This document shows positions 1 through 64,000 of a stretch of DNA of 64,000 nucleotides, piece after piece; positions within the stretch are counted from its first letter, which is position 1, and every line of letters starts with the position of its first letter. Source of the stretch: Streptomyces maremycinicus (lineage in GTDB: Bacteria > Actinomycetota > Actinomycetes > Streptomycetales > Streptomycetaceae); assembly GCF_001184025.1 (NCBI RefSeq), contig NZ_BBYG01000020.1, positions 124,001-188,000 of the forward strand, written 5' to 3'. A model generated the notes under the pieces. The model was given only the letters and a program-made list of their open reading frames with translations, was not told the origin of the DNA and made no database searches. The position numbers and the translations under genes were made by a program.

Positions 1-282
1 GGCGGTGAAGGTCAGGACGGCGAGCAGCAGGCCGAGGGCGAACAGCACGACGACCAGGAAGCCGCGGAACAGTCCGCGCCAGGGGCTCGTCCAGCCGTCG
101 GCGAACGGGGTCGACCACCCGACGAAGTCCTCGCCCCACACCGCGAGCGCCACCAGGGCCGCCGCGTAGAGGACCAGTGTGATCAGGCCGGGAACGAGCC
201 CGAACCCGTACTGCTTGCCGTGCCGGGCCACCCACCGCTGGCCCTTCAGGAGGTACGTGAACCCCACCCCTAGATCGCGCAT
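1..282 (-). CDS. EI24 domain-containing membrane protein (3' end outside window)
   Basis: The reading frame begins at the ATG at 282 and is still open at the window edge, so only the first 94 residues are seen. They start MRDLGVGFTYLLKGQRW, the usual opening of actinobacterial EI24 proteins (Etoposide-induced 2.4 / CysZ-like family). Two hydrophobic segments are visible, at about residues 28-48 and 73-94, separated by a polar stretch with Trp and Pro. The family is multi-pass integral membrane protein; CysZ members are linked to sulfate uptake, but the actinobacterial members have no settled function. It is divergent from the serine hydrolase gene at 544, with 261 bases between them. Confidence 0.8.
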   Translation of the reverse strand, partial: MRDLGVGFTYLLKGQRWVARHGKQYGFGLVPGLITLVLYAAALVALAVWGEDFVGWSTPFADGWTSPWRGLFRGFLVVVLFALGLLLAVLTFTA

Positions 283-543
283 GGCCGAACTCTATCGGTC
301 GTGCACATTTCACGGCCGGGAGCCGTGGGCCGCCCCGCACGCCATGCGGGGCGCGCCCGCAGGGGGCCGCCGTAGGCCATCCGGGGCATCGGTGACACCA
401 ACACCGTGTCGTCGCAGTTGAGTCGAACGGGTACACCTCGCCGTACCGATCTCCGGAAGCAATGCGCAGAGGGAGTTCCCGCAGGTCGCACAAGCGGTGA
501 TCACCATGGCTCACGTGAGCAGTGGGCCGGTTGAGGAGAGCGG

Positions 544-1719
544 ATGACTCGATTGACTGGGACGACGAGGGAGATCCACGGCACGGTCGCCGACGGATTC
601 GAAGCGGTGCGGGAGGCGTTCGCCGCGTTCGTCGCGGAGGAACGGCCCGATTACGAGGGCCAGTTGTGCGCCCATGTGCACGGTCGGCGGGTGGTCGACC
701 TGTGGGTGCCCGGCGACGGCGCCGGTCCCGACTCGCTCTACGGCGTCCATTCGTCGACCAAGGGCGCCGCCCACCTGGTGGTCGCCCTCCTCGTCCAGGA
801 GGGCACGCTGGAGCTGGACCGTAAAGTCACCTACTACTGGCCCGAGTTCGCGGCCGAGGGCAAGGGCGCGCTGACCCTGCGCGAGCTGCTCGCGCACCGG
901 GCCGGGGTGATCGGCACGGACGGCGGGTTCTCGCCGCAGGAGCTGGCCGACGACCGCCAGCTCGCCGAACGCCTCGCGGACCAGCGGCCGTTCTGGCGCC
1001 CGGGCACCGCGTTCGGCTACCACGGGCTGGTCATCGGGGCGCTCACCGGCGAGGTGGTACGGCGGGCCACCGGCCGTACGCTCCAGGAGGTGTACGAGGA
1101 GCGGGTGCGCGTCCCGTACGGGCTGGACTTCTTCCTTGGGCTGCCCGCGGCGCACGAGCCGCGGTTCCGCACCACGCGGCCGATGGCACCGACCGCGGAG
1201 CAGCGGGCGCTGCTGGACTCCGTGCCGGGCGGACCGCACACACTCGCCGCCGTCGCCTTCAACCGGCACGCCGCCCGGCCGACCGATCTGGAACTGCTAC
1301 CGAACGATCCGCTGATCCGGGCCAAGGGACCGGCATCGGTGGGCGGGGTGGCCTCGGCGCGCGGTCTGGCCGGGCTGTACGCGGCGGCGATCAGCGAGGT
1401 CGGCGGGAAGGCGCCGCTGCTGAAGGAGGACACGGCGGCGGAGTTCGGGCAGCTGCACTCGGTGGGCTACGACGTGGTGGCGCGCTCGCACAGGTCGTAC
1501 GGGCTGGGCTTCCAGGCGACCGCCGACACCTGGCACCCGTTCCTCGGCGCCGGCGCGTTCGGGCACAGCGGGGCGGGAGGCTGCCAGGCCTTCGCGGATC
1601 CGCGCAGCGGGCTGGCCTACGGCTACACCCGGCGCCGGTGCGCCTTCCCCGGCGGAGCCGCGCCGGAGAACGACCGGCTGGCGGCGGCGGTGCACGGGGC
1701 GGCCCTGGCGGCCGGCTAG
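544..1719 (+). CDS. Serine hydrolase, beta-lactamase / family VIII esterase type
   Basis: The 391-residue product belongs to the serine beta-lactamase-like superfamily (class C beta-lactamase, DD-peptidase and family VIII esterase fold). The SxxK motif is seen as HSSTKG near residue 77, placing the nucleophilic Ser and general-base Lys. The Tyr motif is seen as GYHG near residue 160, in the form common in EstB-type esterases. A Gly-rich strand near the C-terminus (FGHSGAGG) occupies the place of the KTG box. No signal peptide or membrane segment is visible, so a cytoplasmic esterase or amidase is more likely than a secreted lactamase. The ATG follows a GAGGAG ribosome site. The gene stands alone and converges on the oxidoreductase at 1836; the substrate cannot be told. 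Confidence 0.85.
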   Translation: MTRLTGTTREIHGTVADGFEAVREAFAAFVAEERPDYEGQLCAHVHGRRVVDLWVPGDGAGPDSLYGVHSSTKGAAHLVVALLVQEGTLELDRKVTYYWPEFAAEGKGALTLRELLAHRAGVIGTDGGFSPQELADDRQLAERLADQRPFWRPGTAFGYHGLVIGALTGEVVRRATGRTLQEVYEERVRVPYGLDFFLGLPAAHEPRFRTTRPMAPTAEQRALLDSVPGGPHTLAAVAFNRHAARPTDLELLPNDPLIRAKGPASVGGVASARGLAGLYAAAISEVGGKAPLLKEDTAAEFGQLHSVGYDVVARSHRSYGLGFQATADTWHPFLGAGAFGHSGAGGCQAFADPRSGLAYGYTRRRCAFPGGAAPENDRLAAAVHGAALAAG

Positions 1720-1742
1720 CTCCGGCGCGGGAGCCGACGCGC

Positions 1743-1781
1743 GCGAAGGCCGCACCCCACGTCCGGGGATGCGGCCTTCGC
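1743..1781. terminator. Bidirectional terminator between convergent genes
   Basis: A perfect 12-bp inverted repeat (GCGAAGGCCGCA at 1743-1754 and its complement at 1770-1781) surrounds a 15-base loop. It lies between the stop of the serine hydrolase and the stop of the convergent oxidoreductase, so it can end both transcripts. No U-tract follows, as is common in Streptomyces. Confidence 0.75.
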
Positions 1782-1835
1782 CGTACCCGACTACCGGTGG
1801 ACGACCGGTGTCGGGGCGGTGTCACGGACCGGGGA

Positions 1836-2855
1836 TCAGAGCTTGACGATCATCTTTCCGGTGTTGTCGCCGCGCAGCACCCCGAGGAACGCCTCCAGGT
1901 TGTTCTCGATGCCCTCGACGACCGTCTCGCGGTACTTGAGCTCGCCGGAGCGGACCCAGCCGCCGACCTCGCGCACGAACTCCGGCTGGAGGTCGTAGTG
2001 GTCGCCGACCAGGAAGCCCTCGATACGGCCGCGGGTCGCGATGAGGCGGGCGAGGTTCTTCGGGCCGGGGGCCGGCTCGGTGTTGTTGTAGACGGAGATC
2101 ATGCCGCAGACCACGATGCGGCCCTTCTCGTTGAGGGAGCCGATGGCCGCCTCGAGGTGGTCGCCGCCGACGTTGTCGAAGTAGACGTCGACGCCGTCGG
2201 GGGCGGCCTCGCGCAGCTGCGCGGCGACGGGGCCCTTCTTGTAGTTGAAGGCGGCGTCGAAGCCGTACTCCTCGACGAGCAGCTTGACCTTGTCGTCGGA
2301 GCCGGCCGAGCCGATGACCCGGGAGGCGCCCTTCAGCCTGGCGATCTGGCCGACCTGGCTGCCGACGGCACCGGCCGCGCCGGACACGAAGACGGAGTCG
2401 CCCTCCTTGAACGAGCCGGTGCGCAGCAGGCCCGCGTAGGCGGTGAGACCGGTCATCCCGAGGACGCCGAGGTAGGTGGAGAGCGGCGCGGCCGCGGGGT
2501 CGACCTTGACGGCCTGCCGGGCGTCGAACGTGGCGTACTCGCGCCAGCCGCCGAAGTGCAGGACGTGATCGCCGACGGAGACGCCCTCGGCGGCGGAGGC
2601 GACGACCTCACCGACCGCCCCGCCCTGCATGGCCTTGCCCAGTTCGAAGGGGGCGACGTACGACTTGGCCGCGCTCATCCGGCCGCGCATGTAGGGGTCG
2701 ACGGAGACGTACGCGTTGCGGACCAGGACCTCGCCCGGGCCGGGCTGCCGGATCTCCGCCTCGGCCAGCTCGAAGTCCTCGGGCTTCGGCCAGCCGACGG
2801 GACGGCTGAGCAGACGCCACTCGCGGCTGGTGGTGGGGAGGGCCGACTCGGTCAT
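1836..2855 (-). CDS. NADP-dependent oxidoreductase, zinc-independent MDR family
   Basis: The 339-residue product is a medium-chain dehydrogenase/reductase of the zinc-free leukotriene B4 dehydrogenase / CurA-like group, which reduces alpha,beta-unsaturated carbonyls with NADPH. It opens with SREWRLLSRPVGWPKPEDF, shows the family Tyr-Met-Arg-Gly patch (VSVDPYMRGRM) and the nucleotide-binding AGAVGS motif near residue 160, and contains the typical YFDNVGG strand. No structural-zinc Cys cluster is present. It is transcribed divergently from the MarR gene at 2964, and a perfect palindrome lies between the two starts, so MarR control by an electrophile or phenolic is likely. It may serve in detoxification of reactive enones. 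Confidence 0.9.
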   Translation of the reverse strand: MTESALPTTSREWRLLSRPVGWPKPEDFELAEAEIRQPGPGEVLVRNAYVSVDPYMRGRMSAAKSYVAPFELGKAMQGGAVGEVVASAAEGVSVGDHVLHFGGWREYATFDARQAVKVDPAAAPLSTYLGVLGMTGLTAYAGLLRTGSFKEGDSVFVSGAAGAVGSQVGQIARLKGASRVIGSAGSDDKVKLLVEEYGFDAAFNYKKGPVAAQLREAAPDGVDVYFDNVGGDHLEAAIGSLNEKGRIVVCGMISVYNNTEPAPGPKNLARLIATRGRIEGFLVGDHYDLQPEFVREVGGWVRSGELKYRETVVEGIENNLEAFLGVLRGDNTGKMIVKL

Positions 2856-2919
2856 GGGGGCTGCCTTTCCTGTGCGAGATACTCACCGACAAATGCTTCA
2901 CTACCTGAAACAACCATGC

Positions 2920-2936
2920 TCCTGAATATTTCAGGA
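2920..2936. promoter_or_regulatory. MarR-type operator in divergent promoter
   Basis: TCCTGAA-TAT-TTCAGGA is a perfect 7-bp inverted repeat with a 3-base spacer. An extra half-site CCTGAA lies at 2904-2909. The element sits 27 bases before the marR ATG and 64 bases before the oxidoreductase start, inside the AT-richest part of the 108-base divergent region. This is the size and place expected for a MarR dimer operator controlling both genes. Confidence 0.75.
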
Positions 2937-2963
2937 TGTCAAGTAACGGGGTACCCTGGAACC

Positions 2964-3416
2964 ATGCCCACCCCACATCCGGCCCCGCTCCCCGATGCCC
3001 TGACCATGGAGGTCGTCGGCCTGATCGGCGAGGTCGTGGCCCGGTACTACGAGGACTACGAGGAAGCCGCCGCAGGTCACGCCCTCACCGGCGCGCAGGC
3101 CCGGCTGCTGAGCCTGCTCTCGCTGGAGCCGCTGCCGATGCGGAAACTGGCGCAGAAGCTGAAGTGCGAGCCGTCCAACGTGACCGGCATCGTCGACCGG
3201 CTGGAGTCCCGCGGCCTGGTCGAACGGCGCCCCGATCCGGCCGACCGCCGGGTGAAGCTGGCGGCGGCCACGGCCGAGGGACGGCGGATCGCCAAGGGAC
3301 TGCGCGAGTCGCTGCGCTTCGCGCGCGAGCCACTGGCGGGACTGGCGGAAGAGGAGCGGGTGGCACTGCGGGGGCTCCTGCGCCGCATGCTGTCCACAGA
3401 AGCCGACGGGACCTGA
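2964..3416 (+). CDS. MarR family transcriptional regulator
   Basis: The 150-residue product is a winged-helix MarR repressor, normal in length. Helix-turn-helix and wing are visible at about residues 55-95: QKLKCEPSNVTGIVDRLESRGLVERRPDPADRRVKLAAAT, in which the recognition helix SNVTGIVDRLE and the DRR wing tip are hallmarks. The N- and C-terminal helices form the dimer interface. The chosen ATG follows TGGAACC; the frame is open far upstream, but only this start gives a normal MarR. It is divergent from the NADP oxidoreductase and should bind the palindrome at 2920-2936, repressing both genes until a small-molecule ligand binds. The ligand is unknown. Confidence 0.92.
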   Translation: MPTPHPAPLPDALTMEVVGLIGEVVARYYEDYEEAAAGHALTGAQARLLSLLSLEPLPMRKLAQKLKCEPSNVTGIVDRLESRGLVERRPDPADRRVKLAAATAEGRRIAKGLRESLRFAREPLAGLAEEERVALRGLLRRMLSTEADGT

Positions 3417-3445
3417 ACCCACCGCCCCAGGGCCTGTTCGGCGGC

Positions 3446-3643
3446 TCAGTCCTCCCTGGCGGAGTCTCCGCCCGCGGGGCGGGCCGTGCGGGCCGGTTCC
3501 GCCGCCGCGAGGGCCCGGCGCGGGATGCCCCGGGTCGCCGGTGGTCCTGCGGGCCGCGAAGCGGGCGCTGCGGCGGGGGCAGCCCACCAGGCACAGGCAC
3601 AGCCGTCGAGTACGGGCGCCGGAATTCCCGTCAGGGCGGTCAC
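3446..3643 (-). CDS. Small hypothetical protein coupled to the GntR gene
   Basis: This 65-residue frame starts at a GTG whose last three bases form the TGA of the GntR gene (GTGA overlap, 3640-3643), the usual sign of translational coupling. The product opens MTALTGIPAPVLDGCACAWWAAP and then becomes rich in Ala, Pro and Arg. A CxC pair and WW are the only distinctive residues. Third-codon GC is high throughout, as in real genes here. No domain is recognised and no function is proposed. The 29 bases beyond it and the 3' end of marR are the only other DNA in this convergent interval. It could be a chance frame in GC-rich DNA. Confidence 0.45.
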   Translation of the reverse strand: MTALTGIPAPVLDGCACAWWAAPAAAPASRPAGPPATRGIPRRALAAAEPARTARPAGGDSARED

Positions 3644-4440
3644 GCCCCCTCTTCTTCCGCCCCCTCGCCCGTGAATTCGTACTGCAATTCGTAGAGATGA
3701 CCGGCTTTCACCATCACGGTGACCTCGACGGGACGGCCGTCGTCGCTGTGGACCACGCGCAGGGTGCGCAGGACCGGCATCCCGCCGGTGAGGCGGAGGG
3801 CCTGGTACTGGGCCTGGGTGGGGACCCGGGCGGAGACCCGGTCCGTACTGCGGCGCGGCGGATGCCCGAGTTCGGTCAGCAGGGCCGGGGTGCCGCCCCG
3901 GATCCTGCGACGCTCGGCCAGCGGCGTGCCCCGTGCGATGTCCAGCGGGTAGTAGGACTCGACGAGTTCGGCGGGCTCGTCGTCGACGAGGAGTATCTGG
4001 CCGCGGAGCAGCGCGACGCCGTCCGCCGGGAGGTCGAGGGCGGCGCGCACATCGGCGGGCGGGCGGCTCTCGGCCACGTCGAGAAGCTGTATCCGGGCGT
4101 GCGTACCGTGCCGGGCCGCCTCGGCGAGCCAGCGGTAGGGCGCCCCGGGGCTGCCCGGCCGCATCAGCGCGGCGGGCCGGACTGTGCGCTGGCGGTGCTC
4201 GCGGACGGTGACGGAGGCGCCCGCCCTGCCGACCACCAGGCGTTCCTCCTTGAGGAGCTGAAGGGCCTTCTGGACCGTGGCGCTCGACGCCTCGAAGCGT
4301 TCCTTGAGCTGCGCGGTGGTGGGCAGGCTGGCGCCGGGGGCGAGCTCTCCGCTCATGATGTCGTCGCGCAGATCGGCCGCGATGCGCTCGTGCAGGGAGC
4401 GGCGGTCGACGGCTTCCGGGTCTGCCTTGGGCACGGTCAT
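3640..4440 (-). CDS. GntR family regulator, HutC/UTRA subfamily
   Basis: The 266-residue protein has a GntR winged helix at about residues 13-75 (SLHERIAADLRDDIMSGEL, then a TTAQLKERFEASSATVQKALQLL recognition region) and a UTRA ligand-binding domain over about residues 95-255. It contains the HutC-subfamily phrase VESYYPLDIARGTPLAERRRI. Such regulators sense sugars, amino acids or other small metabolites. Its start overlaps the stop of the UTRA-only gene upstream (ATGA at 4437-4440), so the two are made together. No metabolic gene is attached, so the effector is unknown. Confidence 0.92.
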   Translation of the reverse strand: MTVPKADPEAVDRRSLHERIAADLRDDIMSGELAPGASLPTTAQLKERFEASSATVQKALQLLKEERLVVGRAGASVTVREHRQRTVRPAALMRPGSPGAPYRWLAEAARHGTHARIQLLDVAESRPPADVRAALDLPADGVALLRGQILLVDDEPAELVESYYPLDIARGTPLAERRRIRGGTPALLTELGHPPRRSTDRVSARVPTQAQYQALRLTGGMPVLRTLRVVHSDDGRPVEVTVMVKAGHLYELQYEFTGEGAEEEGA

Positions 4441-4979
4441 CCGATCCTGATCTGGTAGCGCAGCCTCTGCCGTAGGGCAGGCATCACCATACGGTCGACC
4501 TGGATCGGCCGGTCGGCGTGGTCCAGCGTGAGCCGCAGGAGCCGCAGGACCGGTTCTCCGGGAGCGGTCCGCAGGATCCGGCGCTCCTCCTCGTGCGGCA
4601 TGCCGGCCGTCACGTCCTCCCGTACCAGGACACCGACGTGACCGAGCTCGGCGAGCAGGGTGAGGGCCCCGCCGGGAATCTTGGCCGTCCCGGCGAGACG
4701 GGTGCCCGCCGCTATGGCCGCCGGGTAGTACGAGTCGGTCAGCTCGCTGGGCTCCTCGTCGAGGAGGATCAGCCGCCGGCGTACGACGACCGGCTCGCCC
4801 TCGTGAACGCCGAGCAGCGCCGCCACGTCGGCGGGGGCGGGCACCTCACCGGCGTGCAGGATGCGCTGGGTGCCGCGCCGGCCCTCGGCCGCGGCCTCGG
4901 CGGCCCAGGCGTCGCCCTGCCCGGTGCCCCGTGGCGTCAGATACGGCAACGATGTGCTGACCCATCCGCTCGCACCCAC
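4437..4979 (-). CDS. UTRA-domain protein without a DNA-binding domain
   Basis: The 180-residue product is almost all UTRA domain (about residues 35-178: TQRILHAGEVPAPADVAALLGV, then DSYYPAAIAAGTRLAG and LTLLAELGHVGVLVREDVTAG), homologous to the C-terminal half of the GntR protein encoded next to it. The usual winged helix is missing; only about 30 residues (MGASGWVSTSLPYLTPR) precede the domain, and no upstream in-frame start would restore it. It overlaps the downstream GntR gene by 4 bases. It could act as a ligand-sensing partner of that regulator, forming mixed UTRA dimers, or be an independent metabolite-binding protein. Confidence 0.8.
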   Translation of the reverse strand: MGASGWVSTSLPYLTPRGTGQGDAWAAEAAAEGRRGTQRILHAGEVPAPADVAALLGVHEGEPVVVRRRLILLDEEPSELTDSYYPAAIAAGTRLAGTAKIPGGALTLLAELGHVGVLVREDVTAGMPHEEERRILRTAPGEPVLRLLRLTLDHADRPIQVDRMVMPALRQRLRYQIRIG

Positions 4980-5160
4980 GACTCCTCCTGTACGGCCGAC
5001 CGTTCTTTCGACCCTGCCGCCCTACACGGTAGGCGACTTGGCTCATCCGCCAACCGCCACCCTCAGCCACCCTCAGCCACCCTTCACCACCTTGTTACCT
5101 TTCGCGAATAACAGTAAGGTTTCGCCGCAGGACGCCCCAGAACCACCGGAGGTGCCCCCC

Positions 5161-5562
5161 GTGCCCCTGTCACGGCAACGTCGTTTCCCCCGCTCGCGCG
5201 CTTCCGTGCGGGCCGCCCGGATCTTCGTCCACCAGGTGCTGAGCGACTGGGACCGCGTGGACCGGCTGGACGACATAGAACTGTGCGTCTCGGAACTCGC
5301 CACGAACGCCCTGCTGCACGGGGTACCGCCCGGCAGGCAGTACTGCGTGACCCTCACCCTCGACGGCCCCCTGGTCCGGCTCTCGGTACGCGACACCGGC
5401 GACCACCCGCTGCCCGCGGACCCGCCGACCTCGGACGCCTGCTCGGGCCGGGGCCTGTACCTGGCCCGGGAACTCTCGGACGACCTGGGCATCACCGAGC
5501 ACCCCGTCGGCAAGACGGTGTGGGTGACCTTCAAGACGGAGAGCCGGCCCGCGACGCCGTGA
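5161..5562 (+). CDS. ATP-binding protein, HATPase anti-sigma/regulator type
   Basis: The 133-residue product is a single HATPase_c_2 (GHKL) domain of the RsbW/SpoIIAB-like group, many of which occur in Streptomyces. The N box is seen as ELATNALLHG near residue 46, the G1 box as VRDTGDHPLP, and the G2 region as CSGRGLYLARELSDDLG. The GTG at 5161 is chosen because GGAGG lies 8 bases upstream; a GTG at 5152 overlaps that site. Such proteins phosphorylate or sequester anti-anti-sigma partners; no partner is encoded alongside. The 181-base upstream region has an imperfect repeat CACCCTCAGC twice and TGTTA...TAACA at 5093-5113, possibly regulatory. Confidence 0.85.
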   Translation: MPLSRQRRFPRSRASVRAARIFVHQVLSDWDRVDRLDDIELCVSELATNALLHGVPPGRQYCVTLTLDGPLVRLSVRDTGDHPLPADPPTSDACSGRGLYLARELSDDLGITEHPVGKTVWVTFKTESRPATP

Positions 5563-5567
5563 CGACG

Positions 5568-5593
5568 GCTCCCGGCCCCGCGGGGCCGGGAGC
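5568..5593. terminator. Bidirectional terminator, 26-bp perfect palindrome
   Basis: The arms start GCTCCCGGCCCCG and are exactly self-complementary with no spacer. The element lies between the stop of the HATPase gene and the stop of the convergent permease gene at 5621, so it serves both. Confidence 0.75.
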
Positions 5594-5620
5594 ACCGCGG
5601 GCCGGGAGCGCCGCAGCGGC

Positions 5621-6643
5621 TCAGGTCTTCTTACGGGTCGTCATGAACCGCTGGACCAGGATGAACGCGCACAGCAGCACACCGGTGGCGATCTTCGTCC
5701 ACCAGGAGCTGAGCGTGCCCTCGAACTGGATGATGCTCTTGATCAGACCCAGCACCAGCACACCGAACAGGGTGCCCAGCACGTATCCGGAGCCACCCGT
5801 CAGCAGCGTGCCGCCGATGACCACCGCGGCGATCGCGTCGAGTTCCATGCCGGTCGCGTGCAACGGGTCGCCGGACTGGATGTACAGGGTGAAGAGCAGT
5901 CCGGCCAGGGCCGAGCAGAACCCGCTCACCGTGTACACGGCGATCTTCGTGCCGCCCTGCGGAAGACCCATCAGCATGGCCGACTGCTCGTTGCCGCCGA
6001 TGGCGTACACCCGGCGCCCGAAGCGGGTGTAGTGCAGGACGTAGAACGCCACGGCGAGGACGACCAGCGACACGATCGCGCCGATCGACAGGAATCCCAT
6101 GCCCAGCGACACCTGCGCCTGGGCCATGCTGCTCACCGAGGCGTCGCCGATGGAGATCGACTCCTTGCTGATGACCAGGCACAGGCCGCGGAAGAGGAAG
6201 AGGCCGGCGAGGGTCACGATGAAGGGCTGGATCTCGAAGTTGTGGATCACATAGCCCATCAGGAAGCCGCCGAAGGCGCCCACGGCCAGCGCCATCGGGA
6301 TCACCACCACGATCGGCAGTCCCTGGCGCTCCACCAGCCAGGCCGTGAACATCGTGGTGAAGCCGATCATCGAACCGACGGACAGGTCGATGCCGCCGGA
6401 CAGGATGACGAAGGTGACCCCGACGGCGGCGACCAGGAGATAGCCGTTGTCGATGAACAGGTTCAGGAAGACCTGCGGCTCGCCGAACCCGTAGTTCTGG
6501 TAGCGGCTCAGGCCGACGCCGTACATCACCAGGAAGAGCAGGGCGGTCACCGCGACGGGCAGCCGCCGGTCACCGAGCAGCCGCCCGGCCGTGGACGGGG
6601 TACGGCTGCCGGAGGCCGTGGGGCTCTGGGTGGTCGCGCTCAT
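5621..6643 (-). CDS. yjfF: Sugar ABC transporter permease, YjfF-like
   Basis: The 340-residue product is a BPD_transp_2 family permease of the ribose/galactofuranose class with many hydrophobic helices. It carries the class signature VGVTFVILSGGIDLSVGSMIG near residue 80 and the coupling-helix region GRRVYAIGGNEQSAMLMGL near residue 200. It is the last gene of an operon in the order binding protein - ATPase - permease - permease, the E. coli ytfQ-ytfR-ytfT-yjfF order. The ATG overlaps the TGA of the preceding permease by one base (TGATG). E. coli YtfQRT-YjfF imports galactofuranose; here the substrate may be a furanose such as arabinofuranose, given the arabinan genes nearby. Confidence 0.88.
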   Translation of the reverse strand: MSATTQSPTASGSRTPSTAGRLLGDRRLPVAVTALLFLVMYGVGLSRYQNYGFGEPQVFLNLFIDNGYLLVAAVGVTFVILSGGIDLSVGSMIGFTTMFTAWLVERQGLPIVVVIPMALAVGAFGGFLMGYVIHNFEIQPFIVTLAGLFLFRGLCLVISKESISIGDASVSSMAQAQVSLGMGFLSIGAIVSLVVLAVAFYVLHYTRFGRRVYAIGGNEQSAMLMGLPQGGTKIAVYTVSGFCSALAGLLFTLYIQSGDPLHATGMELDAIAAVVIGGTLLTGGSGYVLGTLFGVLVLGLIKSIIQFEGTLSSWWTKIATGVLLCAFILVQRFMTTRKKT

Positions 6644-7764
6644 CACGACACCTCCATCTTGGGGGCGGCCTCGGACGCCGCGGCGGGGTCCGCCGGGGCC
6701 GCGGCCTGCTTGCCGCTTCCCCGCGCACCCGATCCGGCGCCGAACCGGGCACCGAACACCTTGGCGCGGAACTTCGGGGACTGGAGCAGACAGACGACGA
6801 TGACGACGGCGGCCTTGAAGACCAGGTTGGTCTGGGTGGGCACGCCGATGGTGTAGATCGTGGTGGTCAGGGTCTGGATGACGAGGGCGCCGACCACCGT
6901 GCCGCCGACGGAGAACCGGCCGCCCAGGAGCGATGTGCCGCCGATCACCACGGCGAGGATCGCGTCGAGTTCGATCCACAGGCCGGCGTTGTTGCCGTCC
7001 GCGGCCGAGGTGTTGGAGCTGATCATCAGGCCGGCGATGCCCGCGCAGAGCGCGCAGAACGCGTACACCATGATCTTGATGCGCCGGGACCTGATGCCCA
7101 CCAGCCGGCTCGCCTCGGCGTTGCCGCCGACCGCCTCGACCAGCAGGCCGAGGGCCGTACGGCGGGTCAGTGCCACGGTGACGGCCACGACCGCGGCCAC
7201 CACGAAGATGGAGAACGGCAGGGTCAGCCAGTAGCCGCCGCCGATCAGCTTGTACGGCTCGCTGTTGACGGTGATGATCTGGCCGTCGGTGATCAGCTGG
7301 GCCACACCGCGTCCGGCGACCATGATGATCAGGGTCGCGATGATCGGCTGGATGCCCATCCTGGCGACCAGGAAGCCGTTCCACAGACCGCAGACGACCG
7401 CGGCCAGCAGGCCCAGGCCCATGGCGAGCAGCACCCCGGACAGGGCGCCCTGGTCGGACCGGTCGCTGATGTACGAGCAGGCCAGCGCCCCGGTGATGGC
7501 GACCACCGCGCCGACCGACAGGTCGATGCCGCCGGTGGCGATGACCAGGGTCATGCCGACCGCCACCAGGATGAGGGGCGATCCGAACAGCACGATCGAG
7601 ACGAGGCTGCCGTAGAGGTGGCCGTCCGCCATCCTGACCGAGAAGAAGTCGGGGGTGAAGGGCACGTTGACGAGCAGCAGCAGGACCAGGACCGCCACCG
7701 GCCAGAACAGGTGGTGGTGGGTCAGCGCCCGCCACCGGGAAGAGGTGGTCGAAGGGGTGGTCAC
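6643..7764 (-). CDS. ytfT: Sugar ABC transporter permease, YtfT-like
   Basis: The 373-residue product is the second BPD_transp_2 permease of the operon. It shows about ten hydrophobic segments, the signature VGMTLVIATGGIDLSVGAVVAITG near residue 100 and the GRxxL-VEAVGGNAEASRLVGI coupling helix. The C-terminus is a polar Ala/Pro/Lys tail. The GTG start lies in a GTGA overlap with the stop of the ATPase gene (7761-7764), so translation is coupled. It should pair with the YjfF-like permease to form the membrane channel for the sugar delivered by the lipoprotein encoded at 9401. Confidence 0.88.
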   Translation of the reverse strand: MTTPSTTSSRWRALTHHHLFWPVAVLVLLLLVNVPFTPDFFSVRMADGHLYGSLVSIVLFGSPLILVAVGMTLVIATGGIDLSVGAVVAITGALACSYISDRSDQGALSGVLLAMGLGLLAAVVCGLWNGFLVARMGIQPIIATLIIMVAGRGVAQLITDGQIITVNSEPYKLIGGGYWLTLPFSIFVVAAVVAVTVALTRRTALGLLVEAVGGNAEASRLVGIRSRRIKIMVYAFCALCAGIAGLMISSNTSAADGNNAGLWIELDAILAVVIGGTSLLGGRFSVGGTVVGALVIQTLTTTIYTIGVPTQTNLVFKAAVVIVVCLLQSPKFRAKVFGARFGAGSGARGSGKQAAAPADPAAASEAAPKMEVS

Positions 7765-9305
7765 TGGTGTTCTCCGCTCGCGATGGTCTCCAGGATCCGG
7801 CTCGTGGTGATCTCGGGCCCGTTGGCGATCCGCGCCACCAGCCGGCGGTCGCGCAGCACTCCGATGGTGTGGCTGAGCCGGAGTACCTCCTCCAGCTCGG
7901 CCGCGATGTACAGCACCGACATACCGTCCTCGGAGAGCGAGACGACGAGCTTCTGGATCTCCGCCTTGGCCCCGATGTCGATGCCGCGCGTCGGCTCGTC
8001 CAGGATCAGCAGCTTCGGACTCGTGATCAGCCAGCGGGCCAGCAGCACCTTCTGCTGGTTGCCGCCGCTGAGCCGGCCCACCCTGGCCTCGGGGTCGGCG
8101 GGGCGGATGTCCAGCGCCTTGATGTACTTGGCGACGAGTTCGTCGCGCTGGGCGGCCGGGATCGGCCGGGTCCAGCCGCGGGAGGCCTGAAGGGCCAGGA
8201 TGATGTTCTCCCGGACCGTCAGTTCGGGCACCAGGCCCTCGCTCTTGCGGTTCTCGGAGCAGAAGGCGACACCGGCGTCGATCGCGTCGTTCGGGGCGCT
8301 CATCGAGACCTGCTCGCCGCCGATGGTCACCTTCCCGGAGTCCGGCTGGTCGGCCCCGAAGAGCAGCCGGGCGAGTTCGGTGCGGCCCGATCCGAGCAGG
8401 CCGGCGAGCCCGATCACCTCGCCCTTCTTGATCTCCAGGTCGAACGGGGCGATGCCGCCGGTCCGGCCGAGGCCGTCCGCCTGGAGCAGGGTCTCGCCCG
8501 CGCCGGAGTGCAGCTGGTGTTCGTGGAGTTCGTCCAGCTGGCCCATGGCCTTGCCGAGCATGAGCTGGACGAGACCGACCTGGTCGAGGTCGCGCACCAG
8601 GTGCTCGCCGACGAGGGTGCCGTTGCGCAGTACGGTCATCCGGTCGCAGACCTCGTAGATCTGGTCGAGGAAGTGCGAGACGAACAGGATCGCGACGCCC
8701 TCGTCCCGCAGCCGCCGCATCAGCGCGAACAGCCGGAGAACCTCGTCCCGGTCGAGGCTGGAGGTCGGCTCGTCGAGGATCAGCACCTTGGTGCCCGGTC
8801 CCTCGCCGCCGCCCGCGCCCTCGCCGGTGCCCAACGACCTTACGATCGCGACCAGTTGCTGCACGGCCAGCGGGTACGAGGACAACGGGGCGCTGACGTC
8901 GATGTCGAGGCCGAGCCGGTCCACCAGCTCCGCCGCTCGTCGGCGCAGCCGCTTCCACTGGATGCGGCCCCCGCGGGTCGGTTCACGGCCGATGAAGATG
9001 TTCTCCGCCACCGACAGGTTGGGGCAGAGGTTGACCTCCTGGTACACGGTGCTGATACCGGCCTGCTGGGCCTCCAGCGGGCTGCCGATCCGCACCGCCG
9101 TGCCGTCCAGCGTGATCGTGCCGCCGTCCAGCGAGTAGACCCCCGTGAGCACCTTGATGAGGGTGGACTTGCCCGCGCCGTTCTCGCCCATCAGGGCGTG
9201 GATCTCACCGGGGAAGAGCCGGAAGTCGACGTCCGACAGAGCCCGTACCCCCGGAAACTCCTTGACTATGCCCGTCATTTCCAGGACGGGCCGTGGCTCT
9301 GCCAT
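7761..9305 (-). CDS. ytfR: Sugar ABC transporter ATP-binding protein, YtfR-like
   Basis: The 514-residue protein is a tandem ATPase of the RbsA/MglA type. Domain 1 has an intact Walker A (GENGAGKST near residue 36) and Walker B (LILDEPTSSLD). Domain 2 has a degenerate P-loop (GLLGSGRTELA) but a full signature ([15 protein letters not shown]) and Walker B ([11 protein letters not shown]), as usual for this class. The ATG at 9305 is preferred over one five codons earlier because GAGGAG precedes it. It couples ATP hydrolysis to import through the two permeases encoded downstream. A stem-loop separates it from the binding-protein gene. Confidence 0.9.
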   Translation of the reverse strand: MAEPRPVLEMTGIVKEFPGVRALSDVDFRLFPGEIHALMGENGAGKSTLIKVLTGVYSLDGGTITLDGTAVRIGSPLEAQQAGISTVYQEVNLCPNLSVAENIFIGREPTRGGRIQWKRLRRRAAELVDRLGLDIDVSAPLSSYPLAVQQLVAIVRSLGTGEGAGGGEGPGTKVLILDEPTSSLDRDEVLRLFALMRRLRDEGVAILFVSHFLDQIYEVCDRMTVLRNGTLVGEHLVRDLDQVGLVQLMLGKAMGQLDELHEHQLHSGAGETLLQADGLGRTGGIAPFDLEIKKGEVIGLAGLLGSGRTELARLLFGADQPDSGKVTIGGEQVSMSAPNDAIDAGVAFCSENRKSEGLVPELTVRENIILALQASRGWTRPIPAAQRDELVAKYIKALDIRPADPEARVGRLSGGNQQKVLLARWLITSPKLLILDEPTRGIDIGAKAEIQKLVVSLSEDGMSVLYIAAELEEVLRLSHTIGVLRDRRLVARIANGPEITTSRILETIASGEHQ

Positions 9306-9337
9306 GGCAGCGCTCCTCATGAGATTCGTTCAGGCCC

Positions 9338-9384
9338 GCAGGGAGCCCCGGGGCCGACGGCTCGGCCGGCCGGCGGCTCCCTGC
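9338..9384 (-). terminator. Intercistronic stem-loop after the binding-protein gene
   Basis: GCAGGGAGCC (9338-9347) and its perfect complement (9375-9384) flank a 27-base loop within the 95-base gap between the binding-protein stop and the ATPase start. Such a stem commonly protects the upstream message or partly terminates it, so that binding protein is made in excess over the membrane components. Confidence 0.6.
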
Positions 9385-9400
9385 CGGTGGGTGCGGTCGG

Positions 9401-10408
9401 TCAGTACTTGCGGCTCGGGAGGGCGGCCGCGGCCTGGTCCTGCATGAAGTCGCCCTCCTCGGTCTTGATCCAGCGCTCGACCGTCTCGCCGTCCTTGACC
9501 TTCTTGACGACGTCCATCAGCTGCGGGCCGAGCAGCGGGTTGCACTCGACGATGGCGTTGATCTTGCCCTCGGACATGGCCACGAAGCCGTCCTTCACGC
9601 CGTCGATCGAGACGATCAGGATGTCCTTGCCGGGCTTCTTGCCGGCCGCCTCGATGGACTGGATGGCACCGATGGCCATGTCGTCGTTGTGCGCGAACAG
9701 GACGTTGATCTCCGGGTTGGACTGGAGGAAGGCGGCCATGACCTGCTTGCCCCCGGCGCGGGTGAAATCACCGGTCTGGCTGACGACGACCTTCCAGTCG
9801 CTCGCGTGGTCGGCGTCCATGACCTCCTTGAAGCCCTTGGCGCGCTCGATCGCGGGGGCGGCGCCGGTGGTGCCCTCCAACTGCGCGATCTTCACGGGGC
9901 CCTTGAGGCCGGCCTTCGCGATGACCTTCTCGAGGATCTTGGCGGCGCGGCGGCCCTCGTCGGTGAAGTCGGAGCCGACCAGGGTCACGTACAGGGACTC
10001 GTCGGAGGTCTCGACGGAGCGGTCGGTGAGGACCACCGGGATCTTCTTGGCCTTGGCCTCCTTCAGCACCGCGTCCCAGCCGGTGACGACCACCGGCGAG
10101 AAGGCGATGACGTCGACGCCCTGGGTGATGTAGCTGCGGATCGCGGAGATCTGGTTCTCCTGCTTCTGCTGGGCGTCGGAGAACTTGAGGGTGTAGCCCG
10201 CCTCCTTGGCCGCCGCCTTCACCGAGTCCGTGTTGGCGCTGCGCCAGCCGCTCTCCGAGCCGACCTGGGAGAAGCCGAGCGTGATCGCCTTGCCGCCGTC
10301 CCCGGAGGAGGAGCCGGACGCTCCGTCGTCCTCCTTGGCGCAGGCCGCCAGGCCACCCGCCGCCGCCACGCCGACCGCCGCGGTGAGGAAGTTCCTTCTG
10401 CTGAGCAT
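9401..10408 (-). CDS. ytfQ: Sugar ABC transporter substrate-binding lipoprotein, YtfQ-like
   Basis: The 335-residue protein starts MLSRRNFLTAAVGVAAAGGLAAC, a signal with a twin Arg (RRNF) followed by a lipobox ending in Cys22, so it is an exported lipoprotein, possibly Tat-dependent. The mature part is a type I periplasmic-binding fold (Peripla_BP_4): LGFSQVGSESGWRSANTDSVKAAAKEAG is the typical YtfQ opening, followed by QIAAIRSYITQGVDVIAFSP-like and VLFAHNDDMAIGAIQSIE segments. AAAGGAGAAG precedes the ATG. It heads the YtfQRT-YjfF operon and is preceded by a GTTCG-N6-CG-type site at 10495 and by the LacI gene. Confidence 0.9.
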   Translation of the reverse strand: MLSRRNFLTAAVGVAAAGGLAACAKEDDGASGSSSGDGGKAITLGFSQVGSESGWRSANTDSVKAAAKEAGYTLKFSDAQQKQENQISAIRSYITQGVDVIAFSPVVVTGWDAVLKEAKAKKIPVVLTDRSVETSDESLYVTLVGSDFTDEGRRAAKILEKVIAKAGLKGPVKIAQLEGTTGAAPAIERAKGFKEVMDADHASDWKVVVSQTGDFTRAGGKQVMAAFLQSNPEINVLFAHNDDMAIGAIQSIEAAGKKPGKDILIVSIDGVKDGFVAMSEGKINAIVECNPLLGPQLMDVVKKVKDGETVERWIKTEEGDFMQDQAAAALPSRKY

Positions 10409-10494
10409 GTTCTTCTCCTTTGAAGAGCCGGCCCGGGGGCGGACCTGCTGGTACTCGACGGACCGGCCGCACTGCGTCCAGCCTGTCGATCACT

Positions 10495-10510
10495 GTTCGG
10501 TATTTCGGTC
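10495..10510 (-). promoter_or_regulatory. Predicted regulon operator upstream of ytfQ-like gene
   Basis: GTTCGGTATTTCGGTC matches the motif GTTCG-NNATTT-CG found before five other sugar genes in this window; the closest match is the site at 15531-15546, which differs at one base. It lies 86 bases before the ytfQ-like ATG, in the gap after the LacI gene. No convincing -35/-10 pair could be aligned with it. Confidence 0.5.
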
Positions 10511-10542
10511 ACACTGCTGGTCAGAGGGTTCCGACGGGTTCG

Positions 10543-11589
10543 TCAGAGGGCTGCGCCCTCCGCTTGCGCGGCGCTCGGGAACGTACTGGCGCGGACGACG
10601 AGTTGGGGTTCGATCGCGATCCGGGGCGGGACGGCGGCGGGCCGGCCCTCGATCTGCTCCAGGAGCAGGGCGATGCCTCGCCGGCCCACCGTCGCGAATT
10701 CCTGCCGGACGGTGGTGAGCGGCGGAGCGAAGAACTCCGATTCCGGGATGTCGTCGAAGCCGACCACCGCGACGTCCTGCGGGGTCCGGACGCCCGCTTC
10801 CCGCAGGGCCCGCAACACCCCCAGCGCCATCTGGTCGTTGGCGACGAAGACGGCGGTCAGTCCCCGGCCCACCCAGCCGGCCAGTTCCTGGCCCGCTCGG
10901 TAGCCGGACAGCGGACTCCAGTCCCCCCGCAGCAGCATGGGCGGCTCGACGCCCGCCGCTTCGAGGGTCGCCCGCCAGCCGGCGGCCCGGTCTGCCGCCT
11001 CCTGCCAGTCCTCGGGTCCGGCGAGGTGCCAGACCGTGCGGTGGCCGGCGGCCAGCAGGTGCCCGGTCGCGAGCCGGGCCCCCAGGTGCTGGTCCACACC
11101 GACCCGGGGGATGTCCATGCCCGGCTCGCCGCCCACGACCACCACCGGGAAGGGACGGCGCAGTTCGGCCAGGGCGTCCACCGCCGACCGCTGCGGGGCG
11201 ATGGCGACCACTCCCTCCACCCCGCCCTCACCGAGGTGGTCCAGCGCCTCGGACAGGGTCTCCATGGTCAGTTCGCGCAGGCTGACCGTCGAGACGAGAT
11301 AGCCCTCGGCCCGCGCCGCCTCCTCCAGCGCGAACAGCGTGCTGGCCGGCCCGTACAGGGTGGTGTCCGAGGCGACCACACCCAGCGTCCGGGTGCGCCG
11401 GGTGGCCAGGGCCCGTGCGGAGAAGTTGCGGCGGTAGCCCATCTCCTCGATCGCCCGCAGCACCCTGGCCCGGGTCTCGTCCCGCACGTTGGGGTGCTCC
11501 CCCAGCACGCGGGACACCGTCTGGTGGGACACGCCGGCCAGGCGTGCCACGTCGGCCATGGTGGGCGGCCGGAGCCGGGTGTGTGTCAC
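10543..11589 (-). CDS. LacI family transcriptional regulator
   Basis: The 348-residue protein has the LacI helix-turn-helix at residues 10-55 (TMADVARLAGVSHQTVSRVLGEHPNVRDETRARVLRAIEEMGY, including the hinge-side Y), then a periplasmic-binding-like effector domain (LGVVASDTTLYGPASTLFALEEAARAEGY, VAVVGFDDIPESEFFAPPLTTV). The GTG at 11589 is chosen because GAGGAGG lies 7 bases upstream; the frame is open further 5' but without a site. It lies directly upstream of and in the same direction as the YtfQRT-YjfF operon, so local control is likely. A near-perfect LacI-type palindrome is found 211 bases before its start. Confidence 0.92.
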   Translation of the reverse strand: MTHTRLRPPTMADVARLAGVSHQTVSRVLGEHPNVRDETRARVLRAIEEMGYRRNFSARALATRRTRTLGVVASDTTLYGPASTLFALEEAARAEGYLVSTVSLRELTMETLSEALDHLGEGGVEGVVAIAPQRSAVDALAELRRPFPVVVVGGEPGMDIPRVGVDQHLGARLATGHLLAAGHRTVWHLAGPEDWQEAADRAAGWRATLEAAGVEPPMLLRGDWSPLSGYRAGQELAGWVGRGLTAVFVANDQMALGVLRALREAGVRTPQDVAVVGFDDIPESEFFAPPLTTVRQEFATVGRRGIALLLEQIEGRPAAVPPRIAIEPQLVVRASTFPSAAQAEGAAL

Positions 11590-12092
11590 GGCCGCACCTC
11601 CTCGGCGCTCGTCCTCCGGCACGTCCGGGAAGACCGGTAAGTCCTGTGGCGTGGGCGGATCGTTCCGCGCCGCCGGCTTCACTCCGCGATCCCGGCGGGC
11701 CCGGTGGCCCCGGCGGGAAAGGCGGAGGGGGACGCTGCGGGCACGACCTTCGTACCTCCCCGTGCTGACGTCGTCGCCGACTGGTGAATGCGGACGTCAT
11801 TGTGAGCGCTAACAATTCATGGCGGTCAAGGGTGTTGCACGGGATGGTCGTCACGGTTCCATAACGCGCCCCGGAGGTGTGGGACATCGGCCCTGGTCAC
11901 AGGCCGGAAGGCGGGCCGAGGGCGCGCACCGGGAAATGGACCGGGGACGGGTCCGCCGACCGGAACAGGCCCAACCCGCTTCAGGGCACGACGATTTCGG
12001 CCGTACCGGGGCATCCGGGAGGCCGTCCTGGACGGCCCACATGACACCGGCTCAGCGGGACCGGACGTCCGGCCGCCCGCTCCGGCGCGGTG
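11590..12092. other. 503-base intergenic region with a LacI-type operator
   Basis: It lies between the start of the LacI gene and the stop of the SCO2400-family gene, both on the minus strand. It holds the operator at 11800-11815 and a 12-bp palindrome CCGGACGTCCGG at 12061-12072, possibly part of the terminator of the SCO2400-family gene. No gene with plausible codon use or ribosome site was found here. Confidence 0.5.
11800..11815. promoter_or_regulatory. LacI-family operator
   Basis: TTGTGAGC-GCTAACAA is a 16-base inverted repeat with one mismatch and a central CG, the classic LacI/PurR-family architecture; it is close to the E. coli lac operator half-site TTGTGAGC. It stands in an AT-richer patch 211 bases upstream of the LacI gene and is the likely autoregulatory site. 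Confidence 0.75.
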
Positions 12093-13022
12093 CTACGAGC
12101 ACCACCACAGGAAGCGCGTGCACGTCTGCGAGGGCGACGGTTTCGGGGACTCGGCCGGCGCCGAGGGGTCGGCGGTCGCGGTGGAGCCGGAGCCGGGGTC
12201 GGTGTCGGGAGGCGTCGATCCGGAAGCCGACCCGGAGGAGCCGGGGAGGGGGGCCGACTGGGCCTCCTTCTCCGGGCTCGGGGAGGCCGACCCGTCCCGC
12301 GCGGACTCCGAGGCCGACGGGGAGACGGAGGGACTCGGGGAGGCCGAGGCCTTGCCGTCGCCCGTGTCGGTCCTGTCGTCCAGGGGCTGCGCGGTCGCGC
12401 TCGGTCCGGACGACGAACCGTCGACCTCGGACGCCTCGCCGCCGGCCGCCGCAGGGTTCCCCGGGGAGCTGAACCCCGGTGCGTCCACGCCGAGTTCGGC
12501 CAGGCTCAGACCGCCGGCGGCGAGCACGAAGCCGACGGTGATCAGCACGATGCGTTTGCGGCGTCTTCGGTGGGCCGACGCCTTGCGGTCGCGGCGGCTC
12601 GCGTCCGGTGCGGCGGCCGGACCCTGCGGGCCGCGCCTGCCACCCCGACCCTGCTCCCGGCGGCGCGCGGCCCGGCCCTGTGGCTCGTCGCCCCCGTCCT
12701 CCTGCCCTCCGCGGCCGTCCAGGTCCCCGCGATCGTCCAGGTCGCCGTGATCGTCCAGGTCGCCGCGATCGTCCAGGTCGCCGTGATCGTCCCGGTCGCC
12801 GGGGACCCCGTGGTCGTCCCGGTCGCCGGGAGCACCGTGGTCGTCCGGGGCGCCGTGACCCGCCGGGTCGCCCGGCGTCCGGTGCGCCGACGCGTCCGGG
12901 GCGTACGGCTCCGGCTCGGGCGGTCCGGGCGGATACGCGCGTAGCCGCTGGGCAGGTGCGCCGCACCCCGGGCAGGCGAGAGCGCCGTTGAGGTGCCGTC
13001 GGCACGGGTGGCAGTAGTCCAT
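12093..13022 (-). CDS. SCO2400 family protein, single-pass membrane protein with zinc-finger-like N-terminus
   Basis: The 309-residue protein begins MDYCHPCRRHLNGALACPGCGA, a CxxC...CxxC zinc-ribbon-like motif diagnostic of the SCO2400 family. Residues 40-105 are a low-complexity acidic/basic stretch with hexapeptide repeats (DDHGDL, DDRGDL). A basic cluster (RRDRKASAHRRRRKR) precedes one transmembrane helix at about 159-178 (IVLITVGFVLAAGGLSLAEL). The rest is a Ser/Pro/Gly-rich tail ending in TCTRFLWWCS. A cytoplasmic zinc finger, one membrane span and a disordered extracellular tail are predicted. The function of the family is unknown. The gene is divergent from the dehydratase gene at 13279. 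Confidence 0.85.
   Translation of the reverse strand: MDYCHPCRRHLNGALACPGCGAPAQRLRAYPPGPPEPEPYAPDASAHRTPGDPAGHGAPDDHGAPGDRDDHGVPGDRDDHGDLDDRGDLDDHGDLDDRGDLDGRGGQEDGGDEPQGRAARRREQGRGGRRGPQGPAAAPDASRRDRKASAHRRRRKRIVLITVGFVLAAGGLSLAELGVDAPGFSSPGNPAAAGGEASEVDGSSSGPSATAQPLDDRTDTGDGKASASPSPSVSPSASESARDGSASPSPEKEAQSAPLPGSSGSASGSTPPDTDPGSGSTATADPSAPAESPKPSPSQTCTRFLWWCS
12731..12802. repeat. 18-bp tandem repeat inside the SCO2400-family gene
   Basis: Four consecutive units of the form GATCGTCC(A/C)GGTCGCCG(T/C/G) give the hexapeptide repeats DDHGDL/DDRGDL on the minus strand; degenerate units continue to about 12850. The in-frame unit length means copy number can vary between strains without breaking the frame. 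Confidence 0.85.
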
Positions 13023-13193
13023 GACGCGGAGAGACTAAGTTCCCGGAAGGGCGCGTTCCCGGGTTCGCCTGTGAAAGTTGTGTGGGAAACCGGCCATACC
13101 GGAGCGACCGTCCGAGTGACCTGGACCACATCGCGGCAGCTCAAGTTTCGAAAGGGGTGGCGAAACTGCCGAAACCGTTACCTGTTCGACCCA

Positions 13194-13260
13194 TTGACAC
13201 TCGCCTCGCGCAATCCTTACTGTCTGCCCAGCATTTCGAACATGTGACGAAATCTCGAAC
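13194..13260 (+). promoter_or_regulatory. Promoter and operator of the dehydratase operon
   Basis: TTGACA (13194-13199), an 18-base spacer and TACTGT (13218-13223) form a SigA-type promoter predicting a start near 13230. The operator TGACGAAATCTCGAAC (13245-13260; on the other strand GTTCG-AGATTT-CGTCA) begins about 16 bases downstream of that start, where a bound repressor would block elongation. A second partial site ATTTCGAAC lies at 13233-13241. Confidence 0.65.
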
Positions 13261-13278
13261 AGCCGAAGGGTAACTTCC

Positions 13279-14439
13279 GTGCGCATCACCGGAATCAGCA
13301 CGCACGTGGTCGGGACGCCGTGGCGCAACCTGACCTACGTCCTGGTGCACACCGACGAGGGCATCACGGGTGTCGGAGAGACCCGCATGCTGGGTCACAC
13401 CGACGCGCTGCTCGGCTACCTGAAGGAGGCCGAGGCCAACCACATTCTCGGCTCGGACCCATTCGCTGTCGAGGACCTCGTGCGCCGGATGAAGTACGGC
13501 GACTACGGGCGGGCCGGCGAGATCGTGATGTCGGGCATCGCCGTCGTCGAGATGGCCTGCTGGGACATCAAGGGCAAGGCCCTCGGCGTGCCCGTCTGGC
13601 AGCTGCTCGGCGGCAAGGTCACCGACAAGGTGAAGGCCTACGCCAACGGCTGGTACACCACCGAGCGGACCCCGGAGGCGTACCACAAGGCGGCCCAGGG
13701 AGTCATGGAGCGCGGCTACAAGGCGCTCAAGATCGATCCCTTCGGCACCGGCCACTTCGAGCTGGACCACCAGCAGACCCTGTACGCGGTCTCCCTCATC
13801 GAGGCCGTGCGCGACGCCATCGGGCCGGACGCCGAGCTGATGCTGGAGATGCACGGCCGCTTCTCCCCCGCCACCGCGGTCCGGCTCGCGAACGAGCTCG
13901 CGCCCTTCAAGCCCGCGTGGCTGGAGGAGCCGTGCCCGCCCGAGAACCTGAAGGCCCTGGAGAAGGTCGCCGCGAAGGTCGACATCCCCGTCGCCACCGG
14001 TGAGCGCATCCACGACCGCGTCGAGTTCCGCGAGCTCTTCGAGAGCCAGGCCGTGGACATCATCCAGCCCGACGTCGGCCACATCGGCGGCATCTGGGAG
14101 ACCAGGAAGCTGGCCGCCACCGCCGAGGCGCACTACGTCCTCGTCGCCCCGCACAACGTGGGCGGCCCGGTCCTCACCGCCGCCTCGCTCCAGGTCGGGT
14201 TCACCTCCCCGAACTTCAAGATCCTCGAGCACTTCAACGACTTCGCGGACGCGGAGATCAAGAAGGTCGTCAAGGGCGCGCCCGAGGTGATCGACGGCTA
14301 CTTCCACCTCTCCGACAAGCCCGGCCTCGGTGTCGAGCTCGACGTGGACGCCGCCGCCGAGTTCCCGCAGCAGCAGGCCCGTTTCGACCTCTGGGCCGAG
14401 GGCTGGGAGCAGCGCAAGCCGAAGGGCAGCGCCAAGTGA
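13279..14439 (+). CDS. Mandelate racemase/muconate lactonizing family sugar-acid dehydratase
   Basis: The 386-residue product is an enolase-superfamily enzyme, most like galactonate dehydratases (DgoD type), which remove water from a sugar acid to give a 2-keto-3-deoxy acid. Seen are the N-terminal capping domain (residues 1-115), LKIDPFG on barrel strand 2, Mg ligands E190 (LEMHGR), the Glu of WLEEP and the Glu of TGERI, and the conserved PHNVGGPV at strand 8. H192 in the EMHGR motif fits the dehydratase group. The GTG follows CCGAAGGGTAAC. It overlaps the dehydrogenase gene (GTGA) and has a strong promoter with an arabinose-type operator, so arabonate, galactonate or fuconate are candidate substrates. 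Confidence 0.85.
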   Translation: MRITGISTHVVGTPWRNLTYVLVHTDEGITGVGETRMLGHTDALLGYLKEAEANHILGSDPFAVEDLVRRMKYGDYGRAGEIVMSGIAVVEMACWDIKGKALGVPVWQLLGGKVTDKVKAYANGWYTTERTPEAYHKAAQGVMERGYKALKIDPFGTGHFELDHQQTLYAVSLIEAVRDAIGPDAELMLEMHGRFSPATAVRLANELAPFKPAWLEEPCPPENLKALEKVAAKVDIPVATGERIHDRVEFRELFESQAVDIIQPDVGHIGGIWETRKLAATAEAHYVLVAPHNVGGPVLTAASLQVGFTSPNFKILEHFNDFADAEIKKVVKGAPEVIDGYFHLSDKPGLGVELDVDAAAEFPQQQARFDLWAEGWEQRKPKGSAK

Positions 14440-15440
14440 GCACGGCCGTCGTCGTCGAGGCGCCGGGCGAGCACCGGCTCGTCCCGCACGAGCCGCGGCG
14501 GCCGGAACCCGGCGAGGCGCTCGTCCGTGTGCACGCCACCGGAATCTGCGGCAGCGACCGCGAGGTGTACCAGGGCAACCGGCCCGAGGGGTACGTCCGC
14601 TATCCGCTGACCCCCGGCCACGAGTGGTCCGGGACGGTCGAGGCGGTCGGCGCCGGGGTCCCCGCGTCGCTCGTCGGCCGCAAGGTCGTCGGTGAGGGCT
14701 TCCGCAACTGCCAGGTCTGCGACCGCTGCCACGCGGGCGAGACAACGTTGTGCACCGACGGCTACGAGGAGACCGGCTTCACCCAGCCGGGGGCCATGGC
14801 GGCCACCCTCACCCTGCCGGCCCGGCTGCTGCACGTCCTGCCGGACGACGCGGACCTGACCGCCGCCGCCCTGCTGGAGCCGGCCGCCTGTGTCGCGGCC
14901 GCCGCGATCAAGGCGCACGCCCTGCCGGGCGAGAAGGTGGCCGTCGTCGGCACCGGAACGCTGGGCATGTTCGCCGTGCAGTTCCTGAAGGCCGGCTCGC
15001 CCGCCGAGCTGCTGGTCGTCGGCACCCGGAACGACCGGGAGGGCCTCTCCCGGCAGTTCGGGGCGACCGACTTCCGGACCAGGGACCAGGAACTGCCGGA
15101 CGACTTCGACGTCGTCATCGAGACCGCCGGGTCCGCGTCCGCCGCGCGGACCGCCGCCTCGCTGCTGCGGCGCGGCGGCCGGCTGGTCCTGACCGGGATC
15201 CCGGCACCGGGCGCCGACGGGCTCGACCCGACGGACCTGGTGGTACGGCAGCTGGAGGTGCACACCGTCTTCGGGGCACCGCCGGACGCCTGGTCGCACA
15301 CCGTCCGGGTGTTCGGCGCCGGGCTGCTGGATCCGCTGCCGCTGGTCACGCACGAACTGCCGCTCGCCGAGTTCTCCGCGGCCATCGACCTGGTGGGATC
15401 AGGCGATCCGAAGGTGGGCAAGGTGCTGCTCAAGCCGTGA
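14436..15440 (+). CDS. Zinc-dependent alcohol dehydrogenase, MDR family
   Basis: The 334-residue product is a zinc MDR dehydrogenase of the sorbitol/threonine dehydrogenase group. Catalytic zinc ligands are seen in GICGSD and PGHEW; the structural zinc site is RNCQVCDRCHAGETTLC (four Cys near residues 91-107). The Rossmann motif is VVGTGTLGMFAVQF near residue 172. GTG overlaps the stop of the dehydratase gene. In this setting it likely oxidises a sugar or polyol, for example L-arabinose to its lactone or a keto-deoxy acid downstream, with NAD(P). Which step it performs is inference. Confidence 0.85.
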   Translation: MSTAVVVEAPGEHRLVPHEPRRPEPGEALVRVHATGICGSDREVYQGNRPEGYVRYPLTPGHEWSGTVEAVGAGVPASLVGRKVVGEGFRNCQVCDRCHAGETTLCTDGYEETGFTQPGAMAATLTLPARLLHVLPDDADLTAAALLEPAACVAAAAIKAHALPGEKVAVVGTGTLGMFAVQFLKAGSPAELLVVGTRNDREGLSRQFGATDFRTRDQELPDDFDVVIETAGSASAARTAASLLRRGGRLVLTGIPAPGADGLDPTDLVVRQLEVHTVFGAPPDAWSHTVRVFGAGLLDPLPLVTHELPLAEFSAAIDLVGSGDPKVGKVLLKP

Positions 15441-15530
15441 ACTCCTGAACCGTACGCCGGTGCGGGGGCCACCTGACCGTCCCCGCCCCGGCGTACACCC
15501 GCACTCCGCACGACCTGAGCCGCGAACCTT

Positions 15531-15546
15531 GACCGAAATATCGAAC
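15531..15546 (+). promoter_or_regulatory. Predicted regulon operator before the TIM-barrel gene
   Basis: GACCGAAATATCGAAC (other strand GTTCG-ATATTT-CGGTC) is another copy of the shared motif, 14 bases before the GTG at 15561 and immediately before its AAGGA ribosome site. A repressor here would block this gene and the ChvE-MmsAB genes behind it. Confidence 0.6.
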
Positions 15547-15560
15547 ACGAAGGACGGCAT

Positions 15561-16532
15561 GTGACCACCGACGCTTCCGCCACGGCAGCCCGTCGACCCG
15601 GTGAGCAGGCGCTCACCGCGCTCGGCCTGGGCGCGCCCGCCCTCGACCCCGCCGACGCCTCCGCCCACACCTTTCCGGGCGGCGGCCGCTGGCGCACCGA
15701 GGTCCCTTCGTGCGAGGGTCCCGAAGCGCTGGCCGTCATCCTCAAGGAGGCCTCGCGCCTCGACGTGCCGATCCACCGGATCAGCCAGGGCAGCGGCGTG
15801 TGGATGCTGACCGACGCCGAGATCACCGAGATGGTCGACGCCACCGGTGAGCGCGACATCGAGCTGTGCCTGTTCACCGGGCCGCGCGGCACCTGGGACA
15901 TCGGCGGCTCGACCCGTACCGACTCCCGCGGCGGCGGGCTGCGCGCCCGCGGCCACGACGCCGTCGCCGGGTGCGTCGAGGACGCCGTCCGGGCGACGGA
16001 ACTGGGCGTCAAGTGCCTGCTCGTCGCCGACGAGGGCGTGCTGTGGACGCTGCACCGCGCCCGCACGGCCGGCATCATCCCGGCCGACACCACGCTGAAG
16101 GTGTCGGCGCTCATCGGTCCCGTCAACCCGGCGGCGTACGCGGTCTACGAGCAGCTCGGCGCCGACTCGGTCAACGTGCCCAGTGACCTCACCCTGGACC
16201 ACCTGACCGAGATCCGCCGGGTGTCCGGCGCCCCCATGGACATGTACATCGAGGCCCCCGACGATCTCGGCGGGTACATCCGGATGTACGAGGTCGCCGA
16301 GCTGATCCGGCGCGGCGCACCGCTCTACCTGAAGTTCGGCCTGTCCAAGGCCCCGGGGATCTACCCGTACGGCCACCACATGCGGGACCTGACCCTTTCC
16401 ACGGCCCGGGAGCGGGTGCGGCGTGGACGGCTCGCCCTCGACCTGCTCGCCCGCCACGGCGCGGACGGCGCCATGGCGCCGCTCGGCTCGCGCCTGCCGG
16501 GTGAGCTGAAGCGGTTTGACATCCAGTCATAA
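15561..16532 (+). CDS. Peptidase U32-like TIM-barrel protein
   Basis: The 323-residue product resembles proteins annotated as U32-family peptidases in Streptomyces sugar loci: [34 protein letters not shown], then [28 protein letters not shown] and [31 protein letters not shown], an alternating beta/alpha pattern of a TIM barrel. No signal peptide is visible. A clear catalytic motif could not be assigned, and a carbohydrate lyase or aldolase role is as likely as proteolysis given the neighbours. It sits between the dehydrogenase and the ChvE-like lipoprotein and carries its own operator-like site. The GTG follows AAGGACGG. Confidence 0.7.
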
Positions 16533-16680
16533 CGTTCCGGAAACCCCGCTTCACAGAAGCCGACACAGGCGCGCAGAATCCCACACACCAAGTCTTCACT
16601 TCTCTTCTTCCCGGCGTCGCTCCGGGAACGGCCGTCGCACCGCGATACCGCCCCCTGCACACACATCAAGGATGATGATC

Positions 16681-17790
16681 ATGCGCAACCGCAGAGCAGC
16701 CCTCGCCGCCATAGCCGGAGCCGCCTCCCTGGCCCTGACCCTGTCCGCCTGCGGCCAGAGCGGCGAAGGCGGCAGCAAGGACGACGGTTCGGACAGCGCC
16801 AAGGGCGGGACCATCGGTATCGCGATGCCGACGAAGTCCTCCGAGCGCTGGATCTCCGACGGCGCCAACGTCGTCAAGGACCTCGAGGCCAAGGGCTACA
16901 AGACCAAGCTGGTCTACGGTGAGGACGACCCCGACCAGCAGGTCTCGCAGATCGAGAACCTGATCACGCAGGGCGTCAAGGCGCTGATCGTCGCGGCCAT
17001 CGACAACAAGTCGCTGAACAACGTCCTCCAGCAGGCCGCCGACGCCAAGATCCCGGTCATCTCCTACGACCGTCTGATCCTCGGCACGAAGAACGTCGAC
17101 TACTACGCGTCCTTCGACAACACCAAGGTCGGCGAGCTCCAGGCCAACTACATCGTCGACAAGCTCGGCCTGAAGTCCGGCAAGGGCCCGTTCAACATCG
17201 AGCTGTTCGCCGGCTCCAACGACGACAACAACACGAAGTACTTCTTCAACGGCGCGATGAGCGTGCTCCAGCCGTACATCGACAGCAAGAAGCTCGTCGT
17301 GCAGTCCGGCCAGACCGGCCTCACCCAGGTCACCACCCTGCGCTGGGACGGCGCGACCGCGCAGAAGCGCATGGACGACATCCTCACCAAGTCGTACGGC
17401 AGCAAGAAGGTCGACGCGGTCCTCTCGCCCTACGACGGCATCTCCATCGGCATCCTGTCGGCGCTGAAGTCGGACGACTACGGCTCCGCGAGCAAGCCGC
17501 TGCCGGTCCTCACCGGCCAGGACGCCGAGCTGGCCTCGGTGAAGTCGATCATCGCCGGCGGTCAGACGCAGACCGTCTACAAGGACCTCCGTGAGCTGGC
17601 CAAGGTCGCCACGACCATGGTGGACGACGTCCTCAACGGCAAGAAGCCGGAGACGAACGACACCAAGACCTACGACAACGGCACCAAGGTCGTCCCGGCC
17701 TACCTGCTCCAGCCGGTGAGCGTGGACAAGACCAACTACGAGAAGGTCCTCGTCGAGGGCGGCTACTACACGGCCGACCAGCTCAAGTAA
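16681..17790 (+). CDS. chvE: Multiple-sugar-binding lipoprotein, ChvE/XylF-like
   Basis: The 369-residue lipoprotein has an n-region with Arg, a hydrophobic core and lipobox LSAC (Cys near residue 24). The mature domain is a type I periplasmic-binding fold of the ChvE/XylF class: [39 protein letters not shown], and [22 protein letters not shown] are characteristic. ChvE proteins bind arabinose, galactose, glucose, xylose and fucose. The ATG at 16681 is preferred to two upstream ATGs because AAGGAT lies at the correct distance. It is followed after 32 bases by mmsA and then mmsB, forming a full importer. Confidence 0.9.
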
Positions 17791-17822
17791 GCGTCGACCC
17801 TCAAGGATTGGAAGGCACGACC

Positions 17823-19373
17823 ATGGCGGGACCCGTCCTGGAAATGCGCTCGATCGTCAAGACCTTTCCCGGTGTGAAAGCGCTGTCGGACGTCACCCTG
17901 ACCGTCCGCCAGGGCGAGGTCCACGCCATCTGCGGTGAGAACGGCGCCGGAAAGTCCACCCTGATGAAGGTGCTCTCCGGCGTCCATCCGCACGGCACGT
18001 ACGAGGGCGAGATCCTCTTCGAGGGAGAGACCGTCTCCTTCAAGGACATCCGGGCGAGCGAGCAGCACGGCATCGTGATCATCCACCAGGAGCTGGCGCT
18101 GGTGCCGTACCTCTCCCTCGCGGAGAACATCTTCCTCGGCAACGAGCACGCCTCGCGCGGGCTGATCAACTGGAACGAGACCCTGCGGCACGCCTCCGAG
18201 CTGCTGCGCCGGGTCGGTCTGAGCGATCACCCCGAGACCCGCGTCGCCGACATCGGCGTGGGCAAGCAGCAGCTCGTGGAGATCGCGAAGGCGCTGTCGA
18301 AGAAGGTGAAGCTGCTCATCCTCGATGAGCCGACCGCGGCCCTCAACGACGAGGACAGCGACAAACTCCTGGATCTCATCCTGGAGTTGAAGAAGCAGGG
18401 CATCACCTCGATCATCATCTCCCACAAGCTCAACGAGATCCGCAAGGTCGCGGACTCGGTGACGATCATCCGCGACGGGCAGTCCATCGAGACGCTCGAC
18501 GTGAAGTCGGCGGAGACGACCGAGGACCGGATCATCAGCGGCATGGTCGGCCGCGACCTCGACAACCGGTTCCCCGAGCGCACCCCGCACGAGGCGGAGT
18601 CGGGCGCGGCTCCGGCCCTGGAGATCCGCAACTGGACCGTGCACCACCCGATCGACCAGCAGCGCAAGGTCGTCGACGACGTGTCGATCCAGGTGCGGCG
18701 CGGGGAGATCGTCGGCATCGCGGGCCTGATGGGCGCCGGCCGCACCGAGCTGGCCATGAGCGTCTTCGGACGCTCCTACGGCCGGCACGCGGGCGGCACC
18801 GTCCTCAAGGACGGCAAGGAGATCCGCACCAAGACCGTCGCGGAGGCGGTCGGCCACGGGATCGCCTATGTCACGGAGGACCGCAAGCACTACGGCCTCA
18901 ACCTCATCGACACGATCAACCGCAACATCTCGCTCACCGCGCTGGGCAAGGTGGCCAAGCGGGGGATCGTCGACGAGCACGAGGAGCGGCAGGTCTCCGA
19001 GGGCTACCGCAAGTCGATGAACATCAAGGCGCCGACCGTCTTCGAGCCGGTGGGCAAGCTGTCCGGCGGCAACCAGCAGAAGGTCGTCCTCAGCAAGTGG
19101 ATCTTCGCGGGTCCGGACGTGCTGATCCTGGACGAGCCGACACGCGGTATCGACGTCGGCGCCAAGTACGAGATCTACACGGTCATCGACCAACTGGCCG
19201 CCCAGGGCAAGGCGGTCGTCTTCATCTCCTCCGAGCTGCCCGAACTGCTCGGCATGTGCGACCGCATCTACACCATGGCCGCCGGGCGGCTCACGGGCGA
19301 GGTCCCGCGGGCCGAGGCCACGCAGGAAGTGCTGATGCGTCAGATGACGAAGGACAAAGAGGTAACGCGATGA
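17823..19373 (+). CDS. mmsA: Multiple monosaccharide ABC transporter ATP-binding protein
   Basis: The 516-residue protein is a tandem ABC ATPase of the GguA/MmsA class. Domain 1 has Walker [10 protein letters not shown] near residue 38 and Walker [13 protein letters not shown]; domain 2 has the degenerate P-loop [11 protein letters not shown], signature [14 protein letters not shown] and [11 protein letters not shown]. The characteristic MmsA insert [10 protein letters not shown] and HPHGTYEG after the first P-loop are present. The ATG at 17823 follows GGAAGG by 7 bases. Its stop overlaps the permease start (ATGA). It energises uptake of the sugar bound by the ChvE-like lipoprotein. Confidence 0.93.
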
Positions 19374-20614
19374 GCACCGACGTGACCAAGAGCCCGGCGG
19401 CCGCTCCGCCCGGCAACAGCGGCGGACCGGCGGCCGGCGGCGGCCTGCTCCAGCTGGTGCTGGACGGCCTGCGCCGCAACATGCGCCAGTACGGCATGCT
19501 GATCGCGCTCGGCCTGATCGTCGCGCTCTTCGCCGTCTGGACCGACGGTGACCTGCTGCTGCCGCGCAACGTCTCCAACCTGGTCCTCCAGAACAGCTAT
19601 GTGCTGATCCTCGCGATCGGCATGATGCTGGTGATCATCGCGGGTCACATCGACCTGTCGGTCGGTTCACTGACGGCGTTCATCGGCGCCTTCGCGGCCG
19701 TGCTGACGGTGCAGCACGACGTGGCGTGGCCCGTCGCGGTGGTGCTGTGCCTGATCGTGGGCGCGGTCGCGGGGTCGGTCCAGGGCTACTTCATCGCCTA
19801 TCTCGGCATACCGTCGTTCATCGTCACCCTCGCCGGCATGCTGATCTTCCGCGGCATGACGGAGATCTTCCTCGAGGGCCAGACCCTCGGCCCGTTCCCG
19901 GACGGCCTTCAGAAGATGGGCAACGGCTTCCTCCCCGAGGCCGGTCCGAACACGAACTACCACAACATCACACTCCTGCTGGGTCTCGCCGTGATCGTCA
20001 TGGTGGTGCTCCAGGAGGTCCGCGACCGCAAGCGCCAGCAGGAGTTCTCGCTGGACGTCGTGCCGCGCAACCTGTTCCTGCTCAAGATCGTCGCCATCGT
20101 CGCCGCGGTGCTCACCGTCACGATGCTGCTCGCCAGCTACAAGGGCGCGCCGATCATCCTGCTGGTCCTGGGCGCGCTGGTGGTCGGCTACGGCTACATC
20201 ATGCGCAATGCCGTCTTCGGCCGTCACATCTACGCGATCGGCGGCAACCTGCCGGCCGCGAAGCTGTCCGGCGTCAAGGACAAGAAGGTCACCTTCCTCG
20301 TCTTCCTGAACATGGGCGCGCTCGCGGCCCTGGCGGGCCTGGTGGTCGCGGCGCGGCTGAACGCGGCCGGTCCCAAGGCGGGTCTGAACTTCGAACTCGA
20401 GGCGATCGCCTCGGCGTTCATCGGTGGCGCGTCCATGAGCGGCGGTGTCGGCACCGTCCTCGGCGCGATCATCGGTGGTCTCGTCCTCGGTGTGCTGAAC
20501 AACGGCATGAACCTGCTGGGCGTCGGCAGCGACTGGCAGCAGGTCATCAAGGGCCTGGCGCTGCTCGCCGCGGTCGGTTTCGACGTCTGGAACAAGCGCA
20601 AGTCCGGTTCGTGA
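19370..20614 (+). CDS. mmsB: Multiple monosaccharide ABC transporter permease
   Basis: The 414-residue protein is a BPD_transp_2 permease of the GguB/MmsB class, longer than RbsC because of an inserted loop after the fifth helix ([13 protein letters not shown] and [10 protein letters not shown]). It shows [25 protein letters not shown] near residue 83 and [24 protein letters not shown]. In this family a single permease works as homodimer with MmsA. A low-complexity Ala/Pro/Gly N-terminus (about 25 residues) precedes the first helix. ATGA overlap with mmsA couples translation. The gene ends 72 bases before a strong terminator. Confidence 0.92.
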
Positions 20615-20686
20615 CCCGCGCGTGGTCCGGGACCCGCGCATCCGTCCGAGCCGGCGCACGGTCCCGGACGGGTGCGCGGACAGAAC

Positions 20687-20721
20687 GGGAAGGGCCCCTC
20701 GGCAACGGCGGGGCCCTTCCC
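20687..20721 (+). terminator. Terminator of the ChvE-MmsAB operon
   Basis: GGGAAGGGCCCC (20687-20698) pairs perfectly with its complement at 20710-20721 around an 11-base loop. It lies 72 bases after the mmsB stop and before the aminotransferase gene. Confidence 0.8.
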
Positions 20722-20902
20722 CATGAACCCCGTAGATCACGCGTGTTTCACAGGTACCACACAAGTTCTCACCGATTCCTCAGAGATTGAACAGCGTCAC
20801 CTCGACCTTCGTATGTAAGGGCGGCCCGCGCTCCCCCGCGCGGGCCACCCAATGACGACGGGCCCGGTCGTCCCCGCCGGGCCCGCCCCATACGGAGGTT
20901 CC

Positions 20903-22597
20903 ATGGCCGACAACGTCTCCTCGTTGTTCCGCAACACCGCGGCGCACAGCCCGTCGATGGCGGCGCTGACGCGGGAGGGCGGCGAGGGTGTCGGCCCGGT
21001 GGACTTCTGTATCCCCTGCAACCCCTATTTCCCCACCCCGGCGATGATGGACACCATGGCCGCGCGGCTGCGGGACATCATCACGTACTACCCGAGCGGC
21101 GCCGACACGATCACGGCCGAGCTGTGCAACCTGCTCCAGCTGCCGCCGCAGGCCGTGGCGATGGGCAACGGTTCGACCGAGCTGATCACCTGGATCGACC
21201 ACCTGCTGGTCCGTGAGTCCCTCGCCGTCCCCGTCCCCACCTTCGGCCGCTGGACCGACCAGCCCATGGAGACCGGCAAGCGGGTCGACATGTTCCCGCT
21301 CCAGGAGTCCAGCGGCTTCGCCCTGGACCTCGCCCAGTACGCCGAGTTCATCCGGACCCGCGGCACCAGGGTCGCCGTCATCTGCAACCCGAACAACCCC
21401 GACGGCGGCTTCCTGCACAAGCACGCGCTCGTGCAGTTCATGGACGCGATGGCCGACCTGGACCTGATCGTCATCGACGAGTCGTTCCTGGAGTTCGCGG
21501 ACGCGGAGCAGGAGCCGAGCGTCGTGCAGGAGGCGATGGTCCGGCCGAACGTCATCGTGCTGCGCAGCCTCGGCAAGAACTTCGGTCTGCACGGCATCCG
21601 GTTCGGCTACATGGTCTCCAACCCGTCGCTGGCCGGCCGGGTCCGCTCCATGCTGCCGAAGTGGAACCTCAACGCCTTCGCCGAGTACGTGGTGTTCATG
21701 CTCAAGGAGCACGGTCCCGAGTACGCGCAGAGCCTGATGCAGGTGCGCCGGGACCGTCTCGACATGGCGAGTCAGCTCAGTGCGCTGCCCGGGCTGACCG
21801 TCTACCCCTCGCAGGGGAACTTCCTCTTCGTGCGCCTGCCCGTCGGCGCCGAGGGCACCGTGGTCCGCGACCGGCTGCTCGCCGAGCACCGCATCCTGGT
21901 CCGCGAGTGCGGCAACAAGATCGGGTCGTCCAGCCGCTTCCTGCGGCTCGTGGTGCGCCCCCAGGTGGACGTTCGTCGCCTGGTGTCCGGCCTGGAACAG
22001 GTGCTCTACGGGACCAGGAGGGGAGCCGCCGTGCCCGAGCTGAGCACCGGGACCAGCTACAGCTCGGGCACGCCGGCGGTGGACCGGCTGGTCACCAACG
22101 GGGCCGGCACGCCGGGTCTTGCCGCTCAGGCCATGGGCATGCCGGGACTGGTCTCGGCCGCCCCGATGGCGATGCCCGCCCCCGCGATGGCTCCGGCGAC
22201 GGCGCACGGCGCGCCGTCCGACGGCGCCGGGGTGCCGATGCCGGCCGCGGCACAGGTCTTCCCCCAGCCGGTGCCCACGCCCGCCCCGGCCCCGGCGCCG
22301 GCTCCCACCCCCGTGCCGGCCGCGGCTCCGCCGATGGCCCCGGCCGCCGCCATGGCACCGGCGGCGATGGCTCCCCCGGCCATGTCCCCGGCCGCCATGT
22401 CCCCCGCCGCGATGTCACCCGCCATGGCGCAGGCCCCCGCCCCGCCGATGGGTCCGACGCCGCCCGGCGTCCCGGCCCGCGGCGGCCTCACGGCCGCCCA
22501 GGTCCGGGGCACCAACGGCCTCTCCCCCGCCGCGGCGACCGGCTGGCCGAACGCCCAGAGCTGGCCGAACGCGGCGGGGATGGGCCAGGCCGGATAG
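20903..22597 (+). CDS. Histidinol-phosphate-type aminotransferase with long low-complexity C-terminal tail
   Basis: Residues 1-385 form a fold type I PLP aminotransferase: YPSGADTITAELCNLL, VICNPNNPDGG (Asn binding PLP O3'), VIDESFLEF (Asp binding the pyridine N) and VLRSLGKNFGLHGIRFGY, where the Lys of SLGKN forms the Schiff base. Residues from about 395 to 564 are a tail rich in Ala, Pro, Met and Gly, with repeats such as AAMSP, unlike any HisC, whose length is near 360-390. The ATG follows CGGAGG by 6 bases. It is monocistronic between a terminator and a convergent GH43 gene. The substrate is not clear; a role in histidine synthesis is unlikely from the context. The tail is probably disordered. 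Confidence 0.85.
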   Translation: MADNVSSLFRNTAAHSPSMAALTREGGEGVGPVDFCIPCNPYFPTPAMMDTMAARLRDIITYYPSGADTITAELCNLLQLPPQAVAMGNGSTELITWIDHLLVRESLAVPVPTFGRWTDQPMETGKRVDMFPLQESSGFALDLAQYAEFIRTRGTRVAVICNPNNPDGGFLHKHALVQFMDAMADLDLIVIDESFLEFADAEQEPSVVQEAMVRPNVIVLRSLGKNFGLHGIRFGYMVSNPSLAGRVRSMLPKWNLNAFAEYVVFMLKEHGPEYAQSLMQVRRDRLDMASQLSALPGLTVYPSQGNFLFVRLPVGAEGTVVRDRLLAEHRILVRECGNKIGSSSRFLRLVVRPQVDVRRLVSGLEQVLYGTRRGAAVPELSTGTSYSSGTPAVDRLVTNGAGTPGLAAQAMGMPGLVSAAPMAMPAPAMAPATAHGAPSDGAGVPMPAAAQVFPQPVPTPAPAPAPAPTPVPAAAPPMAPAAAMAPAAMAPPAMSPAAMSPAAMSPAMAQAPAPPMGPTPPGVPARGGLTAAQVRGTNGLSPAAATGWPNAQSWPNAAGMGQAG

Positions 22598-22611
22598 GGC
22601 TCGCGCACCGG

Positions 22612-24045
22612 CTACACCGGCTCGAGCCGCCACTGCTGGCAGGCGTTGTTCAGCCAGGACCACTGACGTACGTCGGCGGAGTCCGCGGTGGAGCAGTCGG
22701 CGACGTCGGCGACCTTGCCCGTGGCCTCGTTGACGATACGGACGTATCCGCTGTCGGTGGTGAGGAAGCGGAAGCGCTGGCAGGTGTTGTTCAGCCAGGA
22801 CCACTGACGCAGGTCGGCGCCGTCCGCGGCGGAGCAGTCGGCGGTGTCGAGGACCTTGCCGGTGGCCACGCCGACCAGCCGGCTGGTGTCGTCGCCCTGG
22901 TCCTCGATCCGCCAGCGCTGGTTGGCGCCGCCGTTGCACGTGTACTGCTGGACGTCGGCGCCGTCCGCCGTCGAACCGCCCGCCACGTCGAGGCACTTGC
23001 CGCTGTTGCGGTTGGTGATCCGGTAGGTGGTGGCGGTGGCCGAGGGTTCACCGGAGGGGCCGGCGCCGGACGAGCCCAGTGCCACGGGCGTGCCCAGGTT
23101 CGGGGTGCCGTCGGCGTTCCAGGTGAACTTCTGCGCCCGGGTCGTGCGGCCGTTGTCGCAGCCGTCCGAGGCCGAGTCGTTGGCGTGGTAGACGATCCAG
23201 CTCTCGGTGCCGTCCGGCGAGCTGAAGAAGCCGTTGTGGCCGGGGCCGTAGACGCCCGCGGAGTCGTTCCGCTGGAAGACGGGCGTGGACTTCTTCGTCC
23301 AGGACGACGGCGCGAGCGGGTCGGAGCCGGTGAGGGTGAGCTGACCGAGTTTGTAGTCGGGGGTCCAGCAGCCGCTCGCCGAATAGACCAGGAACGTCTT
23401 GCCGCCGCGCTGGAGGATCTCCGGCCCCTCGTTGACCGAACCGCCCGACTTCTCCCAGGAGTTGGTCGGCGTGGAGATGGTCGTGAAGCCGGTGGCCAGG
23501 GTGTACGGGTTGGACATCCGGGCCGCCACGAGGTTCTGTGTCCCGCCGCTGACGCTGCCGAGCAGGTACAGCTGACCGTTGATGGTCGCGACCGTCGGGT
23601 CCAGCATCCAGGCGGAGTTGAGCCGGCTCTTGTAGGTGTACGGGCCTGTCGGGTCCGAGCCCGCGCTCTCCAGGACGTGGGTGCGCTGCGTCGGGTTGTA
23701 GTCGGAGACGTTCTGCCCGGCGACGTAGTACAGGTACCAGCGGCCGCCGATGAAATGCAGTTCGGGCGCCCAGATGTTGCAGCACCGTGAGGCGGCGTCC
23801 CCGGTCCACACCTGGATGTTCGGCGCGGTGGCGAGTCCCGCGAGGGTGGCGGACCTGCGCAGCGTGATGACGTTGGTCCAGCTCGTCGTCACGAGGTAGT
23901 AGTTGCCGTCGTGGTACGAGATCCAGGGGTCGGCGCCCTTCTGCGCCTTGACCGGGTTGGTGACGGTGGCCGCGCTCGCGGAGGGCTGTCCGATCGCCAG
24001 GGCGAGCAGCAGCGCGGCCAGCAGGGTCAGTAGGCGACGGGCCAT
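22612..24045 (-). CDS. Secreted GH43 arabinofuranosidase-like enzyme with CBM13
   Basis: The 477-residue protein has a Sec signal (MARRLLTLLAALLLALAIGQPSASA, cleavage after ASA). Residues 30-325 are a GH43 five-bladed propeller: GADPWISYHDG (base Asp), AWMLDPTVATING (pKa-modulating Asp) and VNEGPEIL (acid Glu) can be picked out. Residues 340-477 are a ricin-type CBM13 with repeated QxW motifs (NQRWRIE, CQRFRF, CQQWRLE). It probably removes arabinose side chains from arabinan or arabinoxylan outside the cell. Its start overlaps the arabinanase 3' end by 19 bases, so both form one operon read from the promoter at 25077-25143. Confidence 0.88.
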   Translation of the reverse strand: MARRLLTLLAALLLALAIGQPSASAATVTNPVKAQKGADPWISYHDGNYYLVTTSWTNVITLRRSATLAGLATAPNIQVWTGDAASRCCNIWAPELHFIGGRWYLYYVAGQNVSDYNPTQRTHVLESAGSDPTGPYTYKSRLNSAWMLDPTVATINGQLYLLGSVSGGTQNLVAARMSNPYTLATGFTTISTPTNSWEKSGGSVNEGPEILQRGGKTFLVYSASGCWTPDYKLGQLTLTGSDPLAPSSWTKKSTPVFQRNDSAGVYGPGHNGFFSSPDGTESWIVYHANDSASDGCDNGRTTRAQKFTWNADGTPNLGTPVALGSSGAGPSGEPSATATTYRITNRNSGKCLDVAGGSTADGADVQQYTCNGGANQRWRIEDQGDDTSRLVGVATGKVLDTADCSAADGADLRQWSWLNNTCQRFRFLTTDSGYVRIVNEATGKVADVADCSTADSADVRQWSWLNNACQQWRLEPV

Positions 24046-25049
24046 CCGCTGCTCCAGTTCAAGAGGTTGATGCCGAGCTTGGGAGTGCCGTTGTCGTTGC
24101 CGTCGTAGTAGTGGTAGACGATCAGGTCGCCGTCGGTGTCGTGCAGGATCGACTGGCCACCGGGGCCGATGACGCTGCCGTGCGACTCCAGGACGGGCGT
24201 GCCGCCGTTGTTCGTCATCGCGACGCCGCTCTTGTCGTAGTACGGCCCGGTGACAGCGGTGGCGCGGCCGACCTTGACCTTGTAGGTGGAGCTGGTGCCG
24301 GCGCAGCAGGTGTCGTAGGAGGCGAAGAGGTAGTAGTAGCCGCCGCGCTTCACGATGTAGGGCGCCTCGACGGCCTTGGTCCCGGTGGGGCGGGACGCGA
24401 TCGAGCGCCGGGCGGTGTCGGACGCGAGCTGCTTGCCGGTCGACGGGTCGATCCGGATCATCTTGATGCCCGTCCACCAACTGCCGAACGACAGCCACCA
24501 CTTGCCGTCGTCGTCCACGAACAGGTTCGGGTCGATGGCGTTGTGGTCGCTGGACGTGGTGGAGGTGTAGACGGTGCCGTAGTCGGTCCAGGAGCCGGGG
24601 AGCCCGGTGCTCGAACCGGCCAGTCCGATGGCGGACTTGTTGGATCCGAAGGTGGAGACGGCGTAGTACATCAGGTACTTGCCGCCCTGGTACGAGATGT
24701 CGGGCGCCCAGGCCTCGGTGGTGCCGTAGGAGGACCACCAGCCCGGCCGGGTGGAGAAGGCGTCGGCTCCCGCGCCGAAGGCGATGCGGTCGGTGGAGGT
24801 GCGGTAGGACAGGCCGCCGCCGGTGGCGTAGAGGAGGTAGCGGCCGGCCGAGGTGCGGATCATCGTCGGGTCGTGCACGACCGTGGAGCCGGTGACCGTA
24901 CCGGGGTTGGGGTACGCGGAGGCGCTGGAGGGGACGAGGGCGAGCAGGACGGCCGCCGGGAGGGCGAGCAGTGCGGCCCTGCGGGACCTGGACGGGTGGG
25001 ACGGGTGGGATGTGCGGGGTGCGCGGGGTGTGCGGGAGATGCGGCTCAT
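24027..25049 (-). CDS. Secreted GH43 endo-1,5-alpha-L-arabinanase
   Basis: The 340-residue protein carries an Arg-rich long signal peptide (ALLALPAAVLLALVPSSASA, about 45 residues) and a GH43 domain of the arabinan endo-1,5-alpha-L-arabinosidase kind. Catalytic positions are VHDPTM (base Asp), NAIDPNLF (second Asp) and KAVEAPYI (acid Glu); the segment TTEAWAPDISYQGGKYLMYY is typical. GAAGGAGCG precedes the ATG at 25049. It cuts the arabinan backbone and is followed by the overlapping GH43-CBM13 gene. Its promoter is nearly identical in layout to that of the ABC importer gene at 31339-32697, implying shared control. Confidence 0.9.
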   Translation of the reverse strand: MSRISRTPRAPRTSHPSHPSRSRRAALLALPAAVLLALVPSSASAYPNPGTVTGSTVVHDPTMIRTSAGRYLLYATGGGLSYRTSTDRIAFGAGADAFSTRPGWWSSYGTTEAWAPDISYQGGKYLMYYAVSTFGSNKSAIGLAGSSTGLPGSWTDYGTVYTSTTSSDHNAIDPNLFVDDDGKWWLSFGSWWTGIKMIRIDPSTGKQLASDTARRSIASRPTGTKAVEAPYIVKRGGYYYLFASYDTCCAGTSSTYKVKVGRATAVTGPYYDKSGVAMTNNGGTPVLESHGSVIGPGGQSILHDTDGDLIVYHYYDGNDNGTPKLGINLLNWSSGWPVAY

Positions 25050-25076
25050 GCGGACGCTCCTTCGAGGGGGGATGTC

Positions 25077-25143
25077 GTTCGTGATACCGAACAACATTCG
25101 CGTCGTCGGACGGGACCGTAGAATCGAACCCCTTGCGCGTCAA
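25077..25143 (-). promoter_or_regulatory. Promoter and operator of the arabinanase operon
   Basis: On the minus strand TTGACG (25138-25143), a 17-base spacer and TACGGT (25115-25120) predict a start near 25108. A perfect inverted repeat GTTCG-TGATAC-CGAAC lies at 25077-25092, about 17 bases into the transcript. The blocks CCATTGACG and TCGATTCTACGGTCCCGT match the importer promoter at 32721-32787 almost exactly. Confidence 0.75.
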
Positions 25144-25345
25144 TGGCCCGCGCGCACACCCGAAAGTCTTCGAGAAACGGGGAGCCGCTCCGCCACCCCG
25201 CCGCCCGCGGGGCCCGCCGGCCCCGTCGGCCCCGTGAGCCGTCGACCGGCATGTGTCGACACTTGCCCTGCAAGTAGCTTGACGGCGCCCCACTTTGCCG
25301 AACTGACAGCCTGCCGACAGGAAACGTTCCTACGGTGTCGTGCTC

Positions 25346-26113
25346 ATGACAGACACTTCAGATGCGCGCCCCTCCGTCGCGCGCCGCACCGTACTCGTCG
25401 CCTCGGGCGCGACCGCAGCGGCCCTGGCCGTAGGCGCCGCTGCCACGCCCGAGACCCCCGCCACCGACGCGGCCGACACCGCCCCCGTCGCCGCCGCGGC
25501 CGTCTGCACCCTCACCAAGGAGATGACCGAAGGCCCCTACTACCTCGACGGACAGTACGTCCGCGCCGACATCACCGAGGGCAAGGCGGGCATCCCGCTG
25601 AAGCTGACCCTCACGGTCGTCGACGACGACACCTGCGTGCCCCTCTCCAACGCCCTCGTGGAGATCTGGCACTGCGACGCCCTCGGCGAGTACTCCGGTT
25701 TCGTCGGCAACAACGGCCACAACGAGCCGGACGACGGCACCTTCCTGCGCGGCGGAGTCCTGACCGGCTCCAGCGGAGTCGCGGCGATCACCACGATCTA
25801 CCCCGGCTGGTACCGCGGCCGCTGCATCCACATCCACATCAAGGTGCACACCGGCGTCACGGTCACCTCCGACGGCCACTTCACCGGCGGCCAGGAGGTC
25901 CACACCGGCCAGCTCTTCTTCAACGAGACGATCACGACGGCCGTCGCGAGGGTCTCCCCCTACTCGACCAACACGGTCACCCGCACCACCCTCGCCCAGG
26001 ACTCCATCTACGACGAGGGGGGCGCCGCTTCGGGCCTGCTGACCCTGACCGCCCTGGGCAGCTCGACGTCCTCCGGGTACGCCGGAACGCTGACCCTCGG
26101 GGTCGAGAGCTGA
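25346..26113 (+). CDS. Secreted intradiol ring-cleavage dioxygenase
   Basis: The 255-residue product has a twin-Arg signal-like N-terminus (ARRTVLVASGATAAALAVGAA) and a catechol/protocatechuate-type intradiol dioxygenase domain. EGPYYLDGQYVRADITEGK is a conserved opening, LVEIWHCDALGEYSG supplies one Fe-binding Tyr, and YPGWYRGRCIHIHIKV supplies the second Tyr and the two His ligands. Exported members of this family act on lignin- or humus-derived catechols outside the cell. The ATG at 25346 is chosen; a GTG two codons earlier is also possible. It is divergent from the arabinanase operon and converges on the DUF4360 gene. Confidence 0.88.
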   Translation: MTDTSDARPSVARRTVLVASGATAAALAVGAAATPETPATDAADTAPVAAAAVCTLTKEMTEGPYYLDGQYVRADITEGKAGIPLKLTLTVVDDDTCVPLSNALVEIWHCDALGEYSGFVGNNGHNEPDDGTFLRGGVLTGSSGVAAITTIYPGWYRGRCIHIHIKVHTGVTVTSDGHFTGGQEVHTGQLFFNETITTAVARVSPYSTNTVTRTTLAQDSIYDEGGAASGLLTLTALGSSTSSGYAGTLTLGVES

Positions 26114-26150
26114 GCCCCACCGTCTGAACCCGCCCTGATCCCTCCCGGGT

Positions 26151-26190
26151 CCGACCGGGCGTCACCGGATGCGCGGTGGCGCCCGGTCGG
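26151..26190. terminator. Terminator after the dioxygenase gene
   Basis: CCGACCGGGCGTCACC pairs with its complement, apart from one mismatch, across an 8-base loop. It starts 38 bases after the dioxygenase stop. Confidence 0.75.
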
Positions 26191-26213
26191 CATGCCGGAG
26201 CGCGGCCGACTGT

Positions 26214-26249
26214 CGACACCGTCGGCGAGATCGACACCGTCGGCGAGAT
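26214..26249. repeat. Tandem 18-bp direct repeat in a convergent intergenic region
   Basis: CGACACCGTCGGCGAGAT occurs twice in direct succession between the two terminators. It is not in a recognisable gene. Confidence 0.85.
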
Positions 26250-26269
26250 CGGCGTCGCGGCGGGCAGCA

Positions 26270-26299
26270 CCGCGTGGGCCGGGTTCACGGCCCACGCGG
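26270..26299. terminator. Terminator after the DUF4360 gene
   Basis: CCGCGTGGGCCG and its exact complement flank a 6-base loop, 31 bases beyond the stop of the minus-strand DUF4360 gene. Confidence 0.75.
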
Positions 26300-26329
26300 C
26301 GGGGTGACCGAGGAGGGGAGGCGAGCCGT

Positions 26330-26980
26330 CTACTTGGCCGGGCACTCCTGCCAGGCCATGTGGTAGATCGTGCTGAGGTCACCGTCGGTGGAGTCCATGG
26401 TCATGAAGCTGACCTTGCTCGGCGACGACGTGCCCGCGTTCACCCGGAGTTCGGTGTTGATGTTGAAGTTGCGCTGGACTCCACAGGGGGCCCAGACCAG
26501 TTGGGCCCAGTCTGTGCTGTCGGTCGCCTGCCAGTTGTCGTTGAAGGAGCCGCTGAAGTTGTGGTTCTTGAACACCGTCTGCGACGAGCCCTGGAAGTAG
26601 TACGAGGCCCGCTGGACGGCGGTCGCGCCGGACTGGAGCGAGGCGTAGCCGCGGTAGTCCGCCTTGGCGATCGCGTACGTGAAGCCCGAGGGGACGTGGA
26701 CGACCAGATTGAGCTGGCAGTTCTTGCGGAACGCGGTGGGGTTGGAGCTTCCGCCGACCTGGGCGAGGTAGTCGCTGTAGGTGACGGTGAAGGCCGTGTT
26801 GTCCTCCGAGACGGCGACGGCGGCCGTACCCGCGGGACAGCCGGAGCCGTTCACCGTGGCGACATCGATGACGATCTTGTCCGGAGGCGGGTTGTCGAAC
26901 ACGGGGGACGAGTTGTGCGCGGGTATCGCCGCTGTGATGAGAGCGGCGACCGCACCGCCCAGGAGCAGCCCACTGGCCAT
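26330..26980 (-). CDS. DUF4360 domain-containing secreted protein
   Basis: The 216-residue protein has a short signal sequence (MASGLLLGGAVAALITAAIPAHN) and a DUF4360 domain covering the rest: VNGSGCPAGTAAVAVSEDNTAFTVTYSDYLAQVG, FRKNCQLNLVVHVPSGFTYAIAKADYRGYASL and ATDSTDWAQLVWAPCGVQRNFNINTELRVN are typical of these exported proteins from actinomycetes and fungi. The conserved Cys in CPAG, NCQL and PCG probably form disulfides. The family has no known function. The start ATG gives an intact signal; the frame is open further upstream only in the non-coding leader. Confidence 0.88.
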   Translation of the reverse strand: MASGLLLGGAVAALITAAIPAHNSSPVFDNPPPDKIVIDVATVNGSGCPAGTAAVAVSEDNTAFTVTYSDYLAQVGGSSNPTAFRKNCQLNLVVHVPSGFTYAIAKADYRGYASLQSGATAVQRASYYFQGSSQTVFKNHNFSGSFNDNWQATDSTDWAQLVWAPCGVQRNFNINTELRVNAGTSSPSKVSFMTMDSTDGDLSTIYHMAWQECPAK

Positions 26981-27300
26981 GTCTCTGTCCTTCGTTCGGT
27001 TCGGTGGGGGGTGGCTGTGCGTCCGGTTCCGCACCTCAACTCTATGAAGAATCAATGAAGTTGCTGTGAAGAACCGGGGCGATCGCATCGTAGGGAGAGC
27101 GCTGGGGCGCGCCCAGGTAGAACTCCGGCCATTCACCACGGCCCGTTCACACCCGGTCGCTCCCGGTGATGGACGCGAAAGAGCACTCCTCGGATCCGGC
27201 CGCCCGCGGACGGCCCCCACGCCGCCCGCCGCCTTGATCGGCGGTACCGCGGGTCGCCGTTCCTCGGCGGAGGTGCGGCGGCCCGTCACCGTGCCGGGCG
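26981..27300. other. Intergenic region upstream of the DUF4360 gene
   Basis: About 320 bases without a supported gene. It must hold the DUF4360 promoter (an AT-richer patch at 27041-27070 with TGAAGAA and TGAAG repeats) and the 3' flank of the Rrf2 gene. No clear promoter pair or terminator hairpin could be assigned. Confidence 0.4.
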
Positions 27301-27759
27301 CTACGGGTTCTCCCAGGCCGCCGGTTCCGCGGCCAGCGCCTGGACCGGATCCGGCAGGGCGTCCGCGGCGATGTCGGCGATCGTGACGCCCTCCAGGATC
27401 CGGCGCACGTTCGCCCGCAGGGCGATCCAGAGCGGGAGCAGGGGCTGCGCCGAGCCCGTGTACGTCAGACCGGTCGGGCGTTCGCCGCGTACGGACACGA
27501 TCGGGCCGTCCACCGCCCTGATCACGTCCGCGACGGTGATCGCCGCCGGGTCGCGGGCCAGCCGGTAGCCACCGCCCCCGCCGCGCCGGCTGTCGACGAT
27601 CCCGCCGCGCCGCAGATCGCCGAGGATCCCCTCGAGGAACTTGTGCGGGATGTCCTGCACGGCCGCGATCGACTCGGCCTTCACCGGGTCGCCGCCCTGC
27701 CGTACGGCGAGCTCCAGTACCGCCCGCACCGCGTAGTCCGCCCGTGCCGAGATCCTCAT
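27301..27759 (-). CDS. Rrf2 family transcriptional regulator
   Basis: The 152-residue protein is an Rrf2 winged-helix regulator: MRISARADYAVRAVLELA is the family start, ESIAAVQDIPHKFLEGILGDLRRGGIVDSRRGGGGGYRLARDPAAITVADVIRAVDG spans helix-turn-helix and wing. The three Cys that hold an Fe-S cluster in IscR, NsrR and RsrR are absent, so it is not an Fe-S sensor of that type. In length it matches the family. Target genes are not evident; the flanking genes are DUF4360 and the GH51 gene, the latter in the same direction further upstream. Confidence 0.9.
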   Translation of the reverse strand: MRISARADYAVRAVLELAVRQGGDPVKAESIAAVQDIPHKFLEGILGDLRRGGIVDSRRGGGGGYRLARDPAAITVADVIRAVDGPIVSVRGERPTGLTYTGSAQPLLPLWIALRANVRRILEGVTIADIAADALPDPVQALAAEPAAWENP

Positions 27760-27932
27760 GGGGCCATTGTGCCGTCAGCCGCCGGGCGTCACGGGCCGGG
27801 CGCGGTCCGGCCCCGGCGCCGGACCGTCTCCCCCGTGCCCGCAGGACCGCCCGCGGCAGCGCCCACGCGGTGCGCGGCCGGGGCGGCCGGTGCGTCACTC
27901 CCGTACGCCCGGCCGCGCCCGGCCGCCCGTGG

Positions 27933-29444
27933 TCAGGCCAGCCTGATCATGTTCCACGACAGCGGCTCCAGCGTCGCCGTCAGCACGCCGTCCGTCAGCG
28001 CCGTGCCCTCGGCCGGGTGCGGGGCGACCCGCTCGGGGTCGGCGAGGGTGTTGCGGGCGTCCGGGTCGGCGTCCGCGAGCACGCTGTGCTCGACGACGGA
28101 CGTCAGGTGGAGCCCGGACAGCCCGATCCGCAGGGGCAGCGCCTCGGTGCGGCCGCGGTTGACGGCGAACACGGTGACCGTGCCGTCGTCGGCGCGGACG
28201 GCGGTGGCGTGCAGGAGGTCCGCCTCGCCGTACTTGGCCGTCGTGTACGTCGGTGAGTCCACCCGTACGTCGAGGACCGTCCCCCGGCCGTGCCTCGACG
28301 CCTGCGCGAACGGGAAGAACGTCGTCTGCCGCCAGGCCGGGCCGCCGGGCTCGGTGAGGATCGGCGCGATGACGTTGACGAGCTGGGCGAGACAGGCGAC
28401 CGTCACCCGGTCGGCGTGCCGCAGCAGCGCGATGAGGAGCGAGCCGAAGACGACCGCGTCCATGACGCTGTAGTTGTCCTCCAGCAGGCGGGGGGCCTCG
28501 GCCCAGTCCCGCGTGGCGGAGTCCTCGATCGCGTGCCACCCCGAGATGTACCAGACGTTCCACTCGTCGAAGGAGAGGTTGATCTTCTTCTTCGACTTGA
28601 GCTTCGCGCCGACGTGGTCGCAGGTGGCGACGACGTTCTCGATGAACGACTCCATGTCCACGGCCGAGGCCAGGAAGGAGTCGACGTCGCCGTCCTGCGG
28701 CTCGTAGTAGGCGTGCAGGGAGATGTGGTCGACCAGCTCGTACGTCTCCGCGAGGACCGTCGCCTCCCACTCGGCGAAGGTCGGCATGGACTGGCTGGAC
28801 GAGCCGCAGGCGACCAGTTCCACGGACGGGTCCATCTGGCGCATGGCGCGAGCGGTCTCGGCTGCGAGCCGGCCGTACTCCCCGGCGGTCTTGTGGCCGG
28901 TCTGCCAGGGGCCGTCCATCTCGTTGCCCAGGCACCAGACCTTGATGCCGAAGGGGTCCTTGTCGCCGTGCTCGGCCCGCAGGTCCGAAAGCGCCGTGCC
29001 GGACGGGTGGTTGGCGTACTCCTGGAGTTCCAGGGCCTCGGCGACGCCCCGGGTGCCGAGGTTGATCGCCATCATCGGCTCGGCCTGCGGGCCGATCTTG
29101 CGCAGGAAGGCGATGTACTCGGAGAGACCGAAGCGGTTGGTCTCGGTCGAGCGCCAGGCGAGGTCCAGGCGGCGCGGGCGGTCCTCGGCGGGGCCGACCG
29201 AGTCCTCCCACTTGTAGCCCGAGACGAAGTTGCCGCCCGGGTAGCGGACGGCGGTGACGCCGAGCTCGCGGACCAGGTCCAGGACGTCGGTCCGCAGCCC
29301 CGCCTCGTCGGCGGACGGGTGGCCGGGCTCGTAGAGACCTGTGTAGACACACCGGCCCAGATGCTCCACGAAGCTACCGAAGAGACGGGGGTTGACTTCG
29401 CCGATGGTGAAGGCGGGGTCGAGGGTGAGACGTGCGGTGCGCAT
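27933..29444 (-). CDS. GH51 alpha-N-arabinofuranosidase, intracellular
   Basis: The 503-residue protein is a GH51 arabinofuranosidase of normal length: FGSFVEHLGRCVYTGLYEPGHPSADE, the acid/base Glu in VWCLGNEMDGPW near residue 175, and the nucleophile Glu in LSFDEWNVWYIS near residue 295. The C-terminal beta-sandwich follows from about residue 390. There is no signal peptide, so it acts in the cytoplasm on arabino-oligosaccharides brought in by the ABC importer encoded just upstream on the same strand. Its start is 57 bases after the last permease gene and is preceded by CGAGGAGG; it is the last gene of that operon. Confidence 0.93.
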   Translation of the reverse strand: MRTARLTLDPAFTIGEVNPRLFGSFVEHLGRCVYTGLYEPGHPSADEAGLRTDVLDLVRELGVTAVRYPGGNFVSGYKWEDSVGPAEDRPRRLDLAWRSTETNRFGLSEYIAFLRKIGPQAEPMMAINLGTRGVAEALELQEYANHPSGTALSDLRAEHGDKDPFGIKVWCLGNEMDGPWQTGHKTAGEYGRLAAETARAMRQMDPSVELVACGSSSQSMPTFAEWEATVLAETYELVDHISLHAYYEPQDGDVDSFLASAVDMESFIENVVATCDHVGAKLKSKKKINLSFDEWNVWYISGWHAIEDSATRDWAEAPRLLEDNYSVMDAVVFGSLLIALLRHADRVTVACLAQLVNVIAPILTEPGGPAWRQTTFFPFAQASRHGRGTVLDVRVDSPTYTTAKYGEADLLHATAVRADDGTVTVFAVNRGRTEALPLRIGLSGLHLTSVVEHSVLADADPDARNTLADPERVAPHPAEGTALTDGVLTATLEPLSWNMIRLA

Positions 29445-29501
29445 GAACGCCTTTCGAGGAGGGGGTACCTGTCCGTCGGGGGTCGGGGGTCCGTCCGCTG
29501 G

Positions 29502-30404
29502 TCACTGGCCCGCCAGACCCGTGTGGGCGACGCCCCGCACGATCTGGCTCTGGAAGAAGACGAACACGACGATCAGGGGGAGACCGGCCAGCAGGCCGCC
29601 GGCCATCAGCTGGGGCCAGACGATGCCGAAGGCGTTCTGCACGGTGGCGATGCCGTTCGGCATGGTCATCAGGTCGGGGTTGTTGGTCACCATGTAGGGC
29701 CACAGGAAGTTGTTCCAGGAGGCGATGAAGGTGAAGATGCCGACCGCCGAGAGCGAGGGCTTCGACAGCGGCAGGACGATCGTGAAGAAGATCCGCCAGC
29801 GGCCCGCGCCGTCGATGAAGGCGGCCTCCTCCAGCTCCTTCGGCAGGGACTGGAAGAACTTGTAGAGGATGTAGACCATCGCCGCAGGCGCGCACTGCGG
29901 CAGGATCATGCCCCAGTAGGTGTCCACCATGCCGAGCGACTGGACCGTGGTGAAGAGCGGGACGCCGAGGATCGCCGGGGAGAACATCAGGCCCGCCATC
30001 GTCAGCGCCATGAGCGCCGACCTGCCCCGGAACTCGGTGCGCGCGAAGCCGTATGCCGCGAGGGAGGCGACCGCCAGCACGATGAAGGTGACGCAGACGG
30101 ACACGACGACCGAGTTCACGAACCAGTTGGGGATGTTGCCGGCCTCGATCACCGCCTTCCAGGACTCCAGGGTGAGGTCCTGCGGGATCCAGTGCGGGGA
30201 GGTCACCGACTCGGTGGGGGTCTTGAGGGAGGTCGACAGCGCCCAGGCGAGCGGGGCCAGCCAGACCAGAGAGAGGGCCGCCGCCACCAGCGTGAGGGCG
30301 ATCTGGGCCGGGGTCCAGGTGCCGCGCGGCCCGCGGAGCGAGGGAGCGGTGGGCGCCGGGGGAACGGACGGGGTCGGCGGCGTGGGCAGCGTCGGAGTCG
30401 TCAT
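29502..30404 (-). CDS. Carbohydrate ABC transporter permease, MalG/AraQ type
   Basis: The 300-residue protein is a BPD_transp_1 permease. A Pro/Thr-rich N-terminus of about 28 residues precedes six hydrophobic helices; the EAA coupling loop is seen as SLPKELEEAAFIDGAGRWRIFFTIVLPLSKP near residue 205. The ATG overlaps the stop of the other permease (ATGA). Together they form the channel for sugar delivered by the Tat-exported binding protein. No ATPase is encoded here; such importers usually share the MsiK-type ATPase encoded elsewhere in Streptomyces. Confidence 0.9.
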   Translation of the reverse strand: MTTPTLPTPPTPSVPPAPTAPSLRGPRGTWTPAQIALTLVAAALSLVWLAPLAWALSTSLKTPTESVTSPHWIPQDLTLESWKAVIEAGNIPNWFVNSVVVSVCVTFIVLAVASLAAYGFARTEFRGRSALMALTMAGLMFSPAILGVPLFTTVQSLGMVDTYWGMILPQCAPAAMVYILYKFFQSLPKELEEAAFIDGAGRWRIFFTIVLPLSKPSLSAVGIFTFIASWNNFLWPYMVTNNPDLMTMPNGIATVQNAFGIVWPQLMAGGLLAGLPLIVVFVFFQSQIVRGVAHTGLAGQ

Positions 30405-31342
30405 CGGGTCGCGACCTCCTCGCGGTTGCGCAGCAGCCACATCCGCCCGAGGGCGACGGCCGCGACGATGATGAAGAGGATGAAGGAGATCGCGGAGGCG
30501 TAGCCCACGCGGTAGCTGGTGAAGCCCTGTTCGAGGGTGTACTGCACGAAGGTGCGGGTCGATTCCTCGGGTCCCGGTCCGAACTGGTACATCACCACGG
30601 CCTGGTCGAAGACCTGGAGCGAGGCGAGGACCTGGAGGGCGAGGACCAGGCCGGTGATGTTGCGCAGGTTGGGCACGGTGATGTGCAGCATCCGCTGGAA
30701 CGCGTTCGCCCCGTCCAGCTCGGCGGCCTCGTAGAGGTGGTGGGGGATGTTCTGGAGCGCGGCCAGGTAGAGGAGGAACGAGAAGCCGACCGTCCACCAC
30801 AGGGTCGCGACGACGACCGCGAGCATCGCCGTCGACTTCTGGGTGAGCCACGGGGTGTCCAGGCCCAGGACGTGGTTGACCATGCCGTTGGTGGGCTGGA
30901 ACAGCCACCACCACAGGTTGCCGATGACCGCGGAGGGAAGCAGGAAGGGCGCGAAGAAGCACAGCCGCCACAGCCACTTGAAGTGGACGGTGTGGTGCGC
31001 GATCAGCGCCATCAGCAGGGCCACGACGACGATCACCGGGACCACGTAGAGCGTGAACTGCACGCTGTGCCAGAGGGAGTCCCAGACCAGGTCGTCCTTC
31101 AGGGCCTCGCGGTAGTTGTCGAGGCCGACGAAGCCGGTGTGGTCGCCGGAGATGTTGGCGTCGGTGAAGCTGAGGTAGAGGCCGCGGACGACCGGCAGCA
31201 CGACGAACAGCCCGTACAGGACGAAGAACGGGGCCACGAACCAGCCGCCGTGCTGGAAGCGGCGGCTCCATCGGGCGCGGGCTGAATCTGCGGCGACCGC
31301 GGTGCGCGGCGGCAGGGTCCGGGCGTGCGCGAGGGTGCTCAT
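30401..31342 (-). CDS. Carbohydrate ABC transporter permease, MalF/AraP type
   Basis: The 313-residue protein is the partner BPD_transp_1 permease: FVAPFFVLYGLFVVLPVVRGLYLSFTDANISGDH is the usual first helix, and IPHHLYEAAELDGANAFQRMLHITVPNLR near residue 215 is the EAA loop. It overlaps the binding-protein stop (ATGA) and its own stop overlaps the second permease. The position next to GH51 and the shared operator point to arabinose or arabino-oligosaccharides as cargo. Confidence 0.9.
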   Translation of the reverse strand: MSTLAHARTLPPRTAVAADSARARWSRRFQHGGWFVAPFFVLYGLFVVLPVVRGLYLSFTDANISGDHTGFVGLDNYREALKDDLVWDSLWHSVQFTLYVVPVIVVVALLMALIAHHTVHFKWLWRLCFFAPFLLPSAVIGNLWWWLFQPTNGMVNHVLGLDTPWLTQKSTAMLAVVVATLWWTVGFSFLLYLAALQNIPHHLYEAAELDGANAFQRMLHITVPNLRNITGLVLALQVLASLQVFDQAVVMYQFGPGPEESTRTFVQYTLEQGFTSYRVGYASAISFILFIIVAAVALGRMWLLRNREEVATR

Positions 31343-32697
31343 GCGCCGGCTCCCTTCAGCTCCTGGGCTGCGGTGCGGCCGTCCATCGGGTTCTTCATCG
31401 CCAGCAGCTGCGCCAGCGCGGACCTCATCCGGCGGGCCGCCGCGTCCGGGGCGGCGGAGCCCAGGTTGGAGGAGGCCACGATCGGGCCGACGCGCTGGGC
31501 GAGCACGCCGGTGGAGCCGGCGAACCAGATGTGGGGTTCGTTGGCCTGGTGGTCCATGGCGGGGCGGGAGTACTCGCTCTGGGGGGCGAGCTTCAGGTAG
31601 GCGGGGTCCTCGAAGGTGGGCAGGTAGGCCGGGACATGGCCGCCGTTGGCCCAGGTGGTGGCGTGGGTGACCATGTAGGCGGCGAGCCGGTAGGCGCCCT
31701 CGTTGCCGTCCCCGCCGCGGTCGGCCTGGTGGGGCAGGACGAAGGAGTGCGACTCGGCGTGGGTGGCCGGGGTGCCGAAGACCGGGGGCAGCGGCTGGGC
31801 GCCGTACTCGACCTTCTCACCGTTGAAGTAGGGCACCGACCAATTGCCCTCCCAGGTGAACGGCGAACCGGCGAGGAACGCCTCGCCGTCCGCCTCGCCC
31901 ACGGTGACGTAGCCGTCGGTGACGTGCTTGCGGAGGAACTCCAGGACCCGGGTGGCCTTGTCGGTGTCGAAGGTGACGGTCGTGTGGGCGTCGTCGAAGT
32001 AGGTGCCGCCGAGCTGCCCGTAGAAGGCGACGAAGAACCACCAGCAGAAGTTCTGGTCGTTGGCGTGCAGGCCGAGCGTCTGCTGCCCCTTCTTCAGCTG
32101 CCCCTTGGCCTCCTTCAGGATGTCGAACCACTCGTCGGCCGAGCCGGCGGCGGGGAGGCGGCCGTCGGTGCCGAGGAGGCCCGCCTTCTCGCAGACGTCC
32201 TTGCGGTAGAAGTTCAGCTGGACATGGATGTCCAGCGGCAGCGCGTACAACTTGCCGTCCACGATGCCCCGTTGCCACAGCACCGGGTTGAAGTCGGCCT
32301 CGCGCACGCCGTACTTCGCGAGGAGGTCCACGTCCCAGGGGTCCAGGAGGCGGCCGGGCGCGAAGCCGGGGATGCGGCCCTGGTGCATGACCCCGAGGTC
32401 GGGGGCGCGGTTGCCGGCCGCGGCCATGGCGAGCTTGGTGTAGTAAGGGCCGCCCCAGGCGAGGGTGGAGTCCTTCACGGCGATGTCCGGGTGGCCGTCG
32501 CGGAAGGCGTCCACCATGGCGACCTGGTTGGCGCCGTCGCCGCCCTGGAAGAGGTTCCAGTAGCGGACCCGGGTGTGCGCCCCGGCGGCGAGCGCGTCGG
32601 CACCCGTGCCGAGGGCGGCGAAGCCGAAACTGCCGGCCACCGCCAACCCGCCCGCGGCGGCGAGAAGTTGCCTGCGATTCAGGCCAGGTTGTCCCAT
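31339..32697 (-). CDS. Extracellular sugar-binding protein of ABC importer, Tat-exported
   Basis: The 452-residue protein is a family 1 extracellular solute-binding protein (Cluster B/AraN-like). MGQPGLNRRQLLAAAGGLAVAGSF is a twin-Arg signal; no lipobox Cys follows. The mature part starts RVRYWNLFQGGDGANQVAMVDAFRDGHPDI and contains YALPLDIHVQLNFYRKDVCEKAG and a C-terminal ALAQLLAMKNPMDGRTAAQEL. The ATG at 32697 is chosen because GCAAGG precedes it and because it gives an intact signal. It heads the importer-GH51 operon under the promoter and operator at 32721-32787. Confidence 0.9.
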   Translation of the reverse strand: MGQPGLNRRQLLAAAGGLAVAGSFGFAALGTGADALAAGAHTRVRYWNLFQGGDGANQVAMVDAFRDGHPDIAVKDSTLAWGGPYYTKLAMAAAGNRAPDLGVMHQGRIPGFAPGRLLDPWDVDLLAKYGVREADFNPVLWQRGIVDGKLYALPLDIHVQLNFYRKDVCEKAGLLGTDGRLPAAGSADEWFDILKEAKGQLKKGQQTLGLHANDQNFCWWFFVAFYGQLGGTYFDDAHTTVTFDTDKATRVLEFLRKHVTDGYVTVGEADGEAFLAGSPFTWEGNWSVPYFNGEKVEYGAQPLPPVFGTPATHAESHSFVLPHQADRGGDGNEGAYRLAAYMVTHATTWANGGHVPAYLPTFEDPAYLKLAPQSEYSRPAMDHQANEPHIWFAGSTGVLAQRVGPIVASSNLGSAAPDAAARRMRSALAQLLAMKNPMDGRTAAQELKGAGA

Positions 32698-32720
32698 ACC
32701 TTGCCCCTGCCGTTCAATCG

Positions 32721-32787
32721 GTTCGACATTTCGAATTCCGCTCGTAACTTCGAACGGGACCGTAAAATCGATGCGGCTGCACGTCAA
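32721..32787 (-). promoter_or_regulatory. Promoter and operator of the arabino-oligosaccharide importer operon
   Basis: On the minus strand TTGACG (32782-32787), 17 bases, then TACGGT (32759-32764) predict a start near 32752. The operator GTTCG-ACATTT-CGAAT (32721-32736) lies about 17 bases into the transcript, and a half-site TTCGAAC overlaps the start at 32749-32755. Sequence and spacing match the arabinanase promoter. Confidence 0.75.
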
Positions 32788-32923
32788 TGGTTTCGACGGG
32801 ATCGATGACAGCGCTTTCTATCGGTGGTCCCCGACCGCCCCGTGAAAACTTCCCGTGACGTGGGCACAACCGGCCGCGTAGGCTCGAACGGGCCGCCGCA
32901 CGGCGGTGGAGAAGGGGGAGCGG

Positions 32924-33544
32924 ATGGACATCGCGGGCGCGCGCGGGAGGGCGGCCCGGATCGGCTCGGCGCTGCGGCGCGCGAGGACCGGACCGGCCAT
33001 GCGCGAGCTGACCGGCGATCTCTCCGCCGCGCTCCGGGCGCGCCCCTCCCGGCCGGCCGGGGTGCGGGACGTGTGCCGGGCGCTGTGCGAGGAGATGTCC
33101 GCGCGGCGCGGCGGGCGTCCCGTCGAGGTCCGCTTCGAGCGGTTCCCCGACGAGATCGAGGTGACCGGGCTGTGGGTGGAGTTCCAGGACTTCGACCTGG
33201 TCATCGTCGAGGAACGGGCCGAGGACGTGCAGCAACTGGTCATTCTCGGCCATGAGTTGTGGCATCTGCACGCCGGTCACCGGCATCACCACGGCATCGG
33301 CACGGTGGCCGCGGGTGTGCTGGCCGGACAGGCCGGCTGGGACTCCCTCGCGCTGACCGTCGCCGCCCGCAACGGCTCCCGGGAGGACGAGGAGGCCGAG
33401 GCCGACGACTTCGGCCACCGCCTCGCGGCCCGTTTCCGGCGCTATCTGGCCGAACCGGGACCGGCCGTCGGCGGGCCGGACGGCGACACGGCCGCGGTCC
33501 AGCGGACCCTCGGCTATCGCGGACGCCGGGGCACGGCACGGTGA
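32924..33544 (+). CDS. ImmA/IrrE-type metallopeptidase-like protein
   Basis: The 206-residue protein contains a zinc-peptidase HExxH motif at residues 110-114 (LGHELWHLHAGH) with a third candidate ligand in the acidic helix EDEEAEADDFGHRLA further on, as in ImmA/IrrE proteases. In Streptomyces such proteins are often annotated as the toxin of a toxin-antitoxin pair. No partner XRE regulator is encoded next to it here. The ATG at 32924 follows GGGGGAG closely; a GTG at 32906 lacks a site. It is translationally coupled (GTGA) to the MAB_1171c-like membrane protein. Confidence 0.8.
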   Translation: MDIAGARGRAARIGSALRRARTGPAMRELTGDLSAALRARPSRPAGVRDVCRALCEEMSARRGGRPVEVRFERFPDEIEVTGLWVEFQDFDLVIVEERAEDVQQLVILGHELWHLHAGHRHHHGIGTVAAGVLAGQAGWDSLALTVAARNGSREDEEAEADDFGHRLAARFRRYLAEPGPAVGGPDGDTAAVQRTLGYRGRRGTAR

Positions 33545-34818
33545 GCCACGGGCTGTACGTCTCCTTCTGGCTGCCCACCGTGGTGCTGGGCGCCGCCCTC
33601 GCCATCAAGCTGCCCAGCATCCTCAAGCTCTGGCGGGACCCGCTGCTGCGCGCCGTCGGCGGTCTGCTGGTCTTCGCCTGCGCCGTGTTCGTCTTCGCGG
33701 CGCCCAAGACCATCGCCTGGACGAACCGGGTCACCGGCGTGCCCAACATCGCGGCGCCCTGGGTGTACTCGCTGCTGACCGCGCTCTCCGCCTCCTGGCT
33801 GCTGCTGATCATCGCCTGGCGCAACGGCCGGACCGAGCGCTCGGCCCAGACCCGGCGGGCGACCCGCTGGGTGGTCTCCGTCTACGCGGGGGTGGTCGTC
33901 GCACTGTGGGTGCTCTTCGCGCTCGCCGACGTCCCCGTGGAACAGATCCGGGACCTGGACACGTACTACGCCAACACGCCCTTCATGCGCGAGGAGATCC
34001 TGCTCTACCTGCTCGCGCACACGGTGGCCTGCTCGGTCACCGCCCGGCTGGTCTGGAACTGGAGCCGCACCGAGGGCCTCGACGCCTGGCTGCGCTGGGG
34101 GCTCCGCTTCCTGGGAGCCGGCTATGTGACGAACCTGCTGTTCAGCGCGGCCAAGCTGACGGCGGTCGGGGCCCGCTGGACCGGGCACGACCTGGACTGG
34201 CTGAACACCGGCATCGCCCCGTCGGCCGCGTGCATCGCCGCCACCCTGGTCGCGATCGGCTTCATCGTCCCGCACGCCGGCCAGTACCTCCAGGAGCGGT
34301 GGCGGATCCGCCGCCGTCACCGGAGCCTGCGGCCCCTGTCCCGGCTGATGCGGAGCGTCACCGGCGCCCGCGAGCCCTTCGACCTGCGCGCCACGCCGGA
34401 ACTGCGGCTGATCCGGCGCGAGACGTTCATCCGCGACGCGTTGCTCCAGCTCGCCCGGCACCTCGACGACGACCTGCGCGCACGGTCCTACGACGCCGCC
34501 GTCGCCCTCGGGTTCGAGCGCGGCCGGGCGCAGGCCCTGGCCGCCGCCGTGACCCTCCTGGACGCGGTCGAGGCCCGCGAGCGGGCCCTGCGGCACCCGG
34601 AGTCCCCGGCCACCGCCTCCCGCGTTCCCGCCGCCTCCCCCACTCCCGCCGTATCCCCCGCCGGCCCGGCCGACCCGTCCGGGTCCTCCCGTCCGGACAC
34701 CACCTACCTCCTGCGGGAGATCCAGGCCGTGTCCCGGGTCCTTCGCCACCCCGTCGACATCCAGGCGGTCCGCGCTCACGCGGCCGCCCCGGCAGAGAGC
34801 ATGTCCACGCATGAGTGA
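33541..34818 (+). CDS. MAB_1171c family putative transporter
   Basis: The 425-residue protein has seven or so hydrophobic helices in its first 260 residues (e.g. LYVSFWLPTVVLGAALAIKLP, LLVFACAVFVFAAPKTIAW, GIAPSAACIAATLVAIGFIVP) followed by a cytoplasmic helical domain (RRHRSLRPLSRLMRSVTG, ETFIRDALLQLARHLDDDLRARSYDAAVALGFERGRAQALAAAVTLLDAV). This matches the MAB_1171c family, found beside ImmA/IrrE-like proteins in actinomycetes; its substrate is unknown. A Pro/Ala/Ser linker lies near residue 360. GTGA overlap upstream and an 8-base overlap with the FAD gene downstream make this a tight three-gene operon. Confidence 0.82.
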   Translation: MSHGLYVSFWLPTVVLGAALAIKLPSILKLWRDPLLRAVGGLLVFACAVFVFAAPKTIAWTNRVTGVPNIAAPWVYSLLTALSASWLLLIIAWRNGRTERSAQTRRATRWVVSVYAGVVVALWVLFALADVPVEQIRDLDTYYANTPFMREEILLYLLAHTVACSVTARLVWNWSRTEGLDAWLRWGLRFLGAGYVTNLLFSAAKLTAVGARWTGHDLDWLNTGIAPSAACIAATLVAIGFIVPHAGQYLQERWRIRRRHRSLRPLSRLMRSVTGAREPFDLRATPELRLIRRETFIRDALLQLARHLDDDLRARSYDAAVALGFERGRAQALAAAVTLLDAVEARERALRHPESPATASRVPAASPTPAVSPAGPADPSGSSRPDTTYLLREIQAVSRVLRHPVDIQAVRAHAAAPAESMSTHE

Positions 34819-36268
34819 ACCCTCCCGCCCCGCCAGAACCGCCGTAGTCCTGGGGGGATCCCATGCGGGCATGCTCGCGGCACGGGCCCTGGCCGGCCTC
34901 GCCGACCGGGTCGTCGTCGTCGAGCGGGACGTCCTGCCCGACGGCCCCGCCCCGCGCAAGGGCCTGCCCCAGGCCCGCCACGCCCACATGCTGTGGTCGG
35001 GCGGTGTGCGGGCGGTCGAGGAACTGCTTCCGGGCGCGACCGAGGCCCTGCTGGCCGCCGGGGCACGCCGGGCGCCGGTCACCACCGACATGGTCGTCAT
35101 GGGCGCGCGGGGCTGGTTCCGACGCTGGCCCGAGTCCCACCACGTGATCCTGGCGGGCCGTGACCTCCTGGACGCGACGATCCGCGACCTGGTCCTCGCG
35201 GACGACCGGATCGAGCTGCTCCGCGGTGTCGAGGTCCTGGGCCTCGCGGGCGACGCGGGGGCGGTCACAGGGGTACGGGTGCGAGCCGGGGAGGGCGCGG
35301 GGTCGGCACCCGGCGCGGACTCGGACGCGGGCGGGGAGGCCGGGCCCGGCGCGGAGTGGGTGGTCCCGGCCGGGCTGGTGGTCGACGCGACCGGGCGCGG
35401 TTCACGGGCCGGGCGGTGGCTGACCGAGCTCGGGCTGCCCGCGGTGGAGCGGCGGGAGGTGGACTCCGGGCTGGCGTACGCCAGTCGTCTCTTCCGCGCG
35501 CCCGAGCAGGCCAGGTCCGGCTACCCGGTCGTCAACGTGCAGCCCGACCCGCGGGCCGGTGGGCCGGGGCGGGCGGGGTTCCTGCTGCCCATCGAGGACG
35601 GACACTGGATCGTCACCCTCAACGGCACCCGGGGCGGCGAACCCTCCACCGACGACGCCGACTTCGTCCGCTTCGCCCGCGAGGAACTGCGCCATCCCGT
35701 CATCGGCGAACTCCTCGAACGCGCCGAGCCGGTGTCCGGCGTGGCGTACACCCGGGCCACCGTCAACCGGCGCCACTTCTACGAGCGGATGCCGGCCTGG
35801 CCGGAGAACCTCACCGTCCTCGGTGACGCGCTCGCCGCGTACAACCCGCTGTACGGCCACGGGCTGGCCGTCGCCGCCCAGAGCGCGGTGATCCTGCGGG
35901 ACACGGTGCGGCGGCGGGGGTGGGGCTCCGCCGGGCTGTCCCGGCGGGTGCAGAAGGCGGTGGCCCGGCCGGTGAGCACCGCGTGGGACCTCGCGGTCGG
36001 CCAGGACGTGTTCTGTCCCGGCGCGACCGAGAACGGGCCCACGGTCCGCGACCGGCTCGTGGCCGCGTACGTCGGCCGGCTGATGCTCACGGCCACCGGC
36101 AACGGGCGGATCGCCCGCCGGGTGACGGACGTGACGTCGCTGGAGCGGGGGCCCGAGGTGCTGCTGACCCCGTCGGTGCTGCTGGCGGCCGCGCTGGGGC
36201 CGTGGAAACCGGCGCTGACCGGCCCGCCGCTGACCGCGGACGAGCTGAAGCGGGCGGGACTGGAGTAG
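34811..36268 (+). CDS. FAD-dependent oxidoreductase/monooxygenase
   Basis: The 485-residue product has the N-terminal FAD-binding motif (VVLGGSHAGMLAARAL, a GxGxxG variant), followed by VVVVERD, a DG...DATGRGSRAG segment and a GDALAAYNPLYGHGLAVAAQSA motif near residue 340 that binds the FAD ribityl/pyrophosphate. This is the layout of geranylgeranyl-reductase/tryptophan-halogenase-like FAD enzymes. The halogenase WxWxIP motif was not seen. It is the last gene of the ImmA/IrrE - MAB_1171c operon, an association that suggests a shared but unknown pathway, perhaps on a membrane-linked substrate. Confidence 0.82.
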   Translation: MSEPSRPARTAVVLGGSHAGMLAARALAGLADRVVVVERDVLPDGPAPRKGLPQARHAHMLWSGGVRAVEELLPGATEALLAAGARRAPVTTDMVVMGARGWFRRWPESHHVILAGRDLLDATIRDLVLADDRIELLRGVEVLGLAGDAGAVTGVRVRAGEGAGSAPGADSDAGGEAGPGAEWVVPAGLVVDATGRGSRAGRWLTELGLPAVERREVDSGLAYASRLFRAPEQARSGYPVVNVQPDPRAGGPGRAGFLLPIEDGHWIVTLNGTRGGEPSTDDADFVRFAREELRHPVIGELLERAEPVSGVAYTRATVNRRHFYERMPAWPENLTVLGDALAAYNPLYGHGLAVAAQSAVILRDTVRRRGWGSAGLSRRVQKAVARPVSTAWDLAVGQDVFCPGATENGPTVRDRLVAAYVGRLMLTATGNGRIARRVTDVTSLERGPEVLLTPSVLLAAALGPWKPALTGPPLTADELKRAGLE

Positions 36269-36350
36269 CCCCGGACACCGAGCGGGCGGGGCGGCGTGCG
36301 CCGGCCCCGCCCGGCGGCGGCCCGGGAGTCCGGGGTGCGGTCGCCCGGGT

Positions 36351-36382
36351 GCCCGCGTGCCCGCGTGCCCGCGTGCCCGCGT
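36351..36382. repeat. 8-bp tandem repeat (GCCCGCGT)4
   Basis: Four head-to-tail copies of GCCCGCGT in the interval between the FAD oxidoreductase and SMP-30 genes, which converge. Confidence 0.85.
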
Positions 36383-36407
36383 GGGCGTCCGGCGGGGCCG
36401 TGTTCGG

Positions 36408-36505
36408 CCCGCGAGACCCAGCCCGCGAGGTTCAGCCCGCGAGGCCCGGCCCGCGAGGTTCAGCCCGCGAGGTTCAGCCCGCGAGGCTCGGCCCGCGAGG
36501 CTCAG
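36408..36505. repeat. 14-bp tandem repeat overlapping the SMP-30 stop codon
   Basis: Seven consecutive units CCCGCGAG(A/G)(C/T)(C/T)C(A/G)G, three of them identical (CCCGCGAGGTTCAG), run into a degenerate eighth unit that is the last codons of the SMP-30 gene; the TGA of that gene lies inside the seventh unit. The array has grown into the gene end without altering the frame. No spacers, so it is not a CRISPR array. Confidence 0.9.
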
Positions 36506-37353
36506 CCCGCGAAGGCGGGCTGGGGCAGGCCCTTCCCGATGCCCGGCACGACCAGCAGCGATCCCGCCACCGGGTGGGGTGACGCAAGGCCCACCCGGGC
36601 GGTGGTGATGTACAGGTCGGTCAGGTCGGCGCCGCCGAACGCGCAGGCGGTGATCCTCGGGGTCGGGAGGTCGATCACCCGGTCCAGTACGCCCTCCGGG
36701 GTGTAGCGGCGTACCGCTCCCCCGTCCCACAGCGCCACCCACACGCAGCCGTCGGCGTCGACGGTGAGGCCGTCGGGGAAACCGGCGCCGTCCTCGATCT
36801 CGACGAGGGTGCGGCGGTCGCTCACCCGTCCGTCCGGCGCGTGGGCGAAGACGTCGACCCGGCGGGTCGGCGAGTCGACGTAGTACATCAGCGTCCCGTC
36901 CGGGCTCCAGCCCGTGCCGTTGCTGACCGCCACGTCGTCGAGGACCGTCCCGGCCGAGCCGTCTCCGGTGATCCGGGACAGGGTGCCGCCGCCCGGGGCC
37001 TCGTCGTAGCGCATGGTGCCGGCCCACAGCGAGCCGTCGGGCGCGACGGCGGCGTCGTTGGCGCGGCGGCCGGGGACCGGCTCGTGGCGCAGCCAGCGAA
37101 AGCCGCCGTCCGGGTCGAGCAGGCCCACCCCGTCCCGCAGGTTGAGGACCAGGCCGCCCCCGGCGCGCGGCTTGGCCGCGCCCACGTGCTGGTCGGTCAC
37201 CCGGACCGTGCGGCGGCCGGTCGAGGGTTCGTAGCCGTGCAGGCGGGAGCCGAGTATGTCGAGCCAGAGCAGCCGGCCGGTGGCCGGGTCCCAGGTCGGG
37301 CCCTCGCCGAGGACCGCCTCGGCCCGTACGGCCACCTCGTACGACGTCGTCAT
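36502..37353 (-). CDS. SMP-30/gluconolactonase family lactonase
   Basis: The 283-residue product is a six-bladed propeller lactonase. The metal-binding residues are seen as VLGEGPTWDPATGRLLWLDI (Glu near residue 17), VAVSNGTGWSPDG (Asn) and FPDGLTVDADG (Asp), with the substrate-side Asn in RRANDAAVAPDG. It would open a sugar lactone to the acid, for example arabino-1,4-lactone. The ATG overlaps the stop of the IclR gene (ATGA), so regulator and lactonase form one message. The 3' end has been modified by the 14-bp repeat. Confidence 0.9.
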   Translation of the reverse strand: MTTSYEVAVRAEAVLGEGPTWDPATGRLLWLDILGSRLHGYEPSTGRRTVRVTDQHVGAAKPRAGGGLVLNLRDGVGLLDPDGGFRWLRHEPVPGRRANDAAVAPDGSLWAGTMRYDEAPGGGTLSRITGDGSAGTVLDDVAVSNGTGWSPDGTLMYYVDSPTRRVDVFAHAPDGRVSDRRTLVEIEDGAGFPDGLTVDADGCVWVALWDGGAVRRYTPEGVLDRVIDLPTPRITACAFGGADLTDLYITTARVGLASPHPVAGSLLVVPGIGKGLPQPAFAG

Positions 37354-38123
37354 GCCACGCTCCGGTAGCCCAGCAGCTCGGACAGCTCGGCGGCGCCCTT
37401 CGCGGCGAGCTGCTCCAGTTCCACGCGGCGGTCGTCGCTCCAGCGGATCATCGGCACGGAGATGGACAGCGCGGCGACGACCTGGCCCGTGCGGTCGCGC
37501 ACCGGCGCCGCCACACAGCTGACGTCCGGATTGGACTCACGGCTCTCGACCGCGACACCCCGCTCCCGGATCTCCGCCAGCGCCTCGCGCAGGGCACCGG
37601 GCTCGGTGATGCTGTTCGGGGTCATCCGGATGAGGTCGGCGTCGTCGGGGATGCGCGCGCTGAGTTCCGGCTCGGGGAGCGAGGCCAGCAGCATCTTGCC
37701 GACGGAGGTGCAGTGGGCCGGCAGCCTGCGGCCGGCGGCCGAGACCATCCGGACCGCGTGCGTGGAGTCGACCTTGGCGATGTAGATGACGTCCGTGCCC
37801 TCCAGGATCGCCACGTGGACCGTCTCGTCACACGTCTCAGCGACGGAGCGCGCGACCTGCTGACCCTCGGCGGCGAGGTCGAGCTGCTCGGCGTAGCGGC
37901 TGCCGAGCTGGTACGGACGTACCCCGAGGCGGTACCGTCCGGGCTGTCCGGGTACGGCCACGATGTACGACCGCGCCGAGAGGGTGGTCACCAGTTCGTG
38001 CACGGTGGTGCGCGGAAGCTGGAGCTTGCGCACGATATCGGGGGCGGAGAGCGAACCGTCCCCGTCCAGGAACAGCTCGAGAATGTCGAGAGCTCGGGTC
38101 ACGGCAGGTACGAGGCGTCCCAC
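37350..38123 (-). CDS. IclR family transcriptional regulator
   Basis: The 257-residue protein has an N-terminal IclR winged helix (VPAVTRALDILELFLDGDGSLSAPDIVRKLQLPRTTVHELVTTL, residues 5-50) and a C-terminal effector domain (GTDVIYIAKVDSTHAVRMVSAAGRRLPAHCTSVGKMLLASL, then VAAPVRDRTGQVVAALSISVPM). The GTG follows GGGAGGGGG. It is translationally coupled to the SMP-30 lactonase. A copy of the GTTCG-N6 motif lies 40 bases upstream, so autoregulation is likely, and it is the leading candidate for the regulator of the arabinose-type regulon in this window. Confidence 0.9.
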   Translation of the reverse strand: MGRLVPAVTRALDILELFLDGDGSLSAPDIVRKLQLPRTTVHELVTTLSARSYIVAVPGQPGRYRLGVRPYQLGSRYAEQLDLAAEGQQVARSVAETCDETVHVAILEGTDVIYIAKVDSTHAVRMVSAAGRRLPAHCTSVGKMLLASLPEPELSARIPDDADLIRMTPNSITEPGALREALAEIRERGVAVESRESNPDVSCVAAPVRDRTGQVVAALSISVPMIRWSDDRRVELEQLAAKGAAELSELLGYRSVA

Positions 38124-38162
38124 AACCGGCCCCCTCCCTTAGGTAGTCGTCTCAGTGCCTGT

Positions 38163-38178
38163 GTTCGAGATTTCAACA
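38163..38178 (-). promoter_or_regulatory. Predicted autoregulatory operator of the IclR gene
   Basis: GTTCG-AGATTT-CAACA matches 13 of 16 positions of the site before the dehydratase gene (GTTCG-AGATTT-CGTCA). It is flanked by CCTGT...ACAGG arms. A possible -10 TATGAC lies at 38205-38210 on the minus strand, putting the operator about 20 bases downstream of the start. Confidence 0.6.
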
Positions 38179-38286
38179 GGCGATCGGCATGACGAACACA
38201 GGCTGTCATAACGCGTTGCGCCGGGCAATGGTCGGGAAACGCACAGTGGCCCTGGACGGTACGCGCGGTGGGCCAGGATGGAGGGC

Positions 38287-38877
38287 ATGCCGACCCAGAA
38301 ACGCCTCGCCGGCTCGTTCACGGCGTTCGATTTCCAGCAGGTCCTGCTGCGCCGCATGGCCGATCACAACCCTGACCTGGTCGAGGACGCCCGCCATGCG
38401 CTGGGCGTCTCCCTCGCACAGATGCGGGAGGCCAACAAGCGCTGGCAGGCCATGCTCCACTCCCCGCACGCCCGGGGCGCGCTGGCCCGCTACCGCTCGG
38501 TCCTCGGTGAACCGGAGTCCCGGGCGCCCCGCCGCGTCGGGGACCTCGACTGCGAGGCCTGGCTGTGGCCCCTGCCCCTCTGGCCCGATCTGCGCTTCGA
38601 GGTGCTCCTCGCCCCGAACGGCGGCGTCTGGAACGAGTGGCTGGTCCGCGCCCCGGGAGCCACGCCACCGCGCCTGACGACCCTCGACGACCTCACCCCC
38701 TGGTCCTGCACGGTCGACGAGGCCGCGCAGGCCTTCGCCCCGGCCCGCCCGCTGGAGGGCACCGCGCCCACCCGCTGGGGACTGGCCTTCACGGCCCCGG
38801 ACGGCTGGGGGATGCGACGGGAGGTCGTCGCCGAGTTCACCTGGGGGCTGCTCCAGCGGACGGCGGTCCGGGAGTAG
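38287..38877 (+). CDS. Conserved hypothetical protein
   Basis: The 196-residue protein is not recognised beyond similarity to Streptomyces hypotheticals. It starts MPTQKRLAGSFTAFDFQQVLLRRMADHNPDLVEDARHALGVSLAQMREANKRWQAML, a helical region, and then a Trp-rich beta-type half (EAWLWPLPLWPDLRFEVLLAPNGGVWNEWLVRAPG and RWGLAFTAPDGWGMRREVVAEFTWGLLQR). No signal peptide or membrane span. GGAGGGC precedes the ATG at 38287 at proper spacing, which decides against an ATG three codons earlier. It is monocistronic and converges on the ATP-grasp gene with only 37 bases between. Confidence 0.75.
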   Translation: MPTQKRLAGSFTAFDFQQVLLRRMADHNPDLVEDARHALGVSLAQMREANKRWQAMLHSPHARGALARYRSVLGEPESRAPRRVGDLDCEAWLWPLPLWPDLRFEVLLAPNGGVWNEWLVRAPGATPPRLTTLDDLTPWSCTVDEAAQAFAPARPLEGTAPTRWGLAFTAPDGWGMRREVVAEFTWGLLQRTAVRE

Positions 38878-38914
38878 CGGCCGACCGGCGGTGACGCGGG
38901 AGCGGCGGCGGTCG

Positions 38915-39799
38915 TCAGGGAGTGCCGGCCGCCGCCAGGATCGCCGCCACGACGGCCGGCACCGACTCCGGGTGCAGGAAGAGGAACAGGTTCGGCTCGA
39001 CCAGTTCCAGCTCCATCACGCGCGGCTCCCCGTCGTCCCCGTCCACGAGGTCGACCCGGGCGTAGAGCAGCTCCGGCGCGTCCGGTACGGCGGCCAGGGC
39101 GCTTTCGGCGACGGCGAGTTCGGCCCGGGTCGGGGTCCACGGCTCCAGACCGGGGTGGGCGACCTTGTCCGCGTCGAAGGCGGTGCCGGGGTCCAGTACG
39201 GCCCGCTTGCGGCTGGCGTGCAGCAGACGCCCGCCGAAGAACTGGAGGGCCCGCTCGCCGCCGGTGTCGATGGCGCGCATGTACGGCTGCACCATCGCCG
39301 TCAGCCCTTCGGCGTGCATCCGCGCAAGGTGCCGTTCGGCCGCCTCGCGCCGGTCGGGCGTGTAGCGGGCCGCGTACCGGGCGCCGGCGCCGGAGGTGGG
39401 CTTGACGACGTACTCGTGGTCGCCCGGCAGCCCCGCGAGGGCTTCGGTGTCGCCCGGGGCGAGATAGCGGGTGGGGACCGTGGGCACCCCGGCCGCCGCG
39501 AGCTCCCCGAGATACCGCTTGTCGGTGTTCCAGCGCACCACGGAGACCGGGTTGGCCAGCCGCGTCAGCTTGCCGCACCGCTCCGCCCAGGCCGTGAACT
39601 CGGCGGCACGCCAGCTGTAGTCCCAGGTCGAGCGGAGGACGGCGAGGTCGTAGGAGGCCCAGTCGGCCGTGTCGTCGTCCCAGCACACGACGTCCGCCTC
39701 GGCCCCGGCCGCCTCCAGTGCCGCCCGCAGCCCGGGGAGATCCCGGTCCTTGCTCGGCTCCGGCCGGGGGTCATAGGTGACAAGGGCGACTCGGGGCAC
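38915..39799 (-). CDS. ATP-grasp domain protein
   Basis: The 294-residue protein has an ATP-grasp fold: an N-terminal Rossmann-like part (VALVTYDPRPEPSKDRDLPGLRAALEAAGAEADVVCWDD), then RWNTDKRYLGELAAAGVPTVPTRYL, HEYVVKPTSGAGARYAARY (ATP-binding Lys and loop), MVQPYMRAIDTGGERALQFFGG and the metal site RVMELELVEPNLFLFL. Such enzymes join a carboxylate to an amine or thiol using ATP; the substrate is unknown. The GTG at 39799 is preferred because CGGAG lies 8 bases upstream. It is divergent from matB. Confidence 0.88.
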   Translation of the reverse strand: MPRVALVTYDPRPEPSKDRDLPGLRAALEAAGAEADVVCWDDDTADWASYDLAVLRSTWDYSWRAAEFTAWAERCGKLTRLANPVSVVRWNTDKRYLGELAAAGVPTVPTRYLAPGDTEALAGLPGDHEYVVKPTSGAGARYAARYTPDRREAAERHLARMHAEGLTAMVQPYMRAIDTGGERALQFFGGRLLHASRKRAVLDPGTAFDADKVAHPGLEPWTPTRAELAVAESALAAVPDAPELLYARVDLVDGDDGEPRVMELELVEPNLFLFLHPESVPAVVAAILAAAGTP

Positions 39800-40078
39800 C
39801 GCGGACTCCGTTCTCGTACCTCCGCACGTCCGCACATCCGTCCGTCCGTGTCGTACCTCCGCAGGTTAACGGCCGCCCCCGCGACCGGGACAACCGGTTC
39901 GGCCTTCCCCTTCGGGGAGGCCGACCGCGCTGCCGTGGACGGGATCGCGTCCGGGCCACGTCACATCGGGGACTCCCGCGCCCGCCTGCCGCGCGACGGC
40001 GGCCTGACAGGTGACGGCCGGGTCGGTGGGGTAGGAACGGGTTTGTTGTGTCCCGCAGCCACGCAAGGAGCCCGTTCC

Positions 40079-41581
40079 GTGTCCTCTCTCTTCCCGGCCC
40101 TGACGGACGCCCCGTCCGGACACCCCGCCCTGCGGTTCGGCGAGCGTCGCCTGACGTACGCGGAGCTCGCCTCGGCGGCCGGTGCCGTCGGCGCACGGGT
40201 ACGGGGGGAGGCGAGGGTCGCCGTGTGGGCGACTCCCTCGCTGGAGACCGCCGTCGCGGTGGTGGGCGCGCTGCTCGCCGGGGTGGCCGCCGTGCCGCTG
40301 AACCCGAAGTCGGGCGACAAGGAGCTCGGGCACATCCTGGGCGACAGCGCGCCGGGGGTGGTGCTGGCGGCTCCGGGCGACGAACTGCCCGCCGCGCTGC
40401 GGGAGCTGACACGGATCGACGTCGAGATCGACGGCGGGACCAATGGCGGGACCGACGGCGACGGGCGCGGCGCCGGGGCACCGGTCGGTGCGGTCGTGGG
40501 CGCGGCGGCGGGGGCGGCCGTCGGGGACGAGGATCCCGCGCTCGTCGTGTACACCTCCGGGACCACCGGCCCGCCCAAGGGCGCGGTCATCCCGCGGCGC
40601 GCGATCGCCACGACCCTGGACGCGCTCGCCGACGCCTGGCAGTGGACCGGTGCGGACGTGCTCGTGCACGGGCTGCCGCTGTTCCATGTGCACGGTCTGG
40701 TGCTGGGGATCCTCGGGCCGCTGCGGCGCGGCGGATCCGTGCGGCACCTCGGGCGGTTCGGCACGGAGGGTGTGACGCGCGAGCTGAGCACCGGGGCGAG
40801 CATGCTCTTCGGGGTGCCGACGATGTACCACCGCATCGCCGAGGCACTGCCCGACGACCCCGCCCTGGCGAAGGCGCTCGCCGGGGCGCGGCTGCTGGTG
40901 TCCGGCTCGGCGGCGCTGCCCGTGCACGACCACGAGCGGATCGCGGCCGCGACCGGGCGGCGGGTGATCGAGCGGTACGGGATGACGGAGACGCTGATGA
41001 ACACCAGCGTCCGCGCGGACGGGGAGGCGCGGGCGGGGACCGTCGGGGTGCCGCTGCCCGGCGTGGAGCTGCGCCTCGTGGACGAGGACGGGTCGGCCGT
41101 CGCGGCGTACGACGGGGAGAGCGTCGGGGAGATCCAGGTGCGCGGGCCGAACCTGTTCACCGAGTACCTCAACCGACCGGACGCGACGGCAGCCGCCTTC
41201 ACCCCCGACGGCTGGTTCCGGACCGGCGACGTGGCCGTGCGCGACCCCGACGGCTATGTCCGGATCGTCGGGCGCAAGGCGACCGACCTCATCAAGAGCG
41301 GCGGGTACAAGATCGGGGCCGGTGAGATCGAGAACGCGCTGCTGGAGCATCCGGGGGTGCGCGAGGCCGCCGTCACCGGGGAACCGGACGCGGACCTCGG
41401 GGAGCGGATCGTCGCGTGGGTCGTGCCGGCGGACCCCGGCTCCCCGCCGGCCGAGGACGAGCTGGCCGGCCATGTGGCCCGTCGGCTGGCGCCGCACAAG
41501 CGGCCCCGCGTGGTGCGCTATCTCGACGCGCTGCCCCGCAACGACATGGGGAAGATCATGAAGCGGGCGCTGCCGTCATGA
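40079..41581 (+). CDS. matB: Malonyl-CoA synthetase (malonate-CoA ligase)
   Basis: The 500-residue protein is nearly identical in many blocks to the structurally studied S. coelicolor MatB as I recall it: VAVWATPSLETAVAVVGALLAGVAAVPLNPKSGDKELGHIL, the P-loop VYTSGTTGPPKGAV near residue 160, LPLFHVHGLVLGILGPLRRGGSVRHLG, ERYGMTETLMNTSVRADGE and the catalytic Lys in NDMGKIMKRAL near the C-terminus. It activates malonate or methylmalonate to the CoA thioester, supplying extender units for polyketides and fatty acids. A Gly/Ala-rich insertion near residues 120-150 is species-specific. AAGGAG precedes the GTG. Its stop overlaps the carboxyltransferase gene (ATGA). Confidence 0.93.
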   Translation: MSSLFPALTDAPSGHPALRFGERRLTYAELASAAGAVGARVRGEARVAVWATPSLETAVAVVGALLAGVAAVPLNPKSGDKELGHILGDSAPGVVLAAPGDELPAALRELTRIDVEIDGGTNGGTDGDGRGAGAPVGAVVGAAAGAAVGDEDPALVVYTSGTTGPPKGAVIPRRAIATTLDALADAWQWTGADVLVHGLPLFHVHGLVLGILGPLRRGGSVRHLGRFGTEGVTRELSTGASMLFGVPTMYHRIAEALPDDPALAKALAGARLLVSGSAALPVHDHERIAAATGRRVIERYGMTETLMNTSVRADGEARAGTVGVPLPGVELRLVDEDGSAVAAYDGESVGEIQVRGPNLFTEYLNRPDATAAAFTPDGWFRTGDVAVRDPDGYVRIVGRKATDLIKSGGYKIGAGEIENALLEHPGVREAAVTGEPDADLGERIVAWVVPADPGSPPAEDELAGHVARRLAPHKRPRVVRYLDALPRNDMGKIMKRALPS

Positions 41582-43185
41582 CGGCGCGGCGGGCGAGCGC
41601 GCGGGAGGTCATCGCCCTCGTCGCCGACGACTTCGAGCAGTTCCCCGACCCGCCCGTCGGACAGCGGGCGGCCGCTCCCGACGGGCCGCTCGGCTGGCCC
41701 GGTTACGACGCCTCGCGCGAACGCGCCGCCCGGCGCACCGGCGAGTCGGAGTCCGTCGTCTGCGGCACGGCGAGCGTCGGGGGCACGGCGGGCGTCGGGG
41801 GCACCCGGGCCGTGCTGATCGCCTTCGAGTTCGGCTTCCTGGGCGGTTCGCTGGGCGAGCGCACCGGTGACCGGCTGGAGGCGGCGTACGTCCACGCCCG
41901 TGAACACCGGCTGCCGGTCGTGCCGTTGGTCGCCACGGGCGGCAGCCGGATGCAGGAGGGCATGCTCGCCCTCACCCAACTCCAGCGGGTGGCCCGCCAG
42001 TCGGCGCTCACCCGGGAGGCCGGGCTGGCGCAGATCGCGGTGCTGCGGGACCCGACGACCGGCGGCGGCTGGGCCACCCTGGGCGCGGGTGCCGACGTGG
42101 TCCTCGCGCTGCCGGACGCCCAGGTCGGCTTCGCGGGCTCGCGGGTACGCCCGCCGGACGCCGACCCGGCCGCCTACACGGCCGAGGCCCAGTTCGCGGC
42201 GGGAGCGGCGGACGCGGTGGTGCCCCCGGCGGAGCTTCGGGAGGTACTGGGCCGGTGGCTACGCCTCCTGACCGACGGCACCCCGCGAGCACGCCGCCCG
42301 GCGCAGACCCACGCCACCCCCGGCGCACCGGCCACCACCGCGGCCGATACGGGTCCCGGCCCGGACGACCCCGGTACGGGTCCCGGCCCCGAAGACCCCG
42401 GAACCGGCGCCCGGCCGCAGCCGACCGCCGCACACGACACCGCCCCTGCGGCGGCCGCCACCGGGGCCGGTGCGGGGGCCGGAGCGCGAGGGGTCGGGGG
42501 TGGGGGCGGTGGGCGGCCGGAGGGGGCGCGTGGGCCCGCGCCTGTGCCTGCCGCGCTCGGTGCGGTGGATCTGCCGCGTACCGGGTGGGAGGCGGTGCGG
42601 CGGGCCCGGGCGCCGGAGCGGCCCCGGGCGCGGGCCTACCTGGACGCCTACTTCGACCACCGGCTCGCGATCTCCGGGGACCGGTGCGGCGGCGTCGACC
42701 CGGAGGGGATGCTGTGCGGCTTCGGTGTCCATCGGGGCCGTACGGTCGCCTACGCCGCCCAGACCGGGGCCGCGACCCGGCCCGCCGGATACCGCACGGC
42801 CGCCCGGCTGATCCGGCTCGCGGACCGGCTCGGCATCCCGGTGCTGACCCTGGTGGACACACCGGGCGCGGCCAACGACGCCGAGGCGGAACGGCAGGGG
42901 GCGGGCGCGGCGATCGCGGAGCTGTTCGGCGTGGTCGCCACCGCCCGCACCCCGATCACCACCCTGGTCATCGGCGAGGGCGGTTCCGGCGGCGCGCTGG
43001 CCCTGGCCGCGCCCGGCCGCACCTGGGCCACCCCGGACAGCTACTTCTCCGTCATCGCGCCGGAGTCGGCCGCGGCGATCCTCAAGCGAACCTCGGCGGA
43101 GGCGGAGGCGACGGCCGGTCAACTCCGTATCAGGCCACAGGACTTGGCCGAGCTCGGAGTGATCCGGATCACGCGGGCGCGCTGA
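41578..43185 (+). CDS. Fused acyl-CoA carboxyltransferase beta-alpha protein
   Basis: The 535-residue product joins two crotonase-fold carboxyltransferase halves: a beta-like half (residues 1-235; FEFGFLGGSLGERTGDRLEAAYVHAREHRLPVVPLVATGGSRMQEGM) and an alpha-like half (residues 330-535; ISGDRCGGVDPEGMLCGFG, TLVDTPGAANDAEAERQGAGAAIAELF, VIGEGGSGGALALAAPGRTW) with a Pro/Gly/Thr-rich linker of about 85 residues. The AccD zinc-ribbon Cys are absent. It is coupled to matB, so malonyl-CoA metabolism is likely: either carboxyl transfer in an ACC-like complex or malonate decarboxylase-type chemistry. No biotin carboxylase or carrier gene is adjacent. Confidence 0.82.
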   Translation: MTARRASAREVIALVADDFEQFPDPPVGQRAAAPDGPLGWPGYDASRERAARRTGESESVVCGTASVGGTAGVGGTRAVLIAFEFGFLGGSLGERTGDRLEAAYVHAREHRLPVVPLVATGGSRMQEGMLALTQLQRVARQSALTREAGLAQIAVLRDPTTGGGWATLGAGADVVLALPDAQVGFAGSRVRPPDADPAAYTAEAQFAAGAADAVVPPAELREVLGRWLRLLTDGTPRARRPAQTHATPGAPATTAADTGPGPDDPGTGPGPEDPGTGARPQPTAAHDTAPAAAATGAGAGAGARGVGGGGGGRPEGARGPAPVPAALGAVDLPRTGWEAVRRARAPERPRARAYLDAYFDHRLAISGDRCGGVDPEGMLCGFGVHRGRTVAYAAQTGAATRPAGYRTAARLIRLADRLGIPVLTLVDTPGAANDAEAERQGAGAAIAELFGVVATARTPITTLVIGEGGSGGALALAAPGRTWATPDSYFSVIAPESAAAILKRTSAEAEATAGQLRIRPQDLAELGVIRITRAR

Positions 43186-43268
43186 ACGCAGGACAATCAC
43201 CAGTACCGTCCGTGACAATGGATGCGCGCAGAGCCGCAGGACGACGAGTCAGGGGTTACGGGGACACG

Positions 43269-43595
43269 GTGGACGGACTGGTGGAGTTCAGGACCGACGA
43301 CGGCGCCGTGGTCGCCGTCGAGGCGGTCGGGGAGGGACGGCCGGGTTCCCGGCTGGTGGCCCGTGACGGGACGGTCCAGGCGGCCCGCACCTTCGAGGGC
43401 GCGCTGGAGGGCGTGCGGGCGGCGGCCGCGTCCGCGCTGCGGGTGTTCCGGGACGGGGAGTTGCGGCCCGACGGGGTGGAGATCGAGTTCGGGGTGAAGA
43501 TGTCGGCGGAGACCGGCGCGATCATCGCCAAGGGCACGGCGGAGGGGCACCTCGTCGTGCGGCTGACCTGGTCGCCCTCCTCCCCCACCGCATGA
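43269..43595 (+). CDS. Trypco1 (CU044_2847 family) protein
   Basis: The 108-residue product is a stand-alone trypsin-co-occurring domain 1: VDGLVEFRTDDGAVVAVEAVGEGRPGSRLVARDG, then ARTFEGALEGVRAAAASALRVFRDGELRPDGVEIEFGVKMSAETGAIIAKGTAEGHLVVRLTWSP. These small alpha/beta proteins occur next to trypsin-like proteases in conflict operons and are thought to regulate or present substrate to the protease. The GTG at 43269 gives the usual length; an in-frame ATG at 43218 would add 17 residues not typical of the family. It overlaps the protease gene by 4 bases (ATGA). Confidence 0.85.
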   Translation: MDGLVEFRTDDGAVVAVEAVGEGRPGSRLVARDGTVQAARTFEGALEGVRAAAASALRVFRDGELRPDGVEIEFGVKMSAETGAIIAKGTAEGHLVVRLTWSPSSPTA

Positions 43596-45322
43596 ACAGC
43601 GCCGAATGGCACGCCCGGATCGAGAGCGCCGGCCAGGTCGCGGGCGCGGGCTTCCTCGTCACCCCGCGCCGGGTGCTGACCTGCGCCCATGTCGTGCGGC
43701 AGGCCGGCCCGGACGCCCTGACGGTGACCTTCACCGAGCTCCCCGGAGCCCCCGCCGTACCGGCCCGGGTGGTCGCGGACGGCGGCTGGGGCGGCGGCAC
43801 CACCGACCTCGGCGACCTGGCGGTGCTGGAGCTGGCGCACGAGGTCCCGATCGCCCCGGCCGCGCTGGCCCCCGTGGGCGCCGCCCACGACCGGCGGCCC
43901 GACCGGCCCCGCAAGCTCGTCGTCTACGGCTTCCCGGTCGGTTTCGACGAGGGCACCCTGGCCGAATACCGCATCACCGCCACGCAGTTGCTCAACCGCG
44001 AGTGGATCCAGCTGGAGGCCTGGCAGCCCGGTGGCCAGCCGCTCGCCCCGGGGTTCAGCGGCGCCGCCGTCACCCTCGCCGACACCGGTGAGGTCGTCGG
44101 CATGGTGACCGCGGCGGCCGGTGACCGGGGGGTGCACAACGGGCGGATGATGCCCACCGAGGTGATGGCCCGCTACTGGCCCGATCTGGAGGGCCTGGTC
44201 CCCACCTCCGACCACCGCGGCGCCGACCGTGCCCGGCTGCGCGAACTCGTCGAGCGCGCCGTCCGCGCGGGCCTGGACGGCGATCCGGGCCGGCGGGTGA
44301 GGCTCTACGAGTCCGCCCGGGGCCCGCTGGACCCGGACGCGCCCGAGGAGGGCTTCGACTCACTGTGGTCGGCGGCCCTGTTCGTGCTGTGCGAGGTCGA
44401 CGGCGCCGACGCGGCGGCCACCGTCGCCCGCTTCACCGCCCATGTGGAGAGCCTGTTCCGGGCTCCGGCCGGGACGCCCGCCGGGCCGGCCGCCGCACCC
44501 GACTGGTCGCCCATCCTCGTCGACCTCCAGCACAGCGGCGCGGGCGACGGACACGTGCGCGTCGAGGTGTCCGCGTACAGCGGGGGACGCCGGCACCCGG
44601 TCGGTTCCGGCACCGTCCCGCAGGCCGGGCTGCGGGCCTTCGTGCAGGACCGGATCGAGGCCGCGTTCCGCTATCTGACGCCCGGCTGCGACGAGTTGCT
44701 CGCCTTCGCGCTGCCCCGCGACTGGATCGACCTGCCCGTCGACCGCTGGGCCAGCACACCCGACGACGACACCCCGCTCGGCTGTGTGTACCCGCTCGTC
44801 GTCACCGACCAGGCGCGCCGCAGAGCGGGGGTCCGGCACCAGCTGACCCGGGTGTGGAACCGGCTCGACGCGGCGCCCGGCGCCCGGGTGCACCGGGTCG
44901 AGTGCGGCAGCCCCGAGGAACCCCGTCGGCTCCGGGTGCGGCTGCGCCAGGACGACGCCTGTCTCGCCGGATTCGCCACCGCCCCGACCGCGTCCCACAC
45001 CCGCCCGCACTTCGACACCTCGCTCAACGCGCCCGCGCCGATGGTCGTCTGGTCCCGTGAGGGCTGTGCCGGCGGTCCCGACGCGTCCTGCGCCGGCGGG
45101 GACGGCTGTGCGGGCAAGACGTTCCTGGACGAGCTCGACACCTGTGTGTCCGCGGTGTCGCCCGCCGAACTCCCGCGCCGGGTACTGGCGTTGCGCGAGG
45201 AGGCCGACGCGGAGGACGGCCACTGGGCGCACGACATCCAGCTGCTGTGGGACGACCCGCGCCTCTTCGCCGACCCGCACGGCGACGCGGCCGCCCGGCC
45301 CCTCCACTCCCCCGTGACCTGA
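43592..45322 (+). CDS. Trypsin-like serine protease with VMAP C-terminal domain
   Basis: Residues 1-210 of 576 are a trypsin-like protease with an intact triad: H33 (LTCAHVV), D75 (GDLAVLEL) and S156 (PGFSGAA, in place of the more usual GDSGGP). There is no signal peptide, so it is intracellular. From about residue 300 the sequence matches the C-terminal domain of vWA-MoxR-associated proteins (VMAP-C): ILVDLQHSGAGDGHVRVEVSAYSGGRRHPVGSG, FALPRDWIDLPVDRWA and a Cys cluster CAGGPDASCAGGDGCAG. In conflict systems of this type the protease is the likely effector or activator, held in check by the MoxR and vWA components encoded downstream. Confidence 0.87.
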   Translation: MNSAEWHARIESAGQVAGAGFLVTPRRVLTCAHVVRQAGPDALTVTFTELPGAPAVPARVVADGGWGGGTTDLGDLAVLELAHEVPIAPAALAPVGAAHDRRPDRPRKLVVYGFPVGFDEGTLAEYRITATQLLNREWIQLEAWQPGGQPLAPGFSGAAVTLADTGEVVGMVTAAAGDRGVHNGRMMPTEVMARYWPDLEGLVPTSDHRGADRARLRELVERAVRAGLDGDPGRRVRLYESARGPLDPDAPEEGFDSLWSAALFVLCEVDGADAAATVARFTAHVESLFRAPAGTPAGPAAAPDWSPILVDLQHSGAGDGHVRVEVSAYSGGRRHPVGSGTVPQAGLRAFVQDRIEAAFRYLTPGCDELLAFALPRDWIDLPVDRWASTPDDDTPLGCVYPLVVTDQARRRAGVRHQLTRVWNRLDAAPGARVHRVECGSPEEPRRLRVRLRQDDACLAGFATAPTASHTRPHFDTSLNAPAPMVVWSREGCAGGPDASCAGGDGCAGKTFLDELDTCVSAVSPAELPRRVLALREEADAEDGHWAHDIQLLWDDPRLFADPHGDAAARPLHSPVT

Positions 45323-45414
45323 TCCGCGCCCGCCGCCCGCCGCCCCTCCCCCACCCCGTCACCGAGCCACGAGCCGCACGAGCCCCACGAGTCACACCAG
45401 AGTTTCGGAGAACC

Positions 45415-46470
45415 ATGCCGCACTGGTCCGTCTACACCGGGAACAGCGAGCCGCACGACGGCATCGACCGGCTGCCCGCGCCGCCGCCCTGGCGGGCGTT
45501 CGACGGCGAACCCGTCGTACCACCGCCCCGGGACGCCGACGACGAGGCGGCCGTCTCCCCCGACCGCGTGCACCGCGCCCGCTCGTACGTCGCCACCCCG
45601 GAGAGCGTCGAACTCGTCAACGCGGCCCTGGTGCTGCGCCGCCCGCTGCTGGTCACCGGCCCGCCCGGCACCGGGAAGTCCTCGCTGGCGTACGCGGTGG
45701 CGCGCGAGCTGGGTCTCGGCCCGGTGCTGCGCTGGAACATCACCAGCCGCTCCACGCTGGCCGACGGCCTCTACCAGTACGACCCGCTGTCCCGGCTGTA
45801 CGCGGCCCGGCAGGCGGCACTGCGCGAACGGGACGCGCGAGACGGACGGGACGGGCGGGACGGGGACGCCGGGGGCGGGGTCGAGGACCATCTGCGCCTC
45901 GGCCCTCTCGGCACCGCCCTGCTGCCCTACGAGCGGCCGCGCGCGCTCCTCGTCGACGAGATCGACAAGAGCGACCTCGACCTGCCCAACGACCTGCTGA
46001 ACGTCCTGGAGGAAGGCCAGTACGACATCCCCGAACTCATGCGCGCGGCCCGGCACTCCGCCGAGGACGTCACCGCCGGGGTGCTGGCCGACGGCTCGGA
46101 CGATCCGGTCGCCGTCACCCGGGGCCGGGTGCGCTGCCGTGCCTTCCCGTTCGTCGTGCTCACCAGCAACGGCGAGCGTGAGTTCCCGCCCGCCTTCCTG
46201 CGCCGCTGTGTCCGGCTGAAGCTGCGCCGCCCCGGCCGCGAGCAGCTCACCGAGATCGTCCGGGCCCACCTCGACACCCCGGCGCGCGAGGCGGAACACC
46301 TCATCGACCGCTTCCTGGCCCGCGCCGCCGACGGCGAACTCGCCACCGACCAGCTGCTGAACGCGCTCTACCTCACCGGAGTCGCCGGACTGGACGCCGA
46401 CTCCCGCGACGCACTGGCGGAGCGACTGATGCCGTATCTCGGCGCCACGGCGGACGGCGATGGCTTCTGA
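45415..46470 (+). CDS. MoxR-type AAA+ ATPase of the conflict operon
   Basis: The 351-residue protein is an AAA+ ATPase of the MoxR/McrB-like branch: Walker A VTGPPGTGKSSLAYAVARELG at residues 80-100, Walker B ALLVDEIDKSDLDLPNDLLNVLEEGQYDIPEL near residue 178, sensor 1 VLTSNGEREFPPAFLRRC with its Arg finger pair. An acidic Gly/Arg/Asp-rich insertion (DARDGRDGRDGDAGGG) follows the first beta strand pair. The ATG follows CGGAGAACC. It should form a ring that remodels or gates the protease/VMAP and vWA partners. It overlaps the next gene by 11 bases. Confidence 0.9.
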   Translation: MPHWSVYTGNSEPHDGIDRLPAPPPWRAFDGEPVVPPPRDADDEAAVSPDRVHRARSYVATPESVELVNAALVLRRPLLVTGPPGTGKSSLAYAVARELGLGPVLRWNITSRSTLADGLYQYDPLSRLYAARQAALRERDARDGRDGRDGDAGGGVEDHLRLGPLGTALLPYERPRALLVDEIDKSDLDLPNDLLNVLEEGQYDIPELMRAARHSAEDVTAGVLADGSDDPVAVTRGRVRCRAFPFVVLTSNGEREFPPAFLRRCVRLKLRRPGREQLTEIVRAHLDTPAREAEHLIDRFLARAADGELATDQLLNALYLTGVAGLDADSRDALAERLMPYLGATADGDGF

Positions 46471-49400
46471 GGAGTCACCGGGGGGTGACCTGTCCGCCCT
46501 GGACCGGCTGACCGCGCTGCTGACGGCCGCGACGGACACCACGCCCACCCCTCGCGAGCTGGCCGAACTGCTGTGGCTCGCGGAGCTGTCGAGCGATCCG
46601 GCGGAGCCGTCACCACCGGACGCGACGGGCGCGCGGGCCGGTCGGGGCACCGGCTACGCGTCCGACGGCCCGCCCGGCGACACGGCGGGCGGCACGCCCG
46701 GGGACGCGACCGACCGCCCGGAGGGCGGTGACCCGCCGGGATCCGCGGCCCCCGCACCGCCTCCCGCACCCGCCGACCGTGTCCCCCTCCACCTGCCCAC
46801 ACCCGCGTCCACGGCCGGTTCCGGTCCGGGTTCCGGGAGCGGGGACGCCGGGGACGCCGGGGACCGTCCCGTCCTCGCGCCCGCGCCTCCGATGCTCCCG
46901 CACCCCCTCGCCCTCCAGCGGGCCCTGCGCCCGCTGAAGCGCACGGTGCCCTCGACGCGCGCCCGCCTCCTCGACGAGCGGGCGACGGCCGACCGCATCG
47001 CGCGGCTGGGCGCCCACCCGGACGTCTGGCTGCCCGTCCTGCGTCCCGCGCGCGAGCGCTGGCTGCGCCTTCTCCTCGTCCACGACACCGGGCCGACGAT
47101 GCCGGTCTGGCGGCCCCTCGTCCGTGAACTGCACACCGTCCTGGCCCAGTCGGGCGTCTTCCGGACGGTCACCCCGTACCCGGCCACGCCCGACGGCGCG
47201 GCCCGGCAGGTGCCCGACCCGGCGGACGGGCGGACGGTCGCCCTGATCGTGAGCGACTGCACGGGCCCGCAGTGGCGCCCCGGCCCGGCGGGCGAGCGCT
47301 GGTACCGGACCCTGCGGCACTGGGCGACCCGGATGCCGCTGGCCGTCGTACAGCCGCTCCCGGAGCACCTGTGGCCCACGACGGCCCTGCCGGCCGAGCC
47401 GGGTCTGCTCTCCTGCGCGAACCGGGCGGCACCGCTCTCCGGGCTCACGTTCACCCCGTACGACCCGGAGGCCGCGCCCCGGCCCGGCGCGGCCCTCCCG
47501 CTCCCCGTCCTGGAACCGGGCGCGCCCTGGCTTGCCAACTGGGCGGCGCTCGTCGCGAGTCCGGGCGGCGCACGCACGCCGGGGGCGGTGGCCTGGCTGC
47601 CACCGGTCCCCGCCCCGCCCGGATCCGCCGGGCAGGAGTCCGCCGACCCGGCCGACCTGCCCGCCCAGGACCTGGTGCTCCGGTTCCGCGCCACCGCCTC
47701 CCGGGAGGCCTTCCGGCTGGCCGGCCACCTGGCCCTGGCCGTTCCCTCGGTTCCCGTGATGCGCCTCGTCCAACGTGCCGTGAACCGCGACCCGCGCCCC
47801 CAGCACCTGGCCGAGGTGATCCTCAGCGGCATGCTGACCACCGTCCCGGGCCCGCCCGGTTCGTACGACTTCCGCCCCGGCGTACGCGACCTGCTGCTGC
47901 GCACCCTGCCGCGCACGACCCGCGGCCGCACCCGCGAACTCCTCGATCGCATCGGCGGGTTGATCGACGAGCAAGCGGGCCGCGTGACGGGCGAGTTCCG
48001 CGCACGGACCGGCCCGCCCGACGCCACCACCGGCGCCTTCGCGACGGTGAGCGCGGAAACGGTGCACAGACTCGGCGGCTCCCCCCGCCTCCCGGAGACC
48101 GACACCCCGACGCCCGACACCCCGGCGCCCGAGACACCGGCGCCCGAGACACCGGAAGCGAGCGGGCCCGAAGCCGGTGCGCCGCAGGCCGGGCCGTCGG
48201 CGGTGGACGGGGCCGAGGCCGGTGCGGCGGAGGGTGTGTCGTCGGGGGGCGGGGTCGAGGCGGGGGCTGTGCTGCTCTTCGAGGTCGACGCCGATCTCGG
48301 GGCCCGTCCCGAGACCCGGATCACGCTCGAGTACGCCGTGCACGAGGTGCTCGCGCGGGGCGATCTCACGCCCCAGCAGTACGAGGTCCACGTCCGCGGG
48401 AACGGGTATGCCGTCCGGATCCGGCCCGAGGCGTATCTGCTGCCGGTGCTCGCCGCCGCCCTGCGCGGGCTCCCCGGTCCGCTCGCCGGGCCGGCCGGAC
48501 AACCGCCTCTGCGGGTGACGTTCCTGGACGGGCCGGAGTCTCCCGCGCCGCCCGCGCCCCCGCGGAGCGCCGCCCCGGTCCTGCTCACCGTCCCCCCGGC
48601 CCTCTACGCGGCGTTCGCCGAGAGCTCCGCCGCCTCGGGACCGCACCGTTTCCGGCCCCTGTTCGGCGACGCCCCGGACGCCCCGCCACCCGCCTGGTAC
48701 TGCCCGCTGCCACCGGAGGAGGGCGCGACGGGAGCGGGAGGCGGCCCGCACGACGCCGGGGCCCCGGTGCGCGGCCCCTTCCTCACCCGCGACCTGCGCC
48801 AGCTGGGCATCCCCGCGCCGGGTCGCACCGCGATCGTGCACACCGGCCCCGACAGCCCGCTCACCCTCCTCGACCCCGTCCTGCCCTACGAGGGCCGCCC
48901 GCCGCGCCCGGCGGCGTACTACGAGGTCGACCTGACCCCGCAGCACGCCGTCGACCGGATCTCCCTGCCCAGCTCGGGGAAGGGCGCCTTCACCGCCGCC
49001 GTCGAGCTGACCTGGCGGGTCGAGGACCCGGTGGCGTTCGTGCGGGCGGAGCCCACGGGCGTGAGCCGGCGGCTGCTGGCGCATCTGCTGGCGACGGGCT
49101 CGCAGATCACCCGCCGCCACTCCGTCCGCCGGGCGGCCGGCGCGCAGCGGGCCGTCAACTCCCAGCTCGGCAGGTGGCCGGTGCCGGGTCTGGCGGTGAC
49201 CTGCTCGGTGACCCTCGCGCCGGACTACGCGCCGCCCCCCGAGGTGCGCCGGCCGGCCGGTACCGCCACGCGCCCGCTCCGGGAGCTGCTCGCCGACGCC
49301 GAGACCGTGCTGTTCGGCTTCGACGGTCCGCTGACCCGGCTGTTCACGGCGACGACCGCCCGTGCGGCCGCCCTCGACCTGCTGGCACTCGTCGCCGAAC

Positions 49401-49972
49401 ACCGCGACCCCGAGGACGCTCTGGCGGGCCGTCCGGTGGGCGACCCGGGCGCCGCGCGCCGGGAGCTGTTCGTCCACCCGCTGGACGTACTGCGGGCCTT
49501 CGCCCAGGACCGGCTAGGCCCGCTGCTGCGGGACCGTCTCGACCGGCTGGAGCTGAGCGCCGTCCCGGACGCGCCCACCACCCACCACTCCGTCGTCCTC
49601 GTGCGCACCCTGCACGACTCCGGGCGCCGGGTCGGGGTGGCCACGGACGTCTGCGCGGCGGCCGTCCACCGCCATCTGGAGAACCACCGGCTTCCGCTGC
49701 CGGCCGGCGTCCACGGCCGGGACGACGACCTCACCCTGCTCACCCCGAACCCGCACCGTCTGCTGCACGCCCTGCGGCCGCTCGGCGCGCCCGCCGCCAC
49801 CGGCGTCCTCATCGGCTCCACGCTCGCCGAACTCGCCGCCGCCCGGGCCGCGGGTCTGCGTTTCCTCGGCCTCGCGCGCAATCCCACCGCCGAGCAGGCG
49901 CTGCTCGGGGCGGGGTGCGACGCGGTGGTCCCCTCGCTCACCCCGGTGCTGGAGGCGGCCCGCACGCTCTGA
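46460..49972 (+). CDS. SAV_2336-type vWA-like multidomain protein with degenerate C-terminal HAD domain
   Basis: The 1170-residue protein starts with an SAV_2336 N-terminal domain (DLSALDRLTALLTAATDTTPTPRELAELLWLAEL). A vWA-like domain follows (WLRLLLVHDTGPTMPVWRPLVRELHTVL near residue 205; its MIDAS is degenerate) and a helical part to about 530. A domain at about 603-693 resembles cyclase-like modules of conflict proteins, with RGNG in place of RGDG. Residues 770-930 look like an SPFH-type beta/alpha repeat (AYYEVDLTPQHAVDRISLPS, VELTWRVEDPVAFVRAEPTGV). Residues 945-1170 are HAD-like, but the nucleophile Asp is Gly953 (TVLFGFDGPLT) and motif IV GDS has become GST (S1120). It overlaps moxR and is probably the sensor/scaffold of the system. 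Confidence 0.82.
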   Translation: MASEESPGGDLSALDRLTALLTAATDTTPTPRELAELLWLAELSSDPAEPSPPDATGARAGRGTGYASDGPPGDTAGGTPGDATDRPEGGDPPGSAAPAPPPAPADRVPLHLPTPASTAGSGPGSGSGDAGDAGDRPVLAPAPPMLPHPLALQRALRPLKRTVPSTRARLLDERATADRIARLGAHPDVWLPVLRPARERWLRLLLVHDTGPTMPVWRPLVRELHTVLAQSGVFRTVTPYPATPDGAARQVPDPADGRTVALIVSDCTGPQWRPGPAGERWYRTLRHWATRMPLAVVQPLPEHLWPTTALPAEPGLLSCANRAAPLSGLTFTPYDPEAAPRPGAALPLPVLEPGAPWLANWAALVASPGGARTPGAVAWLPPVPAPPGSAGQESADPADLPAQDLVLRFRATASREAFRLAGHLALAVPSVPVMRLVQRAVNRDPRPQHLAEVILSGMLTTVPGPPGSYDFRPGVRDLLLRTLPRTTRGRTRELLDRIGGLIDEQAGRVTGEFRARTGPPDATTGAFATVSAETVHRLGGSPRLPETDTPTPDTPAPETPAPETPEASGPEAGAPQAGPSAVDGAEAGAAEGVSSGGGVEAGAVLLFEVDADLGARPETRITLEYAVHEVLARGDLTPQQYEVHVRGNGYAVRIRPEAYLLPVLAAALRGLPGPLAGPAGQPPLRVTFLDGPESPAPPAPPRSAAPVLLTVPPALYAAFAESSAASGPHRFRPLFGDAPDAPPPAWYCPLPPEEGATGAGGGPHDAGAPVRGPFLTRDLRQLGIPAPGRTAIVHTGPDSPLTLLDPVLPYEGRPPRPAAYYEVDLTPQHAVDRISLPSSGKGAFTAAVELTWRVEDPVAFVRAEPTGVSRRLLAHLLATGSQITRRHSVRRAAGAQRAVNSQLGRWPVPGLAVTCSVTLAPDYAPPPEVRRPAGTATRPLRELLADAETVLFGFDGPLTRLFTATTARAAALDLLALVAEHRDPEDALAGRPVGDPGAARRELFVHPLDVLRAFAQDRLGPLLRDRLDRLELSAVPDAPTTHHSVVLVRTLHDSGRRVGVATDVCAAAVHRHLENHRLPLPAGVHGRDDDLTLLTPNPHRLLHALRPLGAPAATGVLIGSTLAELAAARAAGLRFLGLARNPTAEQALLGAGCDAVVPSLTPVLEAARTL

Positions 49973-50068
49973 GCCGTCCCCGGATCGGGCGGTCCCCGGG
50001 CCGGGGCGGGGCATCTTCGGCTGATCCGGCCGCGCGCCTCCCCGGCCCGACTGTATTTCATACTTACT

Positions 50069-50097
50069 TTGGACATGTGAGACAAAACCTCTATAGG
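50069..50097 (+). promoter_or_regulatory. SigA-type promoter upstream of mbl
   Basis: TTGGAC (50069-50074), a 17-base spacer and TATAGG (50092-50097) lie in the one AT-rich stretch of the 286-base gap between the conflict operon and mbl. A leader of about 155 bases follows before the ATG at 50259. Confidence 0.65.
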
Positions 50098-50258
50098 GGA
50101 AACCCCCGTTCGGGCGCACCCCGCCCGGCCCACCTGAAAGGGCGGCCGCCTTCCCGCCCCCGCACCATGCGAAGGAGGCCGACCGCCCGGCGGCCCCCGC
50201 ACGAGAGGCCCGCCGGCCCGGCGAGCCCCCACGGTCTGTGCTCTCGGGAGGACCTGCC

Positions 50259-51296
50259 ATGACCGCCAGTCTGGAGCAGCTGCGCCGCTGCCACTTCGCC
50301 GTCGACCTGGGAGCGGCGCGGACGCGGGTGTACGTGAAGGGGGCCGGACTCGTCGTCGACCAGCCGTCCGCCGCCGCCGTGAACACCCGCACCGGCGCGC
50401 TGATCGCGGTCGGCGAGTTCGCCGAGAAGATGACCGGGCGCACGCCGCACTACATCCGTGTCGTGCGCCCGGTCTCCGGCGGCACGGTCGTCGACATCGA
50501 GATGGCCCAGCGCATGCTGCGCCACCTGCTCGGCGACAAGATCCGCCGGCAGCTGCGCCGCAAGCCGTTCCTGCGCGCCGCCGCCTGCACCCCGCACGAC
50601 GCCGACCCGCTCGCCCAGCGCGCCGCGATCGAGACGCTGGTGGGTCTCGGCGCCCGCCGCGTGGAACTCGTCGACACCCTGATCGCCGCCGCCGTCGGCT
50701 GCGGGCTGCCCGTCGAACGTCCCGAGGCCACCATGATCATGGTGTGCGGGGCGGCCGCCACCCAGGTCGCCGTCCTCTCCCTCGGCTCGATCGTGACCGC
50801 CGAGCGGATCCCGGTGGGCGGTGAGGCCGTGGACCACGCGATCGTCCAGCATCTGCGCCACGAGCACGAGTTGATGCTGCCCAGCCAGTCCGTCCGGCCC
50901 TTGCAGGTCGCCCTCTCCGGCAACGGGCTCACCTCGCAGGGCCCCGCGTCCACCGAGATCCACGGGCGGGACGTCGCCACCGGCCTGGCCCGTTCCGTGC
51001 GGGTCGACACCGCGGCCGTGCGGGACGCCATCGAGACCCCGCTGACCGCCGTGCTCGACGGCATCGGCAGGGTGCTGCGCGAGTGCCCGCCCGACCTGGT
51101 CGCCGACCTCGCGGACCGCGGGATCATGATGGTCGGCGGTTCCGCGCTGCTGCCGGGCTTCGACCAGATGCTGCGTCAGGCCACCGGCATGCCGGTGCAC
51201 ATCGCGGAACGGCCCGACATCTGCGCCGCACAGGGCCTGGGCGCCATGCTGGAGGGCAAGATCGAGCCGCTGACGCTGGACCCGCTGGGCGCCTGA
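50259..51296 (+). CDS. mbl: MreB-like actin homologue Mbl
   Basis: The 345-residue protein is an MreB-family actin: phosphate-1 loop region CHFAVDLGAARTRVYVKGAGLVVDQPSAAAV, VVRPVSGGTVVDIEMAQRMLRHLL, RRVELVDTLIAAAVGCGLPVERPEATMIMVCGAAATQVAVLSLGSIV and GIMMVGGSALLPGFDQML. The usual DxGTxxT phosphate loop reads DLGAART, so the nucleotide site is altered, as expected for the Streptomyces Mbl paralogue. Mbl assists MreB in spore-wall synthesis in S. coelicolor (known from SCO2451, from memory). GGGAGG precedes the ATG at 50259. The kinase-like gene follows after 18 bases. Confidence 0.9.
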   Translation: MTASLEQLRRCHFAVDLGAARTRVYVKGAGLVVDQPSAAAVNTRTGALIAVGEFAEKMTGRTPHYIRVVRPVSGGTVVDIEMAQRMLRHLLGDKIRRQLRRKPFLRAAACTPHDADPLAQRAAIETLVGLGARRVELVDTLIAAAVGCGLPVERPEATMIMVCGAAATQVAVLSLGSIVTAERIPVGGEAVDHAIVQHLRHEHELMLPSQSVRPLQVALSGNGLTSQGPASTEIHGRDVATGLARSVRVDTAAVRDAIETPLTAVLDGIGRVLRECPPDLVADLADRGIMMVGGSALLPGFDQMLRQATGMPVHIAERPDICAAQGLGAMLEGKIEPLTLDPLGA

Positions 51297-51314
51297 GCCA
51301 GGCCGCCGGCCACC

Positions 51315-52979
<1,665 letters not shown>

Positions 52980-52997
52980 GCGCGAAGCCTGCGTCCC

Positions 52998-53026
52998 TTG
53001 CCACTCCAGAACTCCTTCGTTAAAAT
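52998..53026 (+). promoter_or_regulatory. Promoter of the ketosynthase arm of the biosynthetic cluster
   Basis: TTGCCA (52998-53003), 17 bases, TAAAAT (53021-53026) in a distinctly AT-rich stretch; a leader of about 95 bases runs to the TTG start at 53129. It is one of the best SigA-like matches in the window. Confidence 0.65.
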
Positions 53027-53128
53027 ACGATTGCTGTATGCAAATAGAATTTCGATCGGCAAATCGGGGTCACGCGGGCCGCACAGAGCTTCGCTCAGAG
53101 CGTTTATCGGAACACCGGGGGGATTTAA

Positions 53129-54289
53129 TTGGGGGGTTTCAGCAGGGCCGACCGTGATCGGGCCGTGTGCATCACCGGAATGGGCTGGACCACAGCACTG
53201 GGTGACGGCCTCGACGAGGTGTGGCAGCAGCTGACGGACGGCCGCGTCGGCATCCGGGAGTCGACGGGTGACGGCCGTCCGCCCGCCGCCCTGCTGACGG
53301 ACGACGGCCCGGCCCGGCCTCCGTCCGAGCGCCAGATCGCGCTCGCCGTCACCACCGCGACCGCCGCCCTGCGCGACGCCGGCTGCCCGGCCGGGGACGT
53401 GGACACCCTGGTGCTCGGCAGCAGCCTCGGCCCGCATCTGGACGACGCCGCCGAGATCTCGCCGCACGCCCTGACGTCCGCCGTCGCCACGCGGCTGGGC
53501 GTGCCCGGTTCCGCCTCGGTGAGCACCGCCTGCTCCTCCGGCGCCGACGCCCTCGCGGCCGGCGCGGCCCTGCTCACCGGCGGCGGGGCGGAACGCTGTC
53601 TGTGCGGCGGCATCGACCTGCTCACCGAGGGCAAGCTCCTCGGACACCGGGCGCTCGGCACCCTCGCGGCGTCCGGCACCGTCCGCCCCTTCGACACCGA
53701 CCGCGACGGCACCCTCTTCGGCGAGGGCGCCGGCTTCCTGCTGCTGGAGACCAGGGCGGCGGCCACGGCGCGCGGCGCCCGGATCCTGGGCGAGCTGCGC
53801 GGCTGGGGCGCGTCCAACGACGGCACCGGCCCCACCGCCCCCGACGAGACCGGGGCCGGCGCGGTCCTCGCCGTCCGGCGGGCTCTGGCCAGGGGCGGGG
53901 CCGACACCCGGGACATCGCGGTGATCAACGCCCACGGAACCGGCACCCGCGCCAACGACACCGCGGAGGCGGCCTGCTACGGCACCGTCTTCGGCCCGGA
54001 GTCGGAGGCGCTCGTGTTCGCCACCAAACCGGCCCTCGGCCACACCCTCGGCGCCACCGGCGCCCTGGAGGCCATCGCCCTGCTCCTCGCGCTGCGGCAC
54101 GGCACCGTGCCCCCGCTCCCGCACACCCGCACCGTCATGCCGGAACTGTCCCTGGCACTGGCCACGGACGGCCCCCGGGAGTTCACCGGCTCCCTCGGCA
54201 TCAGCCTCACCCTGGGCTTCGGCGGCTTCAACACCTGTCTGCTGCTGGCGGCCGGCGAACCGCGGACCGTGACCGGGAGTGCCGCGTGA
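53129..54289 (+). CDS. Beta-ketoacyl synthase (ketosynthase)
   Basis: The 386-residue protein is a KAS II-type condensing enzyme with full active site: C135 in VSTACSSGADAL, H269 in NAHGTGTRANDTAEA and H305 in KPALGHTLGATGALE; it ends with the LGFGGFNTCLLL strand. The TTG at 53129 is chosen because GGGGGGA lies 5 bases upstream; a later GTG at 53165 has no site and would remove residues before the first strand. It begins a plus-strand operon (ketosynthase, half-ketosynthase, ligase, thioesterase), each pair overlapping by 4 bases. It would condense an acyl or aminoacyl thioester with a malonyl unit. Confidence 0.9.
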   Translation: MGGFSRADRDRAVCITGMGWTTALGDGLDEVWQQLTDGRVGIRESTGDGRPPAALLTDDGPARPPSERQIALAVTTATAALRDAGCPAGDVDTLVLGSSLGPHLDDAAEISPHALTSAVATRLGVPGSASVSTACSSGADALAAGAALLTGGGAERCLCGGIDLLTEGKLLGHRALGTLAASGTVRPFDTDRDGTLFGEGAGFLLLETRAAATARGARILGELRGWGASNDGTGPTAPDETGAGAVLAVRRALARGGADTRDIAVINAHGTGTRANDTAEAACYGTVFGPESEALVFATKPALGHTLGATGALEAIALLLALRHGTVPPLPHTRTVMPELSLALATDGPREFTGSLGISLTLGFGGFNTCLLLAAGEPRTVTGSAA

Positions 54290-54834
54290 ACCCGGCCCGG
54301 TGGTGCCCCCCGGGAGCCGTGATCACCGGCTCCGCCCTGGTCGAGGCCGACGACCCGGGCACGGTCGGGCGCCGGGTCCCCGGGGTCTACGCCGATCCGG
54401 TGGCCTGGCTGATGGCCGAGGCCGTGGCGGAGGCCCTGGAGAACTGCGGCGACGCCGCGCCGAGCCGCCCCGGGGAGGTCGGGGTCGTCGGGGTGAGCGA
54501 GCGGGCCACCCGCCACACCCTGCGCGCGGTCGCCGAGTCCGTCCCGCGCGGCCGGGTCTCCCCCATGCGGTTCGCGGGCGCAGGTGCGGGCTCGCTCGTC
54601 GGCGTCGTCTGCTCGGCGTTCGGCTTCCACGGGCCGGTGTCGATGCTGCCCATGCCCCTCGCCCCGGCCGTACCGCTCACCAGAGCCCTGTGCGGGGACT
54701 GGCTGCTCGGCGACCCGCCGAGCGCCGCACACGTCCTGGTCGTCACCCACGAAGTCGACGACGAAGGCAAGCACCGGGCGCACTGCCTGGTCGTCAGTGG
54801 GCCGACGCCCACGCGGAGGCCCCGGAGAACATGA
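54286..54834 (+). CDS. Half-length, Cys-less ketosynthase-like protein
   Basis: The 182-residue protein resembles only the N-terminal half of a ketosynthase or chain-length factor (GAVITGSALVEADDPGTVGRRVP, WLMAEAVAEALENCG, VGVVGVSERATRHTLRAVAESVPRGRVSPMRFAGAGAGSLVGVVCSAFGFHGPVSML). Where the nucleophilic Cys should be, the sequence reads SMLPMPLAP, so it cannot hold an acyl chain, and the second half with the two His is missing altogether. It resembles the short beta-ketoacyl synthase N-domain proteins of aryl-polyene clusters. GTGA overlap with the ketosynthase gene suggests a heterodimeric partner. Confidence 0.8.
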   Translation: MNPARWCPPGAVITGSALVEADDPGTVGRRVPGVYADPVAWLMAEAVAEALENCGDAAPSRPGEVGVVGVSERATRHTLRAVAESVPRGRVSPMRFAGAGAGSLVGVVCSAFGFHGPVSMLPMPLAPAVPLTRALCGDWLLGDPPSAAHVLVVTHEVDDEGKHRAHCLVVSGPTPTRRPRRT

Positions 54835-56339
54835 CCTCGCAGAACACCACCCCGCAGAGCACCGCCTCGCAGAACACCGGCCCGCGGAACGCGCCTGTAC
54901 CGAGCACGACGTCAGCGCGCTCGGCGTCCGCGGACCTGGAGTGGACGGCCGATCCGCTTCTCGACCCCGGTGTCGTCGCCGACTTCCTGGGCCGCGTCGA
55001 GGATCTGTCCCCCACCGAGGACGCGGGAGGCCCGGCCGGGCTGCCCGCCCTGGTCGACCGGTTCGCGGCCCTGCCGGCCCCGCCCGGCGCCGTCGTCGTC
55101 ATCGCGCTGCCGAACGGCATCCGGGCACTGCGGTTCTTCTTCGCCGTCGCGCTGGCCGGGCACACCCCGGTGCTGCTCTCCCCGTCCACCCCGGTGTCCC
55201 GGGTCCGCGAGGTGGCCCGCGAGCTGGGCGCCTGCGCTCTGGTCCGGGCGGCGATCCGGCCCGACGCGTACGGCGTCACCGACGTCACCCGCACCGGCGG
55301 CGCCGACCTCGGCCTCTTCACCGGCCGGCCGTATCGGCACCACGGGCCCGGCCACGTCATCCTGATGAGCTCGGGCACCTCCGGCATGGCCACCGGCTGT
55401 CTGCACGGCCTCGACGCCCTGCTGCGCAACGCCCGCCGCCACGGCCGGTCGCTCGGCCAGCGCGCCGCCGACACCACCCTGGTCAGCCTGCCCGTCTACT
55501 ACTCCTACGCGCTGGTCGCCCAGGTGCTCGGCGGCCTCGTGCACGGCTCGCGGCTGGTCATGGCCGGCCCGCCGTTCTCGGTCGCCGACTACCTGGCCAC
55601 GGTCGCCGGCCGGGGCGTCACCCTCTCCTCGCTCACCCCGAGCCTGGTCAAGTCCGTCGTCACCGCGGGCGGCGAACTGCCCGCGCCGCTGCGCACACTG
55701 ACCGTGGGCGGACAGGCGCTCGACCCGTCGTACGTCTCCCGCCTGCTGAAACTCAACCCCGAGCTCGGTCTGTACATCACCTACGGGCTGACCGAGGCCG
55801 GCCCGCGGGTGTCCACCCTCGCCGCCCACCGGGAGCCCCCGCACCGGCACGGTTCGGTGGGGGTGCCGTTGGACGGCGTCGAGGTGCTCACCCGGCCCAC
55901 CGACACCGGCGAGCGCGAACTGCTCGTGCGCTCCGACACCGTCTACCGCAGGCGGGTCGGCGAACCCGCGCCGTCCAAGCGCGGCGACCTGATCGAGCCC
56001 GGCCTGCTGGCCACCGGCGACATCGGGCACGTCGACGACGACGGGTACGTCTACGTGCACGGCCGATCGTCGGACTTCGCGATGGTGCGCGGCGAGAAGG
56101 TGTCGACGGCGACGGTGCGCCGGGCCGCCGAGTCACTGCCCGGGGTGGTCCGTGCCGCGACCAGGATCGCCGTCGTGGACGACGACTCCGCCGTCCTCGA
56201 ACTCGATGTCTTCGTCGACGACGCCGTACCGCCCTCCGAGGCGCAGATGCGCCGGCACCTGCGGTCGCTGCTGACCCGTAACGAGCTGCCGGTGACGGTC
56301 CGGATCCAGCCGCTGCGCGCGGGCGAGCACCACAAGTGA
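54831..56339 (+). CDS. Class I adenylate-forming ligase (AMP-binding)
   Basis: The 502-residue protein is an acyl/aminoacyl-AMP ligase. After an N-terminal Thr/Ser/Gln-rich stretch (about 40 residues) come the P-loop VILMSSGTSGMATG near residue 180, LPVYYSYALVAQVLGGL, LYITYGLTEAGPRVST (aryl/amino-acid pocket and A5 motif) and the A7/A8 motifs ATGDIGHVDDDGYVYVHGRSSDFAMVRGEKVS. The last residue, in AGEHHK, takes the place of the catalytic A10 Lys, so the protein ends right after it. It overlaps its neighbours on both sides. It should load a carboxylate, plausibly a tryptophan-derived one, onto the carrier encoded at 61884. Confidence 0.87.
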   Translation: MTSQNTTPQSTASQNTGPRNAPVPSTTSARSASADLEWTADPLLDPGVVADFLGRVEDLSPTEDAGGPAGLPALVDRFAALPAPPGAVVVIALPNGIRALRFFFAVALAGHTPVLLSPSTPVSRVREVARELGACALVRAAIRPDAYGVTDVTRTGGADLGLFTGRPYRHHGPGHVILMSSGTSGMATGCLHGLDALLRNARRHGRSLGQRAADTTLVSLPVYYSYALVAQVLGGLVHGSRLVMAGPPFSVADYLATVAGRGVTLSSLTPSLVKSVVTAGGELPAPLRTLTVGGQALDPSYVSRLLKLNPELGLYITYGLTEAGPRVSTLAAHREPPHRHGSVGVPLDGVEVLTRPTDTGERELLVRSDTVYRRRVGEPAPSKRGDLIEPGLLATGDIGHVDDDGYVYVHGRSSDFAMVRGEKVSTATVRRAAESLPGVVRAATRIAVVDDDSAVLELDVFVDDAVPPSEAQMRRHLRSLLTRNELPVTVRIQPLRAGEHHK

Positions 56340-57058
56340 CGGGCCCCGAACCGCTCACCCTGTTCTGCGTCCCGCACGCCGGCGGCTCCGCGCGCAGCTT
56401 CGTGCGCTGGCGGCGCGAGCTGCCGGCCGGGCTGTGCGCCGAGCCGCTGGAGATCGCGGGCAAGGGCCTGCGCTCCCGGGAGCCGCGGGCGGCCAGCCTG
56501 CGGGCGGCCGCCACGGACCTCGCCGTCCGGCTGGACCCGCCCGGCCGGTACGCGCTCCTCGGGCACAGCATGGGCGCCCTGCTCGCCTACGAGACGGCGC
56601 TCGCCCTGCACGACCTGGGCCGCCCCGCGCCCGAGTTCGTGGTGGTCGCCGCCGCCCGGCCGCCCCATCTGCTCGGCACCTCCTCGTACGGCCCCCTGCT
56701 CGGCCTGGGCGACGACGCCCTGCTCGACGCGCTCGCGGACAACGGCCGGATCCCGGCGCAGGTACGCCGGTCACCGATGCGGCACCAGTTCGTGCCGGTC
56801 GTCCGCGGCGACCTCGCGCTGCTCGCGGGGCACCGCCCGGACCCCGAGCCGCGGCCCCTGCCGAGCGATCTCGTCACCTGGTACGGCGACGGTGACGCGG
56901 ACACCCCGCCCGGGGTGATGGCCGGCTGGCGGCACTACACCCGGCGCGGCCACGTCCGCGAGGCCTTCGCCGGCGGCCACTTCTTCCTTCACGAACGCTT
57001 CGAGGCGGTGACGGGCCGGCTGCTGGAGCTGGCCGCGCAGCGGCGAGCGGGCCGCTGA
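56336..57058 (+). CDS. Type II thioesterase
   Basis: The 240-residue product is an alpha/beta hydrolase of the TEII/GrsT family: LFCVPHAGGSARSFVRWRRELP, catalytic S78 in LLGHSMGALLAYETAL, and the catalytic His in FAGGHFFLHERFE near the C-terminus. TEII enzymes clear stalled or mis-primed carrier proteins, or release product. GTG lies in a GTGA overlap with the ligase gene. The stop codon sits in the loop of a strong terminator shared with the convergent dioxygenase gene. Confidence 0.9.
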   Translation: MTGPEPLTLFCVPHAGGSARSFVRWRRELPAGLCAEPLEIAGKGLRSREPRAASLRAAATDLAVRLDPPGRYALLGHSMGALLAYETALALHDLGRPAPEFVVVAAARPPHLLGTSSYGPLLGLGDDALLDALADNGRIPAQVRRSPMRHQFVPVVRGDLALLAGHRPDPEPRPLPSDLVTWYGDGDADTPPGVMAGWRHYTRRGHVREAFAGGHFFLHERFEAVTGRLLELAAQRRAGR

Positions 57059-57085
57059 CCGGGACCGGTCGGCGGCCCGCTCGCC
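57042..57085. terminator. Bidirectional terminator between the two arms of the cluster
   Basis: GGCGAGCGGGCCGC (57042-57055) and its perfect 14-bp complement (57072-57085) surround a 16-base loop that contains the thioesterase stop codon. It separates convergent operons. Confidence 0.8.
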
Positions 57086-57140
57086 GGAGGGCGGTGCCTG
57101 ATGGGGTGATGCCGGAGCGACGGCGGTGGCGGTGGCGGTG

Positions 57141-57995
57141 TCAGTGCTGCACCGGGCAGCCGTTCCCGCCGCCGCGGACCGGGGCATCGGTGTCGTGCCG
57201 GGTGCCGAGCAGCCAGTACGCGTCCTCCGCCGCCCGCCACAGCTCCGGGAAGAGCGCCAGCTGCGAGCGTGCCTCCAGCGTCGCCAGGGACCGGCCGCCC
57301 AGGCTCTGCGGCAGCTCGAGCCCGTCGTCCCCCTCCTCGTTGCCCTTGCGCAGCCCGGGCTGGCCGCCCAGCTGCGACCAGACCATGATCAGGTGGTGCT
57401 GCTTCCAGCCGAGGACACTGCCGTCCAGCCGCAGCATCGCCTCGCGCACCAGGGCCAGCGACTGGGACCCGGCCGAGCGCGGACCGTCGTAGCCGTCGTC
57501 CTGCTGGGCGATCACGTCCTGGAGGGACAGCCCGGCGCGTTCCACCGCCTGCTCGTAGGCCTTCCAGACCGGACGGGCCACCCGCCGCAGATTGCGGTAG
57601 CCGGGCGAGTCCAGGCCGGTGGCGTCCTCGGGCAGCGCGTTGCGCATCATCAGCAGGCTGTGCTGCGGCAGGTGGTCGGTGAGCAGCCGCACCGCCTGGA
57701 CGGTCACCTCGCTGAGCCCGGTGGCCCGGTCGAACATGCGGACCGCCTGGTGGTACCGGTCCTCGTCGAGGTGGCCGATCGCGCGGCGCAGCTCGTAGTG
57801 GACCTGCACCCAGGCGTACTCGGTGATGAGGTGGGTGACCTGGAAGAAGCGCTGGTCGGGGTGTTCCGTCTCGCTCTCCGGGACCAGCGCGCCGAGGGCG
57901 TCGGTGAGATGCAGGACGTTCTCGTAGTTGCTGCCCCGGTCGAAGTCGTAGGAGAGCAGGGCGTTGGGTTCGTCCGGGTTCAGCGAGCGCTTCAC
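57141..57995 (-). CDS. Tryptophan 2,3-dioxygenase family heme enzyme
   Basis: The 284-residue protein is an all-helical TDO-family enzyme: LLSYDFDRGSNYENVLHLTDAL, FFQVTHLITEYAWVQVHYELRRA (distal His region), LLMMRNALPEDATGLDSPGYRNLRR in place of the canonical SGFQSxQYR loop, and the proximal heme His region LGWKQHHLIMVWSQLGGQPGLRKG. The altered substrate loop suggests a substrate other than plain tryptophan. It could open the indole to an N-formylkynurenine or, like maremycin MarE, add one oxygen to give an oxindole. GTG lies in a GTGA overlap with the O-methyltransferase gene; beta-methyltryptophan genes are upstream in the same direction. Confidence 0.85.
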   Translation of the reverse strand: MKRSLNPDEPNALLSYDFDRGSNYENVLHLTDALGALVPESETEHPDQRFFQVTHLITEYAWVQVHYELRRAIGHLDEDRYHQAVRMFDRATGLSEVTVQAVRLLTDHLPQHSLLMMRNALPEDATGLDSPGYRNLRRVARPVWKAYEQAVERAGLSLQDVIAQQDDGYDGPRSAGSQSLALVREAMLRLDGSVLGWKQHHLIMVWSQLGGQPGLRKGNEEGDDGLELPQSLGGRSLATLEARSQLALFPELWRAAEDAYWLLGTRHDTDAPVRGGGNGCPVQH

Positions 57996-59035
57996 CGGGT
58001 CTCCTCTTTGGTGTACTCGACCAGCCAGTGGCCGGGCAGCTCGAACTTCCTGGCGTCCGTGAGGGTGAGCCCGGCACCGGCGCCGAGGTCGCGCAGGTCG
58101 TCCATGCTGCGCTCGCGGCCGCCGAGCAGGACCAGCATCAGCAGGTCGGCATAGCTCGCCATCACGGGGTCCTTGCCGCTGTCCAGCAGCCGCTCGACGA
58201 CCACCACGCGCCCGCCGGGGGCGAGCGCCGCCGAGCAGCGGCCGAGGATGCGGGCCGCGTCCCGGTCGCTCCAGTTGTGCAGGGTGTTCGCGATCAGGTA
58301 GACGTCGCCGCCGGTCGGCACCGGCTCGAAGAAGCTGCCCGCGACCAGGGCGCAGCGGTCGGCGACCGGGGCGGTGACCCCGGCGGCCTCGTCGATGACG
58401 CTGGGCAGCTCCAGCAGGGTGCCGCGCAGCGCGGGGTGCTCGGTGAGCAGCCTCAGCAGCAGGGAGCCGTTGCCGCCGCCGACGTCCACGACATGCCCCA
58501 CCGAGGCCCAGTCGTAGATCCGGGCCAGTTCCGGCACCAGCCGGTCCGCGATCCGGGCGATGCCCGTGTTGAAGGACTTCTCGATGTCGGGGTGGGCCTC
58601 CAGGTCCTTCCAGAAGGGCCGCCCGTGCGCCTGCTCGTACACCGGCAGACCGGTGCGTACGGCGTCCATGAGCCGGCCGACGGCCGGTTCGAAGCGGGCC
58701 TCCATGGGCCGGCTGGGGTCCTCGTAGTCCAGCCAGCGGCGCAGATTGCTCGGATGGTCGCCGAGCAGGACCCGGCCCACGTCGGTGAGCTCGTACGTCC
58801 GCTGCCGCGTCGCGGTGTCGGTGGTCTCCTCGAAGAGGCCGAGGAGGCTGACGTAGTGCAGGACGCGGCCGAGGGACTGCTCGTCGGTGCCGGTCTCGGC
58901 GGCCAGGGCGGCCGCGGTCCGGTGCCCCTGCTCGACCAGGTCGGGCAGGCGCAGGGTCGCGGTCACCCGCACGGCGGTGGGGGTGAACCCGGAGCCCAGG
59001 GCGAGGATCGTGTTCAACGGGTCTTGGCGGAACAC
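57992..59035 (-). CDS. SAM-dependent O-methyltransferase (hydroxyindole/TcmO-like)
   Basis: The 347-residue protein has an N-terminal dimerisation winged helix (residues 1-100; LRLPDLVEQGHRTAAALAAETGTDEQSLGRVLHYVSLLGLFEE) and a SAM domain with HVVDVGGGNGSLLLRLLTEHP (motif I), TLLELPSVIDEA and LIANTLHNWSDRDAARIL, where the His of TLHNW is the catalytic base in O-methyltransferases. GTG at 59035 is chosen because GGAGG lies 6 bases upstream; the frame continues further 5' without a site. It likely methylates a phenolic or enolic oxygen introduced after indole oxidation. It precedes and is coupled to the TDO-like gene. Confidence 0.9.
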   Translation of the reverse strand: MFRQDPLNTILALGSGFTPTAVRVTATLRLPDLVEQGHRTAAALAAETGTDEQSLGRVLHYVSLLGLFEETTDTATRQRTYELTDVGRVLLGDHPSNLRRWLDYEDPSRPMEARFEPAVGRLMDAVRTGLPVYEQAHGRPFWKDLEAHPDIEKSFNTGIARIADRLVPELARIYDWASVGHVVDVGGGNGSLLLRLLTEHPALRGTLLELPSVIDEAAGVTAPVADRCALVAGSFFEPVPTGGDVYLIANTLHNWSDRDAARILGRCSAALAPGGRVVVVERLLDSGKDPVMASYADLLMLVLLGGRERSMDDLRDLGAGAGLTLTDARKFELPGHWLVEYTKEETR

Positions 59036-59093
59036 CAAAAGCCTCCAGTCGTTCTCGTTCGGTCGGTCGTTCGCCGGGCGTTCCGGTGCGAAT

Positions 59094-60152
59094 TCAGGGG
59101 TTCTGCTCGATCTCGTCGAGGGCGTCGAGGAACCGTTCGAGGTCCTTTTTCTCGCCGAGCGACGTGCGGAGGTATCCGGGAAATCCGAACAGCCCCGCAT
59201 TGCGAACGAGAATGCCGAAATCGGCGGCGAGACGATCCTGCGCACGGGTGCAGTCCCGGGCCGCGACGGCGACGAAGTTGGTCACGGAGGGCAGATGGGC
59301 GCGGCCCCGGCGGTCCAGCTCGCCGACGAACCAGCGCCGCCGCTCGGCGGTGGAGCGGCGCACCCCGTCGACGAAGTCCGGGTCGCCGAGGGCGGCGATC
59401 GCGGCCGCCTGCGCGAGCCGGTTCACGCTGAAGGGCAGGGCGCGCAGGGTCCCCCGCAGCCCGGCGATCAGGTCGGGCCGGCCGACGGCGTAGCCGACGC
59501 GCAGCGCGGCCAGGCCGTAGGCCTTGGAGAAGGTGCGCAGCGCGACGACCGGCGCGTCCCCGGCGGCCGTCAGGTCGCGGGTCTGCGGGACGTCCGGGCC
59601 GGCGAACTCCATGTACGCCTCGTCGAACACCAGCGGGACCCCGCTGCGCCCGGAGACCTCGACCAGCGCGGCCAGCTCCTGCCGGGTGAGGGCCGCCCCG
59701 CTGGGGTTGTGCGGGTTGCACAGATAGCCGATCCCGTGTCCGGGCAGCCGCGCGGCGAACCCGGCGACGTCGACGGCGGTGCCGTCCGGTGGTACGGCGG
59801 TGCAGCCGCGTCCGAGCAGCTCCAGACAGGCCCGGTAGCCGGGGAACGTCCCGTCGGTGACGAGGCCGGGAAGGTTCCGGTCGCCGAGGGTCAGGGCGGT
59901 GGCCAGGACGAGTTCGTCACTGCCGTTGGCGACGGCGATGTGCTCGGGCCCGACACCCCAGTGCGCGGCGAGCGCCCGCACCAGCTCCTGCCGCTCGGGG
60001 TCCGGGTAGACGTTGACCCGGGCCAGTTCCCGCTCGGCCGCCTGGAGCGCCGCCTTGCTGGCGCCGTGCGGACTCTCGCTCAGATGCAGCCGGATCAGGT
60101 CGTCGGCCCCGGCGATACTCGTGTTGAACGTCTTGCCCGCGGCCGGGGTCAC
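59094..60152 (-). CDS. PLP aminotransferase, MarG-like (beta-methyltryptophan set)
   Basis: The 352-residue fold type I aminotransferase resembles histidinol-phosphate aminotransferases: IRLHLSESPHGAS, VANGSDELVLATALTL, YLCNPHNPSGA, VFDEAYMEFAG and the Schiff-base Lys in RTFSKAYGLAALRVGY. Together with the cupin and C-methyltransferase encoded immediately upstream it forms the set known from maremycin (MarG, MarH, MarI) and streptonigrin: it would convert L-Trp to indolepyruvate and later re-aminate beta-methylindolepyruvate. The GTG overlaps the cupin stop (GTGA). The next gene, 58 bases on, is the O-methyltransferase. Confidence 0.87.
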   Translation of the reverse strand: MTPAAGKTFNTSIAGADDLIRLHLSESPHGASKAALQAAERELARVNVYPDPERQELVRALAAHWGVGPEHIAVANGSDELVLATALTLGDRNLPGLVTDGTFPGYRACLELLGRGCTAVPPDGTAVDVAGFAARLPGHGIGYLCNPHNPSGAALTRQELAALVEVSGRSGVPLVFDEAYMEFAGPDVPQTRDLTAAGDAPVVALRTFSKAYGLAALRVGYAVGRPDLIAGLRGTLRALPFSVNRLAQAAAIAALGDPDFVDGVRRSTAERRRWFVGELDRRGRAHLPSVTNFVAVAARDCTRAQDRLAADFGILVRNAGLFGFPGYLRTSLGEKKDLERFLDALDEIEQNP

Positions 60153-60538
60153 AGCCGGTCCCCCAGGAGGATGCCGAAGCAGTAGCTGCCGACCTCCGCC
60201 TCGAGCGTCAGGAAGCAGTGTTCGCTGCCGGCCGGGATCCGCATGACGGCCGGTGAGAGCAGTTCATGGCGTCTGCCGTCGAGTTGGACCTCGATGCGGG
60301 CGCCGCCCTTGTTCGGGGAGACCAGCAGGTACAGCTCGTCGACGGGGTGGGTGTGCGGCGCGGCGACCGGTTTGCCGACCAGGGTGCTGAGTTCACCGCC
60401 GGCGAGCTGCACGGGCAGGCCGCCGAACATGTCCGCGGTGAGGTAGAAGGGCGCGGGCTGATGGTGCCCGGCCACGGCGAGGGGGATGGGCAGACCCTCC
60501 ACGATCTCGGGGTCGGCGGGACGCCGTTCGCTCGTCAC
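60149..60538 (-). CDS. Small cupin, MarH-like
   Basis: The 129-residue protein is a single-domain cupin with metal ligands H62 and H64 (PHTHPVDELYLL), E68 and H107 (GSEHCFL). In maremycin biosynthesis the cupin MarH works between aminotransferase and methyltransferase and sets the beta-carbon configuration of beta-methyltryptophan. Gene order here (methyltransferase - cupin - aminotransferase, each overlapping by 4 bases) fits that role. Other cupin activities cannot be excluded from sequence alone. Confidence 0.85.
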   Translation of the reverse strand: MTSERRPADPEIVEGLPIPLAVAGHHQPAPFYLTADMFGGLPVQLAGGELSTLVGKPVAAPHTHPVDELYLLVSPNKGGARIEVQLDGRRHELLSPAVMRIPAGSEHCFLTLEAEVGSYCFGILLGDRL

Positions 60539-61608
60539 TGGGCCTCCAGGACGAACAGGTAGGTGTGCGGGGCGCCGAAGGGGACCGTACGGCGCAGGTG
60601 GAGCCCGCCCTCGTGGAAGAGGTTCTCGTACTCCTCGCGCGTGTAGATCGGGACGCCCATCAGCGCGTGGGCGAGCTCGAAGCCGCTGGAGAAGACGGGC
60701 AGCGTGTCCTTCTCGTCGCGCGGCCGGACGGTGGTGTCGGCGAGCAGGAAGGTGTGGGCGCGCGGGAACGCCTTGCGCAGCGCCGGGATGACGTCCGTGC
60801 GGGTGGTGGGGTCGACGAGCAGGTCGTGCAGGAACATGAAGCTCATCGCGACGTCCACCTGGTCGGCGCCCTGGATGCGGCGGCCGTGGAAGAGGACGTC
60901 GAGGACGTCGGCGCAGATCGGCTGGACCCGGTCGGCCAGCTCGTGGCGCTCGACGGTCCCGGCCGCCAGCGCGGTGGCCGAGGCGCTGATGTCCACGCCC
61001 AGACCGCGGGCGCCGGGACGGGACTTGACGAGGCGGCACACTCGCTCGCTGATCCCGCTGCCGAGGTCGGCGATGACGGAGAAGTCGAGCGCGGCGATCT
61101 GCTCGTCGAGCAGGTTGCGCATCAGCGCCATGTCGGCCTGGGCCGAACCGAGCGCCACCATGGCCTCGTCCCGCAACACGTCCTTGCCGAAAGCGCGTTC
61201 CCCGCGCGCGATGGACGCGGCGTTGGCGAAAACCTCGTGGTATCCGCCCACGCCCCAGGTGAAGAACCCTATTTTCCGGCGGAGTTCACTCCAGGCCGGC
61301 GTGGGTGTCACCAGATCGTCGTGGACGTCGAGGTACCCGAAGGCCTCCGCCGCCGACACCAACTGGCGGAAAACCCTTTCATCCAGCTTCCGGCGCCAAC
61401 AGTACTGGGGTACGTCGAGCCGGTCGGCCTCGTCGAACCAGGCGAACAGCCCCAATTGCTCCAGGGCGAAAACGACATGTGTGGAGATGAATCCGTTGAA
61501 GGCGGTGTCGGCATCGAGCGGGGTGTGCGCGGCGCCCTGCCATTCGGCGGGACGGAAAACGCTTTCACCCATCGCTCGGAGGCCGTCACGGGAAAGGGGA
61601 GCTGTCAC
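60535..61608 (-). CDS. Alpha-keto acid beta-C-methyltransferase, MppJ/MarI-like
   Basis: The 357-residue SAM enzyme has the motif I VIADLGSGISERVCRLVKSRPGARGLGVDIS. Its C-terminal half matches the phenylpyruvate C-methyltransferase MppJ block by block: SFMFLHDLLVD (the His-Asp pair that binds iron in MppJ), FPRAHTFLLADTT, LPVFSSGFELAHALMGVPIYT (third ligand His) and EYENLFHEGGLHL. It should methylate the beta carbon of indolepyruvate. Residues 1-110 are the winged-helix dimerisation region. GTG at 61608 follows AAGGAAGG; an ATG 12 codons later is possible. It is the first gene of the minus-strand operon. Confidence 0.87.
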   Translation of the reverse strand: MTAPLSRDGLRAMGESVFRPAEWQGAAHTPLDADTAFNGFISTHVVFALEQLGLFAWFDEADRLDVPQYCWRRKLDERVFRQLVSAAEAFGYLDVHDDLVTPTPAWSELRRKIGFFTWGVGGYHEVFANAASIARGERAFGKDVLRDEAMVALGSAQADMALMRNLLDEQIAALDFSVIADLGSGISERVCRLVKSRPGARGLGVDISASATALAAGTVERHELADRVQPICADVLDVLFHGRRIQGADQVDVAMSFMFLHDLLVDPTTRTDVIPALRKAFPRAHTFLLADTTVRPRDEKDTLPVFSSGFELAHALMGVPIYTREEYENLFHEGGLHLRRTVPFGAPHTYLFVLEAQ

Positions 61609-61883
61609 GGGAAGTGCCTTCCTTGTTTCGGTCGAATGCCGAGATCCGGTCCGGGCCGACGCCGGGCCGACATCGCGCCCGCATTGCCGCGCCGCCCCGA
61701 GAGGACATCGAGCCGGCCTATGGCCGACCCGGACTCCGCGTAGACTCGGCTCCGCGTGGACTCGGCATGGATCCGGGCATGGTGAAGGGCAGGGACGCGG
61801 TACGGAGGCGGCGTGGAGTCGACGTCAGGTCGACGTCGGTCCGGAACCGGTCCGATGCCGGCGCCCGACGCGGCGGGGACCGG

Positions 61884-62273
61884 TTACAGGCGGGGCGAGG
61901 TGGCGGCGATACGCTCCACCGCCACCGCCAGTTCGCGCACCGTGGGGTGGTCGAAGAACAACCGGTTGGGCAACCGGACGCCGAACCGCCGGCGCAGCCG
62001 CATCAGCACCTGCGTGGCTTTCAGGGAGTGACCGCCCGCCTCGAGAAAGGGGGTGTCGTCATCGAAGTCGTCGTGCCCGAGCACCTCGACCCACGCGGCT
62101 CTGACCTGGTCCTCCATGGCGGGCCCAGACGCCGTCACGGGTGGCCCGGAAGCCGGTCCGGAAAGCGGTCCGGAGGCCCGTCTCGCAGCCGGCCCGGAAG
62201 CCGGTCCGGAAGACAGCCCGGATGACGGTCCGGAATACGGATCCGGACGTGTTTTCACGCCGTCGTCGCTCAA
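61884..62273 (-). CDS. Stand-alone peptidyl carrier protein with repetitive N-terminus
   Basis: The 129-residue product has a carrier domain in its last 75 residues: MEDQVRAAWVEVLGHDDFDDDTPFLEAGGHSLKATQVLMRLRRRFGVRLPNRLFFDHPTVRELA, with phosphopantetheine site S83 in GGHSL, typical of NRPS-type carriers rather than FAS-type. The first 52 residues are a disordered Ser/Gly/Pro linker (SGPASGP repeats). The TTG at 62273 is chosen because GGGGGA lies 6 bases before; an internal ATG at codon 53 would encode a bare carrier. It would hold the amino-acid unit activated by the ligase at 54831. It lies 275 bases upstream of the methyltransferase gene. Confidence 0.87.
   Translation of the reverse strand: MSDDGVKTRPDPYSGPSSGLSSGPASGPAARRASGPLSGPASGPPVTASGPAMEDQVRAAWVEVLGHDDFDDDTPFLEAGGHSLKATQVLMRLRRRFGVRLPNRLFFDHPTVRELAVAVERIAATSPRL
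62130..62250. repeat. Short GTCCGGA-type repeats in the carrier-protein linker
   Basis: About ten degenerate units of 12 bases built on G(G/C)(T/C)CCGGAA(G/A) encode the SGP-rich linker of the carrier protein on the minus strand. The array has the look of recent expansion, like the two other minisatellites in this window. Confidence 0.7.
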
Positions 62274-62338
62274 AAGAATTCCCCCGTGTCATGACGGATC
62301 ACGGCCGATCGCCCCGGATGCGGGGCAGCAGTGGAACG

Positions 62339-62358
62339 GCCACGCCCATGGGCGTGGC
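62339..62358. promoter_or_regulatory. Perfect 20-bp palindrome in the carrier-gene leader
   Basis: GCCACGCCCATGGGCGTGGC is fully self-complementary. It lies about 66 bases upstream of the TTG start of the carrier gene and downstream of its predicted promoter, so it can act as an operator or as an RNA hairpin in the 5' leader. Confidence 0.6.
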
Positions 62359-62402
62359 TGGGTGAAGCTTCAATTGTTTTTCCCCCGTAAAACGGACGCT
62401 CC

Positions 62403-62423
62403 ACCGGTATGTCAAACCGGTTC
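62403..62423 (-). promoter_or_regulatory. Operator-like ACCGGT pair enclosing a -35 box
   Basis: Two ACCGGT boxes (62403-62408 and 62416-62421) enclose a perfect minus-strand -35 hexamer TTGACA (62410-62415). A weak -10 such as TTTTAC lies 17 bases on (62387-62392). A bound regulator would cover the -35 of the carrier-gene promoter. Confidence 0.55.
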
Positions 62424-62744
62424 GGTCCCTGAGGTGATTGCTCACCCTGGCGGCAGATTGCCGATATCGGAGAGTAGGCAGCGGCCATCGAGCCAGTCAA
62501 GGGGCGAATGTCGGCCACCCTCCGCCGGATAACCCCTGGCCAACGCTTCGGCTCCGCCCGCGATTCCGCCCCGAGATTCGCGTGCATCGGCCATCCGGTT
62601 GGCCGAAAAGCGGGTTGACGGCCGAAACTCGGCACCTCTACCGTCGACGAGTCGATTGTGAACGCAGTATTTCAAGGGTTGCGTTCGAGTCCGACATCAA
62701 CCGGCGTGACAGGGGGAATGATGTACGCCGCAACGGGGGAGGAA

Positions 62745-62766
62745 GAACCGGTCGACCAACCGGTTC
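62745..62766. promoter_or_regulatory. Perfect inverted repeat GAACCGGT-N6-ACCGGTTC
   Basis: Two 8-bp arms with a 6-base spacer stand about 210 bases before the reductase start. The arms share ACCGGTTC with the element at 62416-62423, so both could be sites of the same dimeric regulator, whose gene is not in the window. Confidence 0.6.
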
Positions 62767-62975
62767 CTTATTCCGTCAGAGTCCTTTTCGAACTCCGATG
62801 AACCTTGGATCGGTGACCGCCTGACGCGCGGTCGCCTGATCCCTCAAAAGGCCCAGGCCGGCCTTTCCATCATTCACACGGTGTTGTCTTCCGCTGCCCG
62901 CCGCACGGCGCACACCTGTGCCCTCACCGGAGCACGGGCAGCGGTATTCGTCACGAGATGCATCAGGGAAGCGCG

Positions 62976-64000
62976 TTGAGGCATGCGATTCTGGGCGCCG
63001 GGGGAGTCGGGCTCGCCCTCGGAGCGGCGCTGGCCCGTGCGGGCCACGAGGTCGTGCTGGTGATGCGGGAGTCCTCACGGGCCCGCTACCCCGGCGTGAT
63101 CGACGTCCACAGCAAACTGCACGGCGACCTCACCGTCGAGGCACGCGCGGTGGAGCGGCTCGACGAGCCGGTCGACGTCCTGTGGGTGACGGTCAAGGCG
63201 CCCGCGCTGCACGCCGCGCTGGCCAGGGTCGCCCCACGGCTGACCCCGGGCTCGGTCGTCCCCCTGCTCAACGGACTCGACCATCCGCGAGCGCTGCGGG
63301 CCAGGTTCGGGCCCCGCCAGCTCGTCGGTGCGATCCTCATCGAGGCGGAACGCACCGCGCCCGGCCGGGTCACCTGGAACTCCCTGTACGCCGAGATCAG
63401 CCTCGCGGCCACCACGGCGGGCACGGGCGCGGGCGCGGAATCCGAGACCGAGGCGGGTCCCGAGGCCGGAGGCGGGGCCGGAGAGGGAGCCGGGGCCGAG
63501 GCAGCAGCCGGGCAACGGCGGCTCGCGCGGCTTGCCGAGCTTCTCGCCGACGCCGGCCTCGGCTGCACCCCGGAACGGGATCCGGCGAGCGTCCTGTGGC
63601 GCAAGCTGGTCCTCCTGCTGCCCTTGGCGCTGGCCACCACCGCGGCCGACGGCCCCCTCGGCATCGTCCGCCGACGGCCCGAGCTGGCCGGCCTGCTGCG
63701 CGACGCCGCCCGGGAGGCCTGCGCCGTCGCCGCGGCGGACACCGTCGCGGTCGACGACCGGAATCTTCTGCACACCCTGGACACCCTGCCCGGCCGGACC
63801 GACACCTCCCTGCACCGGGACGTCACCGCCGGGGTCAGGCCGACCGAACTCGCCGCGCTCACCGAACCGGTGCTGCGCCGCGCCCGCGACCACCACGTGG
63901 CCGTACCCGCGCTGGCCGAACTGGCACGCAGGGCCGCCGAACAGGAGCGGCGGGCGGAGCTTCCCGCACCGCACCGATCCACCTATCGCAAGGGAGAAAC
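62976..64000 (+). CDS. Ketopantoate reductase family oxidoreductase (3' end outside window)
   Basis: The frame is open to the window edge; 341 residues are seen. MRHAILGAGGVGLALGAALARAGHEVVLVMRE is the NADPH-binding Rossmann start of the PanE/ApbA family, followed by VDVLWVTVKAPALHAAL, the PLLNGLDHPRALR motif and, after an Ala/Glu/Gly-rich insertion (about residues 150-180), the helical C-terminal domain with WRKLVLLLPLALATTAADGPLG. The TTG at 62976 is preferred (AGGGA 8 bases before, giving the normal family start); an ATG at 62958 is the alternative. Members reduce 2-keto acids such as ketopantoate; here a cluster-specific keto substrate is plausible. Confidence 0.82.
   Translation, partial: MRHAILGAGGVGLALGAALARAGHEVVLVMRESSRARYPGVIDVHSKLHGDLTVEARAVERLDEPVDVLWVTVKAPALHAALARVAPRLTPGSVVPLLNGLDHPRALRARFGPRQLVGAILIEAERTAPGRVTWNSLYAEISLAATTAGTGAGAESETEAGPEAGGGAGEGAGAEAAAGQRRLARLAELLADAGLGCTPERDPASVLWRKLVLLLPLALATTAADGPLGIVRRRPELAGLLRDAAREACAVAAADTVAVDDRNLLHTLDTLPGRTDTSLHRDVTAGVRPTELAALTEPVLRRARDHHVAVPALAELARRAAEQERRAELPAPHRSTYRKGE

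Follow-up and report, generated by a model that had tools for sequence, protein, structure and literature searches.

What does a protein that resembles U32 peptidases do in an operon that otherwise appears to serve a sugar acid? The gene in question, here called U32L, lies within a 64,000-nucleotide stretch of Streptomyces maremycinicus DNA (the window), with a predicted MDR dehydrogenase upstream, a ChvE-GguA-GguB importer downstream and an operator ahead of it (Table 1), which is the setting that the initial annotation had described. The genes for the dehydrogenase (ADH) and for an acid dehydratase of the mandelate-racemase/enolase superfamily (MRMLE) overlap by 4 bases. The dehydratase scores 296.8 bits against the NCBIfam galactonate dehydratase model (cut-off 311) and reaches no NCBIfam equivalog cut-off. 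The true start of GguB is probably downstream of the one listed, as its profile match starts only at residue 43, and the gene after GguB encodes an aminotransferase. No aldehyde dehydrogenase and no second dehydratase is present in the window cassette, which contains neither the DHDPS-type nor the FAH-type enzyme of keto-deoxy-acid dehydration and, besides U32L, no gene from a family known to act at the keto-deoxy-acid step. Because U32L stands beside the acid dehydratase and dehydrogenase of an apparent alternative L-arabinose pathway, a peptidase is a less likely identity for it than a sugar-acid enzyme of a hitherto unrecorded kind.

Table 1. Features of the window discussed in the text, with positions counted from its first nucleotide.
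Feature	Position	Strand	Remarks
ATPase of the importer with the 9401-10408 binding protein	7761-9320		From domain scan
Sugar-binding protein of a further importer	9401-10408	-	Read from sequence
Operator, 1 mismatch	10494-10506	-	Before the gene of the 9401-10408 binding protein
Operator GAAATCTCGAACA	13249-13261	+	Before the MRMLE dehydratase
Acid dehydratase (MRMLE)	13279-14439	+	Galactonate-dehydratase-like
Zn-dependent MDR dehydrogenase (ADH)	14436-15440	+	Proposed aldose 1-dehydrogenase
Operator GAAATATCGAACA	15535-15547	+	Before U32L
U32L	15561-16532	+	Real ORF, 323 aa, GTG start; U32-superfamily (beta/alpha)8-type protein, proposed 2-keto-3-deoxy-pentonate dehydratase (or aldolase)
ChvE-type sugar-binding protein	16681-17790	+	544.3 bits, NCBIfam equivalog cut-off 460
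GguA ABC ATPase	17823-19373	+	880.7 bits, NCBIfam equivalog cut-off 810
GguB permease	19352-20614	+	562.9 bits, NCBIfam equivalog cut-off 450
Alpha-L-arabinofuranosidase	27933-29444	-	Pfam Alpha-L-AF_C
Solute-binding protein of another sugar importer	31339-32700	-	SBP_bac_1
Operator, 1 mismatch	32720-32732	-	Before the gene of the 31339-32700 binding protein
SMP-30/gluconolactonase-type lactonase	36502-37353	-	Proposed sugar-lactone step
IclR-family regulator	37350-38123	-	Proposed reader of the operator
Operator GAAATCTCGAACA	38162-38174	-	Before the IclR-lactonase operon

Judged by profile comparison, U32L is a true, if distant, relative of the U32 barrels. Its sole Pfam match is to Peptidase_U32 over residues 144-230, at 18.3 bits below the cut-off of 22.4, and a genome-wide search with PF01136 at E ≤ 0.001 found no match in this genome or in seven other listed genomes of the genus. 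Ten orthologs from elsewhere in the phylum exceed the cut-off, with 26.0-37.2 bits over profile positions 9-93 of 233. Aligned by hhalign, the U32L family profile scored 97.4-97.7% with the U32 alignment (E 1.5e-11 to 1.8e-12; 96.2-97.0% in the first run), 1.1-3.7% with DHDPS (0.1-0.2% in the first run) and 0.5-2.8% with HpcH/HpaI, the template sets comprising 30, 30 and 22 rows for U32, DHDPS and HpcH, respectively, with a few of the U32 and DHDPS rows empty or short. The profile-profile match and the ten orthologs bear out the original description of a U32-like barrel; the relation to DHDPS or HpcH raised with it finds no support in sequence profiles, at 3.7% at most, and descent of U32L from either family was dropped. 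As yardsticks, U32 against DHDPS gave 1.2% and DHDPS against HpcH 7.0%, and as these pairs also score low an ancient barrel common to all three may exist. A sequence search of the PDB returned no match for U32L and chance matches alone for the family profile (best E 0.27), and no relatives of U32L were found in viral contigs.

The U32 alignment is confident over residues about 44-229, from strand 1 up to the beginning of strand 7, and this part stops at the position where true U32 proteins carry a glutamate and cysteines. In a permissive alignment the U32 glutamate falls opposite D227 with low confidence, the first cysteine falls in a gap and the later ones are unmatched, so that the cysteine-bearing U32 segment has no counterpart in U32L. 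Both the E-x7-C-x6-C motif and the four Fe-S cysteines are absent from the U32L family. Among 55 proteins (one per distinct sequence from chosen loci, with only three of the 80 best loci included) the residues kept in at least 54 are E47, R73, R144, D157, K180, N189, D209, R219, D227, R241 and K258; no cysteine is among them, and the number of cysteines per protein varies from 0 to 5. Another set, A3, comprised the window protein and 62 of the 80 best loci. Homology to U32 would by itself suggest an activity assigned to other U32 proteins, that of a peptidase or of a prephenate-dependent Fe-S hydroxylase, yet the lack of a conserved cysteine and of a counterpart to the U32 cysteine segment makes such a role unlikely and, taken with the operon context, in our view very improbable. 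The initial annotation had reasoned that a peptidase makes little sense at this locus, and the missing cysteine motif adds to the operon context in its support.

An AlphaFold2 model of U32L reached a pLDDT of 54.8 and a pTM of 0.56, poor values that arise because the alignment contained only sequences 89-94% identical to the window protein. Its strands and helices alternate in a barrel-like manner, and a TIM barrel is the likely fold. Searches with this low-confidence model gave three Foldseek matches at E ≤ 0.001 (2nx9, 3ajx and 4luj) and, in VIA, 50 listed rows of unrelated barrels at Z 12.2-13.0; these are generic barrels and suggest no function to us. No U32 chain is among the matches listed from either search, an absence to which we give no weight as evidence. 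The near-invariant residues K180 and K258 map to strands 5 and 8 of the low-confidence model, respectively. In the DHDPS/NAL superfamily the Schiff-base lysine is located on strand 6.

The distribution of U32L ties it to an acid dehydratase, as had been supposed at the outset. Within 150 Streptomycetaceae genomes a close U32L (at least 67% identity) occurs in 33, and MRMLE (E at most 1e-120) in the identical 33, counts that are not independent since these genomes share ancestry. Retention of U32L without the dehydratase, which the initial annotation had named as evidence against its proposal, was thus not encountered within the family. Any U32L match at all was found in 43 of these genomes; the ten left out comprise seven with 34-41% homologs and three with short fragments. 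The genome-by-genome comparison covers U32L and MRMLE, the dehydrogenase being judged as a neighbour. Of 574 confirmed loci the best 80 all have the order MRMLE-ADH-U32L-ChvE-GguA-GguB, although in one of them ChvE and GguB are each matched in two pieces. Genome G015 has both U32L and MRMLE even though they are 4.8 Mb apart on one contig; here the neighbour of U32L is an IclR gene, while the dehydratase (60% identical) adjoins a dehydrogenase (58% identical).

Outside the Streptomycetaceae ten loci (L073, L076, L078-L081, L083 and L180-L182) share the order GntR-U32L-dehydratase-SDR-binding protein-permease; the U32L and MRMLE genes overlap by 4 bases in two of these, L073 and L078, and also in L084. 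In L068, L074, L085, L090 and L183 U32L stands beside a non-homologous acid dehydratase of the IlvD/EDD family. Thermomicrobium roseum, from another phylum, carries U32L together with a sugar importer, an IclR regulator of 57% identity, a dehydratase of 62% identity and an MBL-fold hydrolase. In the tree a single clade (support 100/99) gathers the 45 members that have an SQGSG motif, and MRMLE or IlvD/EDD lies near U32L in 37 of these as against none of ten outside the clade. For the other eight clade members (L066, L067, L075, L077, L087, L088, L089 and L174) no acid dehydratase lies within the examined stretch, which for all such linkage counts was about 8-9 kb on each side and less at contig ends.

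A shared operator may connect the cassette with genes elsewhere in the genome. The window contains five GAAATNTCGAACA sites with up to two mismatches where 0.8 are expected, a number reached in none of 100 shuffles. Genome-wide (8.7 Mb in 33 contigs) the pattern occurs 14 times with at most one mismatch, four of these being exact copies, whereas the same pattern written backwards as a control gives no site. Three of the exact sites precede MRMLE, U32L and the IclR-lactonase operon; the fourth, on contig C10, lies in the divergent region that separates a GH27 gene from a glycosyltransferase-like gene, its strand pointing to the latter and not to the GH27 gene. The GH27 gene (L293, about 6391-8505) encodes a melibiase-type enzyme that carries CBM13-like and ricin-type domains, an architecture known from the Streptomyces beta-L-arabinopyranosidase, and the enzyme is a candidate for that activity. 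Of the sites with one mismatch, one precedes a secreted alpha-L-arabinofuranosidase (GH51) gene on C16 by about 30 bases and another precedes a GH62 arabinofuranosidase gene on C15 by about 400; two more lie before importer genes in the window, one of them close to the alpha-L-arabinofuranosidase gene there. Another such site in the same genome, also on C16, adjoins a further IclR-family gene (L298, about 3857-4840) upstream of genes read as aquaporin and glycerol kinase; it may represent the operator of a related IclR protein or have arisen by chance. Five of the ten one-mismatch sites (two on C8, the others on C18, C19 and C21) have neighbouring genes without any obvious connection, so some sites are expected to be chance matches. 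None of the sites genome-wide was found before an aldehyde dehydrogenase.

When the 200 bases upstream of each gene were compared across the orthologous loci, part of the motif was matched for the dehydratase at 51 of 95 loci, for U32L at 29 of 95 and for ChvE at 17 of 94; the dehydrogenase and GguA showed no such match at any locus. The lactonase is about 22 kb from the cassette in the window, under the shared operator, and orthologs of IclR and lactonase lie directly beside the cassette in seven of 124 loci (L056, L057, L058, L060, L062, L065 and L173). Dehydrogenase, lactonase and acid dehydratase families, which make up the gene set of the pathway considered below, are all encoded.

Taken as a whole, the region around the operon looks arabinan-directed. 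Two window ORFs (22615-25293 and 24027-25097, -) match GH43, one of them with ricin-type lectin domains. L-arabinose isomerase (AraA, PF02610) is absent from this genome; it is present in four of 33 genomes with U32L against 70 of 117 without (Fisher p 9e-7, uncorrected for kinship), and within the genus of the window the contrast is weak, at four of 25 against four of 13. In a list for Streptomyces sp. SirexAA-E that we interpret as the xylose list from its place before a 'Xylobiose-specific' heading, proteins equated with the cassette by their names and order only are up, namely galactonate dehydratase SACTE_1895 1.53-fold, dehydrogenase 1896 1.77, ATPase 1899 1.79, permease 1900 2.34 and alpha-N-arabinofuranosidase 1901 2.74 (excerpts of PMC12772271). 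For the binding protein (1898) the increase is 2.67-fold with xylose and 2.23-fold with xylan, and SACTE_1897, the expected U32L, goes without mention in these excerpts (PMC12772271). The sugars named there for SirexAA-E are xylose, xylobiose, xylan and glucose; L-arabinose is not in the abstract (PMC12772271). No paper on a Streptomyces arabinose pathway was among the literature matches listed. A galactonate pathway had been the first guess from NCBIfam and was replaced by arabinose on the regulon evidence. From the operator sites, the absence of AraA and the SirexAA-E data together, the substrate of the cassette would be a pentose, most likely L-arabinose.

We therefore place U32L tentatively, with a likelihood somewhat short of even, as the second dehydratase of a non-phosphorylative L-arabinose pathway that replaces the isomerase route. 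The sugar would enter through ChvE-GguAB, the MDR dehydrogenase would oxidise it to the lactone, the SMP-30 lactonase would hydrolyse this product, and MRMLE, of the enolase superfamily, would dehydrate the acid to 2-keto-3-deoxy-L-arabinonate. U32L would then take off a second water to give alpha-ketoglutaric semialdehyde, which an aldehyde dehydrogenase would convert to alpha-ketoglutarate. The mechanism of U32L is the weakest step in this scheme; a class-I-like elimination via K180 or K258 can be envisaged, with the near-invariant E47, R73, D157, D209, D227 and R241 placed by the model in or beside the barrel strands. Gene families and their order, operator sites, co-occurrence and the homology to U32 are observed, whereas we infer the substrates of all steps, their regulation and the reaction of U32L. 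In more general terms a lyase acting on a 2-keto-3-deoxy acid is plausible.

The last two steps of this scheme meet both support and complication in related clusters. In L085 an aldehyde dehydrogenase gene begins 3 bases after U32L, and the protein scores best against alpha-ketoglutaric-semialdehyde dehydrogenase (543.9 bits, cut-off 770); other aldehyde dehydrogenases are near U32L in L058, L062, L065 and L075. The enzyme in L062 belongs to no clear NCBIfam subfamily and has 1eyy and 3v4c as PDB relatives; its type is present in all 33 genomes with U32L but also in 77 of the 117 others. FAH-family proteins resembling keto-deoxy-acid dehydratases occur in or near L073, L075, L076, L077, L080 and L085. 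In L073 and L080 a second enolase-superfamily dehydratase, 35-36% identical, lies between, and each enantiomer may therefore be served by its own enzyme pair, which is a guess. The idea that U32L fills a missing step everywhere was abandoned once these FAH-type proteins appeared, and their presence in six related clusters, together with the eight of 45 clade members lacking a dehydratase, weakens the earlier claim that such an enzyme would complete the pathway. Six DHDPS-family genes in this genome could serve the same step as U32L; the surroundings of four were inspected, and one of the six is paired with an enolase-superfamily gene read as glucarate dehydratase.

It is against this background that an aldolase has to be considered, U32L then cleaving 2-keto-3-deoxy-pentonate or -hexonate to pyruvate and glycolaldehyde or glyceraldehyde (Route I). 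Such a route would end in common metabolites and would suit a window cassette lacking both an aldehyde dehydrogenase and a second dehydratase, and the distant paralogs by panB and in aminotransferase clusters (below) fit C-C chemistry on keto acids. The semialdehyde-dehydrogenase-like gene abutting U32L in L085 is, however, what a dehydratase route predicts, and because of it and the other aldehyde dehydrogenases near U32L, which could also be glycolaldehyde dehydrogenases, dehydration is moderately favoured; an aldolase appears rather unlikely. L085 also contains what seem to be dehydrogenases, a lactonase-like MBL protein and an acid dehydratase, together with an FAH-type dehydratase and the semialdehyde dehydrogenase, yet it keeps U32L, as though the protein acted at another step as an epimerase, isomerase, mutarotase or side-product repair enzyme. 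We consider this unlikely: an aldose epimerase gene is already present downstream of GguB in nine of 18 loci (though not in the window), and no other gene of the window cassette comes from a family known for the keto-deoxy acid.

The sugar could also be another one, D-galactose, D-fucose or D-xylose, with U32L acting on the corresponding keto-deoxy acid, a possibility that overlaps with the dehydratase, aldolase and other-step readings. MRMLE is galactonate-dehydratase-like, NCBIfam names ChvE-GguAB a multiple-monosaccharide importer, the GH27 gene by the C10 operator belongs to the alpha-galactosidase family, and the SirexAA-E proteins with cassette-like names rise on xylose (excerpts of PMC12772271). 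Against these stand the operators before arabinofuranosidase genes and the absence of AraA, which tracks the cassette, and we judge a different sugar improbable.

Distant paralogs of U32L occur in other settings. In four low-GC genomes of one genus (family f30; L091, L184, L186 and L187) a 32-33% paralog directly follows panB in all four loci, which hints at a place near pantothenate synthesis, panB encoding ketopantoate hydroxymethyltransferase. Paralogs of 36-40% identity in the Streptomycetaceae loci L069, L070 and L071 lie in apparent biosynthetic clusters; that of L071 encodes an asparagine-synthase-like enzyme, an ATP-grasp protein, an AMP-binding and beta-lactamase-like ORF, a class IV aminotransferase and a TauD oxygenase, and related genes are found in L070 and, in part, in L069. 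On an Enterobacter plasmid (L176, 8905-9843) a 32% paralog, named U32 family peptidase, shares what is probably a natural-product cluster with genes for an oxidoreductase, an aminotransferase, an MFS transporter, an M14 peptidase and iron-containing redox enzymes. The 34% paralogs of L072 and L092 belong to a catabolic-looking cluster, that of L092 lying by acyl-CoA dehydrogenase, amidohydrolase, luciferase-like and Zn-oxidoreductase genes and L072 having matching genes.

U32 proteins are called peptidases, and the better-studied ones act in hydroxylation. It is possible, and we advance it with less than even confidence, that the cysteine-free branch described here is a keto-deoxy-sugar-acid lyase, a further second-dehydration family of a Weimberg-type pathway unrelated in sequence to DHDPS, which would complete the L-arabinose route needed by Streptomyces without the isomerase, with the farther branches carrying out related keto-acid chemistry by panB and in natural-product clusters. 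If so, this lyase branch would be another function for the U32 fold and would correct the database name 'U32 family peptidase' under which the Thermomicrobium and Enterobacter homologs are annotated. It would likewise explain possible L-arabinose use by Streptomyces lacking araA and offer a new enzyme for Weimberg-type engineering. No paper linking a U32 protein with a sugar-acid role was among the open-licence matches listed, the word 'arabinose' occurring once in PMC6599085.

The closest comparison is with the U32 superfamily itself (TrhP/YegQ, RlhA, UbiU and UbiV), to which U32L is homologous over barrel strands 1-7, the strand 4 stretch VADxGVL being one example of the resemblance, and from which it differs by its missing cysteines and its sugar-acid operon context. 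According to excerpts of the sources, TrhP requires E162, C170 and C177 (PMC6599085), UbiU and UbiV hold a 4Fe-4S cluster by four cysteines, and among the U32 groups PepU32#5 has no conserved cysteines and group #6 has them partly conserved (PMC6747719). Dehydration of keto-deoxy-pentonates is described, in excerpts of PMC9795676, as carried out by a DHDPS-type enzyme for the L-form and an FAH-type enzyme for the D-form. With the former U32L would share its proposed reaction and pathway position, without profile similarity (1.1-3.7%); the latter performs the equivalent step for the D-enantiomer and has relatives in some U32L clusters, where it is a separate gene from a protein family other than that of U32L. 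Non-phosphorylative pentose pathways have dehydrogenase, lactonase, acid dehydratase, ABC importer and regulator genes clustered (excerpts of PMC6336799). The U32L system has a likewise-clustered gene set, and the Streptomyces cassette would differ from Routes I, II and III in that U32L replaces the keto-deoxy-acid enzyme of known family.

Follow-up and report, generated by a model that had tools for sequence, protein, structure and literature searches.

Genes at the right end of a Streptomyces window are almost certainly the left part of the described maremycin/FR900452 (mar) cluster

The left two thirds of a 17-gene cluster occupy the right end of the window, i.e. the whole 64,000-nucleotide stretch of Streptomyces maremycinicus DNA that was analysed. 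By gene calling on the window and on the DNA beyond it, the cluster spans 53165-73873 in window-equivalent coordinates; its far end corresponds to position 197873 of contig C20, of which the window covers 124001-188000. The 11th gene runs across the window end, and the remainder of the cluster, including the NRPS, a ketosynthase (KS) and a putative S-methylating adenylation enzyme, lies past base 64000. All the genes named in an earlier note on this DNA were found where that note had placed them, and show coding-type codon usage as well as family matches. The TTG start of the ketosynthase at 53129 is in frame with 53165, and the 4-base overlaps described between the aminotransferase, cupin and C-methyltransferase genes are present. 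For marK, the ATG at 62958 was preferred to a start at 63063, as the protein read from it exceeds the cut-off of the ketopantoate reductase model. The genes are as follows.

53165..54289, + strand: marA, AmcF-type ketosynthase (KS of the KS-CYF pair); NF058662 AmcF, 461 bits (cut-off 325); motifs TACSSG, HGTGT and GHT (Cys/His/His)
54286..54834, + strand: marB, AmcG-type cyclization factor; NF058659 AmcG, 159 bits (cut-off 80)
54831..56339, + strand: marC, AmcH-type 2-oxoglutaryl-ACP ligase; NF058661 AmcH, 595 bits (cut-off 370)
56336..57058, + strand: marD, type II thioesterase; Pfam PF00975, 3e-28; GHSMG motif
57141..57995, - strand: marE, haem enzyme predicted to convert beta-methyltryptophan to the 2-oxindole; PDB 9CA3, E 9e-192
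57992..59035, - strand: marF, O-methyltransferase-fold methyltransferase, probably an indole N-methyltransferase; Pfam PF00891, 9e-39; N-methyl role suggested by the product structure
59094..60152, - strand: marG, aminotransferase of the beta-methyltryptophan cassette; Pfam PF00155, 1e-47; place within marG-H-I
60149..60538, - strand: marH, cupin of the cassette; identical to PDB 6J4B, residues 6-129
60535..61572, - strand: marI, C-methyltransferase of the cassette; best PDB relative MppJ 4KIB, E 6e-29
61884..62117, - strand: marJ, stand-alone PCP, probable S-methylcysteine carrier; Pfam PF00550, 5e-20; GGHSL site
62958..64000, continuing to 64007 past the window end, + strand: marK, ketopantoate-reductase-like oxidoreductase; TIGR00745, 147 bits (cut-off 141), from the ATG at 62958
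64004-73873 (window-equivalent), beyond the window: marL (AmcB-type ACP), marM (C-A-PCP NRPS, polyketide-type tail), marN (zinc alcohol dehydrogenase), marO (ketosynthase), marP (SnoaL-like protein) and marQ (methyltransferase-interrupted A domain)

In gene order, the TDO-like gene stands 5th, the beta-methyltryptophan cassette 7th to 9th, the NRPS 13th and the interrupted A domain 17th, which in the published mar cluster (PMC4611700, PMC5454204, PMC8949500) are the places of E, G-H-I, M and Q. The other letters used here were given by gene order, without an annotated B9173 mar copy for comparison. The locus contains the marG-H-I cassette, the 2-oxindole-forming type of MarE, the MarQ architecture, and seventeen genes with MarM as the 13th. 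Komaki et al. (PMC4611700) have reported that TP-A0890, an FR-900452 producer, carries marA-Q orthologues as orf152-168 on one scaffold, which are more than 98% identical and were assigned to FR-900452. In the present contig, marA is about the 148th gene by a crude count, and the window probably comes from this strain. Gene content (17 genes) and gene order agree with those of the mar cluster of Streptomyces sp. B9173/TP-A0890, insofar as the published letters permit a comparison, and no difference of substance was found. Judged by the published work together with sequence identity and architecture, the genes in the window are almost certainly the left part of the described Streptomyces cluster marA-Q for the sulfur-containing indole alkaloids maremycin and FR900452. 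The mar cluster here is real but already known.

The complete set of 17 also occurs in OV320, S. aurantiogriseus, S. bobili, S. actinomycinicus, S. phaeoluteigriseus (there on separate contigs), Allokutzneria sp. A3M-2-11, and Streptomyces G164 and G370. As they are kept together in Allokutzneria and the other actinobacterial genomes, the 17 genes form one unit rather than a chance neighbourhood. In Allokutzneria the marA-D arm is inverted and no flanking gene matched, and these different flanks support marA and marQ as the limits of the cluster. A relative of MarE at E 1e-20 or better is encoded by 11 of the 393 genomes of the genus, with an identity of 72-100% in the window's own genome, G346, G359, G370 and G164, and of 43-50% in the six others; judging from contig coordinates, G346 and G359 probably correspond to the genomes of S. 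phaeoluteigriseus and S. bobili listed above.

MarE is identical to the crystallised MarE (PDB 9CA3) at 282 of 284 residues, one of the two differences being the engineered C280S, and it retains H55, R118, the DATG loop, the SLGGR loop and C280. The reaction assigned to it is based on published work and this identity. The cupin is identical over 124 of 124 residues to PDB 6J4B, which we take to be MarH, although the title of the record is only 'Cupin superfamily protein'; it carries the HTH..E motif at residue 62, and among solved cupins 7EQK is a further match (E 1e-67). The nearest solved relative of the C-methyltransferase MarI is MppJ. A set of marG-H-I homologues has been reported in the streptonigrin cluster; the aminotransferase, cupin and C-methyltransferase are common to the streptonigrin and MppJ-type cassettes, whose downstream enzymes and product differ from those of mar. 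MarF is probably an indole N-methyltransferase, as the product contains an N-methyl-2-oxindole, and indole methylation is reportedly a published step of the mar pathway.

On the opposite arm, MarA, MarB and MarC, together with MarL, exceed the curated NCBIfam cut-offs for AmcF, AmcG, AmcH and AmcB, respectively, i.e. the locus has the amcB, amcF, amcG and amcH homologues of a minimal-type AmcG (KS-CYF) cluster. In the amc system (PMC10698177), the carrier is charged with 2-oxoglutarate by the ligase, and AmcF and AmcG together extend it by one malonyl unit and form the five-membered ring. By family, MarA, MarB and MarC with the AmcB-type MarL are predicted to build a cyclopentenone from 2-oxoglutarate and malonate. 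Hibi et al. (2023) listed B9173 as a minimal-type cluster and an FR900452 producer, and termed its pathway unknown. The AmcB, AmcF, AmcG and AmcH of the cispentacin part (amcB-H) of the amipurimycin cluster have their counterparts in MarL, MarA, MarB and MarC, whereas mar has no recognised homologue of amcC, amcD or amcE, and its ring goes to a peptide instead of a free amino acid. No match to AmcC, AmcD or AmcE equivalog models was found among the mar genes scanned with NCBIfam (the presence of such models in NCBIfam being unconfirmed), nor was there a hotdog-fold (AmcE-like) Pfam match among the 17 mar genes. Because no AmcE-type decarboxylase was recognised, the scheme given below leaves the loss of the extra carboxyl without explanation.

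The last gene encodes MarQ, in which Pfam places a methyltransferase at residues 197-294 within the A domain; its placement between a2 and a3 is taken from the Pfam boundaries only. This interrupted-A architecture agrees with the published one, and the activities attributed to MarQ derive from published work and the architecture. The free PCP MarJ most likely carries S-methylcysteine loaded by this A-MT-A enzyme, and the tryptophan-derived residue probably goes to the C-A-PCP enzyme MarM. The tail of MarM matches the KS-AT linkers of polyketide synthases and, weakly, AT domains. In this AT remnant the GHSxG motif reads G-x-G-T/S-G, the usual serine being absent in all seven mar clusters aligned; therefore, malonyl loading by the domain is not expected. 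The ketosynthase MarO is intact, with its Cys/His/His motifs kept.

A reduced analogue of FR900452 (PMC6724048) contains an N-methyl-2-oxindole and an oxopiperazine that bears a methylthiomethyl group; its cyclopentanone takes the place of the cyclopentenone in FR900452. These parts of the product, i.e. the N-methyl-oxindole, the S-methyl group, the oxopiperazine and the cyclopentanone or cyclopentenone, account for each group of enzymes in the cluster. From the published shifts and the structure of FR900452, the ring is presumably joined at the former carboxyl carbon of tryptophan. In the pathway that we propose, tryptophan would be converted to beta-methyltryptophan by MarG, MarH and MarI, and then to the 2-oxindole by MarE, with N-methylation probably by MarF. 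MarQ would activate cysteine, methylate its sulfur and load it onto MarJ, and MarM would couple the S-methylcysteine to the tryptophan-derived residue; a dipeptide leaving at MarM would close to the diketopiperazine maremycin. In parallel, MarC would put 2-oxoglutarate on the carrier MarL, and MarA and MarB would add the malonyl unit and close the cyclopentenone. MarO would then link the dipeptidyl thioester to the cyclopentenone unit, and the piperazinone FR900452 would be released when the amine of cysteine attacks the newly formed ketone. The assignments of MarF, MarJ and MarO, as well as the release steps, are those that we infer.

As for the joining step, we tentatively propose, giving it somewhat less than an even chance, that the carbon nucleophile used by MarO against the dipeptidyl thioester is the cyclopentenone bound to MarL, a cyclic beta-keto unit from the KS-CYF pair, and not malonyl. 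The proposal is made because the AT remnant of MarM lacks its serine, and because related clusters without amc-type genes have the C-A-PCP fused to a KS, in one case then with an AT that passes the Pfam cut-off. For this step, a specific regiochemistry on the ring was considered but dropped, as the data do not fix the attacking ring carbon.

The earlier note had read the locus as a new pathway, in which beta-methyltryptophan is oxidised, O-methylated, loaded on the free PCP and extended by one ketide unit, and knew of no described pathway with this set. Every gene family that it named is indeed present: the beta-methyltryptophan cassette is of the MarG-H-I type by its 6J4B-identical cupin, the nearness of MarI to MppJ and the adjacent aminotransferase, the TDO-like gene encodes a MarE-type oxygenase by its identity to 9CA3, and a hybrid with a carbon-carbon extension was right as a general reading. 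However, the identity of MarE and MarH with the mar proteins, in a cluster that is the described marA-Q with a known product, leaves next to no probability for a new pathway. As members of the AmcF/G/H families, the KS pair and the ligase would make a cyclopentenone from 2-oxoglutarate rather than extend tryptophan; the supposed half-ketosynthase is a real gene (54286-54834) but a member of the AmcG cyclization-factor family, not a broken ketosynthase. Similarly, the stand-alone PCP (61884-62117, GGHSL) exists, but its cargo is most likely S-methylcysteine instead of a tryptophan derivative, and MarF most likely methylates the indole nitrogen, not an oxygen. The NRPS module and the A-MT-A enzyme, which also speak against the new pathway, lie beyond the window and were outside the view of that note.

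It could also be imagined that this is a close mar-type cluster with an end product other than FR900452, e.g. only maremycins, through gene decay in this strain; maremycins and FR900452 do come from the same strain, and the output can vary between strains. We consider this very improbable, given that 17 of 17 frames are open, that MarA, MarD, MarE, MarH, MarJ, MarL, MarM (C domain and PCP) and MarO all retain the active-site motifs checked, and that FR-900452 production has been reported for TP-A0890 (PMC4611700). As a find, the mar cluster identified here carries small weight, its genes and products being already published; through the gene set, the marA-marQ limits and the dead AT remnant, the FR900452 step that Hibi et al. 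(2023) termed unknown becomes directly testable.

Related clusters were also observed. Four Streptomyces genomes (L042:8253-18985, and L040, L041 and L043) have a small one with no AmcF/G/H-type set, in which a protein about 50% identical to MarE is accompanied by a free PCP, a protein combining C-A-PCP with a KS, and a MarI-like methyltransferase; in L042 there is additionally an MFS transporter and another protein of the TDO family. We know of no product for these four. Another MarE-containing cluster (L044:1170-19778) has a MarQ-like enzyme (42%) and a C-A-PCP-KS, followed by an AT-C-PCP-reductase protein. Elsewhere in the window, genes for a Trypco1 protein, a trypsin-like protease with a VMAP-C domain and a MoxR-like AAA ATPase stand in a row (43269-46470), which is the make-up of predicted vWA-MoxR conflict systems, the PADLOC matches being weak. 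Adjoining the protease and AAA genes, 46460-49972 encodes a protein of 1170 aa for which a marginal match to HAD hydrolases was the only one; OV320 and S. aurantiogriseus likewise have this gene next to their mar clusters.
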